Shown here: one piece after another, positions 1 to 64,000 of the stretch
How the letters are laid out: each line of letters starts with the position of its first letter
Numbering within the stretch: position 1 is the first letter of the stretch
NCBI GenBank assembly: GCA_029834535.1
Contig: JAQMWT010000064.1
Coordinates: forward strand, 1 to 64,000
Length of the DNA stretch: 64,000 bases
Source of the DNA: Chrysophaeum taylorii
Taxonomy: Eukaryota > Sar > Pelagophyceae > Pelagomonadales > Pelagomonadaceae
Reading direction: 5' to 3'
The notes under the pieces: generated by a model
The model's database searches: none
What the model was told of the DNA's origin: nothing
Seen by the model: only the letters and a program-made list of their open reading frames with translations
Translations under genes and position numbers: made by a program

Positions 1-1318
1 GTTCAATTACGTAATGTGTATTGTGTGTGTTGTTGAGAGAACTGGTAGCGAGTGCGTGCGGGGTTATAGAGGAGGTTAGTTTAGTTAGTAGGTAGTGCTG
101 CCAAGGCAAAAAACGCGAGCGCAAAGCGGAGGCTCCGCGATGACAGCAATCATGGTAAGGAAAGCAGGTGTCAGACGCGCAGCGGCGCGAGATACTTGCG
201 TCTCCGAGACCACAATGCTCGAAAGCTTGTCAACGCGACGTGGACCTTTGTGCGTGGAGTGGCTCTTCCTTCCTTCGACGTGATTGCTGACGGTGGCTCA
301 ATTTGCGAGCCCTCGCCATCCGGCGTGCGCCTTACGCAAGCCTGTCTTAAGACACGTATCATCAAGGCGGCGACGTCCCTGATCGTAAACTTCAACTCGC
401 AATACTTCGTCAACGCACCGTGGGCCATCATCACGACGGACGAGGAGGCTCTCTCGAGTTCTTCCACACGATCGATCGATCGATCGATCTCAGTGACTTC
501 AACCCACGAAATATTGCAAATATGTCGTGGTCGCATCGACTGCACTGACATTTGATTACTTACTGATCTCGCTGCTTTATTGATTGATTGATTTGGAAGT
601 CGCCGATGATGCCGCGCGTCGCGGCTCCACTTAATTTGCAGCCCTTCCGCCGATCTCGGACCACCAGCAAGTCAGATGCTCCTGTCCGCGTATCAACGCA
701 ACACCGGCTCTGATCCATCCCACGTCAATTGGGTCGTGCTCAACCGACCGAATTGGCTGGACTTACGTCGTCGAGCAAATGACCAAGGGCCACTCATGGT
801 GGTTGGCTCGAAACACCCACATTGCAGGACGTCGTCGAAGCGAGAGGCCCCGAAGACGCTCGGAGGAGCCGCCGCCGTCGTCTCGCGAAACCTCGCGGTC
901 GCCGACACGCGGTCGAGGGGCCTCGTCGAGATCGCGGAACAGCGTTACACCCGCAAAATCATGAACGCGGTGTGATTGTCGAATGAGTCCTCTTCGGGTG
1001 CAGATCTTTATTGTGCCGCATCCGTGTTCGCTGGGCGTACGAATGGGGCTCTGATAGCACTATTTATCGACGCATCCGTGCCTCCTGATTGAACACGTTG
1101 TTCGCGGACGACTCACTGGTGGTATAGATGCGAATGGTTTTTTAGGGGAAACTCTTGCGCTTTGGAGTACGTGTGATTTACATCGTAGTAGTCGCGGTTC
1201 CAATGGCGTGCTCGTCAGATTCGCGCTGACGAGCGAGCCCACGGGCCCAACAATAACCTCAAAGCCTGGATTTTCTTTCTAGCGCCGCCCACTTTCAAGA
1301 GGTTCGTCCGAATCATTA
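1..1318. other. Left edge, no recognisable gene
   Basis: Several short open frames occur on both strands but none has a recognisable domain, and none keeps the codon preference of the good genes further right. A (GATC)n run lies near 469-488. A plus-strand frame at 676-975 is fully open but low in complexity and matches no family I know. This may be decayed mobile or duplicated DNA like the rest of the first 12 kb. Confidence 0.35.
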
Positions 1319-2110
1319 TTATCTGGTCAAGAGAAGCCCGCGTGACGAGCTATACCGGGCCATCTTATCGCGAGCCTCGCGCAGCTTGGTATCCGCGAAT
1401 GGGCCTCCAGGCAGGAAGTAGGGTAGTGGTGGCTGGCGCTGGTCGCGGCTGTTGACTTCAACTCTAAGATATTCCCCAAGAAAATAGGAGGCGTGGTCCT
1501 CGTCGGGGATGACGCGCTCGCGCAAGGCACAACTGAAGGAGGTGTGGGCACTCCCATACTTGAAGAGGGAGCACTTGTCGAGAAAGTTGTCGACCAACCC
1601 CCGGGCACGCTGATGACGGTGTCTGAGACGCACTCCTTAGAAAACGCCTTCTTCTCGCAACGGTGGGGCCACGCGATGCAGCCCTCCCGGGAAGCAATAG
1701 CGCGGGGTCGACGGGGCGCGCCAGAGCAGATCCGGTCGTGTGACGACCACCCAGTCGTAGGGCGACCTGAGGAGCTTCCTCGCGGCTTGAAATTTGGCCA
1801 TGCGAGACATAGTCTGGGGTCCGAACACCGCAGCTCGCAGGAATGGTCCGTAGGCGTCGCTTACGGCGCGATCGAGGTCGCCGCACGTGTCGACGCTCAG
1901 CAGGACGTCGACACTGGCCCCCTCGAGCGGCTGAAACAAAAAAGCGCGCTGCGAGCGGATCGCCGCGAGTTGCCACGCGGCGACATCGCTCGTCAGATTG
2001 CTGTCATGATCATCGCAAGCGCGCTCAGGGCCACCCGCGCGGTACTCGAAGTGATGCGTGCTGCCGAATATTAGGAACGCGATTCGAGTCCCGTTGAGCC
2101 TCCGCGTCGA
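1319..2110 (-). pseudogene. Glycosyltransferase-like gene fragment, copy 1
   Basis: The minus-strand frame reads a beta-strand start (RIAFLIFGS) near 2,080, then a conserved-looking stretch ending YDWVVVTRPDLLW near 1,730, then after an in-frame stop near 1,637 a second block containing VDNFLDKCSLFKYG and a region rich in acidic and aromatic residues. The hydrophobic run followed by TRPDL resembles the nucleotide-sugar binding part of GT-A-type glycosyltransferases found as hypothetical proteins in algae; this is inference from pattern only. No Met start or signal peptide is clear. It lies directly downstream of an MGST relic on the same strand, and the same two-gene order recurs at 11.0-11.8 kb, so the pair was duplicated. 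The internal stop could be a short intron, but no good donor is visible, so a pseudogene is more likely. Confidence 0.4.
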
Positions 2111-2225
2111 GGTGCAACGACTCGCGTTGCGAGGTGCCGGCTTGGAGTGGCGCGGTGGTTTGGCGGCGCCGCCGCCGCTCAGAAGCGCCCCCGTTTTGAC
2201 CGTTCCTTGCCTCTCTCAACGGCCT

Positions 2226-2724
2226 TTACAGACTACGTTGTTGTTGCGTCATGGCGATGGCGAGGGCGATCATCGCAAGGAGGGAGAGAAAGTACGCGAC
2301 GCCTCAGAAAGGCTGGCGGATCCTGTCCCCGTTGAGGTAGATGAGGCAGTGAACGTAGCGGAAAAAGGTGAACGTGTAGACCGCCGTTGTGGCCCATTGA
2401 GGCGGCCTGATTCCGCTGTTGGCGTAGGCGAGAGCGACCCCCAAAAAAAAGGGTTCGTTCTCGACCGCGTTGCCGACGACGCCGGTCCAGCGCTCGAGCG
2501 TGCAGAGGGTCGAACCGAAGCCAGCGAAGAGGGTCTTAAACACGCCGGCAAGAAGCGCTCCTTTAAAGTCGGTATCTTCCTTCCTTGAACGCAGCCTTTC
2601 GCGACGTCTCGTTGTCCCCCGTCATCAGACGCGCGCGAATCGTGAAGAGGTGGAGGACTCCCATCTTGATCGCGAGCGCACCTGAGCATCTTAGCACGGC
2701 AACCTTGAAGCTCGTGTTGATCAT
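2226..2724 (-). pseudogene. MAPEG / microsomal glutathione S-transferase, copy 1 (broken)
   Basis: This is a second copy of the intact MGST gene at 11,312-11,800, readable along its whole length: start MINTSFKVAVL at 2,724, the MAPEG signature ERWTGVVGNAVENEPFF, and FRYVHCLIYLNGD. Two lesions are visible. A tandem TTCC duplication at 2,577-2,584 shifts the frame after about 50 codons, and a CGA-to-TGA change at 2,304-2,306 stops it in the last helix. The final transmembrane segment can still be read beyond the stop. The protein family conjugates glutathione to lipophilic electrophiles or peroxides in ER membranes. The copy is probably not functional. Confidence 0.75.
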
Positions 2725-2789
2725 TCTCTTGCAGCAAACAACAACCTTGTTCTTTCAAAAAGAAACTGACACTTTGTGGCGATTTCCTA

Positions 2790-3482
2790 ACTACTAATCG
2801 ACAGATGTTTGTCTGTTTGTCTGTTTGTTTGTTTGTCTGTCCCTCGATTTAGGGTAAGGATTAGGTAGGCCCGCGAGCCAGGCAGGCAGTGATCCTCCAA
2901 GCCGTCTACGGCGACCTCGCAGACTGTTTCCACGACCCGCGGCGGCTCTTTCAGCGCGCCATTCTCACGCCCCGTCGAAACGATGTTGTCGATGCTGACA
3001 ACGCGCGCATTACCGCGGCCTTTTTTTCCCGGAGACGAGGCGTCGGAGTTCTTTTCGGCCGACTAGGTTGGGTCGGAAGACGACGCCTCGCTCTCAAGAG
3101 TCGAGTTTTGAACTCCCTGACAACCAACGGCATGCTGACTTTGATCGCGAGCTTAAAGTCTTCGCAACCTCGACCCGTCGCACGGCCACTGCATCGGTAC
3201 CAGATACATCATCGATCGTGTCATTGTCACCGAGGCTCCTCCAACCTGTATCCCGTAAGGCCCGCCGACGCCAAACGGTCACCAAGAGCCAGGGCCAGAC
3301 GCCCCGCGAGGTCGGCGTCCTCTCGCCCAAGCCCGTCTTCTGTCACGTCCAGCTCTACGTGGCTCTCTGTCGATCGGCATCCCCGAGGAGATAAACTCAT
3401 CTGGGTCGACGACTCCACCCTACCCCACACGTGCTGCGCAATACCGACAAGCCCCCTCCCGGCGTCTACACGCGCACTGTAG
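2790..3482 (+). mobile_element. Helitron RepHel helicase 3' fragment, copy 1
   Basis: In shifting frames the plus strand encodes pieces of the C-terminal half of a Helitron PIF1-type helicase: AILTPRRNDVVDADNAR (2,960-3,010; compare the family pattern AILTPRNDDVDEIN), FPGDEASEF-like residues, NSLTTNGM near 3,110, GTRYIIDRV-like residues near 3,200, KSQGQTPREVGV near 3,290 and PVFCHVQLYVAL near 3,330. These follow the order of helicase motifs V and VI. The frame changes several times, so it is dead. A block with a (TTTG/TCTG)n run and TCCCTCGATTTAGGGTAAGG lies just 5' of it and recurs beside the other copies. No Rep domain and no CTRR end is seen. Confidence 0.7.
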
Positions 3483-3960
3483 GTGAACTTACTGGGACCA
3501 CGTGAACTTACTGGGGTTTGAGATTGGGACTAGGTGAACTGAGTGACCAGGTGAAACTGGGACCAGGTGAACATACTGGTGTTTTTAGAGTAAAGGGTTT
3601 TTAGAGTAAACAAGTGCAGGCCAGTAAGTTCACCTAGTCCCCAATCTCTAACCCTAGTAAGTTCACCTGGTCCCAGTAAGTTCACCTAGTCCCAATCTCT
3701 AACCCCAGTAAGTTCGGTGTAACTTACACTGTAAGCCCACTCGTGCTCACACACACTCACCCCCACTCTCCTTCGAGCTCGTCGCTCTCACCTCCGCCAA
3801 TCAAAGCCGCTTTGGCCCGTCCCCGCCGCTAGCCTTTGCGTTCACTCTAAACCCCCTATAAGTTCACTTGGTCCCAGTAAGTTCACCTGGTCACTAAGTT
3901 CACCTAGTCCCAATCTCAAACCCCAGTAAGTTCGCCTGGTCCCAGTAAGTTAACCTATAG
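3483..3960. repeat. GGTGAACTTACTGG interspersed repeat array
   Basis: The motif GGTGAACTTACTGGGACCA and variants occur in direct orientation up to about 3,590 and then in reverse orientation (AGTAAGTTCACCTGG) to about 3,960, separated by a unique stretch around 3,720-3,840. A companion phrase, GGTTAGAGATTGGGACTAG, alternates with it. The inversion makes this a long imperfect palindrome joining the plus-strand Helitron copy 1 to the minus-strand copy 2. No coding potential is seen. Confidence 0.75.
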
Positions 3961-4650
3961 TGCGCGTGTAGACGCCGGGAGGGCTTATCGGTATTGCGCA
4001 GCACGTGGGGGTAGGGTGGAGTCGTCGACTCAGAAGAGGATATCCTCGGGGTTGCCGATAGACAGAGAGCCACGTGGAGCTGGACGTGGCAGAAGACGGG
4101 CTTCGCCAGAGGACGCCGACCTCGCGGGGCGTCTGGCCCTGGCTCTTGGTGATCGTTTCGGCGGGCCTTACGGGATACAGTTGGAGGAGCCTCGGTGACA
4201 ACGACACGATCGATCATGTATCTGGTACCGTCGCAGTGGCGTGCGACGGGTCGAGGTTTCGAAGACCTTAAGCTCGCGCTCAAAGTCAGCATCCCGTTGG
4301 TTGTCAGGGAGTTGAAAACTCTACTGTAAAGCGAGGCGTCGTCTTCCGACCCAGCCTAGTCAGCCGAAAAGAACTCCGACGCCTCGTCTCCGGGAAAAAA
4401 AGGCCATGCGCGGTCAGCATCGACAACATCTTTCGACGGGCGTGAGAATGGCGCGCTGAAAGAGCCGCCGCGGAAATAGTCTGCGAGGTCGCCGTAGACG
4501 GCTTGGAGGATCACTGTCTGGCTCTCGCGCCTACCTGACCCTTACTCTCGCGCCTATCTGATCCTTACCCTAAATCGAGGGACAAACAGACAGACAAACA
4601 AACAAACAGACAGACAGACAGACAGACAAACATCTGTCGATTAGTAGTTA
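3961..4650 (-). mobile_element. Helitron RepHel helicase 3' fragment, copy 2 (inverted)
   Basis: This is the reverse-oriented counterpart of copy 1. Minus-strand frames give CDGTRYMIDRVVVTEAPP (near 4,230), a KSQGQTPREVGV-type stretch (near 4,130) and KPVFCHVQLHVALCLSA (near 4,090), matching the helicase C-terminus of Helitrons. The (CAGA)n block and the sequence CATCTGTCGATTAGTAGTTAGGA close its upstream end at 4,590-4,650. It is frameshifted and inactive. Confidence 0.7.
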
Positions 4651-4689
4651 GGACTCAAAGGCTGGCGGCGCGTGCGGATCAAAGCAGCT

Positions 4690-4800
4690 TAGATAGGTGA
4701 ACTTACTGGCCAGGTGAACTTATACGAAACTTACTGGGACCAGGTGAACTTACTGGGGTTAGAGATTGGGACTAGGTGAACTTACTGGCCTGCACTTGTC
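4690..4800. repeat. GGTGAACTTACTGG repeats, second array
   Basis: Four to five copies of the GGTGAACTTACTGG unit with the GGTTAGAGATTGGGACTAG companion fill the gap between Helitron copies 2 and 3. Confidence 0.7.
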
Positions 4801-5665
4801 CTAACTACTAATCGACAGATGTTTGTCTGTCTGTCTGTTTGTCTGTCTGTTTGTCCCTCGATTTAGGGTAAGGATCAGATAGGCGCGAGAGTAAGGGTCA
4901 GGTAGGCGCGAGAGGCCAGACAGTGATCCTCCAAGCCGTCTACGGCGACCTCGCAGACTATTTCCACGACCCGCGGCGGCTCTTTCAGCGCGCCATTCTC
5001 ACGCCCCGTCGAAACGATGTTGTCGATGCTGACAGCGCGAGAGTAAGGATCAGGTAGGCGCGAGAGCCAGACAGTGATCCTCCAAGCCGTCTACGGCGAC
5101 CTCGCAGACTATTTCCACGACCCGCGGCGGCTCTTTCAGCGCGCCATTCTCACGCCCCGTCGAAACGATGTTGTCGATGCTGACAACGCGCGCATGACCG
5201 CGGCCTTTTTTCCCGGAGACGAGGCGTCGGAGTTCTTTTCGGCTGACTAGGTTGGGTCGGAAGACGACGCCTCGCTCTTTACAGTCGAGTTTTCAACTCC
5301 CTGACAACCAACGGCATGCTGACTTTGATCGCGAGCTTAAAGTCTTCGCAACCTCGACCCGTCGCACGGCCACTGCAACGGTACCAGATACATGATCGAT
5401 CGTGTCGTTGTCACCGAGGCTCCTCCAACCTGTATCCCTTAAGGCCCGCCGACGCCAAACGATCACAAGAGCCAGGGCCAGACGCCCCGCGAGGTCGGCG
5501 TCCTCTTGGCGAAGCCCGTCTTCTGCCACGTCCAGCTCTACGTGGCTCTCTGTCGATCGGCAACCCCGAGGATATACTCATCTGGGTCGACGACTCCACC
5601 CTACCCCACACGTGCTGCGCAATACCGATAAGCCCCCTCCCGGCGTCTACACGCGCACTGTAGGT
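4800..5665 (+). mobile_element. Helitron RepHel helicase 3' fragment, copy 3
   Basis: A third fragment runs in the same orientation as copy 1: the (TCTG)n block at 4,815-4,858, AILTPRRNDVVDAD, NSLTTNGM near 5,305, a KSQGQTPREVGV-like stretch near 5,480, and PVFCHVQLYVAL-like residues near 5,520. An internal tandem duplication of about 145 bases repeats the segment from GCGCGAGAGTAAGG through GTTGTCGATGCTGAC (about 4,895-5,190). Frames are broken. Copies 1 to 3 are close in sequence, so local duplication probably happened after the helicase had died. Confidence 0.7.
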
Positions 5666-6000
5666 GAACTTACTGGGACCAGGTGAACTTACTGGGGTTG
5701 GAGATTGGGACTAGGTGAACTGAGTGACCAGGTGAAACTGGGACCAGGTGAACTTACTGGGGTTTTAGAGCAAAGGGTTTTTAGAGTAAACTCACTCAAA
5801 GGTTGGCGGCGCGTGCAGATCGAAGCAGCTTAGATTGGCGGAGGCGAGAGCGACGAGCTCGAAGGAGTTGGTTAGAGCTAGGTGAACTTACTGACCAGGT
5901 GAACTTATATGAAACTTACTGGGACCAGGTGAACTTACTGGGGTTAGAGATTGGGACTAGGTGAACTTACTGGCCTGCACTTGTTTGAAATTAAATGAGA
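5660..6000. repeat. GGTGAACTTACTGG repeats, third array
   Basis: GGTGAACTTACTGG units flank a segment (5,790-5,875) that is the reverse complement of the unique spacer in the first array (about 3,760-3,840). The same composite unit was therefore copied and inverted. No gene is seen. Confidence 0.65.
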
Positions 6001-9000
6001 GTTTTATAGTTTCGAGAAAGCGCCGACAAAGGAGATATGGTCTCCCTGATATTTGATGAGTCGCCCCACTCCGCCGTGGGTTCCGTCAGTTGGTGCCGCG
6101 GTTTGAGGCAGTTGGCGAACTGGCGGAAATCTAATGCTTACCTGGAATTGCGCATCGGAGTGGATCGACTGACTGCAGGCCAGAAGCAACAGCTGGATCT
6201 CTACCCGCAAACGTTGGAGTGTGACAGAGTGCGGTCGCGGCCGGAGAGGATGACGATGACTTCGAGATCGAGGGCGACGCGGACGAGTCGGAGAACGCTG
6301 GGGTGCGTGGTCAACGTCCTCCCAAGCGCCATGGAGCAGCCAGCGCTCACGCGAAATGCGTCGCCCGTGGTGCACAACTCGTACTGGATGGCGGCTAGAT
6401 CCGTCGCAGCGCAGATGCTCTCTCGATTTGATCACCAGGGGCAGGAAGCGGCGTTCTGAAGAAGAACAAGAAGACGCCCCACCGACCGACCCCAGGCCTC
6501 AATTAACCGGAATGGCGACTGCCCGACGGATATCATGACTTGATGATGATTGACTTGCGATGAGAAGAGCGCATCGGGACTCGGAGGCGACCGTCCTAGA
6601 GTAATTTTTAAGGCGGCACGCGACTGCGTCGTCGGCGTGTGCCGTCACGTGCTTCAAGAATGCACCGTTCAACACCTCGTGGTTGAAGTCGTCCTGGACG
6701 TTGGATCCCCCCGCCTTATATCTGGGCCTCGGCATCGCCTCGAATTTGGTGTGGCTCGGAACCATGAAGGTGATGAAGAGGGAATCAACGACTCCTTGGG
6801 CTAGGAGCAGCATCAAATGGCCGAAACAGTACTGCGACTTATTCCTCTCGGAGCAGTTGTCCATGAGCTGCTTCCTGATCCGGACGGAGGGATGCGGCAA
6901 GCACCAGTAATGAGGCTCGCTGGGCCGCTCAATATCGCCGGAACCAGCTGTTGCCTTCTCGGAGCCACCATCGCAACCCCCAGAACCGCTCTAAATACCC
7001 CCCATGATAACACACTTTGGTTCCTGCCGACGCGTTTAAAGCACAAGCAACAAAGACAGCACCTAATCAGCTGTTGGCGCTGTACTTGACGAATCTTCAT
7101 CGCATTTTGACTAAATGCACTGTGTCATGTGCTCTTACAAGTTACAACACCGCGACATATAAGGAGAACACTGGAGCAATACAAAAAGACGCGAACAAGT
7201 CGAAACGCTATCGGAGGTCTTACTAGACTGTGCGAACAAACTTGTAGAGGTTATCACTAATGCGCGAAGTCTCACCGCGCTAGCGTCGATGATCAAGTTC
7301 TGCGCCCATCTTAACGACTGTAAAAGTTTAAGGCCAAGGCTATCCAACTCGCTACTGATGCGGAAAATTCCAAGGCTGCATACTTACAGTCTGGCCACCA
7401 GAACAGTTCTCGTGGCGCTCCGGCTTTCCTGCCAAGCTCTTTAAAGAAAGGTGGAATCGTTCAATATTATTGCTGCACGCACCTGACATCAAGAAGAGAA
7501 ACATACGACGCAACCCCAACATATGCGACCTCCAGCCAGTGACTCACACGACTTGCGATATCTCGTACCTTATGACAGCACGTCCAAGTATTTAGACAAC
7601 AATGGGCTAAATTTCGTCATCGGGCAAGTCCCGACCACGGATGTCGCCGAGTCACGTTCCCATCCGTGTACCGACACTATGCATACCTGTACGTGTTCGT
7701 GTGTGATAAGTGGAACTTTCGTGTCGTTTGCCCCGCGTACCGACTTGACGCAAAAACTGCCTTTGCCATTATATCTTGTACGCTGTCAACCCACTAAAGG
7801 TTCACTACGATGCACGTGTAAGAGTCGTGCTCACGAACGCAGACAAGAAACTTCAAGCGCACGAGCTGGATAATACCTGAAAGTGGAATTGTCACTACAG
7901 ATCGAAACCTTTGGTCGCTACAACTTACACTACGACCACCCCGCTGCACACATCATCGGACGCCTCACTTGGAGAGCGACTATGTTGCAAGAAGGCTTGC
8001 GCGGCAATGTAGTAAATGGTCATCAAGTAGACCCCTCAACTAACTGGATATTCTCGAGCTTATCTACAGCACGCTGCACAAATCCACTGGATCAAATCAC
8101 ATCTCCCGCCGCGGACACGTCGAGCGCACGCCTCATCAACTCTCGTCCCTTCAGGAGGAGTTGAGCACCGAGCTCTACCCGTCTGGGGCGTTGGTACTGA
8201 TGAACCTGCCAAACCGCAATAAACACGAACCCAAGACAGTCCGAGGTATTGTCCTTGGTAGTGTCAATTTGCCGCCACTATCCGCGTTCTACATCACCAA
8301 CCGACGCGAGTCGCCAATACAACTCGCAGAGACTGGCCAGACAGAGATGTTCCAAGCCGAGGAACTCCGACCGGACCGGTGCGCGTACAGGACTTAACAA
8401 CAGGTCACCAGCGTCAACAAATTTCTGGACAATCCACCGTGATCCCTAGCACAGTCGCTGATTCACAACCGCTTACGACGATCACACTATCACCGGACCT
8501 GACTCCTTCCTTCTTTTAGGCGATCCAGTCTCCCGGCCGACCCAGGCGACGCGCCCATACTTGAGGACGACGAGAGGTCTTCCGATTCGCACTCGTGACA
8601 CAAGTGTCAGCTGCGGTACCGCTACCACCGTCGACACGCCTGCGCGCACAAACCAAGCACGTAAAAACCTCTCCGGACGACGACCTTACTCCTTATCCCC
8701 CAGCTCGACGAACGACCAACTCGAAGGGAATCCCCCATCTCCTGCCCATATCGCGATGCCACTTGGTCTGTGGATGACGATGACACCAACGGTCCCATCG
8801 AGTCGCAACGGCGACCATTGACGGTACAACATCGTACTCCGAAAGCGCGCGACGTAGTTCAAGTGCACAGGACCGGTACCGAAGCAAACACATCTGGGCC
8901 GATGCTCTCATCGCGCCCAATCGGCGCGACAAGGTCCTGCTATAACAAGACAACGGCAGGCCGATCCCCCGTAAGGAACCCCGTGCTGACGTTGATCTCC

Positions 9001-10780
9001 GAGACCCGAACCGTGCGCGGTTCGCAAACCAGCCTTCACGGTGGCACTTGGTGTTTTAATCGAGCCACCGCACCGGCAAAAACACCTCGCGCAACTCGCC
9101 GCACAGTCCTCTGTGGACAGCATCGCCTGTGCTCTGATCTCGTCGCAACTTGCCTCGACACGAGCGGCGATCCGTCCGTGTCGACGAAGTCTGCAAGTCT
9201 TTCTTGTCCATCGCATCGGAAGTTCGATGCGAGCGGGTGGATTTTTCTCCAACTTCACCGACTACAAACTCACGTAACGCCGATCACAACGCCTTCAACC
9301 CAAATCAGCAAGCTGCAGCAGAAAATGCGAAAGCACACGCCAATTTCCGCGAACGAGCGTACGCGAAGGCTACGAGCACGGCTTAGTTCTTAAATATCGG
9401 AGGAGCTGCATCGGACTTTGGACATGCCGTTAGGAACCACTCCTTAAATTTGGATCTCACCTCCGCAAAGGGCACCGAGATGGTGGAACAACTGCTTGCA
9501 GTTGCTCTCATCAATCCCGAGCGCACAATGACACTACAAAATAAACCCTGCGCGCGTCCAGGTCGAGCACGTATTCGAATTTTTCTACCAGTACGTGCCA
9601 ATGACCTAGACTGGAGACACATCGTTAGCACTTTTTGGTTTGACAGACGCCGCAACCGAAGTAGACGCACTGAACAAATCACGCGTCTTTTCTTTTCAAG
9701 GTTGCAAAAATGACCAGCTTTTCTGCCCACACCTCAACCCCGATCAGGACTCGCAATCCCAGCTCCTGGACACGGATATCAGTCAAGTGTGAGAAGTATA
9801 ACTCACATTCGACCCGCTGTCTAATCAGCAAGGCGACGGTCCCAATATCAAGACCGGCGACCTCGATTATCGCCCGCTCAAATCCTCGAAATTAATGGGA
9901 AGTATGAAGACAAAAAGCGAAGGTTTCATCCGTGAAATTGATGGCACAACGAACAGAGGCATCATACGACTCGCCATTGTGCCAGAATGTAGATCCGCCT
10001 TACATACTCGCTTCGTTCTCCGCGTCAAGACAGAGAACGGTGCTTACCTCTTTCCATGAAGCACGAGACACGATGCATCGTCAAGGGCTTCCTGGCACGC
10101 GTAAGAGTCGACTTCCACGACCATGTTGGCGACTGGTCGCACACTGATAGCAGTCGCTACGCACCATGGCTTACCCGTACGTCATGCATATGTACCCCAA
10201 GCCTCCACTCAAAGCATCTCTAAATGGGTTGACTTACCTACCACGAGGCAAACGGGTGAATCCAGAATATATGAGTTCAGTAGAAAGGCGCGTCCCAAAG
10301 GCAAGATGGCCTTTCGGCTGATAAAGACCCTGTGCGGGCTGCAGTCCTCGCCCGCTCTGTTTTTAAAATACCTCAAAAAGTTCTTCTCTGGTCTTGATAT
10401 CGGCTGTAGCAGGAACGATTATGCCGCGTTATTCGCGCGTCACAATACGGACACCAACAAGTGGTGTGTGATCAATCACGGAATTTGTGGACGACTTGCT
10501 AATCACAGGCATTGACACCGAGTTAACACAAAAAGTCAAAAACGCACCCTTCAAAGACACTTTGGAAACGGTGTCAAATGGGCAGACTTTGTCGGGCCCT
10601 TTCGTGGACTCAACTGAGACCATGTTTTGACCAGAGGAGTATGTCAGCTAGCAGGGTATAACGTCAGTGAACTACTCGCAAGGTTTAATTTCGGTCAACT
10701 CCCACGCAAACGCGCAGCGCGCAATGCCGATTTCAAGGACCTGCTAAGCAATGTGGTGAGCCATTGGCACCCATTCAGAC
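6001..10780 (+). mobile_element. Old Ty1/copia retrotransposon relic
   Basis: A fossil LTR-retrotransposon in plus orientation, heavily broken (well over ten breaks). Recognisable parts are an integrase C-terminal-like stretch near 8,165-8,395 and a reverse-transcriptase stretch near 9,890-10,520 with the copia pattern around IKTLCGLQSSPALF. The first 1.5 kb (6,000-7,500) is assigned only by position. No LTRs were found. It differs from elements A to D and looks the oldest retroelement here. Confidence 0.5.
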
Positions 10781-10782
10781 AC

Positions 10783-10806
10783 GAATAATAATAATAATAA
10801 TAAAGG
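10783..10806. repeat. (AAT)n microsatellite
   Basis: Seven AAT/ATA units follow the copia relic. It may be the remnant of a poly-A-like or simple-repeat tail, or a chance slippage product. Confidence 0.8.
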
Positions 10807-10984
10807 ATGCGTTTCAGACCTCAAAATAATGACTCCATATATCTGATATACCTGAGCATTTTCGTTCGGCGGATATCACAAAAAAACGAGTCTAAATCGC
10901 GCGTGCAGAGGTATGCATGCTCCCGAACGCTTGCTTGTAGTGTGTAAAAAACGCACGTTGCGATCAATTCTTTCGAAACGAACA

Positions 10985-11205
10985 CCGACTACAGCCTGGT
11001 CTGAAACAACAATGCGTGCTGCGAACGGATCGCCGCGAGTTGCCATACGGCGACATCGCTCGTCGTATTTCTGTCGTGTTTATCGCGAGCGCGGTCCGGG
11101 CCACCCGCGCGGTGCCCGAGGTGGCGCGTCTGCCGAACATCAGGAGGAGCGCGATTCGAGTCCCATTAAGCTTACGCGTCGAAGTGGAACAAGTCGCGTT
11201 GCGAC
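10985..11205 (-). pseudogene. Glycosyltransferase-like fragment, copy 2
   Basis: This matches the N-terminal part of the fragment at 1,319-2,110: LNGTRIALLLMFG near 11,160, then, after a one-base frame change, a stretch corresponding to SDVAAWQLAAIRSQ near 11,030. It ends abruptly near 10,985 where similarity to copy 1 stops. It keeps the same position and strand relative to the MGST gene as in copy 1, so both genes were duplicated as one segment. Confidence 0.55.
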
Positions 11206-11311
11206 GTGCCGGATTGGGAGTGGCGCGGTGGTTAGGCAGCGCCGCTCAGCAGAAGCACCCCGATCCTTACTATCTTAGAACGCTGCTTGCCAATCTCGCC
11301 GGCTCTACAGA

Positions 11312-11800
11312 CTAAGCTGCAACGGCAGAGATGGCGAGGGCCATCATCGCAAAGAGGGAGAGGCTGTAGGAGAGACCTCGGAAAGGCTGGGGGATCCAGT
11401 CCCCGTTAAGGTAGACGAGGCAGTGGACGTAGCGAAAAAAGGTGAAGGCGTAGACCGCCGTCGTAGCCCATTCCGGCGGCTTGATTCCGCTGTTGGCGTA
11501 GGCGAGAGCGACCCCAACAAAAAAGGGTTCGTTCTCGGCCGCGTTGCCGGCGACGCCGGTCCAGCGCTCGATCGTGCAGAGGGTCGGGCCGAAGGCACCC
11601 AAGATGGTCTTGAAGAAGCTGGCAAAAAAATCGTTTTTCGACATCATGTCGCTATCTTCCTTGAACACCGCCTTTCGCGACGTCTTTATGTCCCCCGTCA
11701 TCAGACGCGTGCGAACCGTGAAGAGGTGGAGGGCGCCCATCTTGATCGCGAGCGCACCGGCGCATTTCAGCACGGCAACCTCGAAGGGCGTGTTGATCAT
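11312..11800 (-). CDS. MAPEG-family microsomal glutathione S-transferase
   Basis: A 162-residue membrane protein. I chose the ATG at 11,798-11,800 (MINTPFEVAVLK) over one 19 codons upstream because MGST1-type proteins are about 150 residues and start at the first transmembrane helix. The MAPEG core is clear: ERWTGVAGNAAENEPFF near residues 75-92 corresponds to the ER...N..EN.P signature that binds glutathione in this family. It is followed by FFRYVHCLVYLNGDWIPQPFRGLSY and a final hydrophobic helix (LFAMMALAISAV). Four transmembrane helices are expected. Known members detoxify electrophiles or reduce lipid peroxides at the ER or outer mitochondrial membrane. It diverges from secA across about 290 bases. 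A broken paralogue lies at 2,226-2,724. Confidence 0.85.
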   Translation of the reverse strand: MINTPFEVAVLKCAGALAIKMGALHLFTVRTRLMTGDIKTSRKAVFKEDSDMMSKNDFFASFFKTILGAFGPTLCTIERWTGVAGNAAENEPFFVGVALAYANSGIKPPEWATTAVYAFTFFRYVHCLVYLNGDWIPQPFRGLSYSLSLFAMMALAISAVAA

Positions 11801-12088
11801 TCTCGCACTTCTTAAAGGAATGTCGCAACAAGCAAGACCTGAAATTAATTTATTCAACTGGCGACGGAAAGATACTCCTGATTACGGAAGAAAGATGGAA
11901 TAAAATGCAGGGAACGAAGGAACGACGAGACTTGTGTGTCTTTAAATGTCGACTGCGAAGAGGGGGGTGTGTCAGTCAAATTCTGATGACATCATCATCA
12001 GAAGAAAAAAGAGATCCTTTTCGTACATAACCCCAGGCAGGGTTAGGGTAAACCAACAACCTACTTACCTCATCATCATCATCAGAGG
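11801..12088. promoter_or_regulatory. Divergent intergenic region, MGST / secA
   Basis: These 288 bases separate two starts on opposite strands and must hold both promoters. A TGATGACATCATCATCAG stretch (about 11,982-12,001) contains the ATF/CREB-like core TGATGACATCA, and a (CAT)n run sits just before the secA start. No TATA box is convincing. Regulatory use is inferred. Confidence 0.4.
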
Positions 12089-14830
12089 ATGAGGTGGTGT
12101 TTGATAGTGATGGTGGCGTGCCGCGCGTTTCGGGCGCCGGGCGGAACGGGAGGACGACAGGTGATCCAACAGAAGGCCAGCACGAAACCGGTGTTCGAGT
12201 TGTCCAAGGCGCAGAAGGTGGTGACCGATTATGGGGTCGCCGCGCTGAAAGCGGCCGAAGAGAAGCTCTCGAAGATCAACGGTCTCGAAGGCGAGATCGA
12301 GAAGCTGTCGGACGGCGAGCTGCGGGATCGTTTGGTGGAGGATGGGTCGTTGGAGTCGGTGTTTGCTGTGGCGCGGGAAGCCGCGTGGCGCGTACTGGGT
12401 CTCCGAGCGTTCGACGTGCAGGTTTTGGGCGGGCTGGTGATCGCGGAAGGTGGTCTCGCGGAGATGGCGACGGGCGAAGGGAAGACCCTCGCGGCGGTGG
12501 CGCCGGTGGTGTATCATGCGCTCCGCGGGAAGGGTGCGTTGGTGGTGACAGCGAACGACTATCTCGCGCGGCGCGACGCGGACAGCGTCGGGCAGGTGGC
12601 GCGTTTTTTGGGTTTGTCCGTGGGACTCGTGGAGGCCGGGGTCGAGAGCGCGGCGCGGCGCAAGGCGTACGCGTGCGACGTGACGTACGTCTCGAACGCG
12701 GAATTGGGGTTTGACTTTCTCCGCGACGCGCTCGCGTACGCGCCAGAGGACGTCGTGCTCCGCGATTCTTCTTCTTCGTCGTCGTCGTCCTTTGGTTTCG
12801 CGGTCGTCGACGAGGCCGACAGCATATTAATCGACGAGGCCCGCACGCCGTTGATCATCAGCGAACAGGTCGCCGCTCCGGCACAAAAGTGCGAGGTCGC
12901 CCGGGATTTGGTGGAGATTTTGCGCGAGCCCGAGCACTACGCGGTGGACTCCAAGGCGAGCAGCGCGGTGCTGAGCGAGGCGGGGTACCGCGAATGCCAG
13001 GCGGCGCTGGGGATCGAGGACCTCGCCGACCCGCGGGATCCGTGGGCCCCCTTCATATCGAACGCCCTCCGCGCCAAGGGGCTGCTGGTGCGCGACCGGG
13101 ACTACGTGGTCCGCGGCGATCCGCCCGAGGTGGCGATCGTCGACTCGTTCTCGGGGAGGGTCCTCGAGGGGCGGCGGTGGTCGGACGGGCTCCAGCAGGC
13201 CGTGGAGTGCAAGGAGCGGACCGGCGTGTCCCCGATGACGCGGCCGGCGGCCTCGATCACCTTCCAGGCACTCTTCGGGGGCGACAATTTGATATCGACG
13301 CTCGCGGGCATGACGGGGACGGCGAGTACGGACGCGGACGAGTTTTCGCGCGTCTACGGGTTAGGGGTCGTGCCGATCCCGACGGCGCTCCCGATCGCGC
13401 GCCAGGACTACGAAGATGCGGTGTACCAGAGCGTCGAGGCGAAGTGGCGCGCGGCTGCGGCGGAGGTGGCTCGAGCGCACGCGGCGAACCGGCCCGTGCT
13501 GGTGGGTACGACGAGCGTAGAAGACTCGGAAGACTTCACTCGGCGACTTCGCGAGACCTACGGGATTCGCGCGGTCGCGCTCAACGCGCGGCCCGAGGTC
13601 GCGGCGCAGGAGGGCGCGGTGGTCGCGCAGGCTGGGCGTCTCGGGGCGGTCACGGTGGCGACGAACATGGCCGGCCGCGGCACCGACATCGTGCTCGGGG
13701 GCGATTCCAAGTTCGCGACCAAGCAGTTGGTCGAGCGGTTGTTGTTACTAGAAGAAGAGGACGGAAACAGTGCTGTTCTCCTCTCCCCGGAGACGCGGGC
13801 CGAATTGAAAAAAGCCGTTGCCTCCACAATTTCCAAGCTCGGAAGCGGCGGCCGGCTGACGCGAGACGAAGCGGAACAAGCGTCCGCGGCGACCGTCGAG
13901 TCGAACAAGGGTGGCCTCGCCGATCTCCGGCGCGCCGCGCGCCGCGCCCGAGACGAGATCGAAGCACACCTCGCCTCCGAAAAGGCCGAGGTCCGGAGAC
14001 TAGGGGGTCTCTACGTCATCGGCACGGAGCGGCACGAGTCGAGGCGCGTCGATCGCCAGCTCAGAGGCAGGGCGGGCCGGCAAGGCGATCCCGGCGCTTC
14101 GCGATTTTTCGTGTCGGTCGAGGACCGCCTTTTCAAGATCTTTGGCGGCGACACGATTCAGAGAGTCATGCGCACGCTGAGAGTTGGCGACGACATACCA
14201 ATAGAAGCGAAACCCGTAACCGACGCGCTCTCGAAAATTCAGGAGCAGGTCGAAAAACGGAACGAGGGTCTCCGGACCGCGATGCTCGCCTTCGAGGAGG
14301 TCGTCGACGCCCAGCGCACCCAGATATACGCGCTCCGAAAGTCGTTGCTTATGGCGTCCGACGTCCAAGCCGCCGAAATCTGTCGCTCGTGGACGGCTTC
14401 TACGGCCAACGCCGTCCTCGGCTCGGCGAAGGACGATTTCGATCTCCTCAAGTCGCGTTTCGACCAGATGTTTGCCGGGGCAGCCAACTTTGAGGTTGTG
14501 CCGGATGATGGTGATAATAATCCCGAAGATTTCGGGATTGACCTCGACGCCGTCTTCGTTAAGGTTGGGGAAGCGCGACCCCAGCGCTCGCCGGCGCGCT
14601 CCTTCGCCTCGCTCGCGCTCCTTCGCCTCGACAAGCTCTGGGCCGACCACCTCGCCAACCTCAACGACCTCAAGGACTCCGTCCAGTTCCGGGCCTACCA
14701 GGGGACGGCCCCAATCGAAGAGTACCAGCGCGACGCCTTCGCCCTTTTCTCCACGCTCCAAACCAAGCTCCGCTCAGACACCACCTACTCCTTCTTCCAG
14801 CTCCTCCTCGTTCCACCACCACCACCGTAA
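12089..14830 (+). CDS. secA: SecA preprotein translocase ATPase, plastid-type, nuclear-encoded
   Basis: A 913-residue single-exon SecA, the motor that pushes unfolded proteins through the SecYE channel of the thylakoid (or inner plastid) membrane. Walker A is MATGEGKT (126-133), the DEAD-box-like Walker B is VVDEAD (239-244), followed by IDEARTPLIIS; the helicase-2 half has ATNMAGRGTDIVLGG (about 524-538) and QLRGRAGRQGDPG. A run of serines (about 226-234) sits just before Walker B, an unusual spacer. The C-terminal zinc-binding SEC-C tail of bacterial SecA is absent and the protein ends in PPPPP. The N-terminus is hydrophobic (LIVMVACRAFRAPG) with an Ala-Phe junction like heterokont plastid presequences. 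In most red-lineage algae secA is plastid-encoded, so a nuclear copy is either a transferred gene or a second SecA paralogue. Confidence 0.95.
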   Translation: MRWCLIVMVACRAFRAPGGTGGRQVIQQKASTKPVFELSKAQKVVTDYGVAALKAAEEKLSKINGLEGEIEKLSDGELRDRLVEDGSLESVFAVAREAAWRVLGLRAFDVQVLGGLVIAEGGLAEMATGEGKTLAAVAPVVYHALRGKGALVVTANDYLARRDADSVGQVARFLGLSVGLVEAGVESAARRKAYACDVTYVSNAELGFDFLRDALAYAPEDVVLRDSSSSSSSSFGFAVVDEADSILIDEARTPLIISEQVAAPAQKCEVARDLVEILREPEHYAVDSKASSAVLSEAGYRECQAALGIEDLADPRDPWAPFISNALRAKGLLVRDRDYVVRGDPPEVAIVDSFSGRVLEGRRWSDGLQQAVECKERTGVSPMTRPAASITFQALFGGDNLISTLAGMTGTASTDADEFSRVYGLGVVPIPTALPIARQDYEDAVYQSVEAKWRAAAAEVARAHAANRPVLVGTTSVEDSEDFTRRLRETYGIRAVALNARPEVAAQEGAVVAQAGRLGAVTVATNMAGRGTDIVLGGDSKFATKQLVERLLLLEEEDGNSAVLLSPETRAELKKAVASTISKLGSGGRLTRDEAEQASAATVESNKGGLADLRRAARRARDEIEAHLASEKAEVRRLGGLYVIGTERHESRRVDRQLRGRAGRQGDPGASRFFVSVEDRLFKIFGGDTIQRVMRTLRVGDDIPIEAKPVTDALSKIQEQVEKRNEGLRTAMLAFEEVVDAQRTQIYALRKSLLMASDVQAAEICRSWTASTANAVLGSAKDDFDLLKSRFDQMFAGAANFEVVPDDGDNNPEDFGIDLDAVFVKVGEARPQRSPARSFASLALLRLDKLWADHLANLNDLKDSVQFRAYQGTAPIEEYQRDAFALFSTLQTKLRSDTTYSFFQLLLVPPPPP

Positions 14831-15053
14831 AAACTACTAGTGTTATAACATCTCACGCGGGATCATTATCGGTCGTTTTGCGACGACACCACCCGCTACC
14901 GTTACGTACATCATCAGGCTGGAGTCGAAGAAGAAGAATCCGAGAGGCGATCGTTACTTTTTTTCACTACCTCCCTCGAGGACGGAAAGACAGACAAACA
15001 CAATACGGCAGTCGAGTTGGTCGGTCTTTAATAAATAAGCCCTAGCTACCTCC

Positions 15054-15518
15054 TCAGTCCTCGTTTCCGCCGCGTGCGACCTGGCCGGCGATGCGGTCGA
15101 GATCCTGCTGACCAACCCTCGTGATCCGGCGGCCGCCCGATTCTGTCTTCTCGACGACTTTGGTCTCCTCGAGTTGCTGGAGCACGGAGCGGATGATGCC
15201 GCCGGCCGCCTTCTGGAAGCACTTGGCCCGCGAGCCGCGACGGTACTGGCCGCCGTACCACTTGCGGAGCGCCCCGATCCCGACCCCGGGCTTGAGGTAG
15301 ACCTTGCGCGCGATCGAGGCCGCGCGGACAAAGTACCAGTCCTCGTTGGCGGGGGCGAGCTCCTTGTGGACGCCAGTCTTCACGATGTCGCACCACTTTG
15401 GAATTTCGAACCGATCAGAGTTCTTCAGGTGCAACGCGTACGCCTCGATGAACGTCGCCGGGGCGACGTCCCGGACGGTTATCCCGCGCGCCTCGTACTG
15501 GGGTTCCTCGCCAGACAT
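15054..15518 (-). CDS. RPS19: 40S ribosomal protein eS19
   Basis: A complete 154-residue eS19, the usual length (about 145-155). The family pattern is clear throughout: VRDVAPATFIEAYALHLK at the start, PKWCDIVKTGVHKELAP, DWYFVRAASIARKVYLKPGVGIGALRKWYGG (residues about 60-92) and RITRVGQQDLDRIA at the end. The protein sits in the head of the small ribosomal subunit and is needed for 18S rRNA maturation. No intron is present. It is transcribed away from the RBM5/10-like gene, with only 83 bases between the start codons. It converges on secA, with 223 bases between the stop codons. Confidence 0.97.
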   Translation of the reverse strand: MSGEEPQYEARGITVRDVAPATFIEAYALHLKNSDRFEIPKWCDIVKTGVHKELAPANEDWYFVRAASIARKVYLKPGVGIGALRKWYGGQYRRGSRAKCFQKAAGGIIRSVLQQLEETKVVEKTESGGRRITRVGQQDLDRIAGQVARGGNED

Positions 15519-15601
15519 GATGTTGGTTGGCGATCTGAAGGACGAACCACGAACAACTATAGTAAACCCTCACTCACGCGGCCACCGAGAGTTGATAAAT
15601 T
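15519..15601. promoter_or_regulatory. 83-base bidirectional promoter region, RPS19 / RBM
   Basis: The start codons of eS19 (minus) and the RBM5/10-like gene (plus) are only 83 bases apart, so both transcripts must start within or very close to this gap. No TATA box is visible. Joint expression of the two RNA-related genes is an inference. Confidence 0.55.
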
Positions 15602-17338
15602 ATGCGTCGGCGGCAGTCGAAGCGGCGCAGGAGTCGGTCGGCGTCGAGCCGAGGGTCATCTTGGTCGTCGTCGTCGTCGGTGAGATCGGAACGGAGCCGG
15701 CGACGAAAGGATGTGGTCGAGTCGGCGACCCTGATGGTCCGCGGGCTGAACCCGTTGACGACCGAGTACGGGCTCGAGGCAGCCGTGGCCCAGTTCTGGC
15801 CCAAGGCCGTGCGCGTCGTTGCGGACCGGTCGACGCTCGAGCGACGCGGAGCCTTTGGGTTTATCGAATTCCCGGGAATCGAGTACGCGCGGGGACTCAT
15901 GCATGCGTTCCCTGGCCCGCCGCACGGTCCGTCTCTCGTCGTCGACGGCGCCGAGGTCCGGCTCGAGTATGGCCGAGGGCGGCCCTTGGAGCGGCCGCGC
16001 GGGGTGAGCTCGGGCCACGCCGACTGGGTGTGCGAGTGCGGGGCCATCAACTTCGCGCGACGAGTGCGGTGCTTTACGTGCTCTTTAGATAGACCGGCGA
16101 GGCCTCGCATGGCGAGCGACGCTCCGGACCAGGACCAACTCGGCAAGTACGACACCGACGAGCAGACGCCGTGCCTGGTCGTCTACGGCCTCTCGCGGTA
16201 CACGGGGGAGGCCGAGCTCGCGAACGCGATGCGGGCCTACGCCCCCGTCAAAGACGTGAAGCTGCTCCGCGACGTCTCCGGCCAGACGCGCGGCGTGGGC
16301 TTCGTCACGTTCTTCAACGTCCAGGCCGCCGCACACACCCTCCAGACGTAGGTGGTATTTCTTTCTTCTACGCAGATTTTGCTGCTTTCGCAGGGCCAGC
16401 GGCCGCGCCTCTGTCGACGGCCAGCCGGTCAAGCTCGCGTACACCAAAGGCGCCGCGCTCGCGCAGGTCATCGCGCGCGCGGCGCTTGAGAGAATACCGC
16501 CGCGACCCCGACCAAACCCGGCGGCGGCGGCGGCGGCGGCGGCTTCGAGGCCCGTCGAGTTCGACCGTAGGCGTTCCCCGAGCTCGGGAGAGGAGAGCGA
16601 GGGCCGCCGCCGCCGCCGCCGAAACAAGGAGTGGCCGCCCCCTTTCGAAGCGAACACGGCCGCCTACGCCTTCGATCCGACGTCGCGATACTTCTACGAG
16701 CCGGTATCGGGATTCTACTATGACGTGAGCCCCCGGCTCGCTCTCTGTCATCTCTTCTTTTCGCGCAGCCGAAAACAAAGGTCTACTACAACGCGCATAC
16801 CAAGGACTACTATCACTACGCGCAACACGCGAGCCCGCCCTTCACCAAGTAGTAGCCACACTCGCCCGCGCCGGCGTTGACGCGACCCTCGCCCCGTCCT
16901 CGCAGGTTCGAGGCGCCGCAACAGCCACCTCCAGACAACAACAACAACAACAACAACACCCGCAGCAACAGCAAACCGGCGGCCAAGAAGCGGTCCAAAA
17001 AACACGAATCCTCGGCGCGGAAAGGCCCGGTCGCCTTTGGACTCGCGCCGGCCGCCCCTCAGAACGAGCCCCCAAAAAAGGTCGCCCCCGCCTTCGCCGC
17101 CTCGAGGCTCCTCTTGATGGGCCACGACTACGACCAGCTCCACCGCCTCGTCGTCGATAACAAGCCTGTCATCCGACACTGTCCCACCACCGGCAAGTGG
17201 ATGTGCCTCGTCTCGCGCCGACAGTTCAACTCGGAATCTCTCCTCAAGAAGCACGTCGCCAAGTCCGCCCTCTACAGGGACGCCCTCGAAAAGGCCGCCC
17301 ACGAGAGCCGCCTCATCGTCATCGATCAAAAGCCCTAG
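15602..17338 (+). CDS. RBM5/RBM10-like splicing factor (RRM, RanBP2 zinc finger, RRM, OCRE)
   Basis: Four exons join cleanly: 15,602-16,347, 16,394-16,724, 16,769-16,848 and 16,906-17,338 (529 residues). Introns are 46, 44 and 57 bases, all GT-AG. Domains in order: an SR-like N-terminus, RRM1 (about 40-130, ATLMVRGL and GAFGFIEF), a RanBP2-type zinc finger (DWVCECGAINF to CFTC, with a CxC rather than Cx2C first pair), RRM2 (about 195-275, TRGVGFVTF), a poly-Ala run, an OCRE aromatic repeat domain (FDPTSRYFYEPVSGFYYD then KVYYNAHTKDYYHY), an Asn-rich linker and a C-terminal finger-like part. In the latter, KWMCLVSRRQF has Ser where RBM5 has the second Cys, and the G-patch that ends RBM5 and RBM10 is missing. 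The family acts in early spliceosome assembly and alternative 3' splice-site choice. A second in-frame acceptor 18 bases upstream in intron 1 is possible. Confidence 0.85.
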
Positions 17339-17632
17339 GCCGAACTCTCTTTTTTTCGGGAGGGGGGGGGGGGGGAATTACACCGGATGTCCGGACCCGG
17401 ACCGTCCGCTCAAGATGAGATGTCGTAATTTATTTATAACGAGAGCAAACGCCTTGGCCTACATGCCGTAACGAACACGAGCGGATGAAATGAACGATTT
17501 AGACGTCGACGACGAGCGGATGGACGAGCAGCGTTTAGACGTCGACCAGCTTTTTCATTTCGCGAGGTACGCGTGGGACGAGCTTTGAACTCGGCGTTCG
17601 TTCGTTCGTTCGTTCGTTCGAACCCGTAGACC
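17339..17632. repeat. Intergenic with poly-G tract and (TTCG)n
   Basis: A poly-G tract of about 17 bases lies near 17,360-17,376, and a (TTCG)n run lies near 17,598-17,620. Otherwise this is the 3' flank of the RBM gene. A minus-strand open frame (17,434-17,685) here is basic and low in complexity and is not supported. Confidence 0.6.
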
Positions 17633-17854
17633 TCACGGGACCTCCTCGATGGTCGGCGGCGCTTCTTCCTGCTTAGCAGCAGCACGATGATGGTGGCATA
17701 GCGACGAGTCCTCCTCCTCGTTGATGGCGGGGGGGACCGCGGACAACATCTTCACCACCTCGTCGTCGTCGTCGTCGTCGTCAATGCGCGTGTACTGCGA
17801 CGCGTGCATCATGAAGCGATGTCGCCACCCGCGGAGTCCTTGTTGTCGCATCAT
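17633..17854 (-). CDS. Small acidic hypothetical protein (uncertain)
   Basis: A 73-residue frame starting MMRQQGLRGWRHRFMMHAS, with an amphipathic basic N-terminus, followed by an Asp run from a (GTC)n repeat and a Glu/Ala-rich tail ending TIEEVP. The basic start could be a mitochondrial presequence. I do not recognise a family. It may be the last exon of a longer spliced gene, since open sequence continues upstream to about 18,165, or it may be spurious. Confidence 0.2.
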   Translation of the reverse strand: MMRQQGLRGWRHRFMMHASQYTRIDDDDDDDEVVKMLSAVPPAINEEEDSSLCHHHRAAAKQEEAPPTIEEVP

Positions 17855-18405
17855 CGGTCCGAACGCGCAGTTGTTCTATGCACGAGTTATGCGAACTTTT
17901 CTCTTCTTGCGCGCAACTGTGGCAAAAGTGAAGCAAGCGCACTGTGACGATTAATTTTCCCAATTTTCGGGGATAGTCGCCAAAGACACCAGGAATTCAA
18001 CAAGCAGCGCGGAACAAGCGCATATCGTCGAGATGACGTCGTCGCTCCACCCGCCGGACGACGAGAGTGCGGTGGTGACGAAGAAGAAGCAGCCTTCCCC
18101 CGCTTTACAAGTATAAACTGGCACGAACCTCGACGGAAGGAGGGAGTCTCGAGCTGGCCGAACAACCCTAAGAAGGAATCTGCGGACGAGTAGTGGTAGT
18201 AGTAGGCTACCTTTTCAAACTTGTAAGCACGACGACATTCATTGAAAAAAAAGGCTAACCTTCCTACCTACCTAACTAACTGACTGATTGACAATTTGCC
18301 AGCCCAGTGCATGCCAGGCTAATAATTAATCCAAGCGCCGCGGTGCGTGTTTTGAGCAGAGTCACCAACCAGAGGGCGAGTTGATGGTCCGTCGCCAGTT
18401 GTCAC
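17855..18405. other. Intergenic, no supported gene
   Basis: A minus-strand open frame (17,887-18,165) has no recognisable domain. Short runs such as CCTACCTACCTAACTAACTG (18,264-18,283) hint at old simple repeats. I see no RNA gene. Confidence 0.4.
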
Positions 18406-18590
18406 GGTATTGAGTGAGTGAGTGAGTGAGTGAGTGAGTGAGTGAGTGAGTGTGTGAGTGAGTACGTGGGTGAGTGAGTAAGTGAGTACGTGGGTGAGTG
18501 AGTGAGTGAGCGAGTGAGTACGTGGGTGAGTGAGTAAGTGCGTACGTGGGTGAGTGAGTGAGTGAGTGAGTAAGCGAGTGAGCAGCATGG
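18406..18590. repeat. (GAGT)n microsatellite with GTACGTGGGT interruptions
   Basis: About 180 bases of GAGT units are broken by a recurring GTACGTGGGTGAGTGAGT phrase at intervals of about 35 bases, showing that a higher-order unit has been amplified. On the minus strand it encodes Ser-Leu-Thr-His repeats, which I treat as an artefact. Confidence 0.9.
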
Positions 18591-18716
18591 CTTTGTTTTT
18601 GGTATGTGGATTTCGCGGAGTGCCTTGCTGAGACCTCGGGCATATGCATGAACTATCTTCGCCTCGTTTTTAAAACCGCGGACGTCTTGACGCACCATCA
18701 ACTTCCTTCTGCGCCC

Positions 18717-18757
18717 CCCGGGGCGGGGCGGGGCGGGGCGGGGCGGGGCGGGGCGCT
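18717..18757. repeat. (GGGGC)n tract upstream of the formin gene
   Basis: Seven GGGGC units lie about 200 bases before the formin start codon. Runs of four G on the coding strand could form a G-quadruplex in the promoter or 5' UTR. This is a structural inference only. Confidence 0.85.
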
Positions 18758-18953
18758 TCGGGGGGGCGGCCATTCCCCGCCTGCGAGGGGTTCCGGCTGG
18801 CAACCGGTTGGCCATTTGCGGGGCGAAGAAGAGGTGAGATAGGCGGGGGGGTTTGAGCAGTAAAACCATAATAAGGGTTTGGAGGAGGGTAAGTAAGTAA
18901 GACATAAAGCTTTACAAAGACAACAACAACAACACATCGTCGTAAAAAAAAAA

Positions 18954-21900
18954 ATGGAGGCGTGGTTGCGTCTCGAGTGCGACGATGTGCCGACGTTGGA
19001 GGGGGTCCAGGAAGTGGTGGAGGCCCTGAAGGCGTGCGGGGAGGAGGATATCGCGGAGCTGTTCGAGTCGAAACGTGTAGGGGCATTGTTCGCGCACATG
19101 GAGGGTGTGAACGAAGAGGCCGCGAGCTTGGAATCGGCCCTGCAGCTGCAGTCGGCGTACCTGAGCGGGGTGAAGGCGATCATGGGTAAGGTGCGTGGTC
19201 TGGAGCGGCTGTGTCGGTCGACGGATCTGGTGGGTCGACTGGCGCTGAGCCTGGACAGTCCCGAGGTGTCGATATGCACGCAAGTCCTCGAGCTGCTGGC
19301 GGTATTGGCGGTGACGTCCGAGGAAGGGTACGAGAGCGTTCGCAAGGCGATGGAGTATTTTCGCATCGCGAAGCGGGAATCGGTGCGGTTCGAGTCGCTC
19401 GTCGACGCGCTGGCGTCTGCGACGCCGACGCACTTCAAGCGGGACGTGATGCTCTTCGTCAACACTCTGGTGAATTCGGCGCCGGACGTCGAGCAACGCG
19501 TGGAGATTCGCGGGGAACTGGTGCGCGCGGGCGCCCTCGAGGCCATCGATAGGCTCAAGCAGGAAACGCTGAGCCTGGCGAGTTCGCTCCAGGGTTTGTC
19601 GGAGGACGCGTACGAGCTCGAGGTACAGCTCCAAGTGTTCGAGACGGTCTCCGAGAACGACCATCGCGAACGCGTGGCGACGTTTGGGACGTCGAGCATA
19701 CGGCTCGACGACCCGGATCAGCTGTTTGGCGCGATCAAGCAGCATTGCATCGAGTTCGATTCCCAGCGGCAGTTGGTGGAACTCCTGCAGTATTTGGTTG
19801 CGATTCCGTGCTTCGATCCTCTCGGCAAGGAGCACTGGGCGCAGATCTTGCGGACGGCGCACCGCGTCGTCGTGGGCGTCGACGACGACTTCGCGCTGGG
19901 GTTCGAGGAGCTCAGGACCCTGGCGACCTGGAAGCAGGCTCTCGAAGACCGGAGCGCGAAAATCAAGGATCTCGAAAAAAAGTTGCAGGCATCCGAGAAG
20001 GCGAGGAAAGACGACGAAAAAAAAAAAGAGGAAACGACTGCCAAGCCCGGGTCGACGTTGGGCGAGGACCCGCGATACGCGAAATACTTTACGATGTTGA
20101 AGATGCACATCCCGAGACCGGCGGTCGAGGCGAAGATGACGGCCGAAGGAGTCGACCCCGCGATCCTCGACCTCGACCCTTGCAAGCCGACGACGACGAC
20201 GTCGCCGACGAACGAGACCAAAGTTAAGTTGAAGGACGATCCCAAGTACGCGAAATACTTCAAGATGTTGAAGATGCATCTGCCGAGGCCGGCCGTCGAG
20301 GCGAAGATGAAGGCCGAGGGCGTCGACCCGTCGGTGCTGGACATGAATCCCGAGGAGCCGATGCCGGAGGCTAAAAAAAACGACCCCCCCAAGCTCGGCG
20401 ACGACCCCAAGTACGCGAAATACTTCAAGATGCTGAAGATGCATCTCCCGAGGCCGGCCGTCGAGGCGAAGATGAAGGCCGAGGGCGTCGACCCGTCGGT
20501 GCTGGACATGGACCCGAACGGACCGGTTCCGTCGACCCCCAAGCTCGGCGACGACCCCAAGTACGCGAAATACTTCAAGATGCTGAAGATGCATCTCCCG
20601 AGGCCGGCCGTCGAGGCGAAGATGAAGGCCGAGGGCGTCGACCCGTCGGTGTTGGACATGGATCCCGAGCAGCCCGTACCTCGTTCGTCGTCTTTGCTGC
20701 CCAAAAAGTCCGCCCCGCTCAAGAAGCAGGGGACGGCGAAGAAGGACGACAAGCCGAAAAAAGCAAATCCCAAGCCGCGCGTCCCGATGCGGTCTCTGTT
20801 TTGGAGTAAGATCGAGGACCGCGAGAAGACGGTGTGGAAAAACCTGAGCGACGAGAGCGTCGATCTCCAAGTTGACGTGTTGGAAGCCGACTTCGCCAAA
20901 GTCCGGAAGGACGACAAGATCGTCGCCGAAAAGCAGCAACAACAACAGAAAGAGGAAAAGAAGAAGGAGATCACGCTGGTCGACGGCAAGGTCTCGCAGA
21001 ACGTGGGCATCGTGCTCCACAAGCTCAAGATGACGAACGCCGAGGTATGCGAGGCGATCGTCGAGGTGGACGAGGAGAAGCTCGACCCCGTCAAGTGCGA
21101 GCTCCTCCTCAAGTCGTGCCCGACCCCCGAGGACGCCGCGGCCGTCTCCGAGTTCTCGGGGGACGTCCAGGCCCTCGGCAGGGTCGAGCTGTTCTTCCGC
21201 GACGTCGCGTACATTCCCGACATCAAGAATCGCCTCGAATGCATGGTCTTCAAGCACAAGCTCGACACGACGTGCCAGTCCCTCGACGACAAGCTCAACG
21301 TCGTCACCAAGGCGTGCGAGCGCGTCTCGCGGAGCGAACGGCTGGCCAAACTTCTCGAGGTCGTCCTCAAGCTCGGGAACTACCTCAACGGCGGCACGGC
21401 GCGCGGCGGCGTCTACGGCTTCAAGCTCGACGCCCTCCCCAAGCTCGCCACGGTCAAATCCCTCGACAATCAGAAGACCCTCATGAACTGGCTCGTCGCG
21501 TGGTGCGAGGCCAAGGACCCGTCTCTCGTTGGCTTTCACGACGACTTTCCCGAGATCGAAGAGGCCGCGCGATGCTCGCTCCCCCAATGGCAGGCCGACC
21601 TCGCCCAGCTCGACGCCAAAATCAAGCTCCTCGGCTCGCACATCGCCGCGCGACGCAAGAGCGCACCCGACGGCGACCGCTTCGTCGAAATCATGACGCC
21701 CTTCCGCGAGCGCGCCGCCGGCGAGGCCGCGACCCTCGCCCATCGTTTCCAGGCGACCGAGCAGCGCTTCGGGGCCCTCGTCGACAGCTTTGGGGAAGAC
21801 CCCAAGACCTGCGGGGTCGAGGAATTCTTTAAAAATCTTCTCGGCGAGTTCGTTTCCGCCTTTGCGAAAGCCCGAGCTCAGAACGACAAGCGACGCGCGA

Positions 21901-22544
21901 TGGAGGAAAAGGCCCGCCAGCGAGAGATGGCCGCCGAGAAGCGCGCCCAGCTCAAGCAGGCCGGCGACACCTCGGAGAGCCTCGTCAACGACACCTTCGC
22001 CTCCCTCAAAGCCGAGGCCGCCGACGACATCCTCGCCAAGCTCCAGGGGCCGCGCATGCGCCGTCAGGCTACGCGCCAACGCACCCTCGCGCAGCAACAG
22101 CAGCAGAATAATAGTGGGACGACCAAGGAGCACACGTCGCCCACCTCGGACAGACTCAAGGGCTTCGTCGACCGCGTCCAGGGCGTCAAGAAGGAGTCGG
22201 GCGCCCAAAAAAAGTTGGACGGATGGCGAACTCGCGGCCACAACCCGCCGGCGTGGCAGCCCAGCAAGAACGCCCCCGCGACTTCGGGGGCGGCGGACAC
22301 GAATAGTAGCAACACGCCCCCCCCAAACGCCGAGAGACCACCACCCTTGGAAACGCCACAGGCTATCCCCCCGACAACGAGGCCCCGCCGCGCCTCTATC
22401 GAGAACCAGTCCGAACTGAGGGCGCTCGCCGCCGACGAACCCGCGCCCCCTCCGCCCCCAAACTCCGGCGGCCAGGGCGGCGAGCTCCTGGCCAAGCTCC
22501 AGAAGATGAAGGGCCGCAAGAAGAAGCCCCCGGCGCCCAAGTAG
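18954..22544 (+). CDS. Diaphanous-type formin with four WASHC3-like repeats
   Basis: A single-exon protein of 1,196 residues. The N-terminal 350 residues are helical with a DRF FH3/armadillo-like layout (EVSICTQVLELLAVLAVTSEEGY, FKRDVMLFVNTLVN), followed by a coiled coil (about 325-360). Four units of about 40 residues, PKYAKYFKMLKMHLPRP then VEAKMKAEGVDPSVLD, begin near residues 371, 428, 483 and 533. They match the YxKMxxxGxPxxAVxxKMxxEGxDPxxL motif of WASH-complex subunit WASHC3. The FH2 actin-binding domain spans about 610-1,000 (MRSLFWSKI, LLEVVLKLGNYLNGG). A DAD-like motif (DDILAKLQGPRMRRQATRQR) near 1,025 should bind the N-terminal inhibitory domain. There is no proline-rich FH1 before FH2; proline runs occur only near the C-terminus. 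Such proteins nucleate and elongate unbranched actin filaments under Rho-type control. Confidence 0.94.
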   Translation: MEAWLRLECDDVPTLEGVQEVVEALKACGEEDIAELFESKRVGALFAHMEGVNEEAASLESALQLQSAYLSGVKAIMGKVRGLERLCRSTDLVGRLALSLDSPEVSICTQVLELLAVLAVTSEEGYESVRKAMEYFRIAKRESVRFESLVDALASATPTHFKRDVMLFVNTLVNSAPDVEQRVEIRGELVRAGALEAIDRLKQETLSLASSLQGLSEDAYELEVQLQVFETVSENDHRERVATFGTSSIRLDDPDQLFGAIKQHCIEFDSQRQLVELLQYLVAIPCFDPLGKEHWAQILRTAHRVVVGVDDDFALGFEELRTLATWKQALEDRSAKIKDLEKKLQASEKARKDDEKKKEETTAKPGSTLGEDPRYAKYFTMLKMHIPRPAVEAKMTAEGVDPAILDLDPCKPTTTTSPTNETKVKLKDDPKYAKYFKMLKMHLPRPAVEAKMKAEGVDPSVLDMNPEEPMPEAKKNDPPKLGDDPKYAKYFKMLKMHLPRPAVEAKMKAEGVDPSVLDMDPNGPVPSTPKLGDDPKYAKYFKMLKMHLPRPAVEAKMKAEGVDPSVLDMDPEQPVPRSSSLLPKKSAPLKKQGTAKKDDKPKKANPKPRVPMRSLFWSKIEDREKTVWKNLSDESVDLQVDVLEADFAKVRKDDKIVAEKQQQQQKEEKKKEITLVDGKVSQNVGIVLHKLKMTNAEVCEAIVEVDEEKLDPVKCELLLKSCPTPEDAAAVSEFSGDVQALGRVELFFRDVAYIPDIKNRLECMVFKHKLDTTCQSLDDKLNVVTKACERVSRSERLAKLLEVVLKLGNYLNGGTARGGVYGFKLDALPKLATVKSLDNQKTLMNWLVAWCEAKDPSLVGFHDDFPEIEEAARCSLPQWQADLAQLDAKIKLLGSHIAARRKSAPDGDRFVEIMTPFRERAAGEAATLAHRFQATEQRFGALVDSFGEDPKTCGVEEFFKNLLGEFVSAFAKARAQNDKRRAMEEKARQREMAAEKRAQLKQAGDTSESLVNDTFASLKAEAADDILAKLQGPRMRRQATRQRTLAQQQQQNNSGTTKEHTSPTSDRLKGFVDRVQGVKKESGAQKKLDGWRTRGHNPPAWQPSKNAPATSGAADTNSSNTPPPNAERPPPLETPQAIPPTTRPRRASIENQSELRALAADEPAPPPPPNSGGQGGELLAKLQKMKGRKKKPPAPK

Positions 22545-22615
22545 AAGAGACAGACAGACCGACGTCTATATCATTATTATCGTGACGACCTCGGTCCTCG
22601 TCGTCGTCGTCGTCG

Positions 22616-23761
22616 TTAGGCCTCCTTGCGGGCAACGATGGTCGAGTGAAATGCCCCGCACTCGGGGCCGCGCTCGACGTCGCGGAAACCCGCCTTGGCG
22701 AGCATGGTCTTGAGGTCGGCGTAGGAGTACTGCTTGCCCGAACGCCAGTCCCCGAGGACCATAGAGACCGAATAGAGGGCAGCGTACTTGGGGCCCGCCC
22801 GATTCTCGTCCATCAAGACCTCGATTATGAGACACCGACCCGCGGGCGGGAGAACCTTTCGCGCGGCTCGGAGAATTTTTTCGACGCCCTCCTCGTCCCA
22901 ATCGTGGAGGACGTTCGCGAGGAGGACGCAATCGTGGCCTCTGGGCCAGGTGGCAGCATCGAAGAGGTCGGCGGCAATGGCGTCGACGCGTCCAAAAGTA
23001 CGACGGCGATGGAGCTCGACGACTGGCGCGAGGTCGGCGACGGTCGCCCGAAGGCGAGGATGTCGTCGCTCCAACGCCCGAGCGAAGCACCCCGACCCGC
23101 CCGCCATATCCAAGACGCTCGAAACCCCAGACATGTCGAGGACCTCCGCGGCGACGGCAGCGGTCGCGGCCGAATGGGCCTCCATCGACTGGGCAAACGC
23201 CTGCACGGCCGCGTCCGAGCGAGCCTCGAGCTTCGCGACGGGCTTATTGTCGCGCCTTTGAAGCGCGCGACGCAGGCTGCTCTGGAGCCCGTCGGCCGCG
23301 AGGAGCTGTGCGCCAAAGAAATACGGCGACGACCGCACCACGAAGGGCCGCGCGGCGGGCGCGATCTCGAAGCTTAAGTCGCCGCGAACCTTCAGAAGCC
23401 CGAGTCCGGCGCAGCCAGACGTCAGCACCTCTATCCCCCGGGCCGGCACGCCGAGGGTCTTCGCGAGCTTGGGGACGGTCGCCGGACCCCTGTCGAGGGC
23501 CTCGAACAGCCCCGTCTCGAGCGCGCTCACGACCGTCGGATAGGCCAGCCTCCCAAGCCACAGGGACCGTACCATCTCGTCGCCTTCGGCGAGCAATGCT
23601 GTCTGTCCATTATCACCGACGACGACTGGTCGGCCCACAGACAACGCTGCTGCCAAGTCGCGCCGACCGATTGGGGCGAGGCCATCGACGACGACACCCC
23701 CGAGGACGACGACTATCGCAGCAGCAGCAGCAGCAGCAGCAAAGAAGAATCCTTGTACCAT
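22616..23761 (-). CDS. SAM-dependent O-methyltransferase (Methyltransf_2 / HIOMT-like)
   Basis: A 381-residue protein. Residues 1-26 form a signal-peptide-like hydrophobic stretch with an Ala run encoded by a (GCT)n repeat, so secretory or plastid entry is possible. Residues about 65-150 resemble the winged-helix dimerisation domain of plant-type O-methyltransferases. The SAM-binding motif I reads VLDMAGGSG (216-224), with Met-Ala in place of the usual Val-Gly. LANVLHDWDEE includes the His (about 286) that acts as catalytic base in COMT and HIOMT relatives. The C-terminal AGFRDVERG part is typical. The substrate cannot be told; phenolics, indoles and isoprenoid quinone precursors are all possible. 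It diverges from the PhyH gene across 132 bases, and joint action is possible but unproven. Confidence 0.85.
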   Translation of the reverse strand: MVQGFFFAAAAAAAAIVVVLGGVVVDGLAPIGRRDLAAALSVGRPVVVGDNGQTALLAEGDEMVRSLWLGRLAYPTVVSALETGLFEALDRGPATVPKLAKTLGVPARGIEVLTSGCAGLGLLKVRGDLSFEIAPAARPFVVRSSPYFFGAQLLAADGLQSSLRRALQRRDNKPVAKLEARSDAAVQAFAQSMEAHSAATAAVAAEVLDMSGVSSVLDMAGGSGCFARALERRHPRLRATVADLAPVVELHRRRTFGRVDAIAADLFDAATWPRGHDCVLLANVLHDWDEEGVEKILRAARKVLPPAGRCLIIEVLMDENRAGPKYAALYSVSMVLGDWRSGKQYSYADLKTMLAKAGFRDVERGPECGAFHSTIVARKEA

Positions 23762-23893
23762 TATATGGTTTGTTGTTGTTCAAGACCACTGCTGAAATCA
23801 TTTACAACAACGGACCCGAAATTCAAGTGCTGCGCTGGCACGCTCCAAGGGTGACGTCATGTTCACCGCCAGCGCTTCTGCTGCGTCGATATA
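23762..23893. promoter_or_regulatory. 132-base divergent promoter region, OMT / PhyH
   Basis: Two start codons face away from each other across this gap, which contains TATATGG just next to the OMT start and GATATAATG overlapping the PhyH start. Any shared control must lie here. No specific factor site is recognised. Confidence 0.45.
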
Positions 23894-24925
23894 ATGATCA
23901 TCATCCTGCTTTTGCTGTTGTTGCCTTGTGCGTCCGGCGCTTTCACCGAATCCCTGTCGACGGCGAGCCGGCGCGAACTTCTTGGCAGCAGCGGAGGCAT
24001 CGTCTCGGGCGCGGCCATCGCCGCGCTCCTCTCACAAAATAAAGACACGCCAAGGCTCGCCACGTCATCCGTTGCCGCAACCGCATCCCTGCGCGCGCAA
24101 GCCCGCGCGGCAGGCGAGGCCGCCGCAGCCTGTGCCGGGACGTACGCCCGCGACGGCGTCACCGTGGTGCGCGGGGTCGTGGCGCCGTTTTGGATCGAGC
24201 TGTTGCGCGAGGGCTGCGAGGAAGCTCAGGACGAGGCGAGCGACTTAGCCCAATTCATCGGCGCTCCAACGGACGCCTCGACTTTCTTTACCGACCTCGA
24301 ACTCGCAAGAAGGTTGCCGAGCTTCGCAGCTTTTGCCCTCCACGGTCCGTGCGCGGCCGTCGCTTCCGGCATCACCGGTTCAAAATCCGTACGATACCTG
24401 TACGACCAGTTGTTTCTCAAGCCCGAGGGCGTTTCGGTGCCGACGCCATGGCATCAGGATGGCGGCTATTGGTGTGCCGCGGGCCAGGACCTCTGCTCGG
24501 TCTTCGTCCCGCTCGACGTCGTCAAAGCCCGCGAGTGCCTCGCGTTCCTCCCCGGAACGCACCGCTGGCCCCTCCACAACCCCTCGCACTTTGCCGACGG
24601 CACGCCCTACATGGGCACGACTCTCCCACCGCTCCCGGACATCGACGCGATCATCGACGACAAAAATCCACCCCTCCAGTTCGACCTCCAACCGGGGGAC
24701 GTCCTCGTGTTTTCCTCGCGCACCGTTCACGGCGGACGCGGCAACTGGGGCCGCGCGCTCTCGACGCGCTGGGCCGGCGACGACGTCCGCTTTTGGCCTC
24801 GCCCAGGCGAGGGTGCCGTCCCCACCGGAAATCTCCACTTAAATAACGGGGACCCTCTTGCCAAGAACCCCGATGCCTTCCCCCTCGCGTGGTCGACCAA
24901 CGACAAACTTTCTTCGTTTTTGTGA
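23894..24925 (+). CDS. Phytanoyl-CoA dioxygenase (PhyH) family oxygenase
   Basis: A 343-residue Fe(II)/2-oxoglutarate dioxygenase. The N-terminus is a clean signal peptide (MIIILLLLLLPCASGAF), and the ASGAF junction resembles the heterokont plastid-targeting motif, followed by a Ser/Arg-rich transit-like stretch to about residue 80. The catalytic facial triad is visible: HQD in TPWHQDGGYWC (His187, Asp189) and the distal His279 in SSRTVHGGRGNWG, with Arg292 placed to bind 2-oxoglutarate. FLPGTHRWP is a common PhyH phrase. The true substrate is unknown; algal PhyH relatives act on lipids, pigments and secondary metabolites. It is divergent from an O-methyltransferase that also has a signal peptide, suggesting but not proving a shared pathway. 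Confidence 0.87.
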   Translation: MIIILLLLLLPCASGAFTESLSTASRRELLGSSGGIVSGAAIAALLSQNKDTPRLATSSVAATASLRAQARAAGEAAAACAGTYARDGVTVVRGVVAPFWIELLREGCEEAQDEASDLAQFIGAPTDASTFFTDLELARRLPSFAAFALHGPCAAVASGITGSKSVRYLYDQLFLKPEGVSVPTPWHQDGGYWCAAGQDLCSVFVPLDVVKARECLAFLPGTHRWPLHNPSHFADGTPYMGTTLPPLPDIDAIIDDKNPPLQFDLQPGDVLVFSSRTVHGGRGNWGRALSTRWAGDDVRFWPRPGEGAVPTGNLHLNNGDPLAKNPDAFPLAWSTNDKLSSFL

Positions 24926-25061
24926 CGGTGGTGATGATGATGATGATCATCACTAACCCTAACTCTTACCCTACTAAACCAACGGAACCTCGAAGATCAG
25001 AAAGCGTTCGGGTGATCTCGCTAGCCCGCTATCTCTTAACATATCCAACAACAACCTACCT

Positions 25062-25547
25062 ATGTCGTGGGGTGACGAGGAGGACGAGGAGCTCGCGGTT
25101 CTGCGGCAAGAGGTGGTCAACCATCTGCGGGCGGAGGTTATGGAGGCGAAGAGCAACGAGTACAAGGCCGTGCGTGCCGTTGAGGAGCAAGAAATGGAGG
25201 TTGCCCGACTCAGAATCGAATACGAAGCGCTCCGCGCCGAAAACAAAAACCTTGCTGCCAAGATCGAGGCCGAGCGCGCGCAGCTCCGCAAGGTCCTCGC
25301 CGAGCACGCCGAGGCCGTTGCCGAGCGTAACCGCCTCAGGAGAGACGACATCGACGCTTTCCTCAAGAACTGTGGCCTCGACGCCCACCTCGACGCCTTC
25401 AGACGAGAGCAAATCTCCTCCGTCCGCGATCTCGCCTTCCTCAAAGAGGACGACTACGCTTCTGTTCTCAAATTGAAGGTCGGCCCGCGCGCCAAGCTCC
25501 GGGAGGCGCTCAAGAATCACCTAACGGGTGTTACTTATTATTATTAA
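25062..25547 (+). CDS. Coiled-coil plus SAM-domain protein
   Basis: A 161-residue protein. Residues about 8-92 form a continuous charged coiled coil (EVARLRIEYEALRAENKNLAAKIEAE). Residues about 95-155 form a sterile alpha motif domain: DIDAFLKNCGLDAHLDAFRRE, then ISSVRDLAFLKEDDYASVLKLKVGPRAKLREAL, with the usual five-helix spacing. SAM domains mediate homo- or hetero-oligomerisation; together with the coiled coil this points to a scaffold or adaptor. No catalytic domain is present and no close relative is recognised. Confidence 0.85.
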   Translation: MSWGDEEDEELAVLRQEVVNHLRAEVMEAKSNEYKAVRAVEEQEMEVARLRIEYEALRAENKNLAAKIEAERAQLRKVLAEHAEAVAERNRLRRDDIDAFLKNCGLDAHLDAFRREQISSVRDLAFLKEDDYASVLKLKVGPRAKLREALKNHLTGVTYYY

Positions 25548-25558
25548 ATCTCGCATGC

Positions 25559-26296
25559 ATGACGCGGCGCATGCTTCTTCGGTCCGGCGGGGTGTTTGTT
25601 TGTGTGCAAACATTCGACGAAAAACAAATGTGCGAACTAACAGACAAACACACACCCCCCCCTCTTAGCAGTCGACATTTAAAGACAAACAAACAAGCAA
25701 ACAACCCAGTGGTGTTCTCGCGCCTGACGTCAACATGTCATAAAATCCTTACCCTCGTCGATGGATGGATGGAAGGATGGATGGATGCCTTACCATGGGA
25801 CGTCAAGATGCGAGTCTTTGGGTTTTTGTTCGCGTGCTCCGCGCGACGGACTGCGCTGTGGGCCATCTGCGACGGCGAGATCGCGTCGCTAGGGCTTGAA
25901 GGCTATTGGCACGATTCCCTCTTTCTCTGCACGCGGCTTCTCGCTGGCGACCTCGAGCTAAGGCAACGCGCCGGCCGCGTCATCGCCTTGTGGCGTCGCG
26001 GAACATTTGAGGCGCACGATGTCGTCGGCCGCGACTTTGGACCCACGGGGCAGCACTTCTTCTACGAGGTCCCGCCACTCAGCCGCAAAATCGACGCCGC
26101 CTTCCGCGTCCGAGTCGCCGTCTACCGCGCTATCGACGCGCTCGTCTTGGACGAAGACGACGTGGGCCCGCGCGCCTACGTCGTCGCGAACACGCGAGAT
26201 GAGGCGACCCGAATCGCCGCCGCGAATCCGCACGGCGGCCTCGCCGAGAACCTCGCTAATTTTTATTACTCGTACGTCCTTTTCGCCCGATGTTAA
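25559..26296 (+). CDS. Possible F-box-like protein, 3' end unresolved
   Basis: An open frame of 245 codons. The first 75 codons look non-coding and include a (GGAT)n stretch, so a start at one of the Met codons before MDALPWDVKMRVFGFL (near 25,785) is more likely. That phrase resembles the start of an F-box (LPxEvxxxIFxFL), which recruits SKP1 in SCF ubiquitin ligases. The rest (EGYWHDSLFLCTRLLAGD, FYYS) matches nothing I know. The frame may continue by splicing: a 33-base GT-AG intron at 26,272-26,304 and another at 26,350-26,382 are possible. The stretch just after the second (about 26,385-26,450) has host-like codons in one frame (CELNEDLRWLVHSRRRR), but the phases do not all agree. Confidence 0.4.
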   Translation: MTRRMLLRSGGVFVCVQTFDEKQMCELTDKHTPPPLSSRHLKTNKQANNPVVFSRLTSTCHKILTLVDGWMEGWMDALPWDVKMRVFGFLFACSARRTALWAICDGEIASLGLEGYWHDSLFLCTRLLAGDLELRQRAGRVIALWRRGTFEAHDVVGRDFGPTGQHFFYEVPPLSRKIDAAFRVRVAVYRAIDALVLDEDDVGPRAYVVANTRDEATRIAAANPHGGLAENLANFYYSYVLFARC

Positions 26297-26688
26297 GTCG
26301 CCAGGTGTCGCTGCGAGAAGGATACGATGCGGATCGGGCTGATGACGACGTGAAATGATGGATATATTCGCAATGCCTGCAGCCTCGATGTGAGCTCAAC
26401 GAGGACCTCAGGTGGCTCGTTCACTCGCGACGTCGCCGGATCACAAACAAATCGCACGCGGCCGGGGGCACTTCGACGACGACGACGACAAGGTCGGTGT
26501 GTGTCGACAAACATGTGGCGGGAAGCTCCACACGACGATTGTCCAGTCTGCTGTGTGGCCTTCGAGACTGTCATCTAATACTCCAGCACACCTCTGCGTA
26601 GCGGGATTCATGGCGTGCGTCGTACACACCACAAGACAGACGTTCCGCAGCAGAACCCTCTTCCTTGACAACAACAACAAACCCTCAA
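26297..26688. other. Intergenic or 3' exon region before FHA-WDR70
   Basis: This gap may hold the last exon or exons of the preceding gene (see that entry) and the promoter of FHA-WDR70. A (CGA)n run lies near 26,475-26,492, and ACAACAACAACAA precedes the start codon, as it does before the formin and SAM-protein genes. Confidence 0.4.
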
Positions 26689-28737
26689 ATGGTTATGGCC
26701 GTGGAGGTGTGGAAGGATGGACGTCGGATCTCGACGCAAGCTCTGTTGTCGTCGTCGTTTGTGATTGGGCGGGACGCCGCGTGCGACCGCGTGCTGGAGC
26801 ACCCGTCGATCTCGCGTCGGCACGCCGAGATCGTGAGGTCTGACGATGGCGAGATTCGCGTGTGCGACCTCGATTCGACGTACGGGACGACGCTCGAGGG
26901 CGTGCGCGTGACGGAGGCAACTGTGGTCCCCGAGGGCGCGGCGCTGCAGCTGGGGCTCTCGTCGCGCACCTTCAAGGTCGTGGCTTCTCCCCAAGAAGAA
27001 GAAGAAGAAGGGGGGGACTTTCCGGCGAGTTTCGGGAAGCGGCGCTCGAGGCCCGGCACGGAGGACGAGGCCTCGAAGCGGCGGCGGCACCAACGCGAGA
27101 TCGCCGCCATGACGCGCGAGATGCTCGAGAAGCCCCCAAGCTGGGAGGAGCGAGAAGAACCCCCCCCAGAAAACGAAGAGCTCGGTCGTCGAGGGTTCCC
27201 GGCGTCGCGCGAGGTGGTGTTTGGCGGACTGTCGAAAAAGACGGTGTCGTGTGTGGACGTGGACCCCGGGGGCGCGAGGGTCGCCGTCGGGTCTCTCGAC
27301 AAGAAGATTCGGTTGTACGACTTTGGAGGCATGGACGGGTCGCATCTGCCGTTCGCTTCTAAGGAGCCAGACGACGGCCACGCCGTAGTCGCGTTGTCGT
27401 TCTCGCCGAGCGGCGACCGGTTTCTGTGCTGCACGGGATCCGCGCAGCCCCAGATCTGGACCCGGGACTTGTCGTTCTTGCTCAAGTTCAACCGCGGAGA
27501 TCCGTACGTGACGGACGCGACGCGGACGACGGGCCACACGACCATGGTCACGGGCGGGCAGTGGCAACCGCACGAGAAGATGCGGTGCGGGACCGCGTCG
27601 GTCGACGGCACGGTGCGGCTGTGGGATCTGTGCGGGAAGACGGGTCTCCGGGACTTTTTGTATTGCGAGCAGACGATAAAGTGCAAGGACGCCAAGGCGC
27701 GCAAGACGGCCGCGACCTCGATGGGCTTCTCGCCCGACGGCAAGTACGTCGCGGCCGGCTGCGCCGACGGGTCGCTCCAGCTCTTCCAGGTCCGGGGCCG
27801 CGCGCACGCCTACCGGCGTCCCGACGCGCGCGCGGTGGCCCACGCTCCCGGCACGGACGCGGCGGGGGCGTGCGTGTCGTGCGCGCGCTTCTCGCCAGAC
27901 GGGAACTCTGTCGCGACGCGCGGAGACGACGGGTACGCGCGGCTCTGGGACGTTCGAAAATTGGCGATGGTCGCCGAGTTCCCCGACCTCCCCACGCACC
28001 ACGCGACCGCCAACCTCGCGTGGTCGCCAGACGGCGCCCTAGTCTGCGCTGGCGACGACCGCGGCCGATTGAATTTCTTCTCCGCGGCGGGAGCTTGGCA
28101 CGAGAGTCGCGGAGGCTACGAGAAGGTCGCGTCCCTCGAGTCGTCGAACGCCTCGATCTGCTGCGTGGTCTGGCACCCGCGCATCCGCCAAATCGTATGC
28201 GGTGCCGCCGAAGGCGTTGTCAAGACGTTCTACGATCCGGAAATCTCGACCAACGGGGCGCTCCTTTCGTCGAACCGGAAAATCAACGCGACGAGACGAA
28301 ACGCCGACGACATCGTCGTTTCCGGTGCCGGCACTATCATCAACCCGAACGCCCTCCCCATGTTCCGGAACGACCAGGCCCTCCGGAAGGGCCGCTACGC
28401 CAAGACGCGGAATGACCCGATCAAGTCCAGGAAGCCGGACCCGCCGCTCGAGCGAGGGCAGCAGGGTCGGAACGCGGGGCCGCGCTCGACTTTCTGCCAG
28501 TACTACGTCGAAACCCACCTCCCCCAGTCCATCAGGGAGCAGAACCCGCGCGAGGAGCTTCTCAAATACGCCGATGCGCCTCCCATTTTCCGGACGGACG
28601 CCACCTTCTACAGAGACAAGGAGGGCAACAAGGTCTTCCATACCCAGACGGCCGAGGAGGAGGCCGAGCAAGCCTCCGTCGACGACCAAAAAAAGAATCT
28701 CCTCTCCCACGCCTTCTCCAAGCCTGGCCCGTCGTAG
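26689..28737 (+). CDS. WDR70: FHA domain-WDR70 fusion protein
   Basis: A 682-residue single-exon protein starting at the ATG at 26,689 (MVMAVEVWKDGRR). Residues about 5-100 form an FHA phosphothreonine-binding domain, with FVIGRDAACD, SISRRHAEI and DLDSTYGTTLEG supplying the conserved Gly-Arg, Ser-x-x-His and Asn/Thr-Gly positions. An acidic then KRRRHQRE linker follows. Six to seven WD40 blades occupy about 170-520 (VASVDGTVRLWDL-type ends). The C-terminal 160 residues carry the hallmark of WDR70 / Gastrulation-defective: PMFRNDQALRKGRYAKTR and DPIKSRKPDPP. WDR70 works with CUL4-DDB1 and H2B mono-ubiquitination near DNA breaks in animals and yeast. An FHA domain fused in front is not part of the WDR70 proteins I know and would tether it to phosphorylated partners. 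Confidence 0.9.
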   Translation: MVMAVEVWKDGRRISTQALLSSSFVIGRDAACDRVLEHPSISRRHAEIVRSDDGEIRVCDLDSTYGTTLEGVRVTEATVVPEGAALQLGLSSRTFKVVASPQEEEEEGGDFPASFGKRRSRPGTEDEASKRRRHQREIAAMTREMLEKPPSWEEREEPPPENEELGRRGFPASREVVFGGLSKKTVSCVDVDPGGARVAVGSLDKKIRLYDFGGMDGSHLPFASKEPDDGHAVVALSFSPSGDRFLCCTGSAQPQIWTRDLSFLLKFNRGDPYVTDATRTTGHTTMVTGGQWQPHEKMRCGTASVDGTVRLWDLCGKTGLRDFLYCEQTIKCKDAKARKTAATSMGFSPDGKYVAAGCADGSLQLFQVRGRAHAYRRPDARAVAHAPGTDAAGACVSCARFSPDGNSVATRGDDGYARLWDVRKLAMVAEFPDLPTHHATANLAWSPDGALVCAGDDRGRLNFFSAAGAWHESRGGYEKVASLESSNASICCVVWHPRIRQIVCGAAEGVVKTFYDPEISTNGALLSSNRKINATRRNADDIVVSGAGTIINPNALPMFRNDQALRKGRYAKTRNDPIKSRKPDPPLERGQQGRNAGPRSTFCQYYVETHLPQSIREQNPREELLKYADAPPIFRTDATFYRDKEGNKVFHTQTAEEEAEQASVDDQKKNLLSHAFSKPGPS

Positions 28738-28804
28738 TGGTGGTGGTGGTGCCGACTAGTAGTAGTCCACCACCGCCGCGTCTTCACACCCACCCATAAC
28801 GAAA

Positions 28805-28835
<31 letters not shown>

Positions 28836-28872
28836 AATATATTTTACAACATTGTGGTGGTGGCTGGCTGGC

Positions 28873-28904
<32 letters not shown>

Positions 28905-28905
28905 G
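28738..28905. repeat. Convergent 3' intergenic with (CCG)n and (GTCT)n
   Basis: The 168 bases between two convergent genes hold (GTG)n, a (GCC)n run at about 28,808-28,834 and (GTCT)n at about 28,872-28,902. They probably serve as the two 3' UTRs. No hairpin terminator is expected in a eukaryote. Confidence 0.7.
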
Positions 28906-31503
28906 TTAGAGCTCGGACTTGGAGGAGGAGGAGGAGGAGGAGGCATCTGTTTGTCGGTCGGCGGGTTTTTCCTTGTAGTCAAAGTCCTGGGCCTTGTGGC
29001 CTTCCTTGTCCTGGAGGTCGGGGTTAGCCCCGGCAGATATGAGGTGGCCGACGATGCTGAGGTGGGCTTGGAGGGCCTTGTTAATGACGTCGAGGTTCGA
29101 GTCTGACGTTTTGGCGTCGTTGTTCGTCTTGACTACGGCGAGATACTTGTTGAGAAGAGTCGCGACCTGGGCCTTGCCGTTGTAAGCAAACATCAAGGCC
29201 GTGTGGCCGTCCGAGTTTTGCTTGTCGAGATTGGCCCCCGCGTTGACGAGCAGCCTCACGATGGCTTCGTGACCTCGGACGGCGGCGGCCATGAGCGCGG
29301 TCGTACCGTCGTTGTCGGACGCGTCCAGGCTCCGGAGTTCGCCGGAGGAGACGAGGATCTCGACAACTTTCTCGTGGCCCTCGCTCGCAGCCGCGACCAA
29401 GGCGTCGACCCCCTCGTCGTTCTTGTCGTTGGGGTCCGCGCCCGCCGCGAGGAGCGCTTCGACCGTCTCGTTAAGCCCGCGGTGCGAAGCCGCGAGCAGC
29501 AAGTTAGGCGCCTTCTGGCTCACCGTCGCACCTTTTTGGACCAAAAGGGTCGCAAATTTTTCGTTTTTTGCCGCGATCGCGTCCCCGAGGATGTTGTGGC
29601 GTTTTGCGGCGTCGTCGACGTAGGTTTCGTCGGGATTCGCGCCGCGCGACACGAGCAGGTACGCGACGTCGCCGTGCGACGCGGCGACCGCGTTCGTCAG
29701 CGCCGACGCGCCCTCCTCGTCGACGTCCAGGACGTTCGCTCCGTAGTCGAGGAGGAGCTCGACCGTCTCGAGGTGACCCCCCTGCGCGGCCACCTGAAGC
29801 GCGGTCACGTCGTCCTTGTGCGGCTCCACGTCGGGCTTGCCCGCCGCTATCTGCTCGGCGACCTGCTCGACGTACTCGCGAGTCCCCTTGACCTTGGCGT
29901 TCACGGCAGCACCCCGGTCCAGCAGCAGTTTCGTCACGTTCGTGTGCCCGCCGGCGGCGGCGAACATCATGGCGGTCCCCCCCGAGTTGGCGGCCAGGTC
30001 CACGTCGGAAGACGCCGCCGCCGCCGAAGACGCCGCAGCCGGGATCTTGTCGAGGAGATAACTCGTCGCGTCGTACCGTCCCTGGCTCGCCGCCGACATC
30101 AGGGCCGTCACGCCGTCGTTGTCCCGCACGAGGGGGTCCGCGCCGTGACGCACCAGGAGCTCCAGAACTTCCGTCGCCCCCGCCGTCGCCGCCTCGATCA
30201 GGGCCGACCCGCCGTGCGCGTGAAGCGCGTTCGCGTTCGCGCCCTTCTCGAGCAACAACCTGGCCGTCTCGAGGTGACCCCCGGCGGCCGCGTACATCAA
30301 CGCGTCGACGCCCTCCGAGTGCGTCATCGACACGTTCGCACCCCGCTCCAACAACAGCCGGCACGCCTCGGTGTGCCCGCCGGCGGCCGCGACGATGAGC
30401 GGCGTGAATCCCGTCGTCGACGTCGCGTCGGGAGTCGCGCCCGCGTCCAACAAAAACTGCACCGTCGAGGCCGTCCCGTTTTCGGCGGCATTCGTCAACG
30501 CCGTCAACCCATCCTGGTCCACCGCGTCCACCTCGGCCCCACCCTTCACCAGCAGCTTGCACACCTCGGTGTGCCCCCCAGACGCGGCCGCCATGAGCGC
30601 CGTGATCCCGTCCGACCTGCTGTTCGAGACGTCCGCGTCGTGCTTCACCAACAACTCCGCCACCTTCAGCTTACCCTCGCCCGCCGCCAACCACAACGCC
30701 GACACACCGCTCGCCGCCTTCATGTCCAACAACACGGGCTCCGCCTTGAGCAGCACCTCGGCTATCTCCTTGTGCCCCCCGATCGCCGCCTCCATCAGCG
30801 CCGTGATGTTGTCCTTGTCCGCGAGCAGAGGCAGCGCCCCGTCCTTCAGCAACGACTGCACCAGCTTCTTGTGACCCCCCGCCGACGCGGCCACGAGGGC
30901 CGTCAGGTTGTCCCAGTCCCGCGAGTTGATGTCGACCCCACCCTCCTTGATGTACTCGCGCACCGCCCGCTCGTCGCCCTCGGCCGCCGACGATATCAGC
31001 CGCGCCCCCTCCGACTCCATCGCCTTGATGTCGTCCCGCGTCGTGAACTGCAGAGTCAACGCGGCGTGCTCCTTCAGCTCGCACCTCACCATCTTCGCCA
31101 CCTTCCCCTCGCGCTTCAGGCAATTCTTGCCCCCGTCCTCCGTCAACGCGTACCCCTGCTCCGCGTCCCCCACGATGTTCCACTTCACGGCCCCGCAGTG
31201 CTTGCAGTGACCGAGCCGCACGGCCGACTCGGGCAGGTTGCACGACGCCCGGTCCAGGCACAGCTCGTCCTCCTCCTCTTCCACTTTCCGGTGATGCAAC
31301 GAGTACGACCCGGGCTTGCCCGTCACGTACCACAACGTGTCGATCGCGCACCGCTTGAACACGCCATCCCCAAGACAGTGCCCGTCGCTCTGCGCGTCCT
31401 GGAGAAAGAACGACGGCGGACCGCTTGTCTTCGCGACGCGGTTCGTCTGCGCGCACGCCGCGCTCAACAACAACCACCACATCAATTGGCGACCAGACAC
31501 CAT
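28906..31503 (-). CDS. ER-lumenal ankyrin-repeat protein with KSEL tail
   Basis: An 865-residue single-exon protein. It begins with a signal peptide (MVSGRQLMWWLLLSAACAQ), then about 130 residues with several paired Cys (CLDRASC, CKHC, NCLKREG, RCELKE), possibly a beta-trefoil or lectin-like domain. About 18 ankyrin repeats follow (residues about 165-830; ITALMAAASGGHTEVCKLLV is typical), then a Ser run and a C-terminal KSEL, a plausible variant of the KDEL ER-retrieval signal. The ankyrin part contains many N-glycosylation sequons (NLT, NIT, NVS, NGT, NVT, NET), as a lumenal protein might. Most ankyrin proteins are cytosolic, so a lumenal array is unusual. The function is unknown; a lumenal scaffold or chaperone-like binder is one guess. 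Confidence 0.85.
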   Translation of the reverse strand: MVSGRQLMWWLLLSAACAQTNRVAKTSGPPSFFLQDAQSDGHCLGDGVFKRCAIDTLWYVTGKPGSYSLHHRKVEEEEDELCLDRASCNLPESAVRLGHCKHCGAVKWNIVGDAEQGYALTEDGGKNCLKREGKVAKMVRCELKEHAALTLQFTTRDDIKAMESEGARLISSAAEGDERAVREYIKEGGVDINSRDWDNLTALVAASAGGHKKLVQSLLKDGALPLLADKDNITALMEAAIGGHKEIAEVLLKAEPVLLDMKAASGVSALWLAAGEGKLKVAELLVKHDADVSNSRSDGITALMAAASGGHTEVCKLLVKGGAEVDAVDQDGLTALTNAAENGTASTVQFLLDAGATPDATSTTGFTPLIVAAAGGHTEACRLLLERGANVSMTHSEGVDALMYAAAGGHLETARLLLEKGANANALHAHGGSALIEAATAGATEVLELLVRHGADPLVRDNDGVTALMSAASQGRYDATSYLLDKIPAAASSAAAASSDVDLAANSGGTAMMFAAAGGHTNVTKLLLDRGAAVNAKVKGTREYVEQVAEQIAAGKPDVEPHKDDVTALQVAAQGGHLETVELLLDYGANVLDVDEEGASALTNAVAASHGDVAYLLVSRGANPDETYVDDAAKRHNILGDAIAAKNEKFATLLVQKGATVSQKAPNLLLAASHRGLNETVEALLAAGADPNDKNDEGVDALVAAASEGHEKVVEILVSSGELRSLDASDNDGTTALMAAAVRGHEAIVRLLVNAGANLDKQNSDGHTALMFAYNGKAQVATLLNKYLAVVKTNNDAKTSDSNLDVINKALQAHLSIVGHLISAGANPDLQDKEGHKAQDFDYKEKPADRQTDASSSSSSSKSEL

Positions 31504-31983
31504 CCCTCCCTCTCCCTTCCCTCCGGAGATATTTCTTCTTTTCGAAGGTGGGGATTTTTGCAGGGCCTTTGGTCGGTTGAAACAAACAGAGGGTTTTTTA
31601 AAACTTTAAGTTAATAAAAGGTCGACGGTTTCTGGGGGTACTCTTTAAGGTTTTGGTGCGTTGTTGTGTGGGGAGATGAGGGACCTGCCTGAACGGCGTA
31701 GATAAGGGTACGCGGCACCTATTCGGGGTCATCGTCGAGCCGCGGGGCAGGCGAAGAGACGACGGGCCCCGCCCGTAGGTCGTACGCGGGCCTACCTGAT
31801 CCTTACCCTGAATCGGGGGACTAACAGACACATCCTCCACGCACCACACGCACACCCCCCTCTAAGCAGTCGACCTTTTAACGACAAACAGACAGACAAA
31901 ACCACACACATCCTTCATGCACCACACAAACACACCCCTCTTAGCAGTCGACCTTCTAAAGACAAACAGTCAGACAGACAGAC
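31504..31983. repeat. Upstream flank of the ankyrin gene with an 80-base tandem repeat
   Basis: An approximately 80-base unit (CACCACACG/AAACACACCCCTCT type, then TAAGCAGTCGACCTT and GACAAACAGACAG) occurs twice at 31,831-31,981. A third related copy lies at 25,640-25,700. Before it, 31,795-31,832 matches the TACCTGATCCTTACCCTAAATCG block found beside the Helitron fragments. The promoter of the ankyrin gene must lie in the first 100-200 bases. Confidence 0.6.
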
Positions 31984-32131
31984 GCGCGCAGTGGCGGTCC
32001 GCCATCAACGCCTTTTCATCCCTCGCCTCTACCCAAACTGTGTGATTTTGCTCTGTGATCCTGGACCGGCTCCTGCCGGCCCAGCCTGACTCCCATGCCC
32101 GGGAGAGGTCCGAAGCTAGTTAGTTAGTTAG
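31984..32131 (+). mobile_element. 5'-truncated LINE 3' end, copy 1
   Basis: The last 148 bases of a non-LTR retrotransposon in plus orientation: CGCGCAGTGGCGGTCCGCCA (the AQWRS-type codons seen at LINE reverse-transcriptase C-termini), a 3' UTR with CCGGCTCCTGCCGG and CTCCCATGCCCGGGAG hairpins, and a (TTAG)n tail. It sits inside an expanded (CAGA)n tract, between the two halves of the Helitron-associated block. Confidence 0.75.
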
Positions 32132-32176
32132 ACAGACAGACAGACAGACAGACGAATATCTGCCGATTGGTAGTAA

Positions 32177-32291
32177 GGAAAATTTGATTTAGGGTTAGTA
32201 CCCCCCTATCCTAGGGTTAGCTCTCTTACTTCTAGCACATTTTAATTCGGAAAAGCGCTGTGTTATTCACACTGTGCTGCCCTCGTTGTTA
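32177..32291 (-). repeat. Partial inverted LTR of the element A family
   Basis: About 115 bases match the start of the A/C LTR in reverse orientation (AAAATTTGATTTAGGGTTAG to CTCGTTGTTA) and abut the left LTR of element A head to head. Together they form an inverted repeat with arms of about 110 bases. Confidence 0.8.
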
Positions 32292-32487
32292 TAGAGAACA
32301 GTAATTTCAACTGTGTTACCCTTCAGCAGAGTGAGAGCAGTGGTAGTCTGCCATCGTTCTGGGCTCTAACAACGAGGACAGCACGGTGTGAATAACACAG
32401 CCTTTTTCTGAATTAAAATGTGCTAGAAGTAAGAGAGCTAGCCCTTGGATAGGTGGTACTAACCCTAAATCAAATTTTCCATCTCTA
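32292..32487 (-). repeat. 3' LTR of element A
   Basis: A 196-base LTR bounded by TAGAGA and TCTCTA rather than the usual TG...CA. It pairs with the LTR at 42,088-42,284 and the LTR at 52,685-52,878. Confidence 0.85.
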
Positions 32488-32633
32488 GGCCCTCACAGAT
32501 TGAACTCGGTGAGCGAAATCTGGATCAAACTACGCAGGAAGCGACTTTCCATCGACAAGGATGTGGAGAGTGTTCTGGGCGGAATTGTACGGTGGAAGAG
32601 TAGCGGAAAGAGTAACTTGATGAGCGGAAAGAG

Positions 32634-33480
32634 TTAGTTGATGAGATTGTGGTGAAGAAGAGGTCGAATGAGCTCCTTAGGCCTTCTTGAACTTGTGGAA
32701 CAAGTTGCGGGAAAGAAGTTGTGAAAAATGATCAGCGATCTGGTAGTGAGTAGGACACCAGAGGGGACGAATGACTGAGTTGGCCTGGTAGTCTCGAATG
32801 CGAAATTCTCGCAAATAAATATGACGAGAGGGAGCGCTGACTTTAGGTGATTAGCGACATGTAGTGCGCTAGCGTTGTCAACAAGCAGGGGGATAGCGTG
32901 AGCTTGATCACGTGAAAACAGATAAGGATGAGAAGAGAAGATCTTATGAAACCATTGGCATTCATCAGCGGCTGCGCTAGCGGCGATGAGTTCGGCTTCC
33001 ATGGTGCTTTTGGCAGTAAGAGTTTGGCGTTTGCTAGACCAGAATACGAGGGTGCCAAATACGAAAATACATGCGCCAGAATGAGATCGTAAGCGAGGGT
33101 CAGAACTGTCAGCGAAACTGGCATCAGTGAAACAAATAATAGGCGAACTAAGATGATGCAATTCGGGATAGTTGCTGATAAGATGCTGAATAAAGGGCGT
33201 AATAGAGGGGCTGTCGGATGAATACTCAAGAGCATCATTCGGAGTACCCTTCAAATAGCGAAGTAAAACACATAAATGTAATAGATGGGTTTGCTCAGGG
33301 TTGTGCATGCCTTTACTGCACTCGTTACAGAGTTGTGATATCAGGACGGCATATGACAGAAAAGTAGATACTAGTGCCACAGTAATGGGGAAAATGCTTG
33401 CGTAATAGTTCCAAGGTAGGAGCCGAGTCGGAAAGAAACTTAGCAGAAGGTTTCTGAGTGAGTATTTCAGAGTAAGGGAC
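32634..33480 (-). other. Element A: RNase H part
   Basis: Copia RNase H is recognised by ICFTDASFADSSDPRLRSH, SSKRQTLTAKSTMEAELIA and LLVDNASALHVA, in the family's usual order with the catalytic acidic residues. It is preceded by the HLCVLLRYLKGT connection seen in copia polyproteins. Part of a fossil element. Confidence 0.9.
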
Positions 33481-33568
33481 GTCAGAACTACGGAGGTTAA
33501 GTTTATGCTCGGCGAGCATCGTCTTTATCTTTGCTGCTACATTCATAGTGAGGTGACCAGCGGAGACA

Positions 33569-34480
33569 TTATAATGGACGTCGATACCAAAAAAAGATCG
33601 AGCGAGTATTGTCGTGCCAAGTACCTTTGCCATATTCTTTCTCCAAAGCGGTGCGAAGAGATGTGACTTTGGCGGTGTTGGTGCCGGTGATCAAAAGATC
33701 ATCGACGGAGACGGATAGGAGAACCCTTCTGTTAATAGATCCATCCCAACTGATATATAGACCGGTGTCGACTTGTGAGCGTTCAAACTCGTGTTGTCGA
33801 AGAAACGAGTCAAGCTTAATGTTCCTTAGCTGACTGTTTGAGACCATAGAGAGCCTTGACGAGTCGTAGAGCTAACTTGGACTCTGGGTGGTTCTTCTGT
33901 ATCTGCTGGACAAGGTTCTGCGAGACACGAATTCCACGAGGTAAGTCGATCCATACCGGGCGATCAAGTGCCGATTGGATGAAGGCCTGGGGAATATCCG
34001 CGTGTGCAACGGGGAGCTTGTGCTTCACAGCGATGGCGAGCTATAACGGGTTGTGGCGAGCATCGCGGTTGGTGAAGATGTGGCATAAAAGTCGATGCCG
34101 ACGCGTGCCAAGAAACCTCGGGCAACTAGACGAGCCTTGTATCGGTCTGGGGTGCCGTCGGCAAAATACTTGATCTTCAGCACGAATTTCGTCGAGATAG
34201 ACGAACGGTCTGGCGGTAAAGGTTCTAGCTCAAAAACGCCGTTGGAGCACAGTCCTTCAATTTCCTTGCGAATCGAAGCAATATGCTTGAGCTTATCCTC
34301 TTCGCCGAGTCCTTTGAGTTCGACGATCTTCTCGGGCTCATAGACAATGTCATCAGCAGTCACGAGCTGTAACATGACATGGTCGATGTGCTGTAAGTCA
34401 TAGTCCATAACTTCTTGGAGAATGTATTGATTCGGATCACTTTGACTTAGGAAAAAGGTGTCCGAGTTCGCCAGAATCAT
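33569..34480 (-). other. Element A: reverse transcriptase part
   Basis: Copia RVT_2 phrases occur in order: FVLKIKYFADGTPDRYKARL, VAHADIPQAFIQSAL, LVKALYGLKQS and SVDDLLITG (the YVDD-type active site). Part of a fossil element. Confidence 0.9.
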
Positions 34481-35800
34481 GCTTGAAGGCGTGTCTGTGA
34501 CTAGAAGCTAGGTGGTAGTGCTGATGCGCTGAGATGTCCCATGAGAGAGAGGAACTCATACAACTGAATTCTTGGTTCCATTGACGCGCATAGTACTCTG
34601 CCGGTGACAATTCGTCGTGGCATACGTAATTCTCGAGAACAGAATTGTCGTTGTCCAGGTGATCAACCAGAACAGACGAATGGTACGGCTTCTTTGGGAA
34701 GTTGACGTGCAAGAGTTCTGCGTCGGTTTCTCTCTGCAGATCCAGTGCAGTGCCGCCCATGATACCATAGTCTTGGGTGGTATTTGCGAGGAGGCATCCT
34801 ATCGGGACATCATCTGGCGGTATAGCGCCCCTTCTAATGTTGAGATCAGATGCGATGCTGGCGGGATGGCCTTGATGCAGAGCGCTGACACTGATAAGAA
34901 ACATCAACGTGCTGGACATGTTGACTGTGGCGCGAGCCGTGGGTTGCTCCTGCTGGTGTTTCCAGTTGCGACCATACTCTCATGCGATAATGCGCCTGGT
35001 GAATAGCTGTCCATCGTCAACACGTTTCACTATGTAAAGTTGGTCTTTGGGAATGCGAAATCCGCGCTCGTACTTGAGATCTGCCTTGAGTTTGTCACTC
35101 TGGTTGCGATGCACAAAGACTGGAGTAAAACCTGAATCGTCGAGAATAACCTCCAAGCGATCATTTCGCTTGGGCATCGGAATGCTTCCATCCGGCGGAG
35201 GTGGCCTGCTGAGGAAGGAGAAGTCCTGTTCAGGTGTCTCGTCGCTGACGGGACTTGGACCAGCAGCAGAGGTTTGATCTGGTTCCTTATTCTTGTCTTC
35301 GTCATCGGGTCGTCATCATGTATGTTATCATGAGTCTCGCCCTCATTTTGCGACTCCTGTCTAAGTTCCGGCATTGACTGATCGCTTATAGCTGGGAGCG
35401 GGTCCTCTTGCCGTGCCTCTGCTGGGATCTGCGCCTGTGCTTTAATCCGCTCAATTTCCTTGTTGCGATTGACTACCATGTCCGCATCAACGTGGAAGTC
35501 GTTCGAGGTGACGATTTGTTGCATATCGCCCTTGATGTACAAGCAGGATAGAGCTGTGAACATCGCGGATAAATCGGTCCGTGCCAGGGAGATTCGGTAG
35601 ATAGTTGTTGCTATGGAAATAAGAGGCGGAGACGCTGGAGGGTTCCAGTTTTTGGCTTTGCGGGTATACGAATGTGACAGGTTCGCCAAAGGGGAGGAGC
35701 TTCAAGAGTGGTGCCGTGGATGACATAATGCGCCTGGGGGCGGAGCAGGGCATGTGTGTGCGCGAGGGCAATCCATGAGAGCGCTGATTGTCTGCTTGGA
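34481..35800 (-). other. Element A: linker between integrase and reverse transcriptase
   Basis: A polar region of low conservation with PKRNDRLEVILDDSGFTPVF near 35,120-35,180. It matches the equivalent region of element C (about 59,000-60,100) closely, and no domain is recognised. Part of a fossil element. Confidence 0.6.
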
Positions 35801-36640
35801 TCTTATGCAGCAGAGCAAACGGGTGGGGTAATATTCGGCGCGAATAGGCTTTCCTTCAATGCGGACGCTGCGCAGATTAAGGAGGCGAACGACAGTGCCT
35901 CGAGTATTTTCTTTGATGATGTTATCCGCTAAGTTCCGCTGGTGTAGGTGGCGACCAATGATTTGAAGTTGGATAACAAGTTTCACCTTGAGCGGGTGGA
36001 AAGCTTCGGAGCGGAATGTGGAAAATGCATCAGATGAGATGATTTTCACACTTACATCGAATTCGACCTTAATCATGTTGACCACGAAGAGGATGCCAGC
36101 AAGAACGTCCTGCGCGTCCAGTTTCCTCAGGAAGTATACCCATTTGTGTGCCGAAATAACACACACGAAGTGCATTATGTAGCGGAATCCACCATAGCAT
36201 TTACTGATGCTCGGGTAGGATACGTCCATGTGGAGATGTTGGCCAGGAGCGTAGGCCAGTTCATCCTGAGACCAGGAAGCGTTCTTGTGACTGAAGCTGA
36301 CATGCGATTGACAGCGCTTGCATTCGCTGCAGTCTTGCAGATACAGATCATCACCTGCGCAGAGGTTCGTTACGTTAGCGGCAATCGTTCGGCGAAGAAT
36401 CTGGGGTTGCTGGTGGTGTATGCGGCGCCAGCGAGTGACCAAAAGCACTCTTTTTGCGTGCTGAGTGGTGCCGGGCTTATGAAAGGGGGGCAGAGCTGCA
36501 GTCGAAGCGCTAGGGGGGTTGGGTCGCTTGTCGATTCTGACTTTAGCAACGGTGGCCTCGGCAAGTAGCGTCTCGAGGTTTTTCGATTTGCGTGGCTTGC
36601 GGATCGCAGCATGGTGGGCATCTGCAACAGCATTGAAGAG
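35800..36640 (-). other. Element A: integrase part
   Basis: A His/Cys zinc region (CKRCQSHVSFSH) precedes a DDE core: HMDVSYPS (first Asp), IISSDAFSTF (second Asp) and RNLADNIIKENTRG (Glu region). This is the retroviral-type integrase fold that inserts the cDNA. Part of a fossil element. Confidence 0.8.
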
Positions 36641-36768
36641 GGAGGTGAGGTGGAGGTCCTCCACTGCTAAGAGACGGCTGGAGATGTTCAAGAAGAATTC
36701 TGCAACCTGAGCGATGTCTCCGGGACTGGGGGTGCCGTTGCGTATGGTTCCCCATTCGATGTGAAGAT

Positions 36769-37725
36769 TCACGTGGTGATGCGATTCGTGGAGTGCGAGG
36801 ACAGCGCTGTACTTTGCCTGCAGCATGTGGTGCGGGACGGCGTTGGCAAGTGCCTTAAACGCGAAGTACGGCGGGTGCTGTTGGAACAAGCGAAGCAGTT
36901 CCGGGTCCGAGTGGTGTCCAAACTTTGCGATTTCGTTGAGAGTCGCGTATCGGATGTGTTCGGGAGAGATCGGCAGTAGTGCGTTGGAATAGCTCGTGTT
37001 GGTTGGGTACGAGCGGTGACCGAGTAGCACTTGGTGCTTTTCTGGAGTGTGTCGCTGATGTGGCCAACATAGTCCGCGTAGGTGGGACGTGCTTCGGACA
37101 TTACGAGTCCCGTGGGGCCATCGAGGATTATCCGCCCTTGTGAGTCAATCGCAGCAAAGCCGGGATGCGAGCGATTCAAGTAGTGGACCCACGTGGAGGG
37201 GCGCGAGCAGCTGTGAGCGGCTGCCAAGGAGCTGGTGTAGGCGGCGACCAGAAAGGCGGTGCCCTTGGGAACATCCAGGGAGAAGGTGTGCGTTGGGGAG
37301 AAGACTGTGGGTTGGTGTGAGCAGTCCAATATCTGAGGGGGCCGTGAATGCAAGGTGAGGGATGCGCGCGGGAAGTAGCCACATGCGACGGCGGTGGCGG
37401 CAGTGCCGGAGATGGCTCCATCCAGGTGGTAAGCACATTGTGACTCGGAGGCGTGAAAGCATCGAAGTGTGTTCCAGGCGGCGAGAGTAGGGTGCTGGGA
37501 CAAATGATTGTGCAGCAGTGTAAATACCAAGATATGTTGGATGGTGGTCATCGAGGCATAGGGGGTACCGTCGGCTTCCAGGCCGAGATCCATGAAGGGC
37601 TTCTTCAGGCGTGCAAGCATTTGGCAGAAGCGTGCATTCTCGGAAATCGAGAGTTGGGCAGCATTGGCGGGTGCATATGAGAAAATGGCTTTGTGTCGAT
37701 AATAATCCAAGGTGGAGCGGGTCAC
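36769..37725 (-). other. Element A: unassigned domain between methyltransferase and integrase
   Basis: About 300 residues with phrases such as ISENARFCQMLARLKKPFMD and VFSPTHTFSLDVPKGTAFLV. The same region is kept in element C (56,792-57,620), so it belongs to the family. I see no known domain. Part of a fossil element. Confidence 0.6.
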
Positions 37726-37848
37726 TGTGCCGCGAAGAGTGGGGTTGGCTATCCAGAGATCGCCGGGGATAGTGTGTGGTTGGGTCCAGGAGGGGAACCA
37801 CGCGCGGAGGAGATATTAACCAGGGAGAAGCGGTTTTCTCGAGGTTGT

Positions 37849-38037
37849 GACATCCCCTTCAACTCGTGGCACGACCTCGCACAAGACCGCGCGCAGTGGC
37901 GGTCCGCCATCGACGCCTTCTCATCCCTCGCCTCTACCCCAACTGTGTGATTTTGCTCTGTGATCCTGGACCGGCTCCTGCCGGCCCAACCTGGCTCCCA
38001 TGCCCGGGAGAGGTCCGAAGTTAGTTAGTTAGTTAGT
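37849..38037 (+). mobile_element. 5'-truncated LINE 3' end, copy 2, inside element A
   Basis: The frame reads LAQDRAQWRS, the common C-terminal phrase of LINE reverse transcriptases, then a 3' UTR with the CCGGCTCCTGCCGG and CTCCCATGCCCGGGAG hairpins and a (TTAG)4 tail. Comparison with element C, which lacks it here, shows it is an insertion. No clear target duplication is visible. Confidence 0.8.
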
Positions 38038-38932
38038 AGCCGTTTAGCGGGTGTCGTGCGAAGACAGCGAGGTAGCGGTTCTTGCTGATGACGACGCCAA
38101 AGGCGGGGGCATTGTAGACACCGGAGTGTCGGAAGTAACCCATGCTTTGATAGCATTTTGCGAGCTGGGCGTACTCGTGGTGGGTTTGCGGGTTTGGTGG
38201 TACGTTCTCGACAATGGTGTATGTCGGGAGCGTGCAACGAACAAAGCGAATTTGTTCTTTGACGAAGAGGTCGGCAGTTGCTGGAGTGGCATAGCCATCG
38301 TAGTCTTTCATTACACTCAGGTGTTGACAAGGCAAGGTGAAGACAGCCAAGTCAAGTTGAGGTAGTCGTAATTTGCCGGCTTGCAAGGCGGCAGTGAGTT
38401 TTCTGAGATCCTTATAATGCAGAGCGTGCGGGAACAGTTGCTGCGCGCGGGCGCGCATAGTTGGGTTGATTTCACAGGTGGCAACGACAATGATGCGTTT
38501 GTCGAAGCGTTTGCGAAAAGAGGCGAAACCCTCTTGGTGAAGTCCACCTGCAATAATGGCTGTGTGTAGCGGAGGGGGTTGTGCTTGCACAGAGAGGTCG
38601 GCTGAGCCAGTGAATGTATATTGGACGAAAATACGCGGCAGTCCTATTAATTCCGTCAGGAATGCAGAGTGATTTTGCAGTTTGGCGAAATCGAGGAGGT
38701 GAGATTGCGAGCGCGCCTTTGCTACTTTCTTAGTGATGTTGGTAATTTCATCCTTGAGGGACATTTTTGTGCCGGTGTGGAAACTCATCACAGCGCGGAA
38801 TGTTTGCTTTGGATGCGATAGCAGAGATAAGAGACCATTGGTTTGGCGATTGGCGAGAACTACTGCGGTCGTCCCTAGAAGCTTTCTGCAGTCGTGAGGG
38901 GCTGATGTGGAGTTGGTCAGAAGTTCATACAA
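38038..38932 (-). other. Element A: C5-cytosine DNA methyltransferase domain
   Basis: About 295 residues with the ordered motifs of C5-MTases: motif I/II (AIIAGGLHQEGF and VVATCEIN, the SAM pocket), motif IV (FTLPCQHLS, with the Pro-Cys-Gln catalytic Cys), motif VI (YTIVENVPP, with the ENV glutamate), and a motif VIII-like stretch (FGVVISKNRYLAVFAR). The motif IX/X helix is not obvious. It lies between protease and integrase and is shared with element C. The domain would methylate cytosine in DNA, perhaps the element's own copies. Part of a fossil element. Confidence 0.85.
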
Positions 38933-38971
38933 GTACGGTTCGTGCGGCAGCGGGGGGTCTGTTGCCTGTAC

Positions 38972-39350
38972 TAACTAACTAACTTCAGACCTCTCCCGAG
39001 CATGGGAGCCAGGCCGGACCGGCAGGAGCCGGTACGGAATCACAGAGGAAAATCACGCAGTTGGGGCAGAGGCGAGGGACGAAGACGGACTTGTTGATGG
39101 TGGACCGCCACTGCGCGCGGTCTTGTGCGAGGTCTTGCAAAAGCGTCGCAGGCTGCGGACGTGTTGGTCCACGGCTCCGTCGCGTTCTGCCCAACCGAGC
39201 GAACCCCATCCCAGCGCGGACTTTCCGGGTGCTAACCGGCCAGCCCGGGAGGCGAGCAGGCACCGTCTCACTCCGGGACGGCCGGGGCCGCCGCAGGGAG
39301 CAAGCGTGTTAGGCGCCGTCCTCCATCGCAACCAACGGTTAGCGATCGCA
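38972..39350 (-). mobile_element. 5'-truncated LINE 3' end, copy 3, inside element A
   Basis: A 379-base LINE tail on the minus strand. The protein frame reads GWPVSTRKVRAGMGFARLG and LQDLAQDRAQWRSTI before the stop, then the two-hairpin 3' UTR and (TTAG)3. It is flanked by the 13-base direct repeat CTGTTGCCTGTAC (38,959-38,971 and 39,351-39,363), and element C lacks the insertion, so this is a target-site duplication from target-primed reverse transcription. Confidence 0.9.
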
Positions 39351-40036
39351 CTGTTGCCTGTACGTTCAGAGCTTTCAGTTGAGAGGTCGCTATAACCTGT
39401 AGACCTGGCCTGAAGTGCGGGACGACCAAAAAGACTAAGTATAGTGCGTAGCCTGTGGAATCTTTAATATCCTGTGAGTAGAGACCTGCAGCCTGTAAAT
39501 ACAGAGGCTTGACACCAATGAAATGGCTGGGTATTGTCCCTCTGCCCATGCGGATGGTATGTTCGGGAATCCTACGTATGGACTCGGGAACAAAATGTTG
39601 CATTGTGCGAGTGAAGCAAAAGGATGCGCCACCGTCAATTAAGGAAATTTCTGTGCCGGGTCCATTGCATCCGTGTATAGAGTTGGTCTTGGTGGGTGCC
39701 TTTCCTGTAGTGTAAGTGGCACAAAGAAATTCTGCGACTCTGGGTGAAAGTATCGATTATGCTGGGAAATGTTTCATCGTGAGGCTTGGTGCCTGATTTA
39801 GGAGAGTTTGGTTGGCGGCACAGGCGTCGTCGGCAACCATCATCGAAAAAGCTGGCTCTGACGGAGAGCATGCATATAGTCGTTGTGACGTTGTGCGTAG
39901 TCTTCGGCGGAATCGTCTTCATCTTATATTTCGGGGATTTTATCGTCGTAAAGGCATAGCTGTCCGTGATCATCTTAAAAACCGAGGTGGCCTTGGTCAT
40001 CGGCGTCGTCGGCTGCGCCCTCATCTGGTGGATCAT
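39351..40036 (-). other. Element A: aspartic protease region
   Basis: This corresponds to the element C region that carries an ISLIDGGAS-type active-site phrase (Asp-Gly-Gly-Ala), followed by TIRMGRGTIPSHFIG and GYALYLVFLVVP. Copia proteases cut the polyprotein. Part of a fossil element. Confidence 0.7.
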
Positions 40037-40141
40037 CCTGGGGAACGGATGATAACACCTGAAGAAACTCGGCGGCGTCGGAATCAGCCTCTGAGAGGAG
40101 TATCTCGTCGGAGATAGTGGTGATGAGGTTGCTGAGCTTGG

Positions 40142-41999
40142 TCATGCGATCCGAGTTGGAGGTGTGTTGGCGGCCGGCTTGACTAAGGTTCCGGATGATC
40201 TAAAGGTTGCGACGAACATCACGGAGGGGGACTTTGAACCGTTTGTCAGGAGTGGATGACTTTGGGGGGTGCGTTTAGGTGGGGAAAGTGACTTTGCGGA
40301 GGTGCGGGTGCTCGCGTTTGTCTGGGGTGACGGGAGAAGCACGGGGGTGTTGTTTGTTCTTGGTTGGGGTGACAGGGGTGGCCTTGGGCTTATGGCTGTC
40401 ATTGATGTCGTAGTACGATGGTGAGCGAGGATTTGGGGCTTTTTGGGTGGAGTTTTCGTGGGGTGGCGTGAGAGTTGCTTCTTGTGGTAAGCATGAGGGT
40501 GTTGGATGAGATCGGTGTCGTCATTTGGATCGAGGTTGGCTTCCGTGAGAAAAACGGCAACAGGGTCGGTGTCTTCCGGGGATGCTTCATCAGGATCCGG
40601 AGTGTCATCATCTTCAGAGGGGGAGGTGTCGTCGTCGTCTTCGGTGAGGTGGAGGCCATGACGGCGTGAGCGAAAACGGGGATTGTCTTTGTCTTTGGTC
40701 GGCATTCGACCGAAGTCAGTGACGAATCGCAACGGCTTGAAATTCAGGGTGGATTGAGGCTTTAGGTGAGCCCAAAAGTTGCGCTCAAATGTGGAGATAA
40801 CCGGGATGCGGGCAATCAGCTTGGGCAAATTGTTTATCGCCTCTTTGTCTTCGTCGAGTAACAGTGAGTCGTTGGGGGTGCGAAGGCAGTTTGCAAGACG
40901 TGCGGAACCTTTGATATAGGTTGGGGCGCGGGAGTCAAGTAAGCATGGGGGGTATTTGAAGCGGAGCATTAAGTGGATTTCATGTTGTATCGTATTGTCG
41001 CTGAGTTGGAGAAAAGGGCCGTCGGTGATTTGACGGAGCTGTTGTTGAACGTGGCGCATATAATCTATGTAATGCGCGGGTTCGTGGATCTCCGGGTTGA
41101 ACGGCGTGTCCAGAAAGGCATTGAAGACATAATGCGCATGATGGACGTGGTTCTGGCCCGTGTGCTTGTCAAGTGCGAGACGGACTTGTAGTACGAATTC
41201 GAGTCCTATCGGATGGGAGGATCCGAGTGCATCTATCTCGTCGTATGCCGGGTGCTTGACAGGGTCGCTGCCGGCGTGAAGGAAACGGCGAAAGAGGGGG
41301 TGCACTGTCTCGCGGAGGTACACGATGAAGTCGGCATCTTTTCCTTGGAGATGTGGTTGTGTGATCGGATACAACTTTCCTTTTGTCGTATCGGTCGCAT
41401 CTTTGTCTTGGTCTTTGAGTTCTTGGAGTTTTGGTTCGTATACTGTTTCAAGGAAGTGTTTGCCGAACTTGCGGTAGACGCCCTTGTAGTAGACGAAGCG
41501 GCCTTGGAAATCTTGCGTATTGCCGGCTGTGGCATAGTTGTCGGGGTCCTCGTACTCCTTGATGCAGTGGCTTAGGAGAGCGTCTGCGAGATCGTTAGAT
41601 CCGCGTAAGGCGGATGCCCACGTGTAGAAGCCTTGAAGGAAGTATTGCGTGATGCCGGTTTTGGGCATGAGATGTTCAACGAACAACTGCATAACGCGAA
41701 ACGAGAGCATTTGGGGGGTGACTTGAGCGCCGTCCATGGACTTGAGGACAGAGCTGGGCGGGTCACTGAAGATGTTGGTTATGTTCTTGGGGTCTTGTGG
41801 AGCTGGAGTGGGGGAGGGGGGGCGCTGCGGCGACGGCAGGTGGTGGCTGCATGGCATTGACTCGTGCTTCGAGTGCTTGTATCGCTTGAGCTTGTGCTTG
41901 GATGCGAGCGTCGTATTCTCGAGCTTGTGCTTGCATCTCCCTTTGATACTTCGCGTCTTGATCTTTCATCTCCTTTTGGAGTTCTTGATTGGTTGGCAT
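40142..41999 (-). other. Element A: gag
   Basis: An N-terminal coiled coil (MPTNQELQKEMKDQDAKYQR) precedes a large helical gag frame of about 570 codons (ITQYFLQGFYTWASALRGS, YKGVYRKFGKHFLE), then a Pro/Thr/Asp-rich tail. No CCHC knuckle was seen. Part of a fossil element. Confidence 0.75.
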
Positions 42000-42087
42000 C
42001 TTGGTTTTGGTTGGTCAGGAACGTCAGAGAGCGAAACTCGACTGGAAATCCTGGTACTCTGCTGATACCGGACTGGTGCCCGTTACC

Positions 42088-42284
42088 TAGAGAACAGTAA
42101 TTTCAACTGTGTTACCCTTCAGCAGAGTGAGAGCAGTGGTAGTCTGCCCTCGTTCTGTACTCTAACAACGAGGGCAGCACGGTGTGAATAAAACAGCGTT
42201 TTTCTGAATTAAAGTGTGCTAGAAGTAAGAGAGCTAACCCCAGGATAGGGAGGTACTACCCCTAAATCAAATTTTCTATCTCTA
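42088..42284 (-). repeat. 5' LTR of element A
   Basis: A 197-base LTR (TAGAGA...TCTCTA), the partner of 32,292-32,487. The sequence just inside it, GGTAACGGGCACCAGTCCGG on the element strand, is the probable primer-binding region and is shared with element C. Confidence 0.85.
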
Positions 42285-42512
42285 AGTCTCCTTAGCTTTT
42301 CAACCAAAGGACTGTTGCTTTAAACCCTCGTCATTCGGATAACCGTCGGACTATATAACTGACAATGCCATGCCCTACGAACTACTGCAGTATAGTGCGA
42401 GATTTTTCGAAATGGGTGGGATAACCACCACCCCTTTCCGAAGTTTTCTTTGTTCGCCAGATCAGCACACAACAAACGGGCGGAGATCGAACGAACGAAC
42501 GAACGAACGATT

Positions 42513-42935
42513 ATGGCAAGTCCCATGTGGAGCTACGTCACCAGCCACCACCACCCGTTCCACTTCCCGTCGAGCAGTGCCCGAGCAGCTGCGTCGAAGT
42601 CCCCGGCGTTCTTTGGGGCCATCGGCGAGGCCAGCGCGGTGTGCCACAAGCTTGCCCCTGCCTGCGCTGAACGGCCCGCCGGCCTTATGACGTGGGCTGA
42701 CAGTGGCCGTGCCAATACTTTTGCTTATTGCAGTGTGTTTAATGCGCCGTGGCGAGTGCTTTGCGCCCCAAATGCTCAAGCCCACGTGGTCACACGGGAA
42801 CGTGCGTGGGTAAATTTGCCACGTGCATTTGGGGTGATTTTTGTTAAAGGTGGAGTTTGTTTGGGGGGTGGGCGGCGGAGGGGAGAAAACTCACCTTCCA
42901 CCTCATCCAAAAATTGTGGCATGTCTCACCGCTAA
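42513..42935 (+). CDS. Hypothetical protein between elements A and B
   Basis: A 140-codon frame starting MASPMWSYVTSHHHPF after a (CGAA)n run. The first 65 residues are Ala/Ser-rich with FFGAIGEASAVCHKLAPAC; the later part reads VFNAPWRVLCAPNAQAHVV. A 42-base stretch (about 42,691-42,732, from GTGGGC to TTGCAG) has GT-AG ends and a multiple-of-three length, so it may be an intron of the same tiny size as in the RBM gene. I recognise no domain. It could be an orphaned host gene between two insertions. Confidence 0.3.
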   Translation: MASPMWSYVTSHHHPFHFPSSSARAAASKSPAFFGAIGEASAVCHKLAPACAERPAGLMTWADSGRANTFAYCSVFNAPWRVLCAPNAQAHVVTRERAWVNLPRAFGVIFVKGGVCLGGGRRRGENSPSTSSKNCGMSHR

Positions 42936-42980
42936 TGCGATGAAACACACGGATCAAACGAGCGTACCCGAAGGAGTGCA

Positions 42981-43039
42981 ATGCCGTTCGACACCCGCGT
43001 CGTCAAACACATTCTTGAGCGTGTTCGACGCTGCCCAGG
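42981..43039 (+). other. Possible orphan first exon with strong splice donor
   Basis: ATGCCGTTCGACACC opens a frame (MPFDTRVVKHILERVRRCPG) that runs into CCCAGGTAAGTATG, a near-perfect donor. No matching downstream exon is visible before element B begins, so the rest of the gene may have been displaced. Confidence 0.25.
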
Positions 43040-43830
43040 TAAGTATGCTTCATGTTATCGCACGAGCGTGCGCGCGTGCTCGAGCGTGCGCGGGGTCAGT
43101 ACGACGTTCTTTTCCACTTTGCCGCGATACAACCACATTTTTAGCGCCACAACGTTCAATGACCCAGGGTTATTTTAACACTGTCCTTCGAATTCATTAC
43201 CCTGCTTTAGGGTGGGTGCGGCCGACGCCAAAATCGAAAAGACGTGGTACCACGTGTAGCACAACATGAGTGCCGCGTAGCACAACATGAGTGCCGCGTC
43301 TCATGTCACGCGCAGGCACTTCCCTTTGCGCGAATCAACGCAGGCCAGCGCACAACGAGCGTCGATATGACAAAGGCATACATAGAGCTAGCGGCTAGCG
43401 CGGTCTTGGATAAGGATCGATGAATGTGGTGGAAACTCCTGCTCCTTAAGGCTTACCCTAGCTCCTTTTTCTTACCCTTCTCTGTGGCGGCTACGTCACA
43501 GCCTCGTAAGGAGTATTTTTTATCATAAACGATCTCCCAACCTCAAGCCAAAGGTCTTGGCGAGTGATTGTTTGTGGCGACGAGCGAGGCGTACCCCTGC
43601 CTAGGCCGGAGACCTCGACTGTTAGAGGTGCCGGCGTGTCTAGGTGAGAATCCCCTGAGCTAGCCTTGTTTTGGCTCGCGCCACAGTTTGTAGAGAATAT
43701 GAGATCGGTATCTATACCTGATCGCCGACGAACAAGTGTTCCCGTTTCTTCGAGCGGAGTATTACGGATCGAGTGAGTTCCGCGTGCCCTGATAAAGCCC
43801 GCCGAGCTCCACTATTCGACCGAGCTTTTA
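43040..43830. repeat. Intergenic with a 21-base tandem duplication
   Basis: GTAGCACAACATGAGTGCCGC occurs twice in tandem at about 43,256-43,297, next to a GTGGTACCAC palindrome. The rest, up to the approximate edge of element B, holds no recognisable gene. Part of it may be B's LTR, whose outer limit I could not set. Confidence 0.5.
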
Positions 43831-46800
43831 CGCGTTTTAGTTATATGCGATATTTCGATATCTCGTACGTCTTCTTCGGATCGTGCGAGCGTGCGCGGAT
43901 CGCGGCACGTATATATTATTTGTTCCGCTGAGAGTTCAGCGAAGGTGGTGTTTGGCCAGCCGCAGGCGTCGGAAGGAGCGCCAAAAACGAGGAAGTCCTC
44001 GCACGTCTTTGTGTTGACGTTACTCCTGCACTAATTCCGTCCGTTGCGAACGCGATCTCTTCCTTACCCTTCTTCTTCCCTTTTCTCCAAGTCCTCTGAT
44101 TTGCGTCAAGCTCATCATCATGGTCTAGCACGTCCCGTAGGTACGTAGACTTACAATTTAAACTAGGTGAAGTTCTACATGTCGTCTGTCGTGTGCTGAG
44201 GCTAGGGGAACTAACCTGTTCCCTGAACTCTAACCTGCCAGACTCACACGGTGAGTCGGGATGGTTCTTCAGTGACTTTATACCACTGCCTCGCGGAATA
44301 CTCTGCAGGTTATGGGCCCAGCGGGGTCCTGAAGAATCATGTGTTGCATACACGTAACTGTTGGGTATTGGACTGTTGCCGCGCCAGTCTATCCTCGCCA
44401 TGCAACACGCTTGTTTATATATTCTCAACATGGGCTGTACATCTCTACACCGCACACGTTAAGACTGCGCAACCTTGTGTGCTTGTTTATATGTCATCGT
44501 GTAGTCGTGAGAGTGTTGATGTGTGTGTACTCTGCTTAACTGTACTGATTGCACGCGCGCTATGGAATATTGTGGGTATGTCCACTTGGACACTCCACGA
44601 TGATGCGCTGGCAGCTCTTTCATTAGAGCACAACTTACCACAACTGCCAGTCGTGCTAACCTTCACACTGAATGGAATCACAGTTTGTACAGTTGCTATA
44701 TAGGCATCTTCCGTCGTTTAACACATGAGTGTACATAGACACCGCTAGACTGAGCCCCCTAGAATGTCTAGAAGGAGTCAACTCTGCTCTGACAGAACCC
44801 ACAAGTTCCCGTCACCGTTCTCATGGAAGAGCGAGCAGCAAGAACTGCACCCAAAGCAGTCACGGGTGCAGACATCCATGAACTTGATGCGCCGGTTGTT
44901 GACTTCCTCAATGAGGGGAACCGCTTTCAATTGCAAAGCCGGAAGGTGTCACTCACTCCAAGTGCGCCAGATCCGTTAGATGCTTGGGTTCCACCACGCC
45001 GAGGCCCTCTTCGAGTTCGACTCGTATGAAGCCTACACAAGATCATGTGCTGACTATGAAGTCATGCGCAATGGGATACTTGACCTAGTCTTCCTGGAAT
45101 GGCAAAACGCCAGAGTGGCGGAACTCAACCTCGGATCTGTTGAAGATTTGCCTCCTGAATATCAGAACTGGCAGTTCACAGCTGAAGCGCTCCCACACCT
45201 TCCAGACCCCGAAGTAGCACAGTTGGCCACTGTCTGCTATGATAACGAAGTCCGGGCGATTCGCCCCGAAACTAACGATTGCTTTAAGGATGGTGAGCGT
45301 AATCTAAATCTCACTTATCCTCGCGAACTTGCCTTTGATGGCAGAATCAACGCATCAGTGTCCATGTTTGCTTTAACACATGCCGACTGGCATACTTACC
45401 AAAATACGTATGCAACTTTCTTGTACACATACTTTAATCACGAGAGCATTAACAAACCCGCTCTCGCGGCCTGGCCAGCCATTACTGAAAGTGTATAATA
45501 AAGACTACCTTCCTAACAAAACACGAGCTATCATGCTCATAGCATTAACTTTTTACGAAACTGTGTCTTCTGACGATGTCTCATATTTGAAACAGCAATT
45601 TACGCTGTCGTGCATAATCCTAACTGGCATGTACATGTCTTCATTGAATGTGTGCAGTCTTTCAGGCATCTCTTGTTCCAACTTAACCAGAAGGAGACTA
45701 GTTTTCAATTTGATCCGCCCAAGTTGTGCAGGAAAATTTACGAAGAGGTCTACAAACATTTCGCCAACAATACCAGCAATAACAGGTACGACAGAGGCTG
45801 GGTCGAATGGTGTGTTACCTATTAGACTCGTACATCTCCAAGAGCTCAACCTGGAGTTGACAGACTCTGTCATCTGTCGAACTCATCTCACATCTTAGAG
45901 TTCGCGCTCGATCTATATAACTCCTTATCCAACGCGGAGGACAAAAGGCGCCTTGAGCCTCCTGTTTCCTGGATTGCCTATGTGGAAGGTCTGTCTACAC
46001 ACCAGAAGCCCAAAGTTCTGCTCACTCAACTGGTGGACACTACGGACTCTGAACTTGACCATACTGCTCATGTGTTCGCTTCACTTACTGCCGCAGCATC
46101 TGGACCTTCGAAACCCCAGTTTAACGCTAGACGCCTCAGAAACGCGAAAGATGCAAGTCGACCGTTCTCTCGCAATGATCTGAGTTATTATCGCCCTGGT
46201 GACTCTTATGTTACCAAATCACGTGGTCCTGGTCATCCAATGATCGACCCGTGTATGCACGAACTTTCGATCGCTCTGCCCGATCTGACATGAAATTGCT
46301 CCATGGCACCAAGCATACTATGCATGCCCTTAAAGAACAATGCAGAGAACTCCCCAAACATGCTTCGCAGAACGCGACTACGTCGCAACTGCAAGAAAAT
46401 ATTAACAAGCTGTTTGAGACACTACTACAATCTGCTGACATCATCGCAACTACTGCTTCGGACGATAACACTGAAGTCCTTCGCTTTAATGATCAGCTCC
46501 AGTATGCTGAAGACATCATGCGTGATGCTCACACACATCTGCTTTCGACCGAAATGTCGCTAAACTATGGACAAGAACAACCTACTGCGCCTGGACCCAA
46601 CTCTACTCTCCCCACTGGCTCTGATGGCCCTACTAACGCCATTTCTACTTCCGCCGAGTCGGTAAAGTTTACTCAAGCTCCCATTGCCCAGCTTTCTCCG
46701 GAGCAGCTAAATCAGTATCATCTCATGTGACAGCAGCGATGTGCCGTCACAGTACTGCTCAAGCTACGGTGCAGTCGAACAACTCTCATTTAACTCAAAC

Positions 46801-49800
46801 GACAGTCGCTGGTCTATCGCCTTTTGACCTTGAAAGTGGTTTAGGTGCCGACAATGGGGAACCTACTCCCCCAGTCGCCTCTGTCAAATTCACGCAGGTA
46901 ATTTTCATGTCCAGGCTGCTAAATCAGTCGAATTTGTATGCAGCTAGCATTCCTTCTACCAGTGTCCATCGTGAAAACCCCTTTCAAACTAAGTATATGA
47001 GGGAACGTAGCCTTCCCCTCCACTTTTAATTCCTCTATCTGGATAGCTGTGCTGTGCTTCTATCTCGCTAATGACAACGTTTGACTTCGCAATACCTAAC
47101 CGCGTTGTACCTATCGATCCTAAGATCGCCCTGTTGTTCAAACCGCCTCAGGTCAACAGCAAGTTTCGCACATAATGTTAAAAACGAATATCTCTCTTCC
47201 TCGAACATGTGAAAGGACGGCATCTTTTCATATTGTCTGCCCCAGAGTGGAACAAAGCCCAACTGGCAGTTACGCTTAACAGCAGCGATCAACCCAATTT
47301 ATCTCACCTCATCAGTCTTATAGACAAGGATGTCAAGGTACCCATTCACTTTGTGGACCATGATTTACCAGCGTTACCTTGCTTACCATATGCTCTTGCA
47401 CGTGACAGGAACATGGAACTACGCTCATTGGCATTCCCGCTGAAATCGTATAATAAAAATCGTGACCTGTGTCACTACTGTACGTACCTCTTACCAAACT
47501 ACCTTCGCGTCCTTGGCTCCGCCCATTACTACTGAACCTTCGCAAACGTAATGACTATGTGCGTAACAACAGAATGCCATTGGCCTGACTACATACGCGA
47601 CCAGTGTTCTTATCTGTTGAACATGGCAAGCCTCGCAAGCCATCTGTCATGTTACTCTGTTCTGGTTTATCAACCCCTGCGTTTCTGTCACAAGCCAATA
47701 ATGACCTGGTCTTGAACATCAATGATAAAATTGTTGTCGAGTTTGATGATACTCTTGTACGCATGTTACGTAGACGACTTCCAGATGTCTTAATTTTCCA
47801 ATCCCTTCCCTCCTTTTTCAATCACCTCCACTCTATCACTGAGGAGGAGAGACGTGAACTGTATTGTGACATCATAGAAATCACACCCCCTTGCACTAAC
47901 CGTAACTTGTTGAAGAACACCGAAACTTCCGAGCTGGTCAGCCTACTTGACTGCTCTATTTTATAGCATGCTTACCGTCATCAAGCTGCTCAAGCCCCTC
48001 GTTCTTCTGGCGGAGATGACTCCCCCACATAAACAGGTGCACCGTGATCATTTTCCCGTGGCCAATCTTATTCATGCCACCCTCAATTACACGGTTGATG
48101 TGATCGACAAACTTCCCACATACCTCTGCGGCGATTATCAATCGCGAGAAAGGTGGATTTGTGTTGCTCGTAGGTATAACACGGGGAACATTGACATGCT
48201 CTCTTGGCCCAATCAACCTGCTAAACGGTTTCTGGACATTGCAGACGATATCAACTCTATCCCTAAATGACTCTGGCTAGCGAAAGATCTTGCTGAAGAA
48301 TGGACCCGCATCTACCCTGATCCTCCTTTGGTGCCTTCACCTGAAACTTTTCCTCTATACTCGCGCACAGGTTCTGTTCGGTTAAGTATGAATGAACTTG
48401 AAACCTTTAATCTTTTGTTCCTCAGGCTTCATTCCCAACAAGCTCTCGAAGAATCCACCCACGAATCGCACTCTGAATGCACTTATCATAATTTGGGTTT
48501 TATGAGATCATCCAATATGCCGCTACCAGGATCATCTAACCCCATCCGCCTCAAGGCGTTCATCACTCTCTGCAGTGTGTTCGCTAGGCTCTCGCCTAAC
48601 ACATACACTCATGTGTCCTATTATGTCACGATTTTCGAAACTAACCAATCCGCACACAGGTATTCTTTACAAACTCTTCATCCAACTACAACATCCACTT
48701 CCTCACTGGTGGCTAACACTCCGAAGGTAACCTCCTAGTTGAGAACGAGGTCAGCAAGTACAAGGCCTCTATTGATCCATTTGGATCTGCCTACACGTTC
48801 ACCGCCTCCGATAACCCTGCCGACAAGTTTATTCACTTGGACTCGTTCCAAGGCTACCTCTTTCTCGTTCAGGCTTACCCTCGGGTCGACACGGCTCGTG
48901 GCACCCTTCCTGTCATCCGCAGTCTACTAACTCAGTGTGACCTAGCTATGCCGCACTGTGTCGCCCACGATCCAGCTCGCGACCAACTTTCGTTTAAGGA
49001 CAAGCACTTTGCCCTAGAAGATTACCACGTTTCCCACGGTCGGTATCTCGGCTACTTACGGGATAGTGATCGCAAACTTGGCTCCAAGATCCACTCGATG
49101 CTTGCCCCCTTGCCCACAATACGGGGATACGCCAACATTATCCTACTCGACCCGCGTAATGGTAAACTTCCATATCCCACGCGACCCCAGCTCATTAGAG
49201 CAAAGAACCACTCTCGCCCTCAAGAGTCCTTCTTGCTCTCGTCGAAGAAAGATTTTTGCTGTGATCTTATCAGCAATGCTTTGCCTGCTGGCACTTATCA
49301 CACGCTCTATACGCATATCTGTCGTATAGTTATCGACATGAAGTCCCTCATGTTGGACCCTACCTTTCAACACGATACTGCCATTCTGGAGAAGACATAT
49401 TTGTCTACTTTCCTCACTCGTGAACTGTCCCCTTTCAGTCACAGTTCTGATACCATTTCTCAGGTAGATGCATTCATGAGCTATATCGCCAACCGAAGCT
49501 GGACCGAAATGTCGTTAAACTACCGCTCCTCTGGAAATGCATCTGAAGAAGCACTTGCTTCGTCAGTCTCAAATGCCAATGAGCATGCGGACGTGGACTC
49601 CACCGATGACGGCAACGTTCCCTCCTTCGACCCGGGTGCTGAGCTCAAATTCGGCGTTCGGAGGAAACGGCACATACCCTTTTAATCGATTCTAATTAAA
49701 ATCATCGTGGCAAATCCCTACCGCATGGCACTGTCGAATATCAGAACGCTAAAGAACGTGCCAACCGCTTCCGTCGGGTTCACCATTGCCCTGACAATGT

Positions 49801-52285
49801 GGCAGCCAAAGCCCTTGACGTACTTGCGCGTCCTGGCTTCTCGGCATCAGACATTCCCTATCGGGATATCTGCATCGACTGCATCCGTCATAACAAACGT
49901 CACCGCCATGATCATCATAATCCAACCAAGCCCAATTTTGAACAAACTCACCAACCCGGTGAAGTCCGGGCTTGTGACGGAGGCTACGTTGTCATTCCTT
50001 CAGAATGGGGTGGTTTCACTCATATCATACTCTTTAAGGAGCTGCTGTCGAAATTCTTGCTGGTGTAATTTACGCGCACCACCAACGCAACTGAGTTCAC
50101 GCAAGCTCCGGGCTTTCTGCACGCATTCTGCAGAACCTAACTCAATGTCCATCTGCGCACAGTTTACTCTGACGCTTTAGCTCGCATGTGACAACCCCCT
50201 ACCGTGTCGATAAAGGCATCAATCTCGTGGCCTTTCCGCCTTACCTACACTCGTTTAACCACGAGGTAGAGCAAAGCATAGGTTTCATAGCCCCGGCCTC
50301 ATCTACCCGCCTTCGTAACCTTCTCAACGCCCACTATCGTGGCGCTAAAATTGTTGAGCCAGCCATTCACTTTCCCTGGGCTGCCATCCACACCATACAG
50401 TCGTATAACATTCTGCCTAACGCTACTCTTGAACGCATTCACAGCGCCATCAATAGCCCTCAGCAGTTTCTTGACAATCAACTGAGAACACCTCAACATG
50501 ATCTTCTCAAAATCTTTGGTAGTGAGTGCTTCCTTCTCTTGGAACCTCATAAACACCATAAGTACGAACCGTCGCGCCGCAGATATCTTTACTTATGCTG
50601 CGCCAACTCGCAAAACCCGCTTGTCTCTCCACGTGTTGATCACCAGGCAGATGTCGTTCTCAACCCGAAGAGCGGGCAACTTCGCGTCTCCTCAAAGCTT
50701 ACCTTCACGTACATGCTCCAACGTTCCGCCCTTGATCCTGAACATGCTCCTCCACCTGTTCCTTTCGACATTACACCCCATCGAGATGATGACCCCGATG
50801 ATGCGCTTCAGAGGGGGAATCAACTCAAAGGGGGCACGCCCCTACTCCTGCTTCTCCTCCACCCGCTCCCGCTCCGTCCTCGTATCAGCAGCAGCCTCCT
50901 GACACCAATCCCACAGCTTCTCCTGCTGTTGACGACAACGCTATCTCGCCACCGCGTATCCTACCGTCTTACTAGGACCTGCTTTCACAAGATCACCTTG
51001 AACTTGTCCCAGGTTCTCGGCGCCCCAACCAACGCAAGGCTTCCTCCATCGCGTCTATCACTGCCCGGCTGCAGGCTTCTACTGTCGGCGCCTACAAATC
51101 CGCTGTTAGCAAACTCGCTGACTTTCGATGGACCTCCAGCATCGTTTCCTTGATTTCAAATCGCCACCCATTCCACCCTCAACACCTCTGGTGGTATCCA
51201 CTGGACAGCTCTCAATTACTGCTATGTTCCCTGAACATGCCTCTGCTTTTGGCGTCTCTCCGTTGCAATACGCTTACGCTTACCTATCACCCACCAGCTT
51301 TATCGATCATAACGTCCATGCCTCGTCGTGCATACTCCCTGGTCATCATCTGAGTTGGGATCTACGTCATCCTCACTATCTGACCTGGAGGAATATCTCC
51401 TCTTCTCTACCGAGTACATTACTCAGGTTCTCCAGGAGGAACCAATCCTCGTGATTCACCTAGGACCGGACTCTTAAACCCCTTCCGCTTGTTCTACTCA
51501 CGCTTATGCTGAAGTGTTGTACGCTGCTTCGACCGAAAAGTCGTTAAACTATGGCTCCCCAGCCACTGTAGGTCCGGACGAATACAAAGTCCAGGAAGCC
51601 GACATTGCTATCGACCAGTACAGGCTCAAGTGCCTATAAGGGCTTACTCCTAGAGACCGACAAGCCTACATCAAGGCGATCGCAAAAGAGCTACACGACA
51701 TCATCCGCTTTGGCTGTTTAAGCTAGCTTTACCTGGTGCCTCGACTCGTCCAATTGACAGTCGCCTGGTGCTCAAGATCAAGAAAAACTCCACCGGCGAA
51801 TACATCAAGCACAAGGCTCGGTTAGTCTTGCGTGGCTTCTTAGCTTCACTTGGCGCCAATTTTTTCGGGACATTTAGTTCCATGGCGACGATGACAGCTA
51901 TACGCGTCATCCTAGCCATTGCTGCTCACAAGAACCTCCCAGTATACCACAGTGACGTGCCCAACGCGTTCGTCCAGTCCGACATCGATGCGCACGTCTA
52001 CGTTCAGCTCCCTGACGGTATCAAGTTGCTTGATGATCCGCAAGACGATAAGTATCGCGGCCGCCGTTTACCCAAATTGCTTAAGACACTGTACGGACTC
52101 CGGCAATCCCCTTTACTTTGGAACAAGGAGATCGACAAATTCTTTAGGAGTCTTGGCCACAAACGACTCCAGGCTGATTCTTGCTTATATGTCCGTGTCT
52201 CTACCGACTCCCGCTTTCTTATTTGCAGTCTATCTGTGGACGACATCGTCATAGTTGCCAACGATGATACCAGCGTTGCACATTC
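43830..52285 (+). mobile_element. Copia element B
   Basis: A second Ty1/copia family in plus orientation; the left limit is approximate. Parts seen: an untranslated leader (to about 44,820), a gag-like region (about 44,823-46,730; ALFEFDSYEAYTR matches element D), a long middle region (to about 49,685), an integrase-like region (about 49,800-50,560, with CIDCIRHNKRH and CDGGYV), and reverse transcriptase (about 51,720-52,285, LVLRGFLASLGANFFG, YHSDVPNAFVQSDI, SVDDIVIVA). No RNase H or right-hand LTR is seen. It is broken (more than ten breaks) and has no methyltransferase domain. It appears older than element D. Confidence 0.8.
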
Positions 52286-52400
52286 ACTAAGCCCTCCCAG
52301 TGAACACGGCTCACTTCACTAAGCAAGTCTAGTGAAGTGATGTGAAGTGAACACGTCGACCTACGTGGCGATAGTGAAGTGATGTGAAGTGAACACCAAT
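52286..52400. repeat. GTGAAGTGATGTGAAGTGAACAC short tandem repeats
   Basis: Two copies of AGTGAAGTGATGTGAAGTGAA plus shorter pieces in both orientations lie at the broken right edge of element B. They mark a junction between element and host DNA. Confidence 0.7.
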
Positions 52401-52548
52401 TTTTTAATTTTTAGCTGCGTGCGCCGATCCCTGCCGCCCTACCAGTTCCCGTGCTCGCCGCCCGCTACTGCTCAAGCCTCATACTCTTAGTTTCATTCGC
52501 GTTTTGGGGCGAAGGAGGGGTCGGGACCTGTGAGAGGTATTTCTTGCA
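52401..52548 (-). other. Probable 3' UTR of an interrupted host gene
   Basis: GC-rich host-like sequence following the stop codon of the exon at 52,549-52,683. Nothing else is recognised. Confidence 0.35.
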
Positions 52549-52683
52549 TTAGATGATGTGAACGACCTCGGTGTCTTCATCTTCTTCTTCCTCCACATCC
52601 ATCTCGGGAGAGTCACCGTGGATGGTGCTCTCGGCGTTTTTGAACTCGCTCTTGGCGAGGTCGCTGTACCTGATCCGGGCCAC
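52549..52683 (-). CDS. C-terminal exon of an unidentified host gene, cut by element C
   Basis: A 44-codon minus-strand frame ends at 52,549 and reads VARIRYSDLAKSEFKN, then a strongly acidic tail (MDVEEEEDEDTEVVHII). Codon use (GAG, GAC, CTC, AAG) matches the host gene block, not the retroelements. Its upstream side touches the LTR of element C (52,685) directly. The LTR edge supplies an AG just before GTGGCC, so the junction may also coincide with an exon boundary. The rest of the gene should lie to the right of elements C and D or be lost. I do not recognise the protein; acidic tails of this kind occur in many nuclear proteins. Confidence 0.55.
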   Translation of the reverse strand: MARIRYSDLAKSEFKNAESTIHGDSPEMDVEEEEDEDTEVVHII

Positions 52684-52684
52684 C

Positions 52685-52878
52685 TAGAGATAGAAAATTT
52701 GATTTAGGGTTAGTACCCCCCTATCATAGGGTTAGCTCTTACTTCTATCACTTTTAATTCAGAAAAACGCTGTGTTATTCACACCGTGCTGTCCTCGTTG
52801 TTAGAGCACAGGACGAGGGCAGACTACCACTGCTCTCACTCTGCTGAAGGGTAACACAGTTGAAATTACTGTTCTCTA
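52685..52878 (+). repeat. 5' LTR of element C
   Basis: A 194-base LTR, TAGAGATAG... to ...TTCTCTA, matching both LTRs of element A. It is followed by the same GGTCACGGGCACCAGTCCGG primer-binding region. Confidence 0.85.
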
Positions 52879-54011
52879 GGTCACGGGCACCAGTCCGGTC
52901 TCAGCAGAGTACCAGGATTTCCAGTCGAGTTCCGCTCCCTGACGTTCCTGAACCAAAACAAGATGCCAACCAATCAAGAACTCCAAAAGGAGTTACAGCA
53001 ACATGCTCAAGCATTGAAAGATCAAGAAGCTCGCTTAGAGGCAAAGCATCAAAGGGAGTTGCAAGCACAAGCTCGAGCGAACGACGCTCGCTTCCAAGCA
53101 CTCGAAGCAAGATTTAATGCCATGCAGCCACCACCTGCCGTCGCCGCAGCGACTGCTCCCCCCACTCCAGCTCAACAAGACCCCAAGAACAAGGCCAACA
53201 CCTTCAGTGACCCGCCAAGCTCTGTCCTCAAGTCCATGGACGGCGCTCAAGTCACCCCCCAAATGCTCTCGTTTCGCGTTATGCAGTTGTTCGTTGAACA
53301 TCTCATGCCCGAAACCGGCATCACGCAATACTTCCTGCAAGGCTTCTACACGTGGGAATCCGTCTTACGCGGATCTAACGATCTAGCAGACGCTCTCCTA
53401 AGCCACTGCATCAAGGAGTATGACAAGGACCCCGACAACTATGCCACAGCCGGCAATACTCAAGATTTCCAAGGACGCTTCGTCTACTACAAGGGCGTCT
53501 ACCGCAAGTTCGGCAAACACTTCCTTGAGACTGTATACGAACCAAAACTCCAAGAACTCAAAGACCAAGACAAAGATACGACCGATACGACGAAAGGAAA
53601 GTTATATCCGATCACGCAACCCCACCTCCAAGGAAAAGAAGCCGACTTCATCGTGTACCTCCGCGAGACCGTGCACCCCCTCTTTCGCCGTTTCCTGCAT
53701 ACCGGTAGCGACTCCGCCAAGCACCCAGCATACGACGAGATTGATGCACTCCGATCCTCCCATAGGACTCGAATTCGTACTCCAAGTCCGTCTCGCACGT
53801 GACAAGCACACGGGCCAGAACCACGTCCATCATGCGCATTATGTCTTCAATGCCTTCCTGGACACGCCGTTCAACCCGGAGATCCACGAACCCGCGCATT
53901 ACATAGATTTTATGCGCCACGTTCAACAACAGCTCCGTCAAATCACCGACGACCCTTCTCTCCAACTACAAGTCAGCGACAATACGATACAACATGAAAT
54001 CCACAAGATGC

Positions 54012-54401
54012 CAACTTAACTAACTTCAGACCTCTCCCGAGCATGGGAGCCAGGCCCGGACCGGCAGGAGCCGGTGCGGAATCACAGAGAAGATTCGCGC
54101 AGTTGGGGCAGAGGGACGAGGACGGACTTGTTCGTGGTGGACCGCCACTGCGCGCGGTCTTGTGCGACGTCGTGCATAAGCGTCGCAGGTCGCGGACGTG
54201 TTGGTCCACGAATAATCGACCTGTCCGTCGCGTTCTACCCAACTGAGCGAACCCCATCCCAGCGCGGACTTTCCGGGTGCTAACCGGCCAGCCCGGGAGG
54301 CGAGCAGGCACCGTCTCACTCCGGGACGGCCGGGGCCGCCGCAGTGAGCCAGCGTGTTAGGCGCCGTCCTCCATCGCAACCAACGGTTAGCGATCGCAGG
54401 G
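54012..54401 (-). mobile_element. 5'-truncated LINE 3' end, copy 4, inside element C gag
   Basis: A 390-base minus-strand LINE tail, nearly the same as copy 3 and truncated at almost the same 5' point (GCGATCGCTAACCGTTGG on the element strand). It is flanked by the 11-base direct repeat CCACAAGATGC (54,001-54,011 and 54,402-54,412). Element A lacks it here. Its 3' tail is short (TTAGTTAAG). Confidence 0.92.
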
Positions 54402-56109
54402 CCACAAGATGCTCCGCTTCAAATACCCCCCAAGCTTACTTGACTCCCGCGCCCCAACCCATATCAGAGGTTCCGCACGTCGTGCAAACTGCCTTCGCAC
54501 CCCCAGCGACTCACTGTTACTCGACGAAGACAAAGAAGCGACAAACAATTTGCCCAAGCTGATTGCCCGCATTACGGTTATCTCCACATTTGAGCGCAAC
54601 TTTTGGGCTCACCTAAAGCCTCACCCCACCCTGAATTTCAAGCCGTTGCGATTCGTCACTGACTTCGGTCGTCTGCCGACCAAAGACAAAGACAATCCCC
54701 GTTTTCGCTCCCGCCGTCATGGCCTCCACCTCACCGAAGACGACGACGACACCTCCCCCTCTGAAGATGATGTCCCTCCGGATCCTGATGAAGCATCCCC
54801 GGAAAACACCGACCCTGTTGCCGTTTTTCTCACGGAAGCCAACCTCGATCCAAATGACGACACCGATCTCATCCAACACCTTCACGCTTACCGCAAGAAG
54901 CAACTCTCACGCCACCCCACGAAACCTCCACCCAAAAAGCCCCCAAATCCTCGCTCACCATCGTACTACGACATCAATGACAGCCCTAAGCCCAAGGCCA
55001 CCCCTGTCACCCCAACCAAGAACAAACAACACCCCCGTGCTTCTCCCGTCACCCCAGACAAACGCGAGCACCCGCACCTCCGCAAAGTCACTTTTCCCAC
55101 CCAAACGCACCCCCCAAAGCCATCCACTCCTGACCAACGGTTCAAGGTCCCCCTCCGTGATGTTTGTCGCAACCTTCAGATCATCCGGAACCTTAGTCAA
55201 GCCGGCCGCCAACACACCTCCAACTCGGATCGCATGACCAAGCTCATCAACCTCATCACCACTATCTCCGACGAGATACTCCTCTCAGAGGCTGATTCCG
55301 ACGCCGCCGAGTTTCTTCACGTGTTATCATCCGATCCCCAGGATGATCCACCAGATGAGGGCGCAGCCGACGACGCCGATGACCAAGGCCACCTCGGTTA
55401 TTAAGATGATCACGGACAGCTATGCCTTTACGACGATCAAATCCCCGAAATAGAAGATGAAGACGATTCCGCCGAAGACAGCGCACAACGCCACAACGAC
55501 TATATGCATGCTCTCCGTCAGAGCCAGCTTTTTCGATGATGGTTACCGACGACGCCTGTGCCGCCAACCAAACTCTCCTAAATCAGGCACCAAGCCTCAC
55601 GATGAAACATTTCCCAGCATCATCGACACTTTCACCCAGAGTCGCAGAATTTCTTTGTGCCACTTACACTACAGGAAAGGCACCCACCAAGACCAACTCT
55701 CTACACGGATGCAATGGACCCGGCACAGAAATTTCCTTAATTGACGGTGGTGCATCTTTTTGCTTCACTCGCACAATACAACATTTTGTTCCCGAGTCCA
55801 CATGTAGGATTCCCGAACATACCATCCGCATGGGCAGAGGCACATTAACCAGCCATTTCATTGGCGTCAAGCCTCTGTATTTACAGACTGCAGGTCTCTC
55901 CTCGCAGGATATTAAAGATTCCACAGGCTACGCACTATACTTAGTCTTTTTGGTCGTCCCGCACTTCAGGCCATGTCTGCAGGCTATAGCGACCTCTCAA
56001 CAGAAAGCTCTGAACGTACAGGCAACAGACCCCCCGCTGCCGCACGAACCGTACTTGTATGAACTTCTGACCAACTCACATCAGCTCCTCACCACTGCAG
56101 AAAGCTTCT

Positions 56110-56740
56110 AGGCACGACCGCAGTAGTTCTCGCCAATCGCCAAACCAATGGTCTCTTATCTCTGCTATCTCATCCAAAGCAAACACTCCGCGCTGTGATC
56201 AGTTTCCACACCGGCACAAAAATGTCCCTCAAGGATGAACTTACCAACATCACTAAGAAAGTAGCAAAGACGCGCTCGCAATCTCACCTCCTCGATTTCG
56301 CCAAACTGCAAAACCACTCTGCATTCCTGACGGAATAATAGGACTGCCGCGTACTTTCGTCCAATATACATTCACTGGCACAGCGGACCTCTCTGTGCAA
56401 GCACAGCCCCCTTCGCTACACACAGCCATTATTGCAGAAATCTCCCCTTGCCTTGTCAACACCTGAGTGTAATGAAAGACTACGATGGCTATGCCACTCC
56501 CGCAACTGCCGACCTCTTCGTCAAAGAACAAATTCGCTTTGTTCGTAGCACGCTCCCGACATACACCATTGTCGAGAACGTACCACAAAACCCGCAAACC
56601 CACCACGAGTACGCCCAGCTTGCCAAATGCTATCAAAGCATAGGTCACTTCCGACACTCCGGTGTCTACAATGCCTCCGCCTTTGGCGACGTCATAAGCA
56701 AAACCGCTACCTCGCTGTCTTCGCACGACAGCCGCTAAAC
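56110..56740 (+). other. Element C: methyltransferase region
   Basis: This matches the methyltransferase frame of element A, including PCQHLSVMKDYDGY and YTIVENVPQNPQTHHEYAQL, so the domain belongs to the family and was not gained by one copy alone. It is broken here. Part of a fossil element. Confidence 0.8.
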
Positions 56741-59700
56741 GGCTACAACCTCGAGAAACCCGCTTCTCCCTGGTAAATATCTCCTCCGAGCATGGTTCCC
56801 CTCCTGGACCCAAGTCACACAATCCCCGACGATCTCTGGATAGCCAACCCCGCTCTTCGCGGCACTGTGACCCGCTCCACCTTGAATTATTGTCAACACA
56901 ATGCCATTTTCTCATATGCACCCGCCAATGCTGCCCAACTCTCGATTTCCGAGAATGCACGCATCTGCCAAATGCTTGCACGCCTGAAGAAGCCCTTCAT
57001 GGATATCGGCCTGGACGCCGACGGCACCCCCTATGCCTCGATGACCACCATCCAACATCTCTTGGTATTTACACTGCAGCACAATCGTTTGTCCCAGCAC
57101 CCTACTCTCGCCGCCTGGAACGCACTTCGATGCTTTCACGCCTCCGAGTCTCAATGTGCTTGCCACCTGGATGGAGCCATCTCCGGCACTGCCGCCACCG
57201 CCGTCGCATGTGGCTACTTCCCGCGCGCATCCCTCACCTTGCATTCACGCCCCCCTCCGATATTGGACTGCTCACACCAACCCGCAGTCTTCTCCCCAAC
57301 GCACACCTTCTCGCTGGATGTTCCCAAGGACACCGCCTTTCTGGTCGTCGCCTACACCAACTCCTTGGCAACCGCTCACAGCTGCTCACGCCCCTCCACG
57401 TGGGTCCACTACATGAATCGCTCGCATCCCGGCTTTGCTGCGATCAACTCACAAGGGCGGATAATCCTCGATGACACCACGGGACTCGTAATGTCCGAAG
57501 CACGTCCCACCAACGCGACTATGTTGGCCACAGCGGCGACACACTCCAGAAAAGCACCAAGTGCTACTCGGTCACCGGCTCATACCCAACCAACACGAGC
57601 TACTCCAACGCACTACTGCTGATCTCTCCCGGACACATCCGATACGCGACTCTCAACGAAATCGCAAAGTGTGAACACCACTTGGACCCGGAACAGCTCC
57701 GCTTGTTCCAACAGAACCCGCCGTACTTCGCGTTTAAGGCACTTGCCAACGCCGTCCCGCACCACATGCTGCAGGCAAAGTACAGCGCTGTCCTCGCACT
57801 CCACGAATCGCATCACCACGTGAATCTTCACATCGAATGGGCAACCATACGCAACGGCATCCCCAGTCCCGGAGACATCGCTCAGGTCGCAGAATTCTTC
57901 TTGAACATCTCCAGCCGTCTCTTAGCAGTGGAGGACCTCCACCTCACCTCCCTCTTCAATGTTGTTGCAGATGCCCACCATGCTGCGATCCGCAAGCCAC
58001 ACAAATCGAAAAACCTCGAGACGCTACTTGCCGAGGCCACCGTTGCTAAAGTCAGAGTCGACAAGCGACCCAACCCCCCTAGCGCTTCGACTGCCGCTCT
58101 GCCCCCCTTGCGCAGCCCGGCACCACTCAGCACGCAAAATGAGTGCTTTGGTCACTCGCTGGCACCGCATACACCACCAACAACCCCAGATTCTTCGCCG
58201 AACGACTGCCGCTAACGTAACGAACCTCCGCCCAGGTGATGGTCGGTATCTGCAAGACTGCAGCGAATGCACGCGCTGTCAATCGCATGTCAGCTTCAGT
58301 CACAAGAACGCTTCCTGGTCTCAGGATGAACTGGCCTACGCTCCTGGCCAACATCACCACATGGACGTATCCTACCCGAGCATCAGTAAATGCTATGGTG
58401 GATTCCGCTACATAATGCACTTCGTGTGTGTTACTTCGGCACACAAATGGGTATACTTCCTGAGGAAACTGGACGCGCAGGACGGTCTTGCTGGCATCCT
58501 CTACGTGGTCGACGTGATTATGGTCGAATTCGATGTAAGTGTGAAAATCATCTCATCTGATGCTTTTTCCACATTCCGCTCCGAAGCTTTCCACCCGCTC
58601 AAGGTGAAACTTGTTATCCAACTTCAAATCATTGGTCGCCACCTACACCAGCGGAACTTAGCGGAAAACATCATCAAAGAAAATACTCGAGGCACTGTCG
58701 TTCGCCTCCTTAATCTGCGCAGCGTCCGCATTGAAGGAAAGCCTATTCGCGCCGAATATTACCCCACCCGTTTGCTCTGCTGCATAAGATCCAAGCAGAC
58801 AATCAGCGCTCTCATGGATTGCCCTCGCGCACTCACTTGCCCTGCACCGTTCCCCGGCGCATTATGTCATCCACGGCATCTCTCTTGAAGCTCCTCCCCT
58901 TGGCGAACCTGTCACATTCGTATACCCGCAAAGCCAAAAAACTGGAACCCTCCAGCGTCTCCGCCTCTTATTTCCATAGCAACAACTATCTACCGAATCT
59001 CCCTGGCACGGACCGATTTATCCGCGATGTTCACAGCTCTATCCTGCTTGTACATCAAGGTCGATATGGAAAAATCGTCACCTCGAACGACTTCCACGTT
59101 GATGCGGACATGGTAGTCAATCGCAACAAGGAAGTTGAGTGGATTAAAGCACAGGCGCAGTTCCCAGCAGAAGCACGGCAAGAGGACCCGCTCCCAGCTA
59201 TAAGCGATCAGTCAATGCCGGAACTTAGACAGGAGTCGCAAAATGAGGGCGAGACTCATGATAACGACCATGATGACGACCCGATGACGAAGACAAGGAT
59301 AAGGAACCAGATCAAACCTCTGCTACTGGTCCAAGTCCCGTCAGCGACGAGACACCTGAACAGGACTTCTCCTTCCTCAACAGGCCACCTCCGCCGGATG
59401 GAAGCATTCCGATGCCCAAGCGAAAAGATCGCTTGGAGGTTGTTCTCGACGATTCAGGTTTTACTCCAGTCTTTGTGCATCGCAACCAGAGTGACAAACT
59501 CAAGGCAGATCTCAAGGACGAGCGCGGATTCCGCATTCCCAAAGACCAACTTTACATAGTGAAACGTGTTGACGATGGACAGCTGTTCACCAGACGCATT
59601 ATCGCATGAGAGTATGGTCGCAACTGGAAACACACCAGCAGGAGCAACCCACGGCTCGCGCCACAGTCAACATGTCCAGCACGTTGATGTTTCTTATCAG

Positions 59701-60316
59701 TGTCAGCGCTCTGCATCAAGGCCATGCCGCCAGCATCGCATCTGATCTCAACATTAGAAGGGACGCTAAGCCGCCAGATGATGTCCCGATAGGATGCCTC
59801 CTCGCAAATACCACCCAAGACTATGGTATCATGGGCGGCACTGCACTGGATCTGCAGAGAGAAACCGACGCAGAACTCTTGCACGTCAACTTCCCAAAGA
59901 AGCCGTACCATTCGTCTGTTCTGGTCGATCACCTGGACAACGACAATTCTGTTCTCGAGAATTATGTATGCCATGACGAATTGTCACCGGCAGAGTACTA
60001 TGCGCGTCAATGGAACCAAGAATTCTGTTGTATGAGTTCCTCTCTCTCATGGGACATCTCAGCGCATCAGCACTACCACCTAGCTTCTCGTAACAGACGC
60101 GCCCTCATGCATGATTCTGGCGAACTCGGACACCTTTTTCTAAGTCAAAGTGATCCGAATCAAGGCATTCTCCAAGAAGTTATGGACTTTGACTTACAGC
60201 ACATCGACCATGTCGTGTTACAGCTCGTGACTGCTGACGACATTGTCTATGAGCCCGAGAAGATTGTCAAACTCAAAGGACTCAGCGTAGAGGATAAGCT
60301 CAAGCATATTGCTTCG

Positions 60317-63300
60317 TCCAGAGAGCTACACTATTATGTGTGCGACACTGGAACATTTTCACACCTATCTCTACACGAGGGTTTTCTCTCCGTAATACGG
60401 CTTTCCCTCTTTCTTCCTTTTTTCCTTACCCTTCCGCCCCTTTTACTTCATGACTATGAAGAACCCAGTCTGAAGCTCTTTTCCAACATGGAGTAGGCCT
60501 CCAGGTGCGTACCGTCGGGTACGGGGGGGTTTTCTGTTTAATTAACAGAGACTTCGTTCCCCGTTGTCAGTGTAAACGCTTCTATGGGACCTAATGTCCT
60601 TAAGGAGTTAGGGCCTAAATCCCTACCTTGTGTAGTAGCATGTGACAAGCGGAATGGTCTGTACACGCCTAAGACTGCACGCAGTCTCTACCATGTACCC
60701 GGAGAGGGTCAAATCTCTCCAGGTTATGGGCCCAGATGCGTAGGTGTGTCAGCCCAACTGTGTTGTGCGTCTAAATCGAATGATCAATTTATGCCTGATC
60801 ACGAGTACAATGCGACAATGTGTTTGGCGGTGGTCTACTGTACATATTTGTTATGTGACGGTATGTGCCCACCAGTTAAATTGGTTTTTGACCGAGTTGG
60901 GTCGGTCACTGGTCACATGCACTCGCATAACTAATAAAATTAAATTTTTCCTATACAAACCGCGGAAACTTGTGCGGGTTTTTACTTCCATTCCCCAACA
61001 AAAGACTGACTGCTCGAGAACTAATCCATTCTTCAGTCTCAAGTCACCCTGTTTTAAATAGCATGTTGATTTGTTTGGTCTTGTCAATAAGCCTACGTTT
61101 AAAAATCGCGTACTGTACATAGAACCCGCACTTGAGAAACCCTTCATTCTTATGTGTCGAATATGTCTATCAATCCTCTAACCTATCCCTTAATAGGTCA
61201 CAATCATGTCAAAACAAAAAACAATATCTACCACTGATATCTACAAGCAAGAACAAATCCTCGTTGATAAGATTAACGCAGGATTGCGTTTCCAAGATAC
61301 TTCAACTAAGGTGAGCTTGCAAATTGAAACGCTTCGCGGGCGTATGACAAGTCCATAGGTGGGCGCGTTATTCTACTTTGATTCACATGAAGCTTACACC
61401 CGGAATGCTCCGGAATATAATCAAATCCTTGAACAAGAAGTTGATATCATCTTCGCTCAATGGAAAGCTGAACAAGTTAACGATTTAAACTTACCTGATG
61501 AAGATGCCCTGCCCGAACATTTAAAGACTTGGCACGTCAACTCTTCCCATCAACTAACAGTTGATGCCCGTAATAATCTTGAACGACTTTACTACCAAGA
61601 GTCGTACAACCTTGTCCGTCCTGAATTAAATGAGGATGTTAAACATGTCCTCACTTTATTAGATACCCGATTTCCTAAATCAACTGTGTATGATTCATCT
61701 TTAACTAACATATCCTTTACAGGTCTCTCTAATGCCGATTGGATCAAACACTGCGAAACTTATGCTGGTTTCTTGTACACATTCTTTAACCTCGAGTCCC
61801 AGGAAAAGCCCGCTCTCGCTATGTGGCCTCAACTAAAGAAAATTTATGCAATTACTGCACATCCCAATAAATTACGTGCTGTAATGCTTTTAGCCTATCA
61901 TTACTATGAGACAGTGTCTTGTACAGATGTAACTGAGCTTAAATCTCAGTTTAATCGAATGTCTCTAAATGTTAATTGGTATGCCCATGTATTTGTCGAA
62001 CAGCTCCTTGCCTTTCAATCTCAGGCAAAGCAATTAAATAATGATGAAGCATCAATCCAATTTAATAACTCCATAATCACTCTTAAAGCTCACGAGGAGA
62101 TCTACCGTCTATATGCTAATCCCTCGGATCACGAGCGCTATTCTCAATCTTTATTGGAATGGTGTAAACTCTACGAGACACGCTCTGGTAACAACTCGAG
62201 TCACGATCCCGAATTGTTAAAGCTAGTTGATCCTAACGACGTTCGTCCACTATTGGAATTCTTGTTAAAGATATATAATGAGACAAAGTTTTCTTCTAAC
62301 CGACGCTTGGATAAACCCGCTTCCTGGATCCCTTACATCCCTGGTACTACCGCTACCAAGCCACCTAAGGTATTATTGATGGATACTATTCATCAATCCC
62401 ACGACTCTCTAAACAACGCTTACTCGTTGTTAGCCACTGTAGCTGGACAGTCTGGCTTCAACGCTCGTAAGCTTCGTAATGCAAAAGATAAAGCATCGAC
62501 AATTTCACCCCGTGACACGTCGTACTATCGTCCACCCTCAAATTATAACGTCAAAGGTACCAGCTTCGATCGTCCTGTCTACTCATCTTCCTCTAACCGT
62601 AATGCACGCTCTAATATGTCTCTTATGGACCGGGCTACTTATCAAGTTGATCGTCTTCGCCACCTGTTTGGTAAATTACAGGAAGCGAATCCCAATCCTT
62701 CCACCGACTCTAAAATGGTACAGGAGGAAATGAAAAGCTTATTGAGTACCCTCTGGACAACCGCTTCTCAAGCTTCGACACAGTCCTTAGATCCGGATGA
62801 AGCCACCCAAGTTCATCTCTACTTATCTCGAGTTGATACTATGTCCAATACCATATCGAACCTCTTAGAAGCCGATAAGGAATCTCTTGTTTCAGAAGAA
62901 AAGTATCAAACTGAAACATCTGCTCCTGAAGCGTCCCCCAGTGATGCGGAGCAGAGGGGGACTGCTGATACAGAGAAAATGTTCCACACTTTCCTGTCCA
63001 TTAAAGATGATGAAATCGATAACATCCCTCAGCCGCTATTGCAGCACATAAATGCTAAAGCTCAGAATGCTATCGTTCGTCGTCAAGCTCGGGAAACTTC
63101 CTCGCACTCTGAGCTCCCCAGTAATTTAACCAATGAAGATAATGAAGATGGTACAGATCCCCCTGTGTTGCTACCAAAATTAAATACTGGTTTTACACTC
63201 GTCGTTGTGCCTTCCGAACAAACGCAAAGTTTCATGACACAGTACGTGTTTGGTCAAAGCTCAACACATGCCTGTTATGCAACAATGCTTAAACTGTACA

Positions 63301-64000
63301 ACGAGTACAATTTGCCGCTAATGACTACGCCAGGATATGCTGACACATGTGCTTCTCAACATGTAATTAACTTTAAACGTTATGCTGATCCTATCCACAT
63401 CGTAAAGCTACCCGAGTCCTTATCACCTGCTATCCAGACTGCTACGGATACGCAGAGAATCACACATGCTATGATTATAAGGACCGTCATTCCCGCTCTC
63501 CCAAAGCATCCAAATGTGGGATATGTAAAGCTAGACGTTGCGCTTTTTCTACCCAAGCAAAACGACCATAACGATCCCGATCTGCACATCATCAGTATGA
63601 CTCAATGGGGAGAAGATAAACTTGGTATACACCTTGGAGTTGAATTTAAAGGACAATCATCTATCCAGAGTAAAATTGATGATAATGTCAAGATTACTTT
63701 GTTTAGACTCAGTAACCTGTTGCCAACTCTACCAATTTACTCGCTACAACAAGCAAAAGCGCGTAAAATGGAACTTCGCTCACTACAGTTCAGACTATGT
63801 GCTTTTAATGAACAACGCGAAATGCTCAAACTATATTCCACCCTCATGGAACGAGTAATTTACGTCCCATGGCTTAAAACCATCCTGGAGTCAATGCATT
63901 CGCAGCTGCCTTACATACGCAAGCATTTCCCACCTCCTGTATGACGCAAGGTTACAACACGTTTGCTCCATACAGTAACTTCATCTCCTAGCCCACGAAT
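60317..64000 (+). mobile_element. Copia element D (family of B), running off the window
   Basis: It begins where element C's coding sequence stops, so it was inserted into C later. About 890 bases of LTR and leader precede coding sequence. A long open frame of 861 codons (61,359-63,944) resembles element B's gag-to-protease region: ALFYFDSHEAYTRNAPEY, YAGFLYTFFNLESQEKPALA, and a DTCAS protease-like phrase near 63,335-63,355. The part in view is mostly open and it looks the youngest retroelement here. Its codons are clearly AT-richer than those of the host and of elements A and C. The right end and LTR lie outside the window. Confidence 0.8.

Follow-up and report, generated by a model that had tools for sequence, protein, structure and literature searches.

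C5-cytosine methyltransferases (C5-MTases) captured by retrotransposons are known from dinoflagellates and a charophyte, in which they occur in LINE, DIRS and Gypsy-type elements, and a Copia link for DNMT3 is already in print (PMC5890265). In Symbiodinium, the intronless DIRS element SymbioDIRS-Dnmt3 (de Mendoza et al. 2018) has a tyrosine recombinase and, within pol, a DNMT3-type C5-MTase that is under purifying selection and methylates CG in yeast; a self-methylation model was proposed for DIRS elements with a DNMT (PMC5890265, excerpts). In KnitGypsy-Dnmt3 of Klebsormidium nitens, an LTR-type pol encodes a DNMT3-type enzyme among domains of Gypsy type, and the repeats are DIRS-like; SymbioLINE-Dnmt is an orphan, non-DNMT1/3 C5-MTase that is encoded in the upstream ORF of a high-copy LINE with reduced CG content (PMC5890265, excerpts). 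The same paper describes Symbiodinium Copia elements as being without any DNMT domain (PMC5890265). Diatom Ty1/copia elements (CoDi), which are Copia elements of a photosynthetic stramenopile, are methylated and become de-repressed when DNMT5a is lost in Phaeodactylum, and the excerpts of that source mention no MTase domain in them (PMC9998398).

The family described here is named the A family after element A of the window (the whole stretch of DNA that was analysed, 64,000 nt). Like SymbioDIRS-Dnmt3, it is intronless and has a C5-MTase in pol with purifying selection acting on the domain, but it is an LTR/copia element with an integrase, its enzyme has PCQ and ENV motifs of the prokaryote type, and its host is a probable ochrophyte rather than a dinoflagellate (PMC5890265). 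It shares an LTR-type pol containing a C5-MTase with KnitGypsy-Dnmt3, and an orphan enzyme in a high-copy retrotransposon with SymbioLINE-Dnmt, but differs from the former in domain content, repeats and enzyme type, and from the latter in element class, in the position of the MTase and in having no CpG-decay signature. Phage and prokaryote C5-MTases (PHROG_116, M.HhaI, M.HaeIII) are its best sequence matches and have motifs II–VIII and the fold of the front half in common with it, whereas the A-family domain is 24–30% identical to them, has its motifs VIII and IX separated by ~300 residues, and is fused into pol. The Copia-type capture adds to the captured C5-MTases already known in LINE, DIRS and Gypsy-type retrotransposons; a search of the open-licence literature found no report of a Copia element with a C5-MTase of this kind.

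The methyltransferase domain and its place in pol

In element A, the domain begins in the minus-strand open reading frame 38036–38974, which has 313 codons in the ORF list of the window; frame 1 of the plus strand over 38038–38932 contains many stops. The minus-strand frame matched PF00145 (C-5 cytosine methylase) in Pfam with 38.8 bits (E 9.8e-10), above the curated cut-off of 22 bits, and PHROG_116 with E 6.9e-13, which bears out the C5-MTase assignment made for this segment in the sequence-only reading. The NCBIfam dcm model matched with E 1.7e-9 and 37.7 bits, under its own cut-off of 100.65. When an HMM of 22 phage/prokaryote C5-MTases was run against the 865 six-frame stretches of the window, this frame was found with E 1.1e-9, and the only other match with E < 1 was a fragment of element C (56331–56735, E 0.0018). 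Alignment of motifs II–VIII of the element MTase with the 22 enzymes by hhalign gave E 4e-11 and 30% identity over 135 columns. Motifs I (IIAGGL, 38540–38557), II (CEIN, 38465–38476), IV (LPCQHLS, 38315–38335), VI (VENVPP, 38195–38212) and VIII (ISKNRY, 38072–38089), as we take them to be, follow one another along the minus strand. The ordered motifs claimed earlier for a frame of about 295 codons are thus present, but 139 codons precede motif I and the domain is longer than was claimed. Across the family, motif I (IIAGGLHQ) departs from the usual FxGxG and motif VIII reads SKxR in place of QxRxR, these being usual forms and not defining ones by the Pfam model. Because of the off-standard motifs I and VIII, we place the domain in the homologous C5-MTase family and not among proven active enzymes.

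The frame 38036–38974 holds only the front half of the MTase (motifs I–VIII, 38036–38650, minus strand), which aligns to the MTase of L012, a genomic copy on contig C96, in addition to matching PF00145 and PHROG_116. In L012, a single unbroken frame of 1952 aa comprises a protease region (recognised by position and motif), the MTase, the integrase (rve, residues 1016–1110, E 0.0061, under the cut-off) and, downstream of it, PF07727 (RVT_2; residues 1686–1933, E 1.6e-38). After motif VIII of L012, ~300 residues are followed by RYATLNEIAKFG...ALANAVP, which in a MAFFT alignment with 59 phage/prokaryote MTases falls on motifs IX and X, with R504, E510 and N540 nearly invariant. Of 120 known MTases, 112 contain a loose IX–X pattern, which occurs a single time in the L012 frame, at this position, and turned up in 17 out of 5000 shuffled sequences; the patterns were composed after the sequence had been seen, and a strict form, which matches 1/120 known MTases, was worthless. 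An HMM of the IX–X block alone did not find the element, its top score being a shuffled sequence. Taken from the alignment and pattern, motifs IX–X are likely to be present downstream in A-type MTases, ahead of the integrase. The corresponding parts of element A, both on the minus strand, are the middle part between motifs VIII and IX (37012–37848, aligning to L012, with 37012–37776 86% identical to L012 residues 508–762) and the likely motifs IX–X (RYATLNEIAK ... ALANAV, 36836–36952). By its position, we would guess that the middle part is the target-recognition region.

The remaining parts of element A, likewise on the minus strand, comprise the 5′ LTR (~197–200 nt, 42088–42287), a 607-aa gag frame assigned by position alone (40145–41965), the protease region with an IDGGASF sequence that is presumably the protease motif (39352–39879, aligning to residues 1–176 of the L012 frame), the integrase (35807–36355, 89% to that of L012), a broken RT with two stops (33596–34258, 63% to that of L012), an open RNase H region (32637–33524) with the motif TAKSTMEAELIAAS, which we take to be that of RNase H, and the 3′ LTR (32292–32487). 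Pfam matches were obtained for the RT (RVT_2, 33572–33871, E 3.6e-10) and, under the cut-off, for the integrase (rve, E 4.3e-4); the gag frame, 39271–39756 in the protease region, and the RNase H region gave none. The 3′ LTR is a direct repeat of 42088–42284 with 92.9% identity, so element A is not young. An insert of ~187 nt (37849–38035) breaks its MTase; the adjoining 37780–37848 matches element C and is part of the element. The insert has repeat relatives in the window, 148 nt of it being 96% identical to 31983–32130, with related stretches at 38970–39138 and 54017–54175. Because of this insert and further frame breaks near 37777 and 37012, element A is unable to encode the whole domain.

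The short repeat (37849–38035, 31983–32130, 38970–39300, 54017–54398) lies twice within element A, once within element C and once beside element A, in both orientations, and resembles a small non-autonomous element. Next to the 3′ LTR of element A is a truncated LTR that is inverted relative to it (32178–32301, 91% to the 5′ LTR of the element), which suggests a nested or rearranged insertion.

Element C, on the plus strand, begins with a 5′ LTR (52682–52878, 93% to the LTR of element A); a 3′ LTR was not found in 60000–63999. Its protease region (55500–56078) aligns to residues 1–193 of the L012 frame and its integrase (58229–58780) is 88% identical to that of L012. Between them lie MTase motifs IV–VIII only (56448–56705, by alignment to L012), followed by the middle part and motifs IX–X in two frames (56699–58122, 82–87% to L012), and L012 residues 314–384, with most of motif I and motifs II–III, are unmatched. 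The earlier claim that element C has the same domain in the same place holds in so far as a partial MTase precedes the integrase, but motifs II–III and most of motif I are missing; since these are absent and the remainder is spread over several frames, element C cannot encode the whole domain either.

The genome of the window (70.8 Mb, 697 contigs) contained at least 57 PF00145 matches among the 123 of 474 candidates that were scored, with all 57 listed lying above the cut-off; two are host genes, and some of the other 55 are A-type by presumption. With the L012 MTase as query, at least 82 matches were obtained from 72 of 788 candidates scored, a lower bound, and 14 of the 82 listed are stop-free over at least 600 residues. 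Merging the two lists gave 98 distinct MTase places, a number that possible duplicate contigs (C10/C297, C25/C521) would lower slightly and the scoring limits might raise considerably. A second long frame, of 1868 aa, also contains both the MTase and RVT_2. Among the 94 best-scoring of 153 integrase matches listed, 60 are preceded on the same strand by an MTase match, most commonly ~268 nt away; for the other 34 no MTase is among the matches listed, and at least one of these, element C, carries the domain in part. The A-type LTR is present in all 18 of the 10-kb element loci examined (L011–L028); L012, L015, L016, L017, L025 and L028 are examples of loci with an LTR match at each end. The domain is therefore a family trait, as the sequence-only reading had proposed from two copies, and its occurrence extends well beyond the window. 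Neither of the refuting outcomes named in that reading, a missing C5-MTase match or a domain confined to the surroundings of these two copies, came about. Elements A and C are best explained as decayed copies of a Ty1/copia LTR retrotransposon family with the pol order protease–MTase–integrase–RT–RNase H; Pfam, profile and genome-wide searches all support the place of the C5-MTase between protease and integrase.

Selection and probable origin

The MTase domain of the A family is under purifying selection. Pooled dN/dS over 35 copies was 0.158 for motifs I–VIII (595 pairs), 0.246 for the middle part and 0.222 for motifs IX–X, compared with 0.126 for the integrase core (406 pairs), 0.194 for the RT (105 pairs) and 0.209 for the protease region (593 pairs). 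In the eight copies with an open MTase, the values were 0.156, 0.225 and 0.197 for the three MTase parts and 0.092, 0.144 and 0.241 for the integrase core, RT and protease region, and a shifted-frame control gave 1.4–2.0. All these figures include neutral decay of dead copies, and the two window copies are pooled under one name in the set of 35. The values indicate that the front half is constrained about as tightly as the RT and the middle part less so. The cysteine and the glutamine of PCQ are each present in 34 of 35 copies, the glutamate and asparagine of ENV and the arginine of motif VIII (R192) in 35/35, and G36 in 32/32; over 17 key residues, conservation ranges from 29/32 (the asparagine of motif X) to 35/35.

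No CpG-decay signature was found in the A family, in which third-position C/T differences amounted to 0.212 before G, 0.214 before C, 0.217 before T and 0.150 before A. The observed/expected CpG ratio is ~1.0 in elements A and C and 1.1–1.4 in window stretches outside the elements. It is lower still (0.84–0.96) in element B and the element D region, in which the enzyme is more diverged or none was seen, so the lower CpG of A and C cannot be attributed to the A enzyme.

With an HMM of the catalytic half of the A-type domain, each of the 120 phage/prokaryote MTases listed gave a score, with a median of 18 and a maximum of 39.6 bits; these enzymes were gathered with one phage MTase and represent one corner of the family. 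Host DNMT5 scored −1.7 bits and host DNMT2 gave no match. By this measure the domain is closer to the phage/prokaryote MTases than to host DNMT2 and DNMT5, which counts against those genes as its source. In sequence searches of PDB, the MTases that appeared were of prokaryotes and phages with weak E values (0.018–0.37), accompanied by unrelated chains in the single-sequence search, and no DNMT1 or DNMT3 chain appeared up to E 10. The element MTase found no relative in protein databases at E 1e-3 or at E 1, nor did scans of viral and genome contigs, which rely on shared short words or patterns that distant relatives may escape.

AlphaFold2 gave a pLDDT of 29.5 on element sequences alone. With MTases in the alignment, pLDDT reached at least 70 in 14 of 19 ten-residue blocks over residues 21–210, stayed below 50 in the middle part and was 41–71 in motifs IX–X. 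The 50 PDB matches listed in a fold search with this MTase-aided model were all C5-MTases; DIM2, DNMT1/MET1, DNMT2, DNMT5 and bacterial enzymes matched alike, and no DNMT3 was among the 50 listed. Since MTases were in the modelling alignment, the fold matches are support and not independent proof. Together, the HMM scores, the PDB sequence matches and the fold matches without DNMT3 make a prokaryote/virus-type enzyme the likely source of the A-family MTase and DNMT3 an unlikely one. The suggestion that this capture was separate from the known ones is upheld as far as it was tested, the domain being nearer to prokaryote/phage MTases than to host DNMTs and its PDB MTase matches, at weak E values, being of that kind.

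A more diverged stretch in a second Copia family

Element B (44980–52322, plus strand) lies between elements A and C and belongs to a second Copia family. Its RT (51714–52280) is 38% identical to those of L012 and the A family, with an RVT_2 match at 51654–52319 (E 8.5e-37), and its integrase (49727–50182) is 25% identical to that of L012 (E 4e-7 and 1e-6). Ahead of the integrase, on the same strand, are MTase-like motifs I–IV (CSGLST, VEFDD and PPCTNRN; 47595–47963, 70% to the B-type frame of locus L047), motifs VI–VIII with the sequence that follows (AEMTPP and QSRERW; 47953–48702) and a IX–X part (NALPAGTYHTLY; 48663–49679); NALP is also found among these motifs. PF00145 matched 47914–48267 under the cut-off (E 0.018). 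The 698-aa frame of L047 matched no Pfam family and gave E 0.067 with PHROG_116, a PDB search with the B-type stretch returned unrelated chains only and no MTase, and comparison of the B profile with the phage/prokaryote MTase profile alone yielded nothing useful.

The A and B domains match each other collinearly. BLASTP of L047 against the A-type domain gave E 0.002 for motifs IX–X and 0.048 for motifs IV–VIII, and each of the A and B HMMs found motifs IX–X of the other as its best window frame outside its own family, with E 0.0047 for the A-type HMM (best outside A and C) and 0.0051 for the reverse search. Compared with the A profile, the B profile scored 28.1 (E 0.015) over motifs I–VIII, the best of 40 column-permuted controls reaching 23.3; against a profile of A with MTases it scored 49.1 (E 1.9e-5), the best of 40 permuted controls reaching 24.1. 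At least 150 genome matches to the B-type stretch were obtained from 683 candidates, with frames of up to 1691 aa; among the matches listed, it lies 2.5–6 kb upstream on the same strand at 39 of 150 RVT_2 places, and downstream or on the other strand at none. From the profile comparison, element B would carry, at the position in pol that the MTase has in the A family, a collinear MTase-like stretch that has diverged much further. It has PCT in place of PCQ and EM in place of EN, with QxRxR kept, and the first two changes lower the likelihood that it is an active enzyme.

It is possible, if somewhat doubtful, that the A and B families captured MTases separately or that the B stretch is something other than an MTase. 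The RT identity of 38%, the PCT and EM motifs and the poor matches of the B stretch to phage/prokaryote profiles, PHROG_116, Pfam (for the long frame) and PDB would agree with this, but both stretches occupy the same place in pol, the profile scores exceed those of all controls over collinear motifs, and motifs IX–X find each other reciprocally and by BLASTP.

Two further Copia-like elements were observed in the window. Element D (61359–63944, plus strand, reaching ~68888 on contig C64) has an 861-aa frame with no significant Pfam match; its start resembles the B-type gag-protease by eye, and RVT_2 is found at 68163–68888 of the contig. Another Copia RT, 28% identical to that of the A family, lies at 9718–10632 (plus strand), with no MTase-like HMM match of E < 1 nearby.

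The host and the proposed role of the domain

The host is a red-plastid alga, with an ochrophyte as our best guess. A red-type rbcL (484 aa seen) is on a contig of 103.6 kb, and its best PDB matches are, as we take them, diatom rubiscos, with red-algal ones lower in the list. SecA, which is plastid-encoded in most red-lineage algae, was observed beside the elements as a single frame of 927 aa (12047–14830, plus strand); its leader is signal-peptide-like and followed by a phenylalanine, which we presume to be the plastid-targeting motif of the red lineage. The genome encodes DNMT5, with MTase and SNF2 in a 2086-aa frame (contig C621), and DNMT2 in one 360-aa frame (contig C634), both named from domains and motifs, and has one SRA-domain match; none of the PF00145 matches listed in this six-frame search without introns was recognisable as DNMT1 or DNMT3. 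The earlier impression of a stramenopile is consistent with rbcL, SecA and the DNMT5 and DNMT2 genes. DNMT5a is reported to occur in several groups, diatoms and pelagophytes among them (PMC9998398, excerpts). Elsewhere in the window, four 130-nt direct repeats (20050–20665) lie inside a formin (FH2) frame (18897–22544), and 2785–5984 is dense in repeats, both direct and inverted, with simple sequence of the TTTGTCTG type among them.

We give about an even chance to the reading that the A/C family carries a captured prokaryote/virus-type MTase, selected within pol, that methylates the element's own cDNA. Activity, substrate, target sequence and benefit are predictions of this reading, which builds on the observed domain, its place in pol, its copy number and the selection on it. 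The MTase, cut from pol or held in it, would be present in the virus-like particle alongside integrase and RT, its position beside the integrase suggesting delivery with the pre-integration cDNA. It would add 5-methylcytosine to double-stranded cDNA before or at integration, and a host with DNMT5 and an SRA-domain protein could copy the mark set by the element. A new copy would then be born marked and might either be shielded from a nuclease or sensor of unmethylated foreign DNA or be quieted at once, sparing the host.

The main rival, for which we see a credible but clearly smaller chance, is that the domain is no longer catalytic and has been retained in pol because it binds DNA or chromatin and so directs integration, a role that chromodomains have in some other LTR elements. 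Its position directly ahead of the integrase, the off-standard motifs I and VIII of the A family, the PCT and EM of the B family (although QxRxR is kept there) and the missing CpG-decay signature would all fit such a module. However, the residues tied to catalysis, namely the PCQ cysteine and the ENV glutamate and asparagine, are retained in 34–35 of 35 A copies, above the region mean of 0.869.

Methylation of RNA (the element's genomic RNA or the primer tRNA) instead of DNA is quite unlikely, since the profile matches are to annotated phage/prokaryote DNA MTases and not to host DNMT2, even though DNMT2, an enzyme of the same fold, acts on RNA and the A family has no CpG signature. The LINE-borne relative SymbioLINE-Dnmt gave no DNA methylation in its one yeast test, and RNA was suggested for it (PMC5890265, excerpts). 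The broken state of both window copies might hint that the MTase frame arose by chance, is a passenger in a few copies or belongs to an adjoining host gene, but this can be dismissed: the genome-wide count rules out a chance frame, a neighbouring host gene and a trait of two copies alone, and besides the 98 places, the spacing to the integrase recurs, there are pol frames that are long and unbroken, and the domain is under purifying selection.

An extended version of the self-methylation reading holds that a prokaryote/viral-type MTase entered Copia pol in this algal lineage before the A and B families split and has stayed in Copia elements ever since, and that the A enzyme is active and provides transposon-encoded de novo methylation that a host relying on DNMT5 maintenance copies, so that the element starts its own silencing; taken as a whole, we regard this as unlikely. 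The capture by Copia elements of another type of enzyme in a red-plastid alga would make MTase capture by retrotransposons a repeated theme, and if the B stretch is the same domain, its presence in two Copia families that separated so deeply indicates long maintenance. For hosts with DNMT5, the question is what starts methylation on new insertions, and the A family is a transposon-encoded candidate answer that is directly testable.
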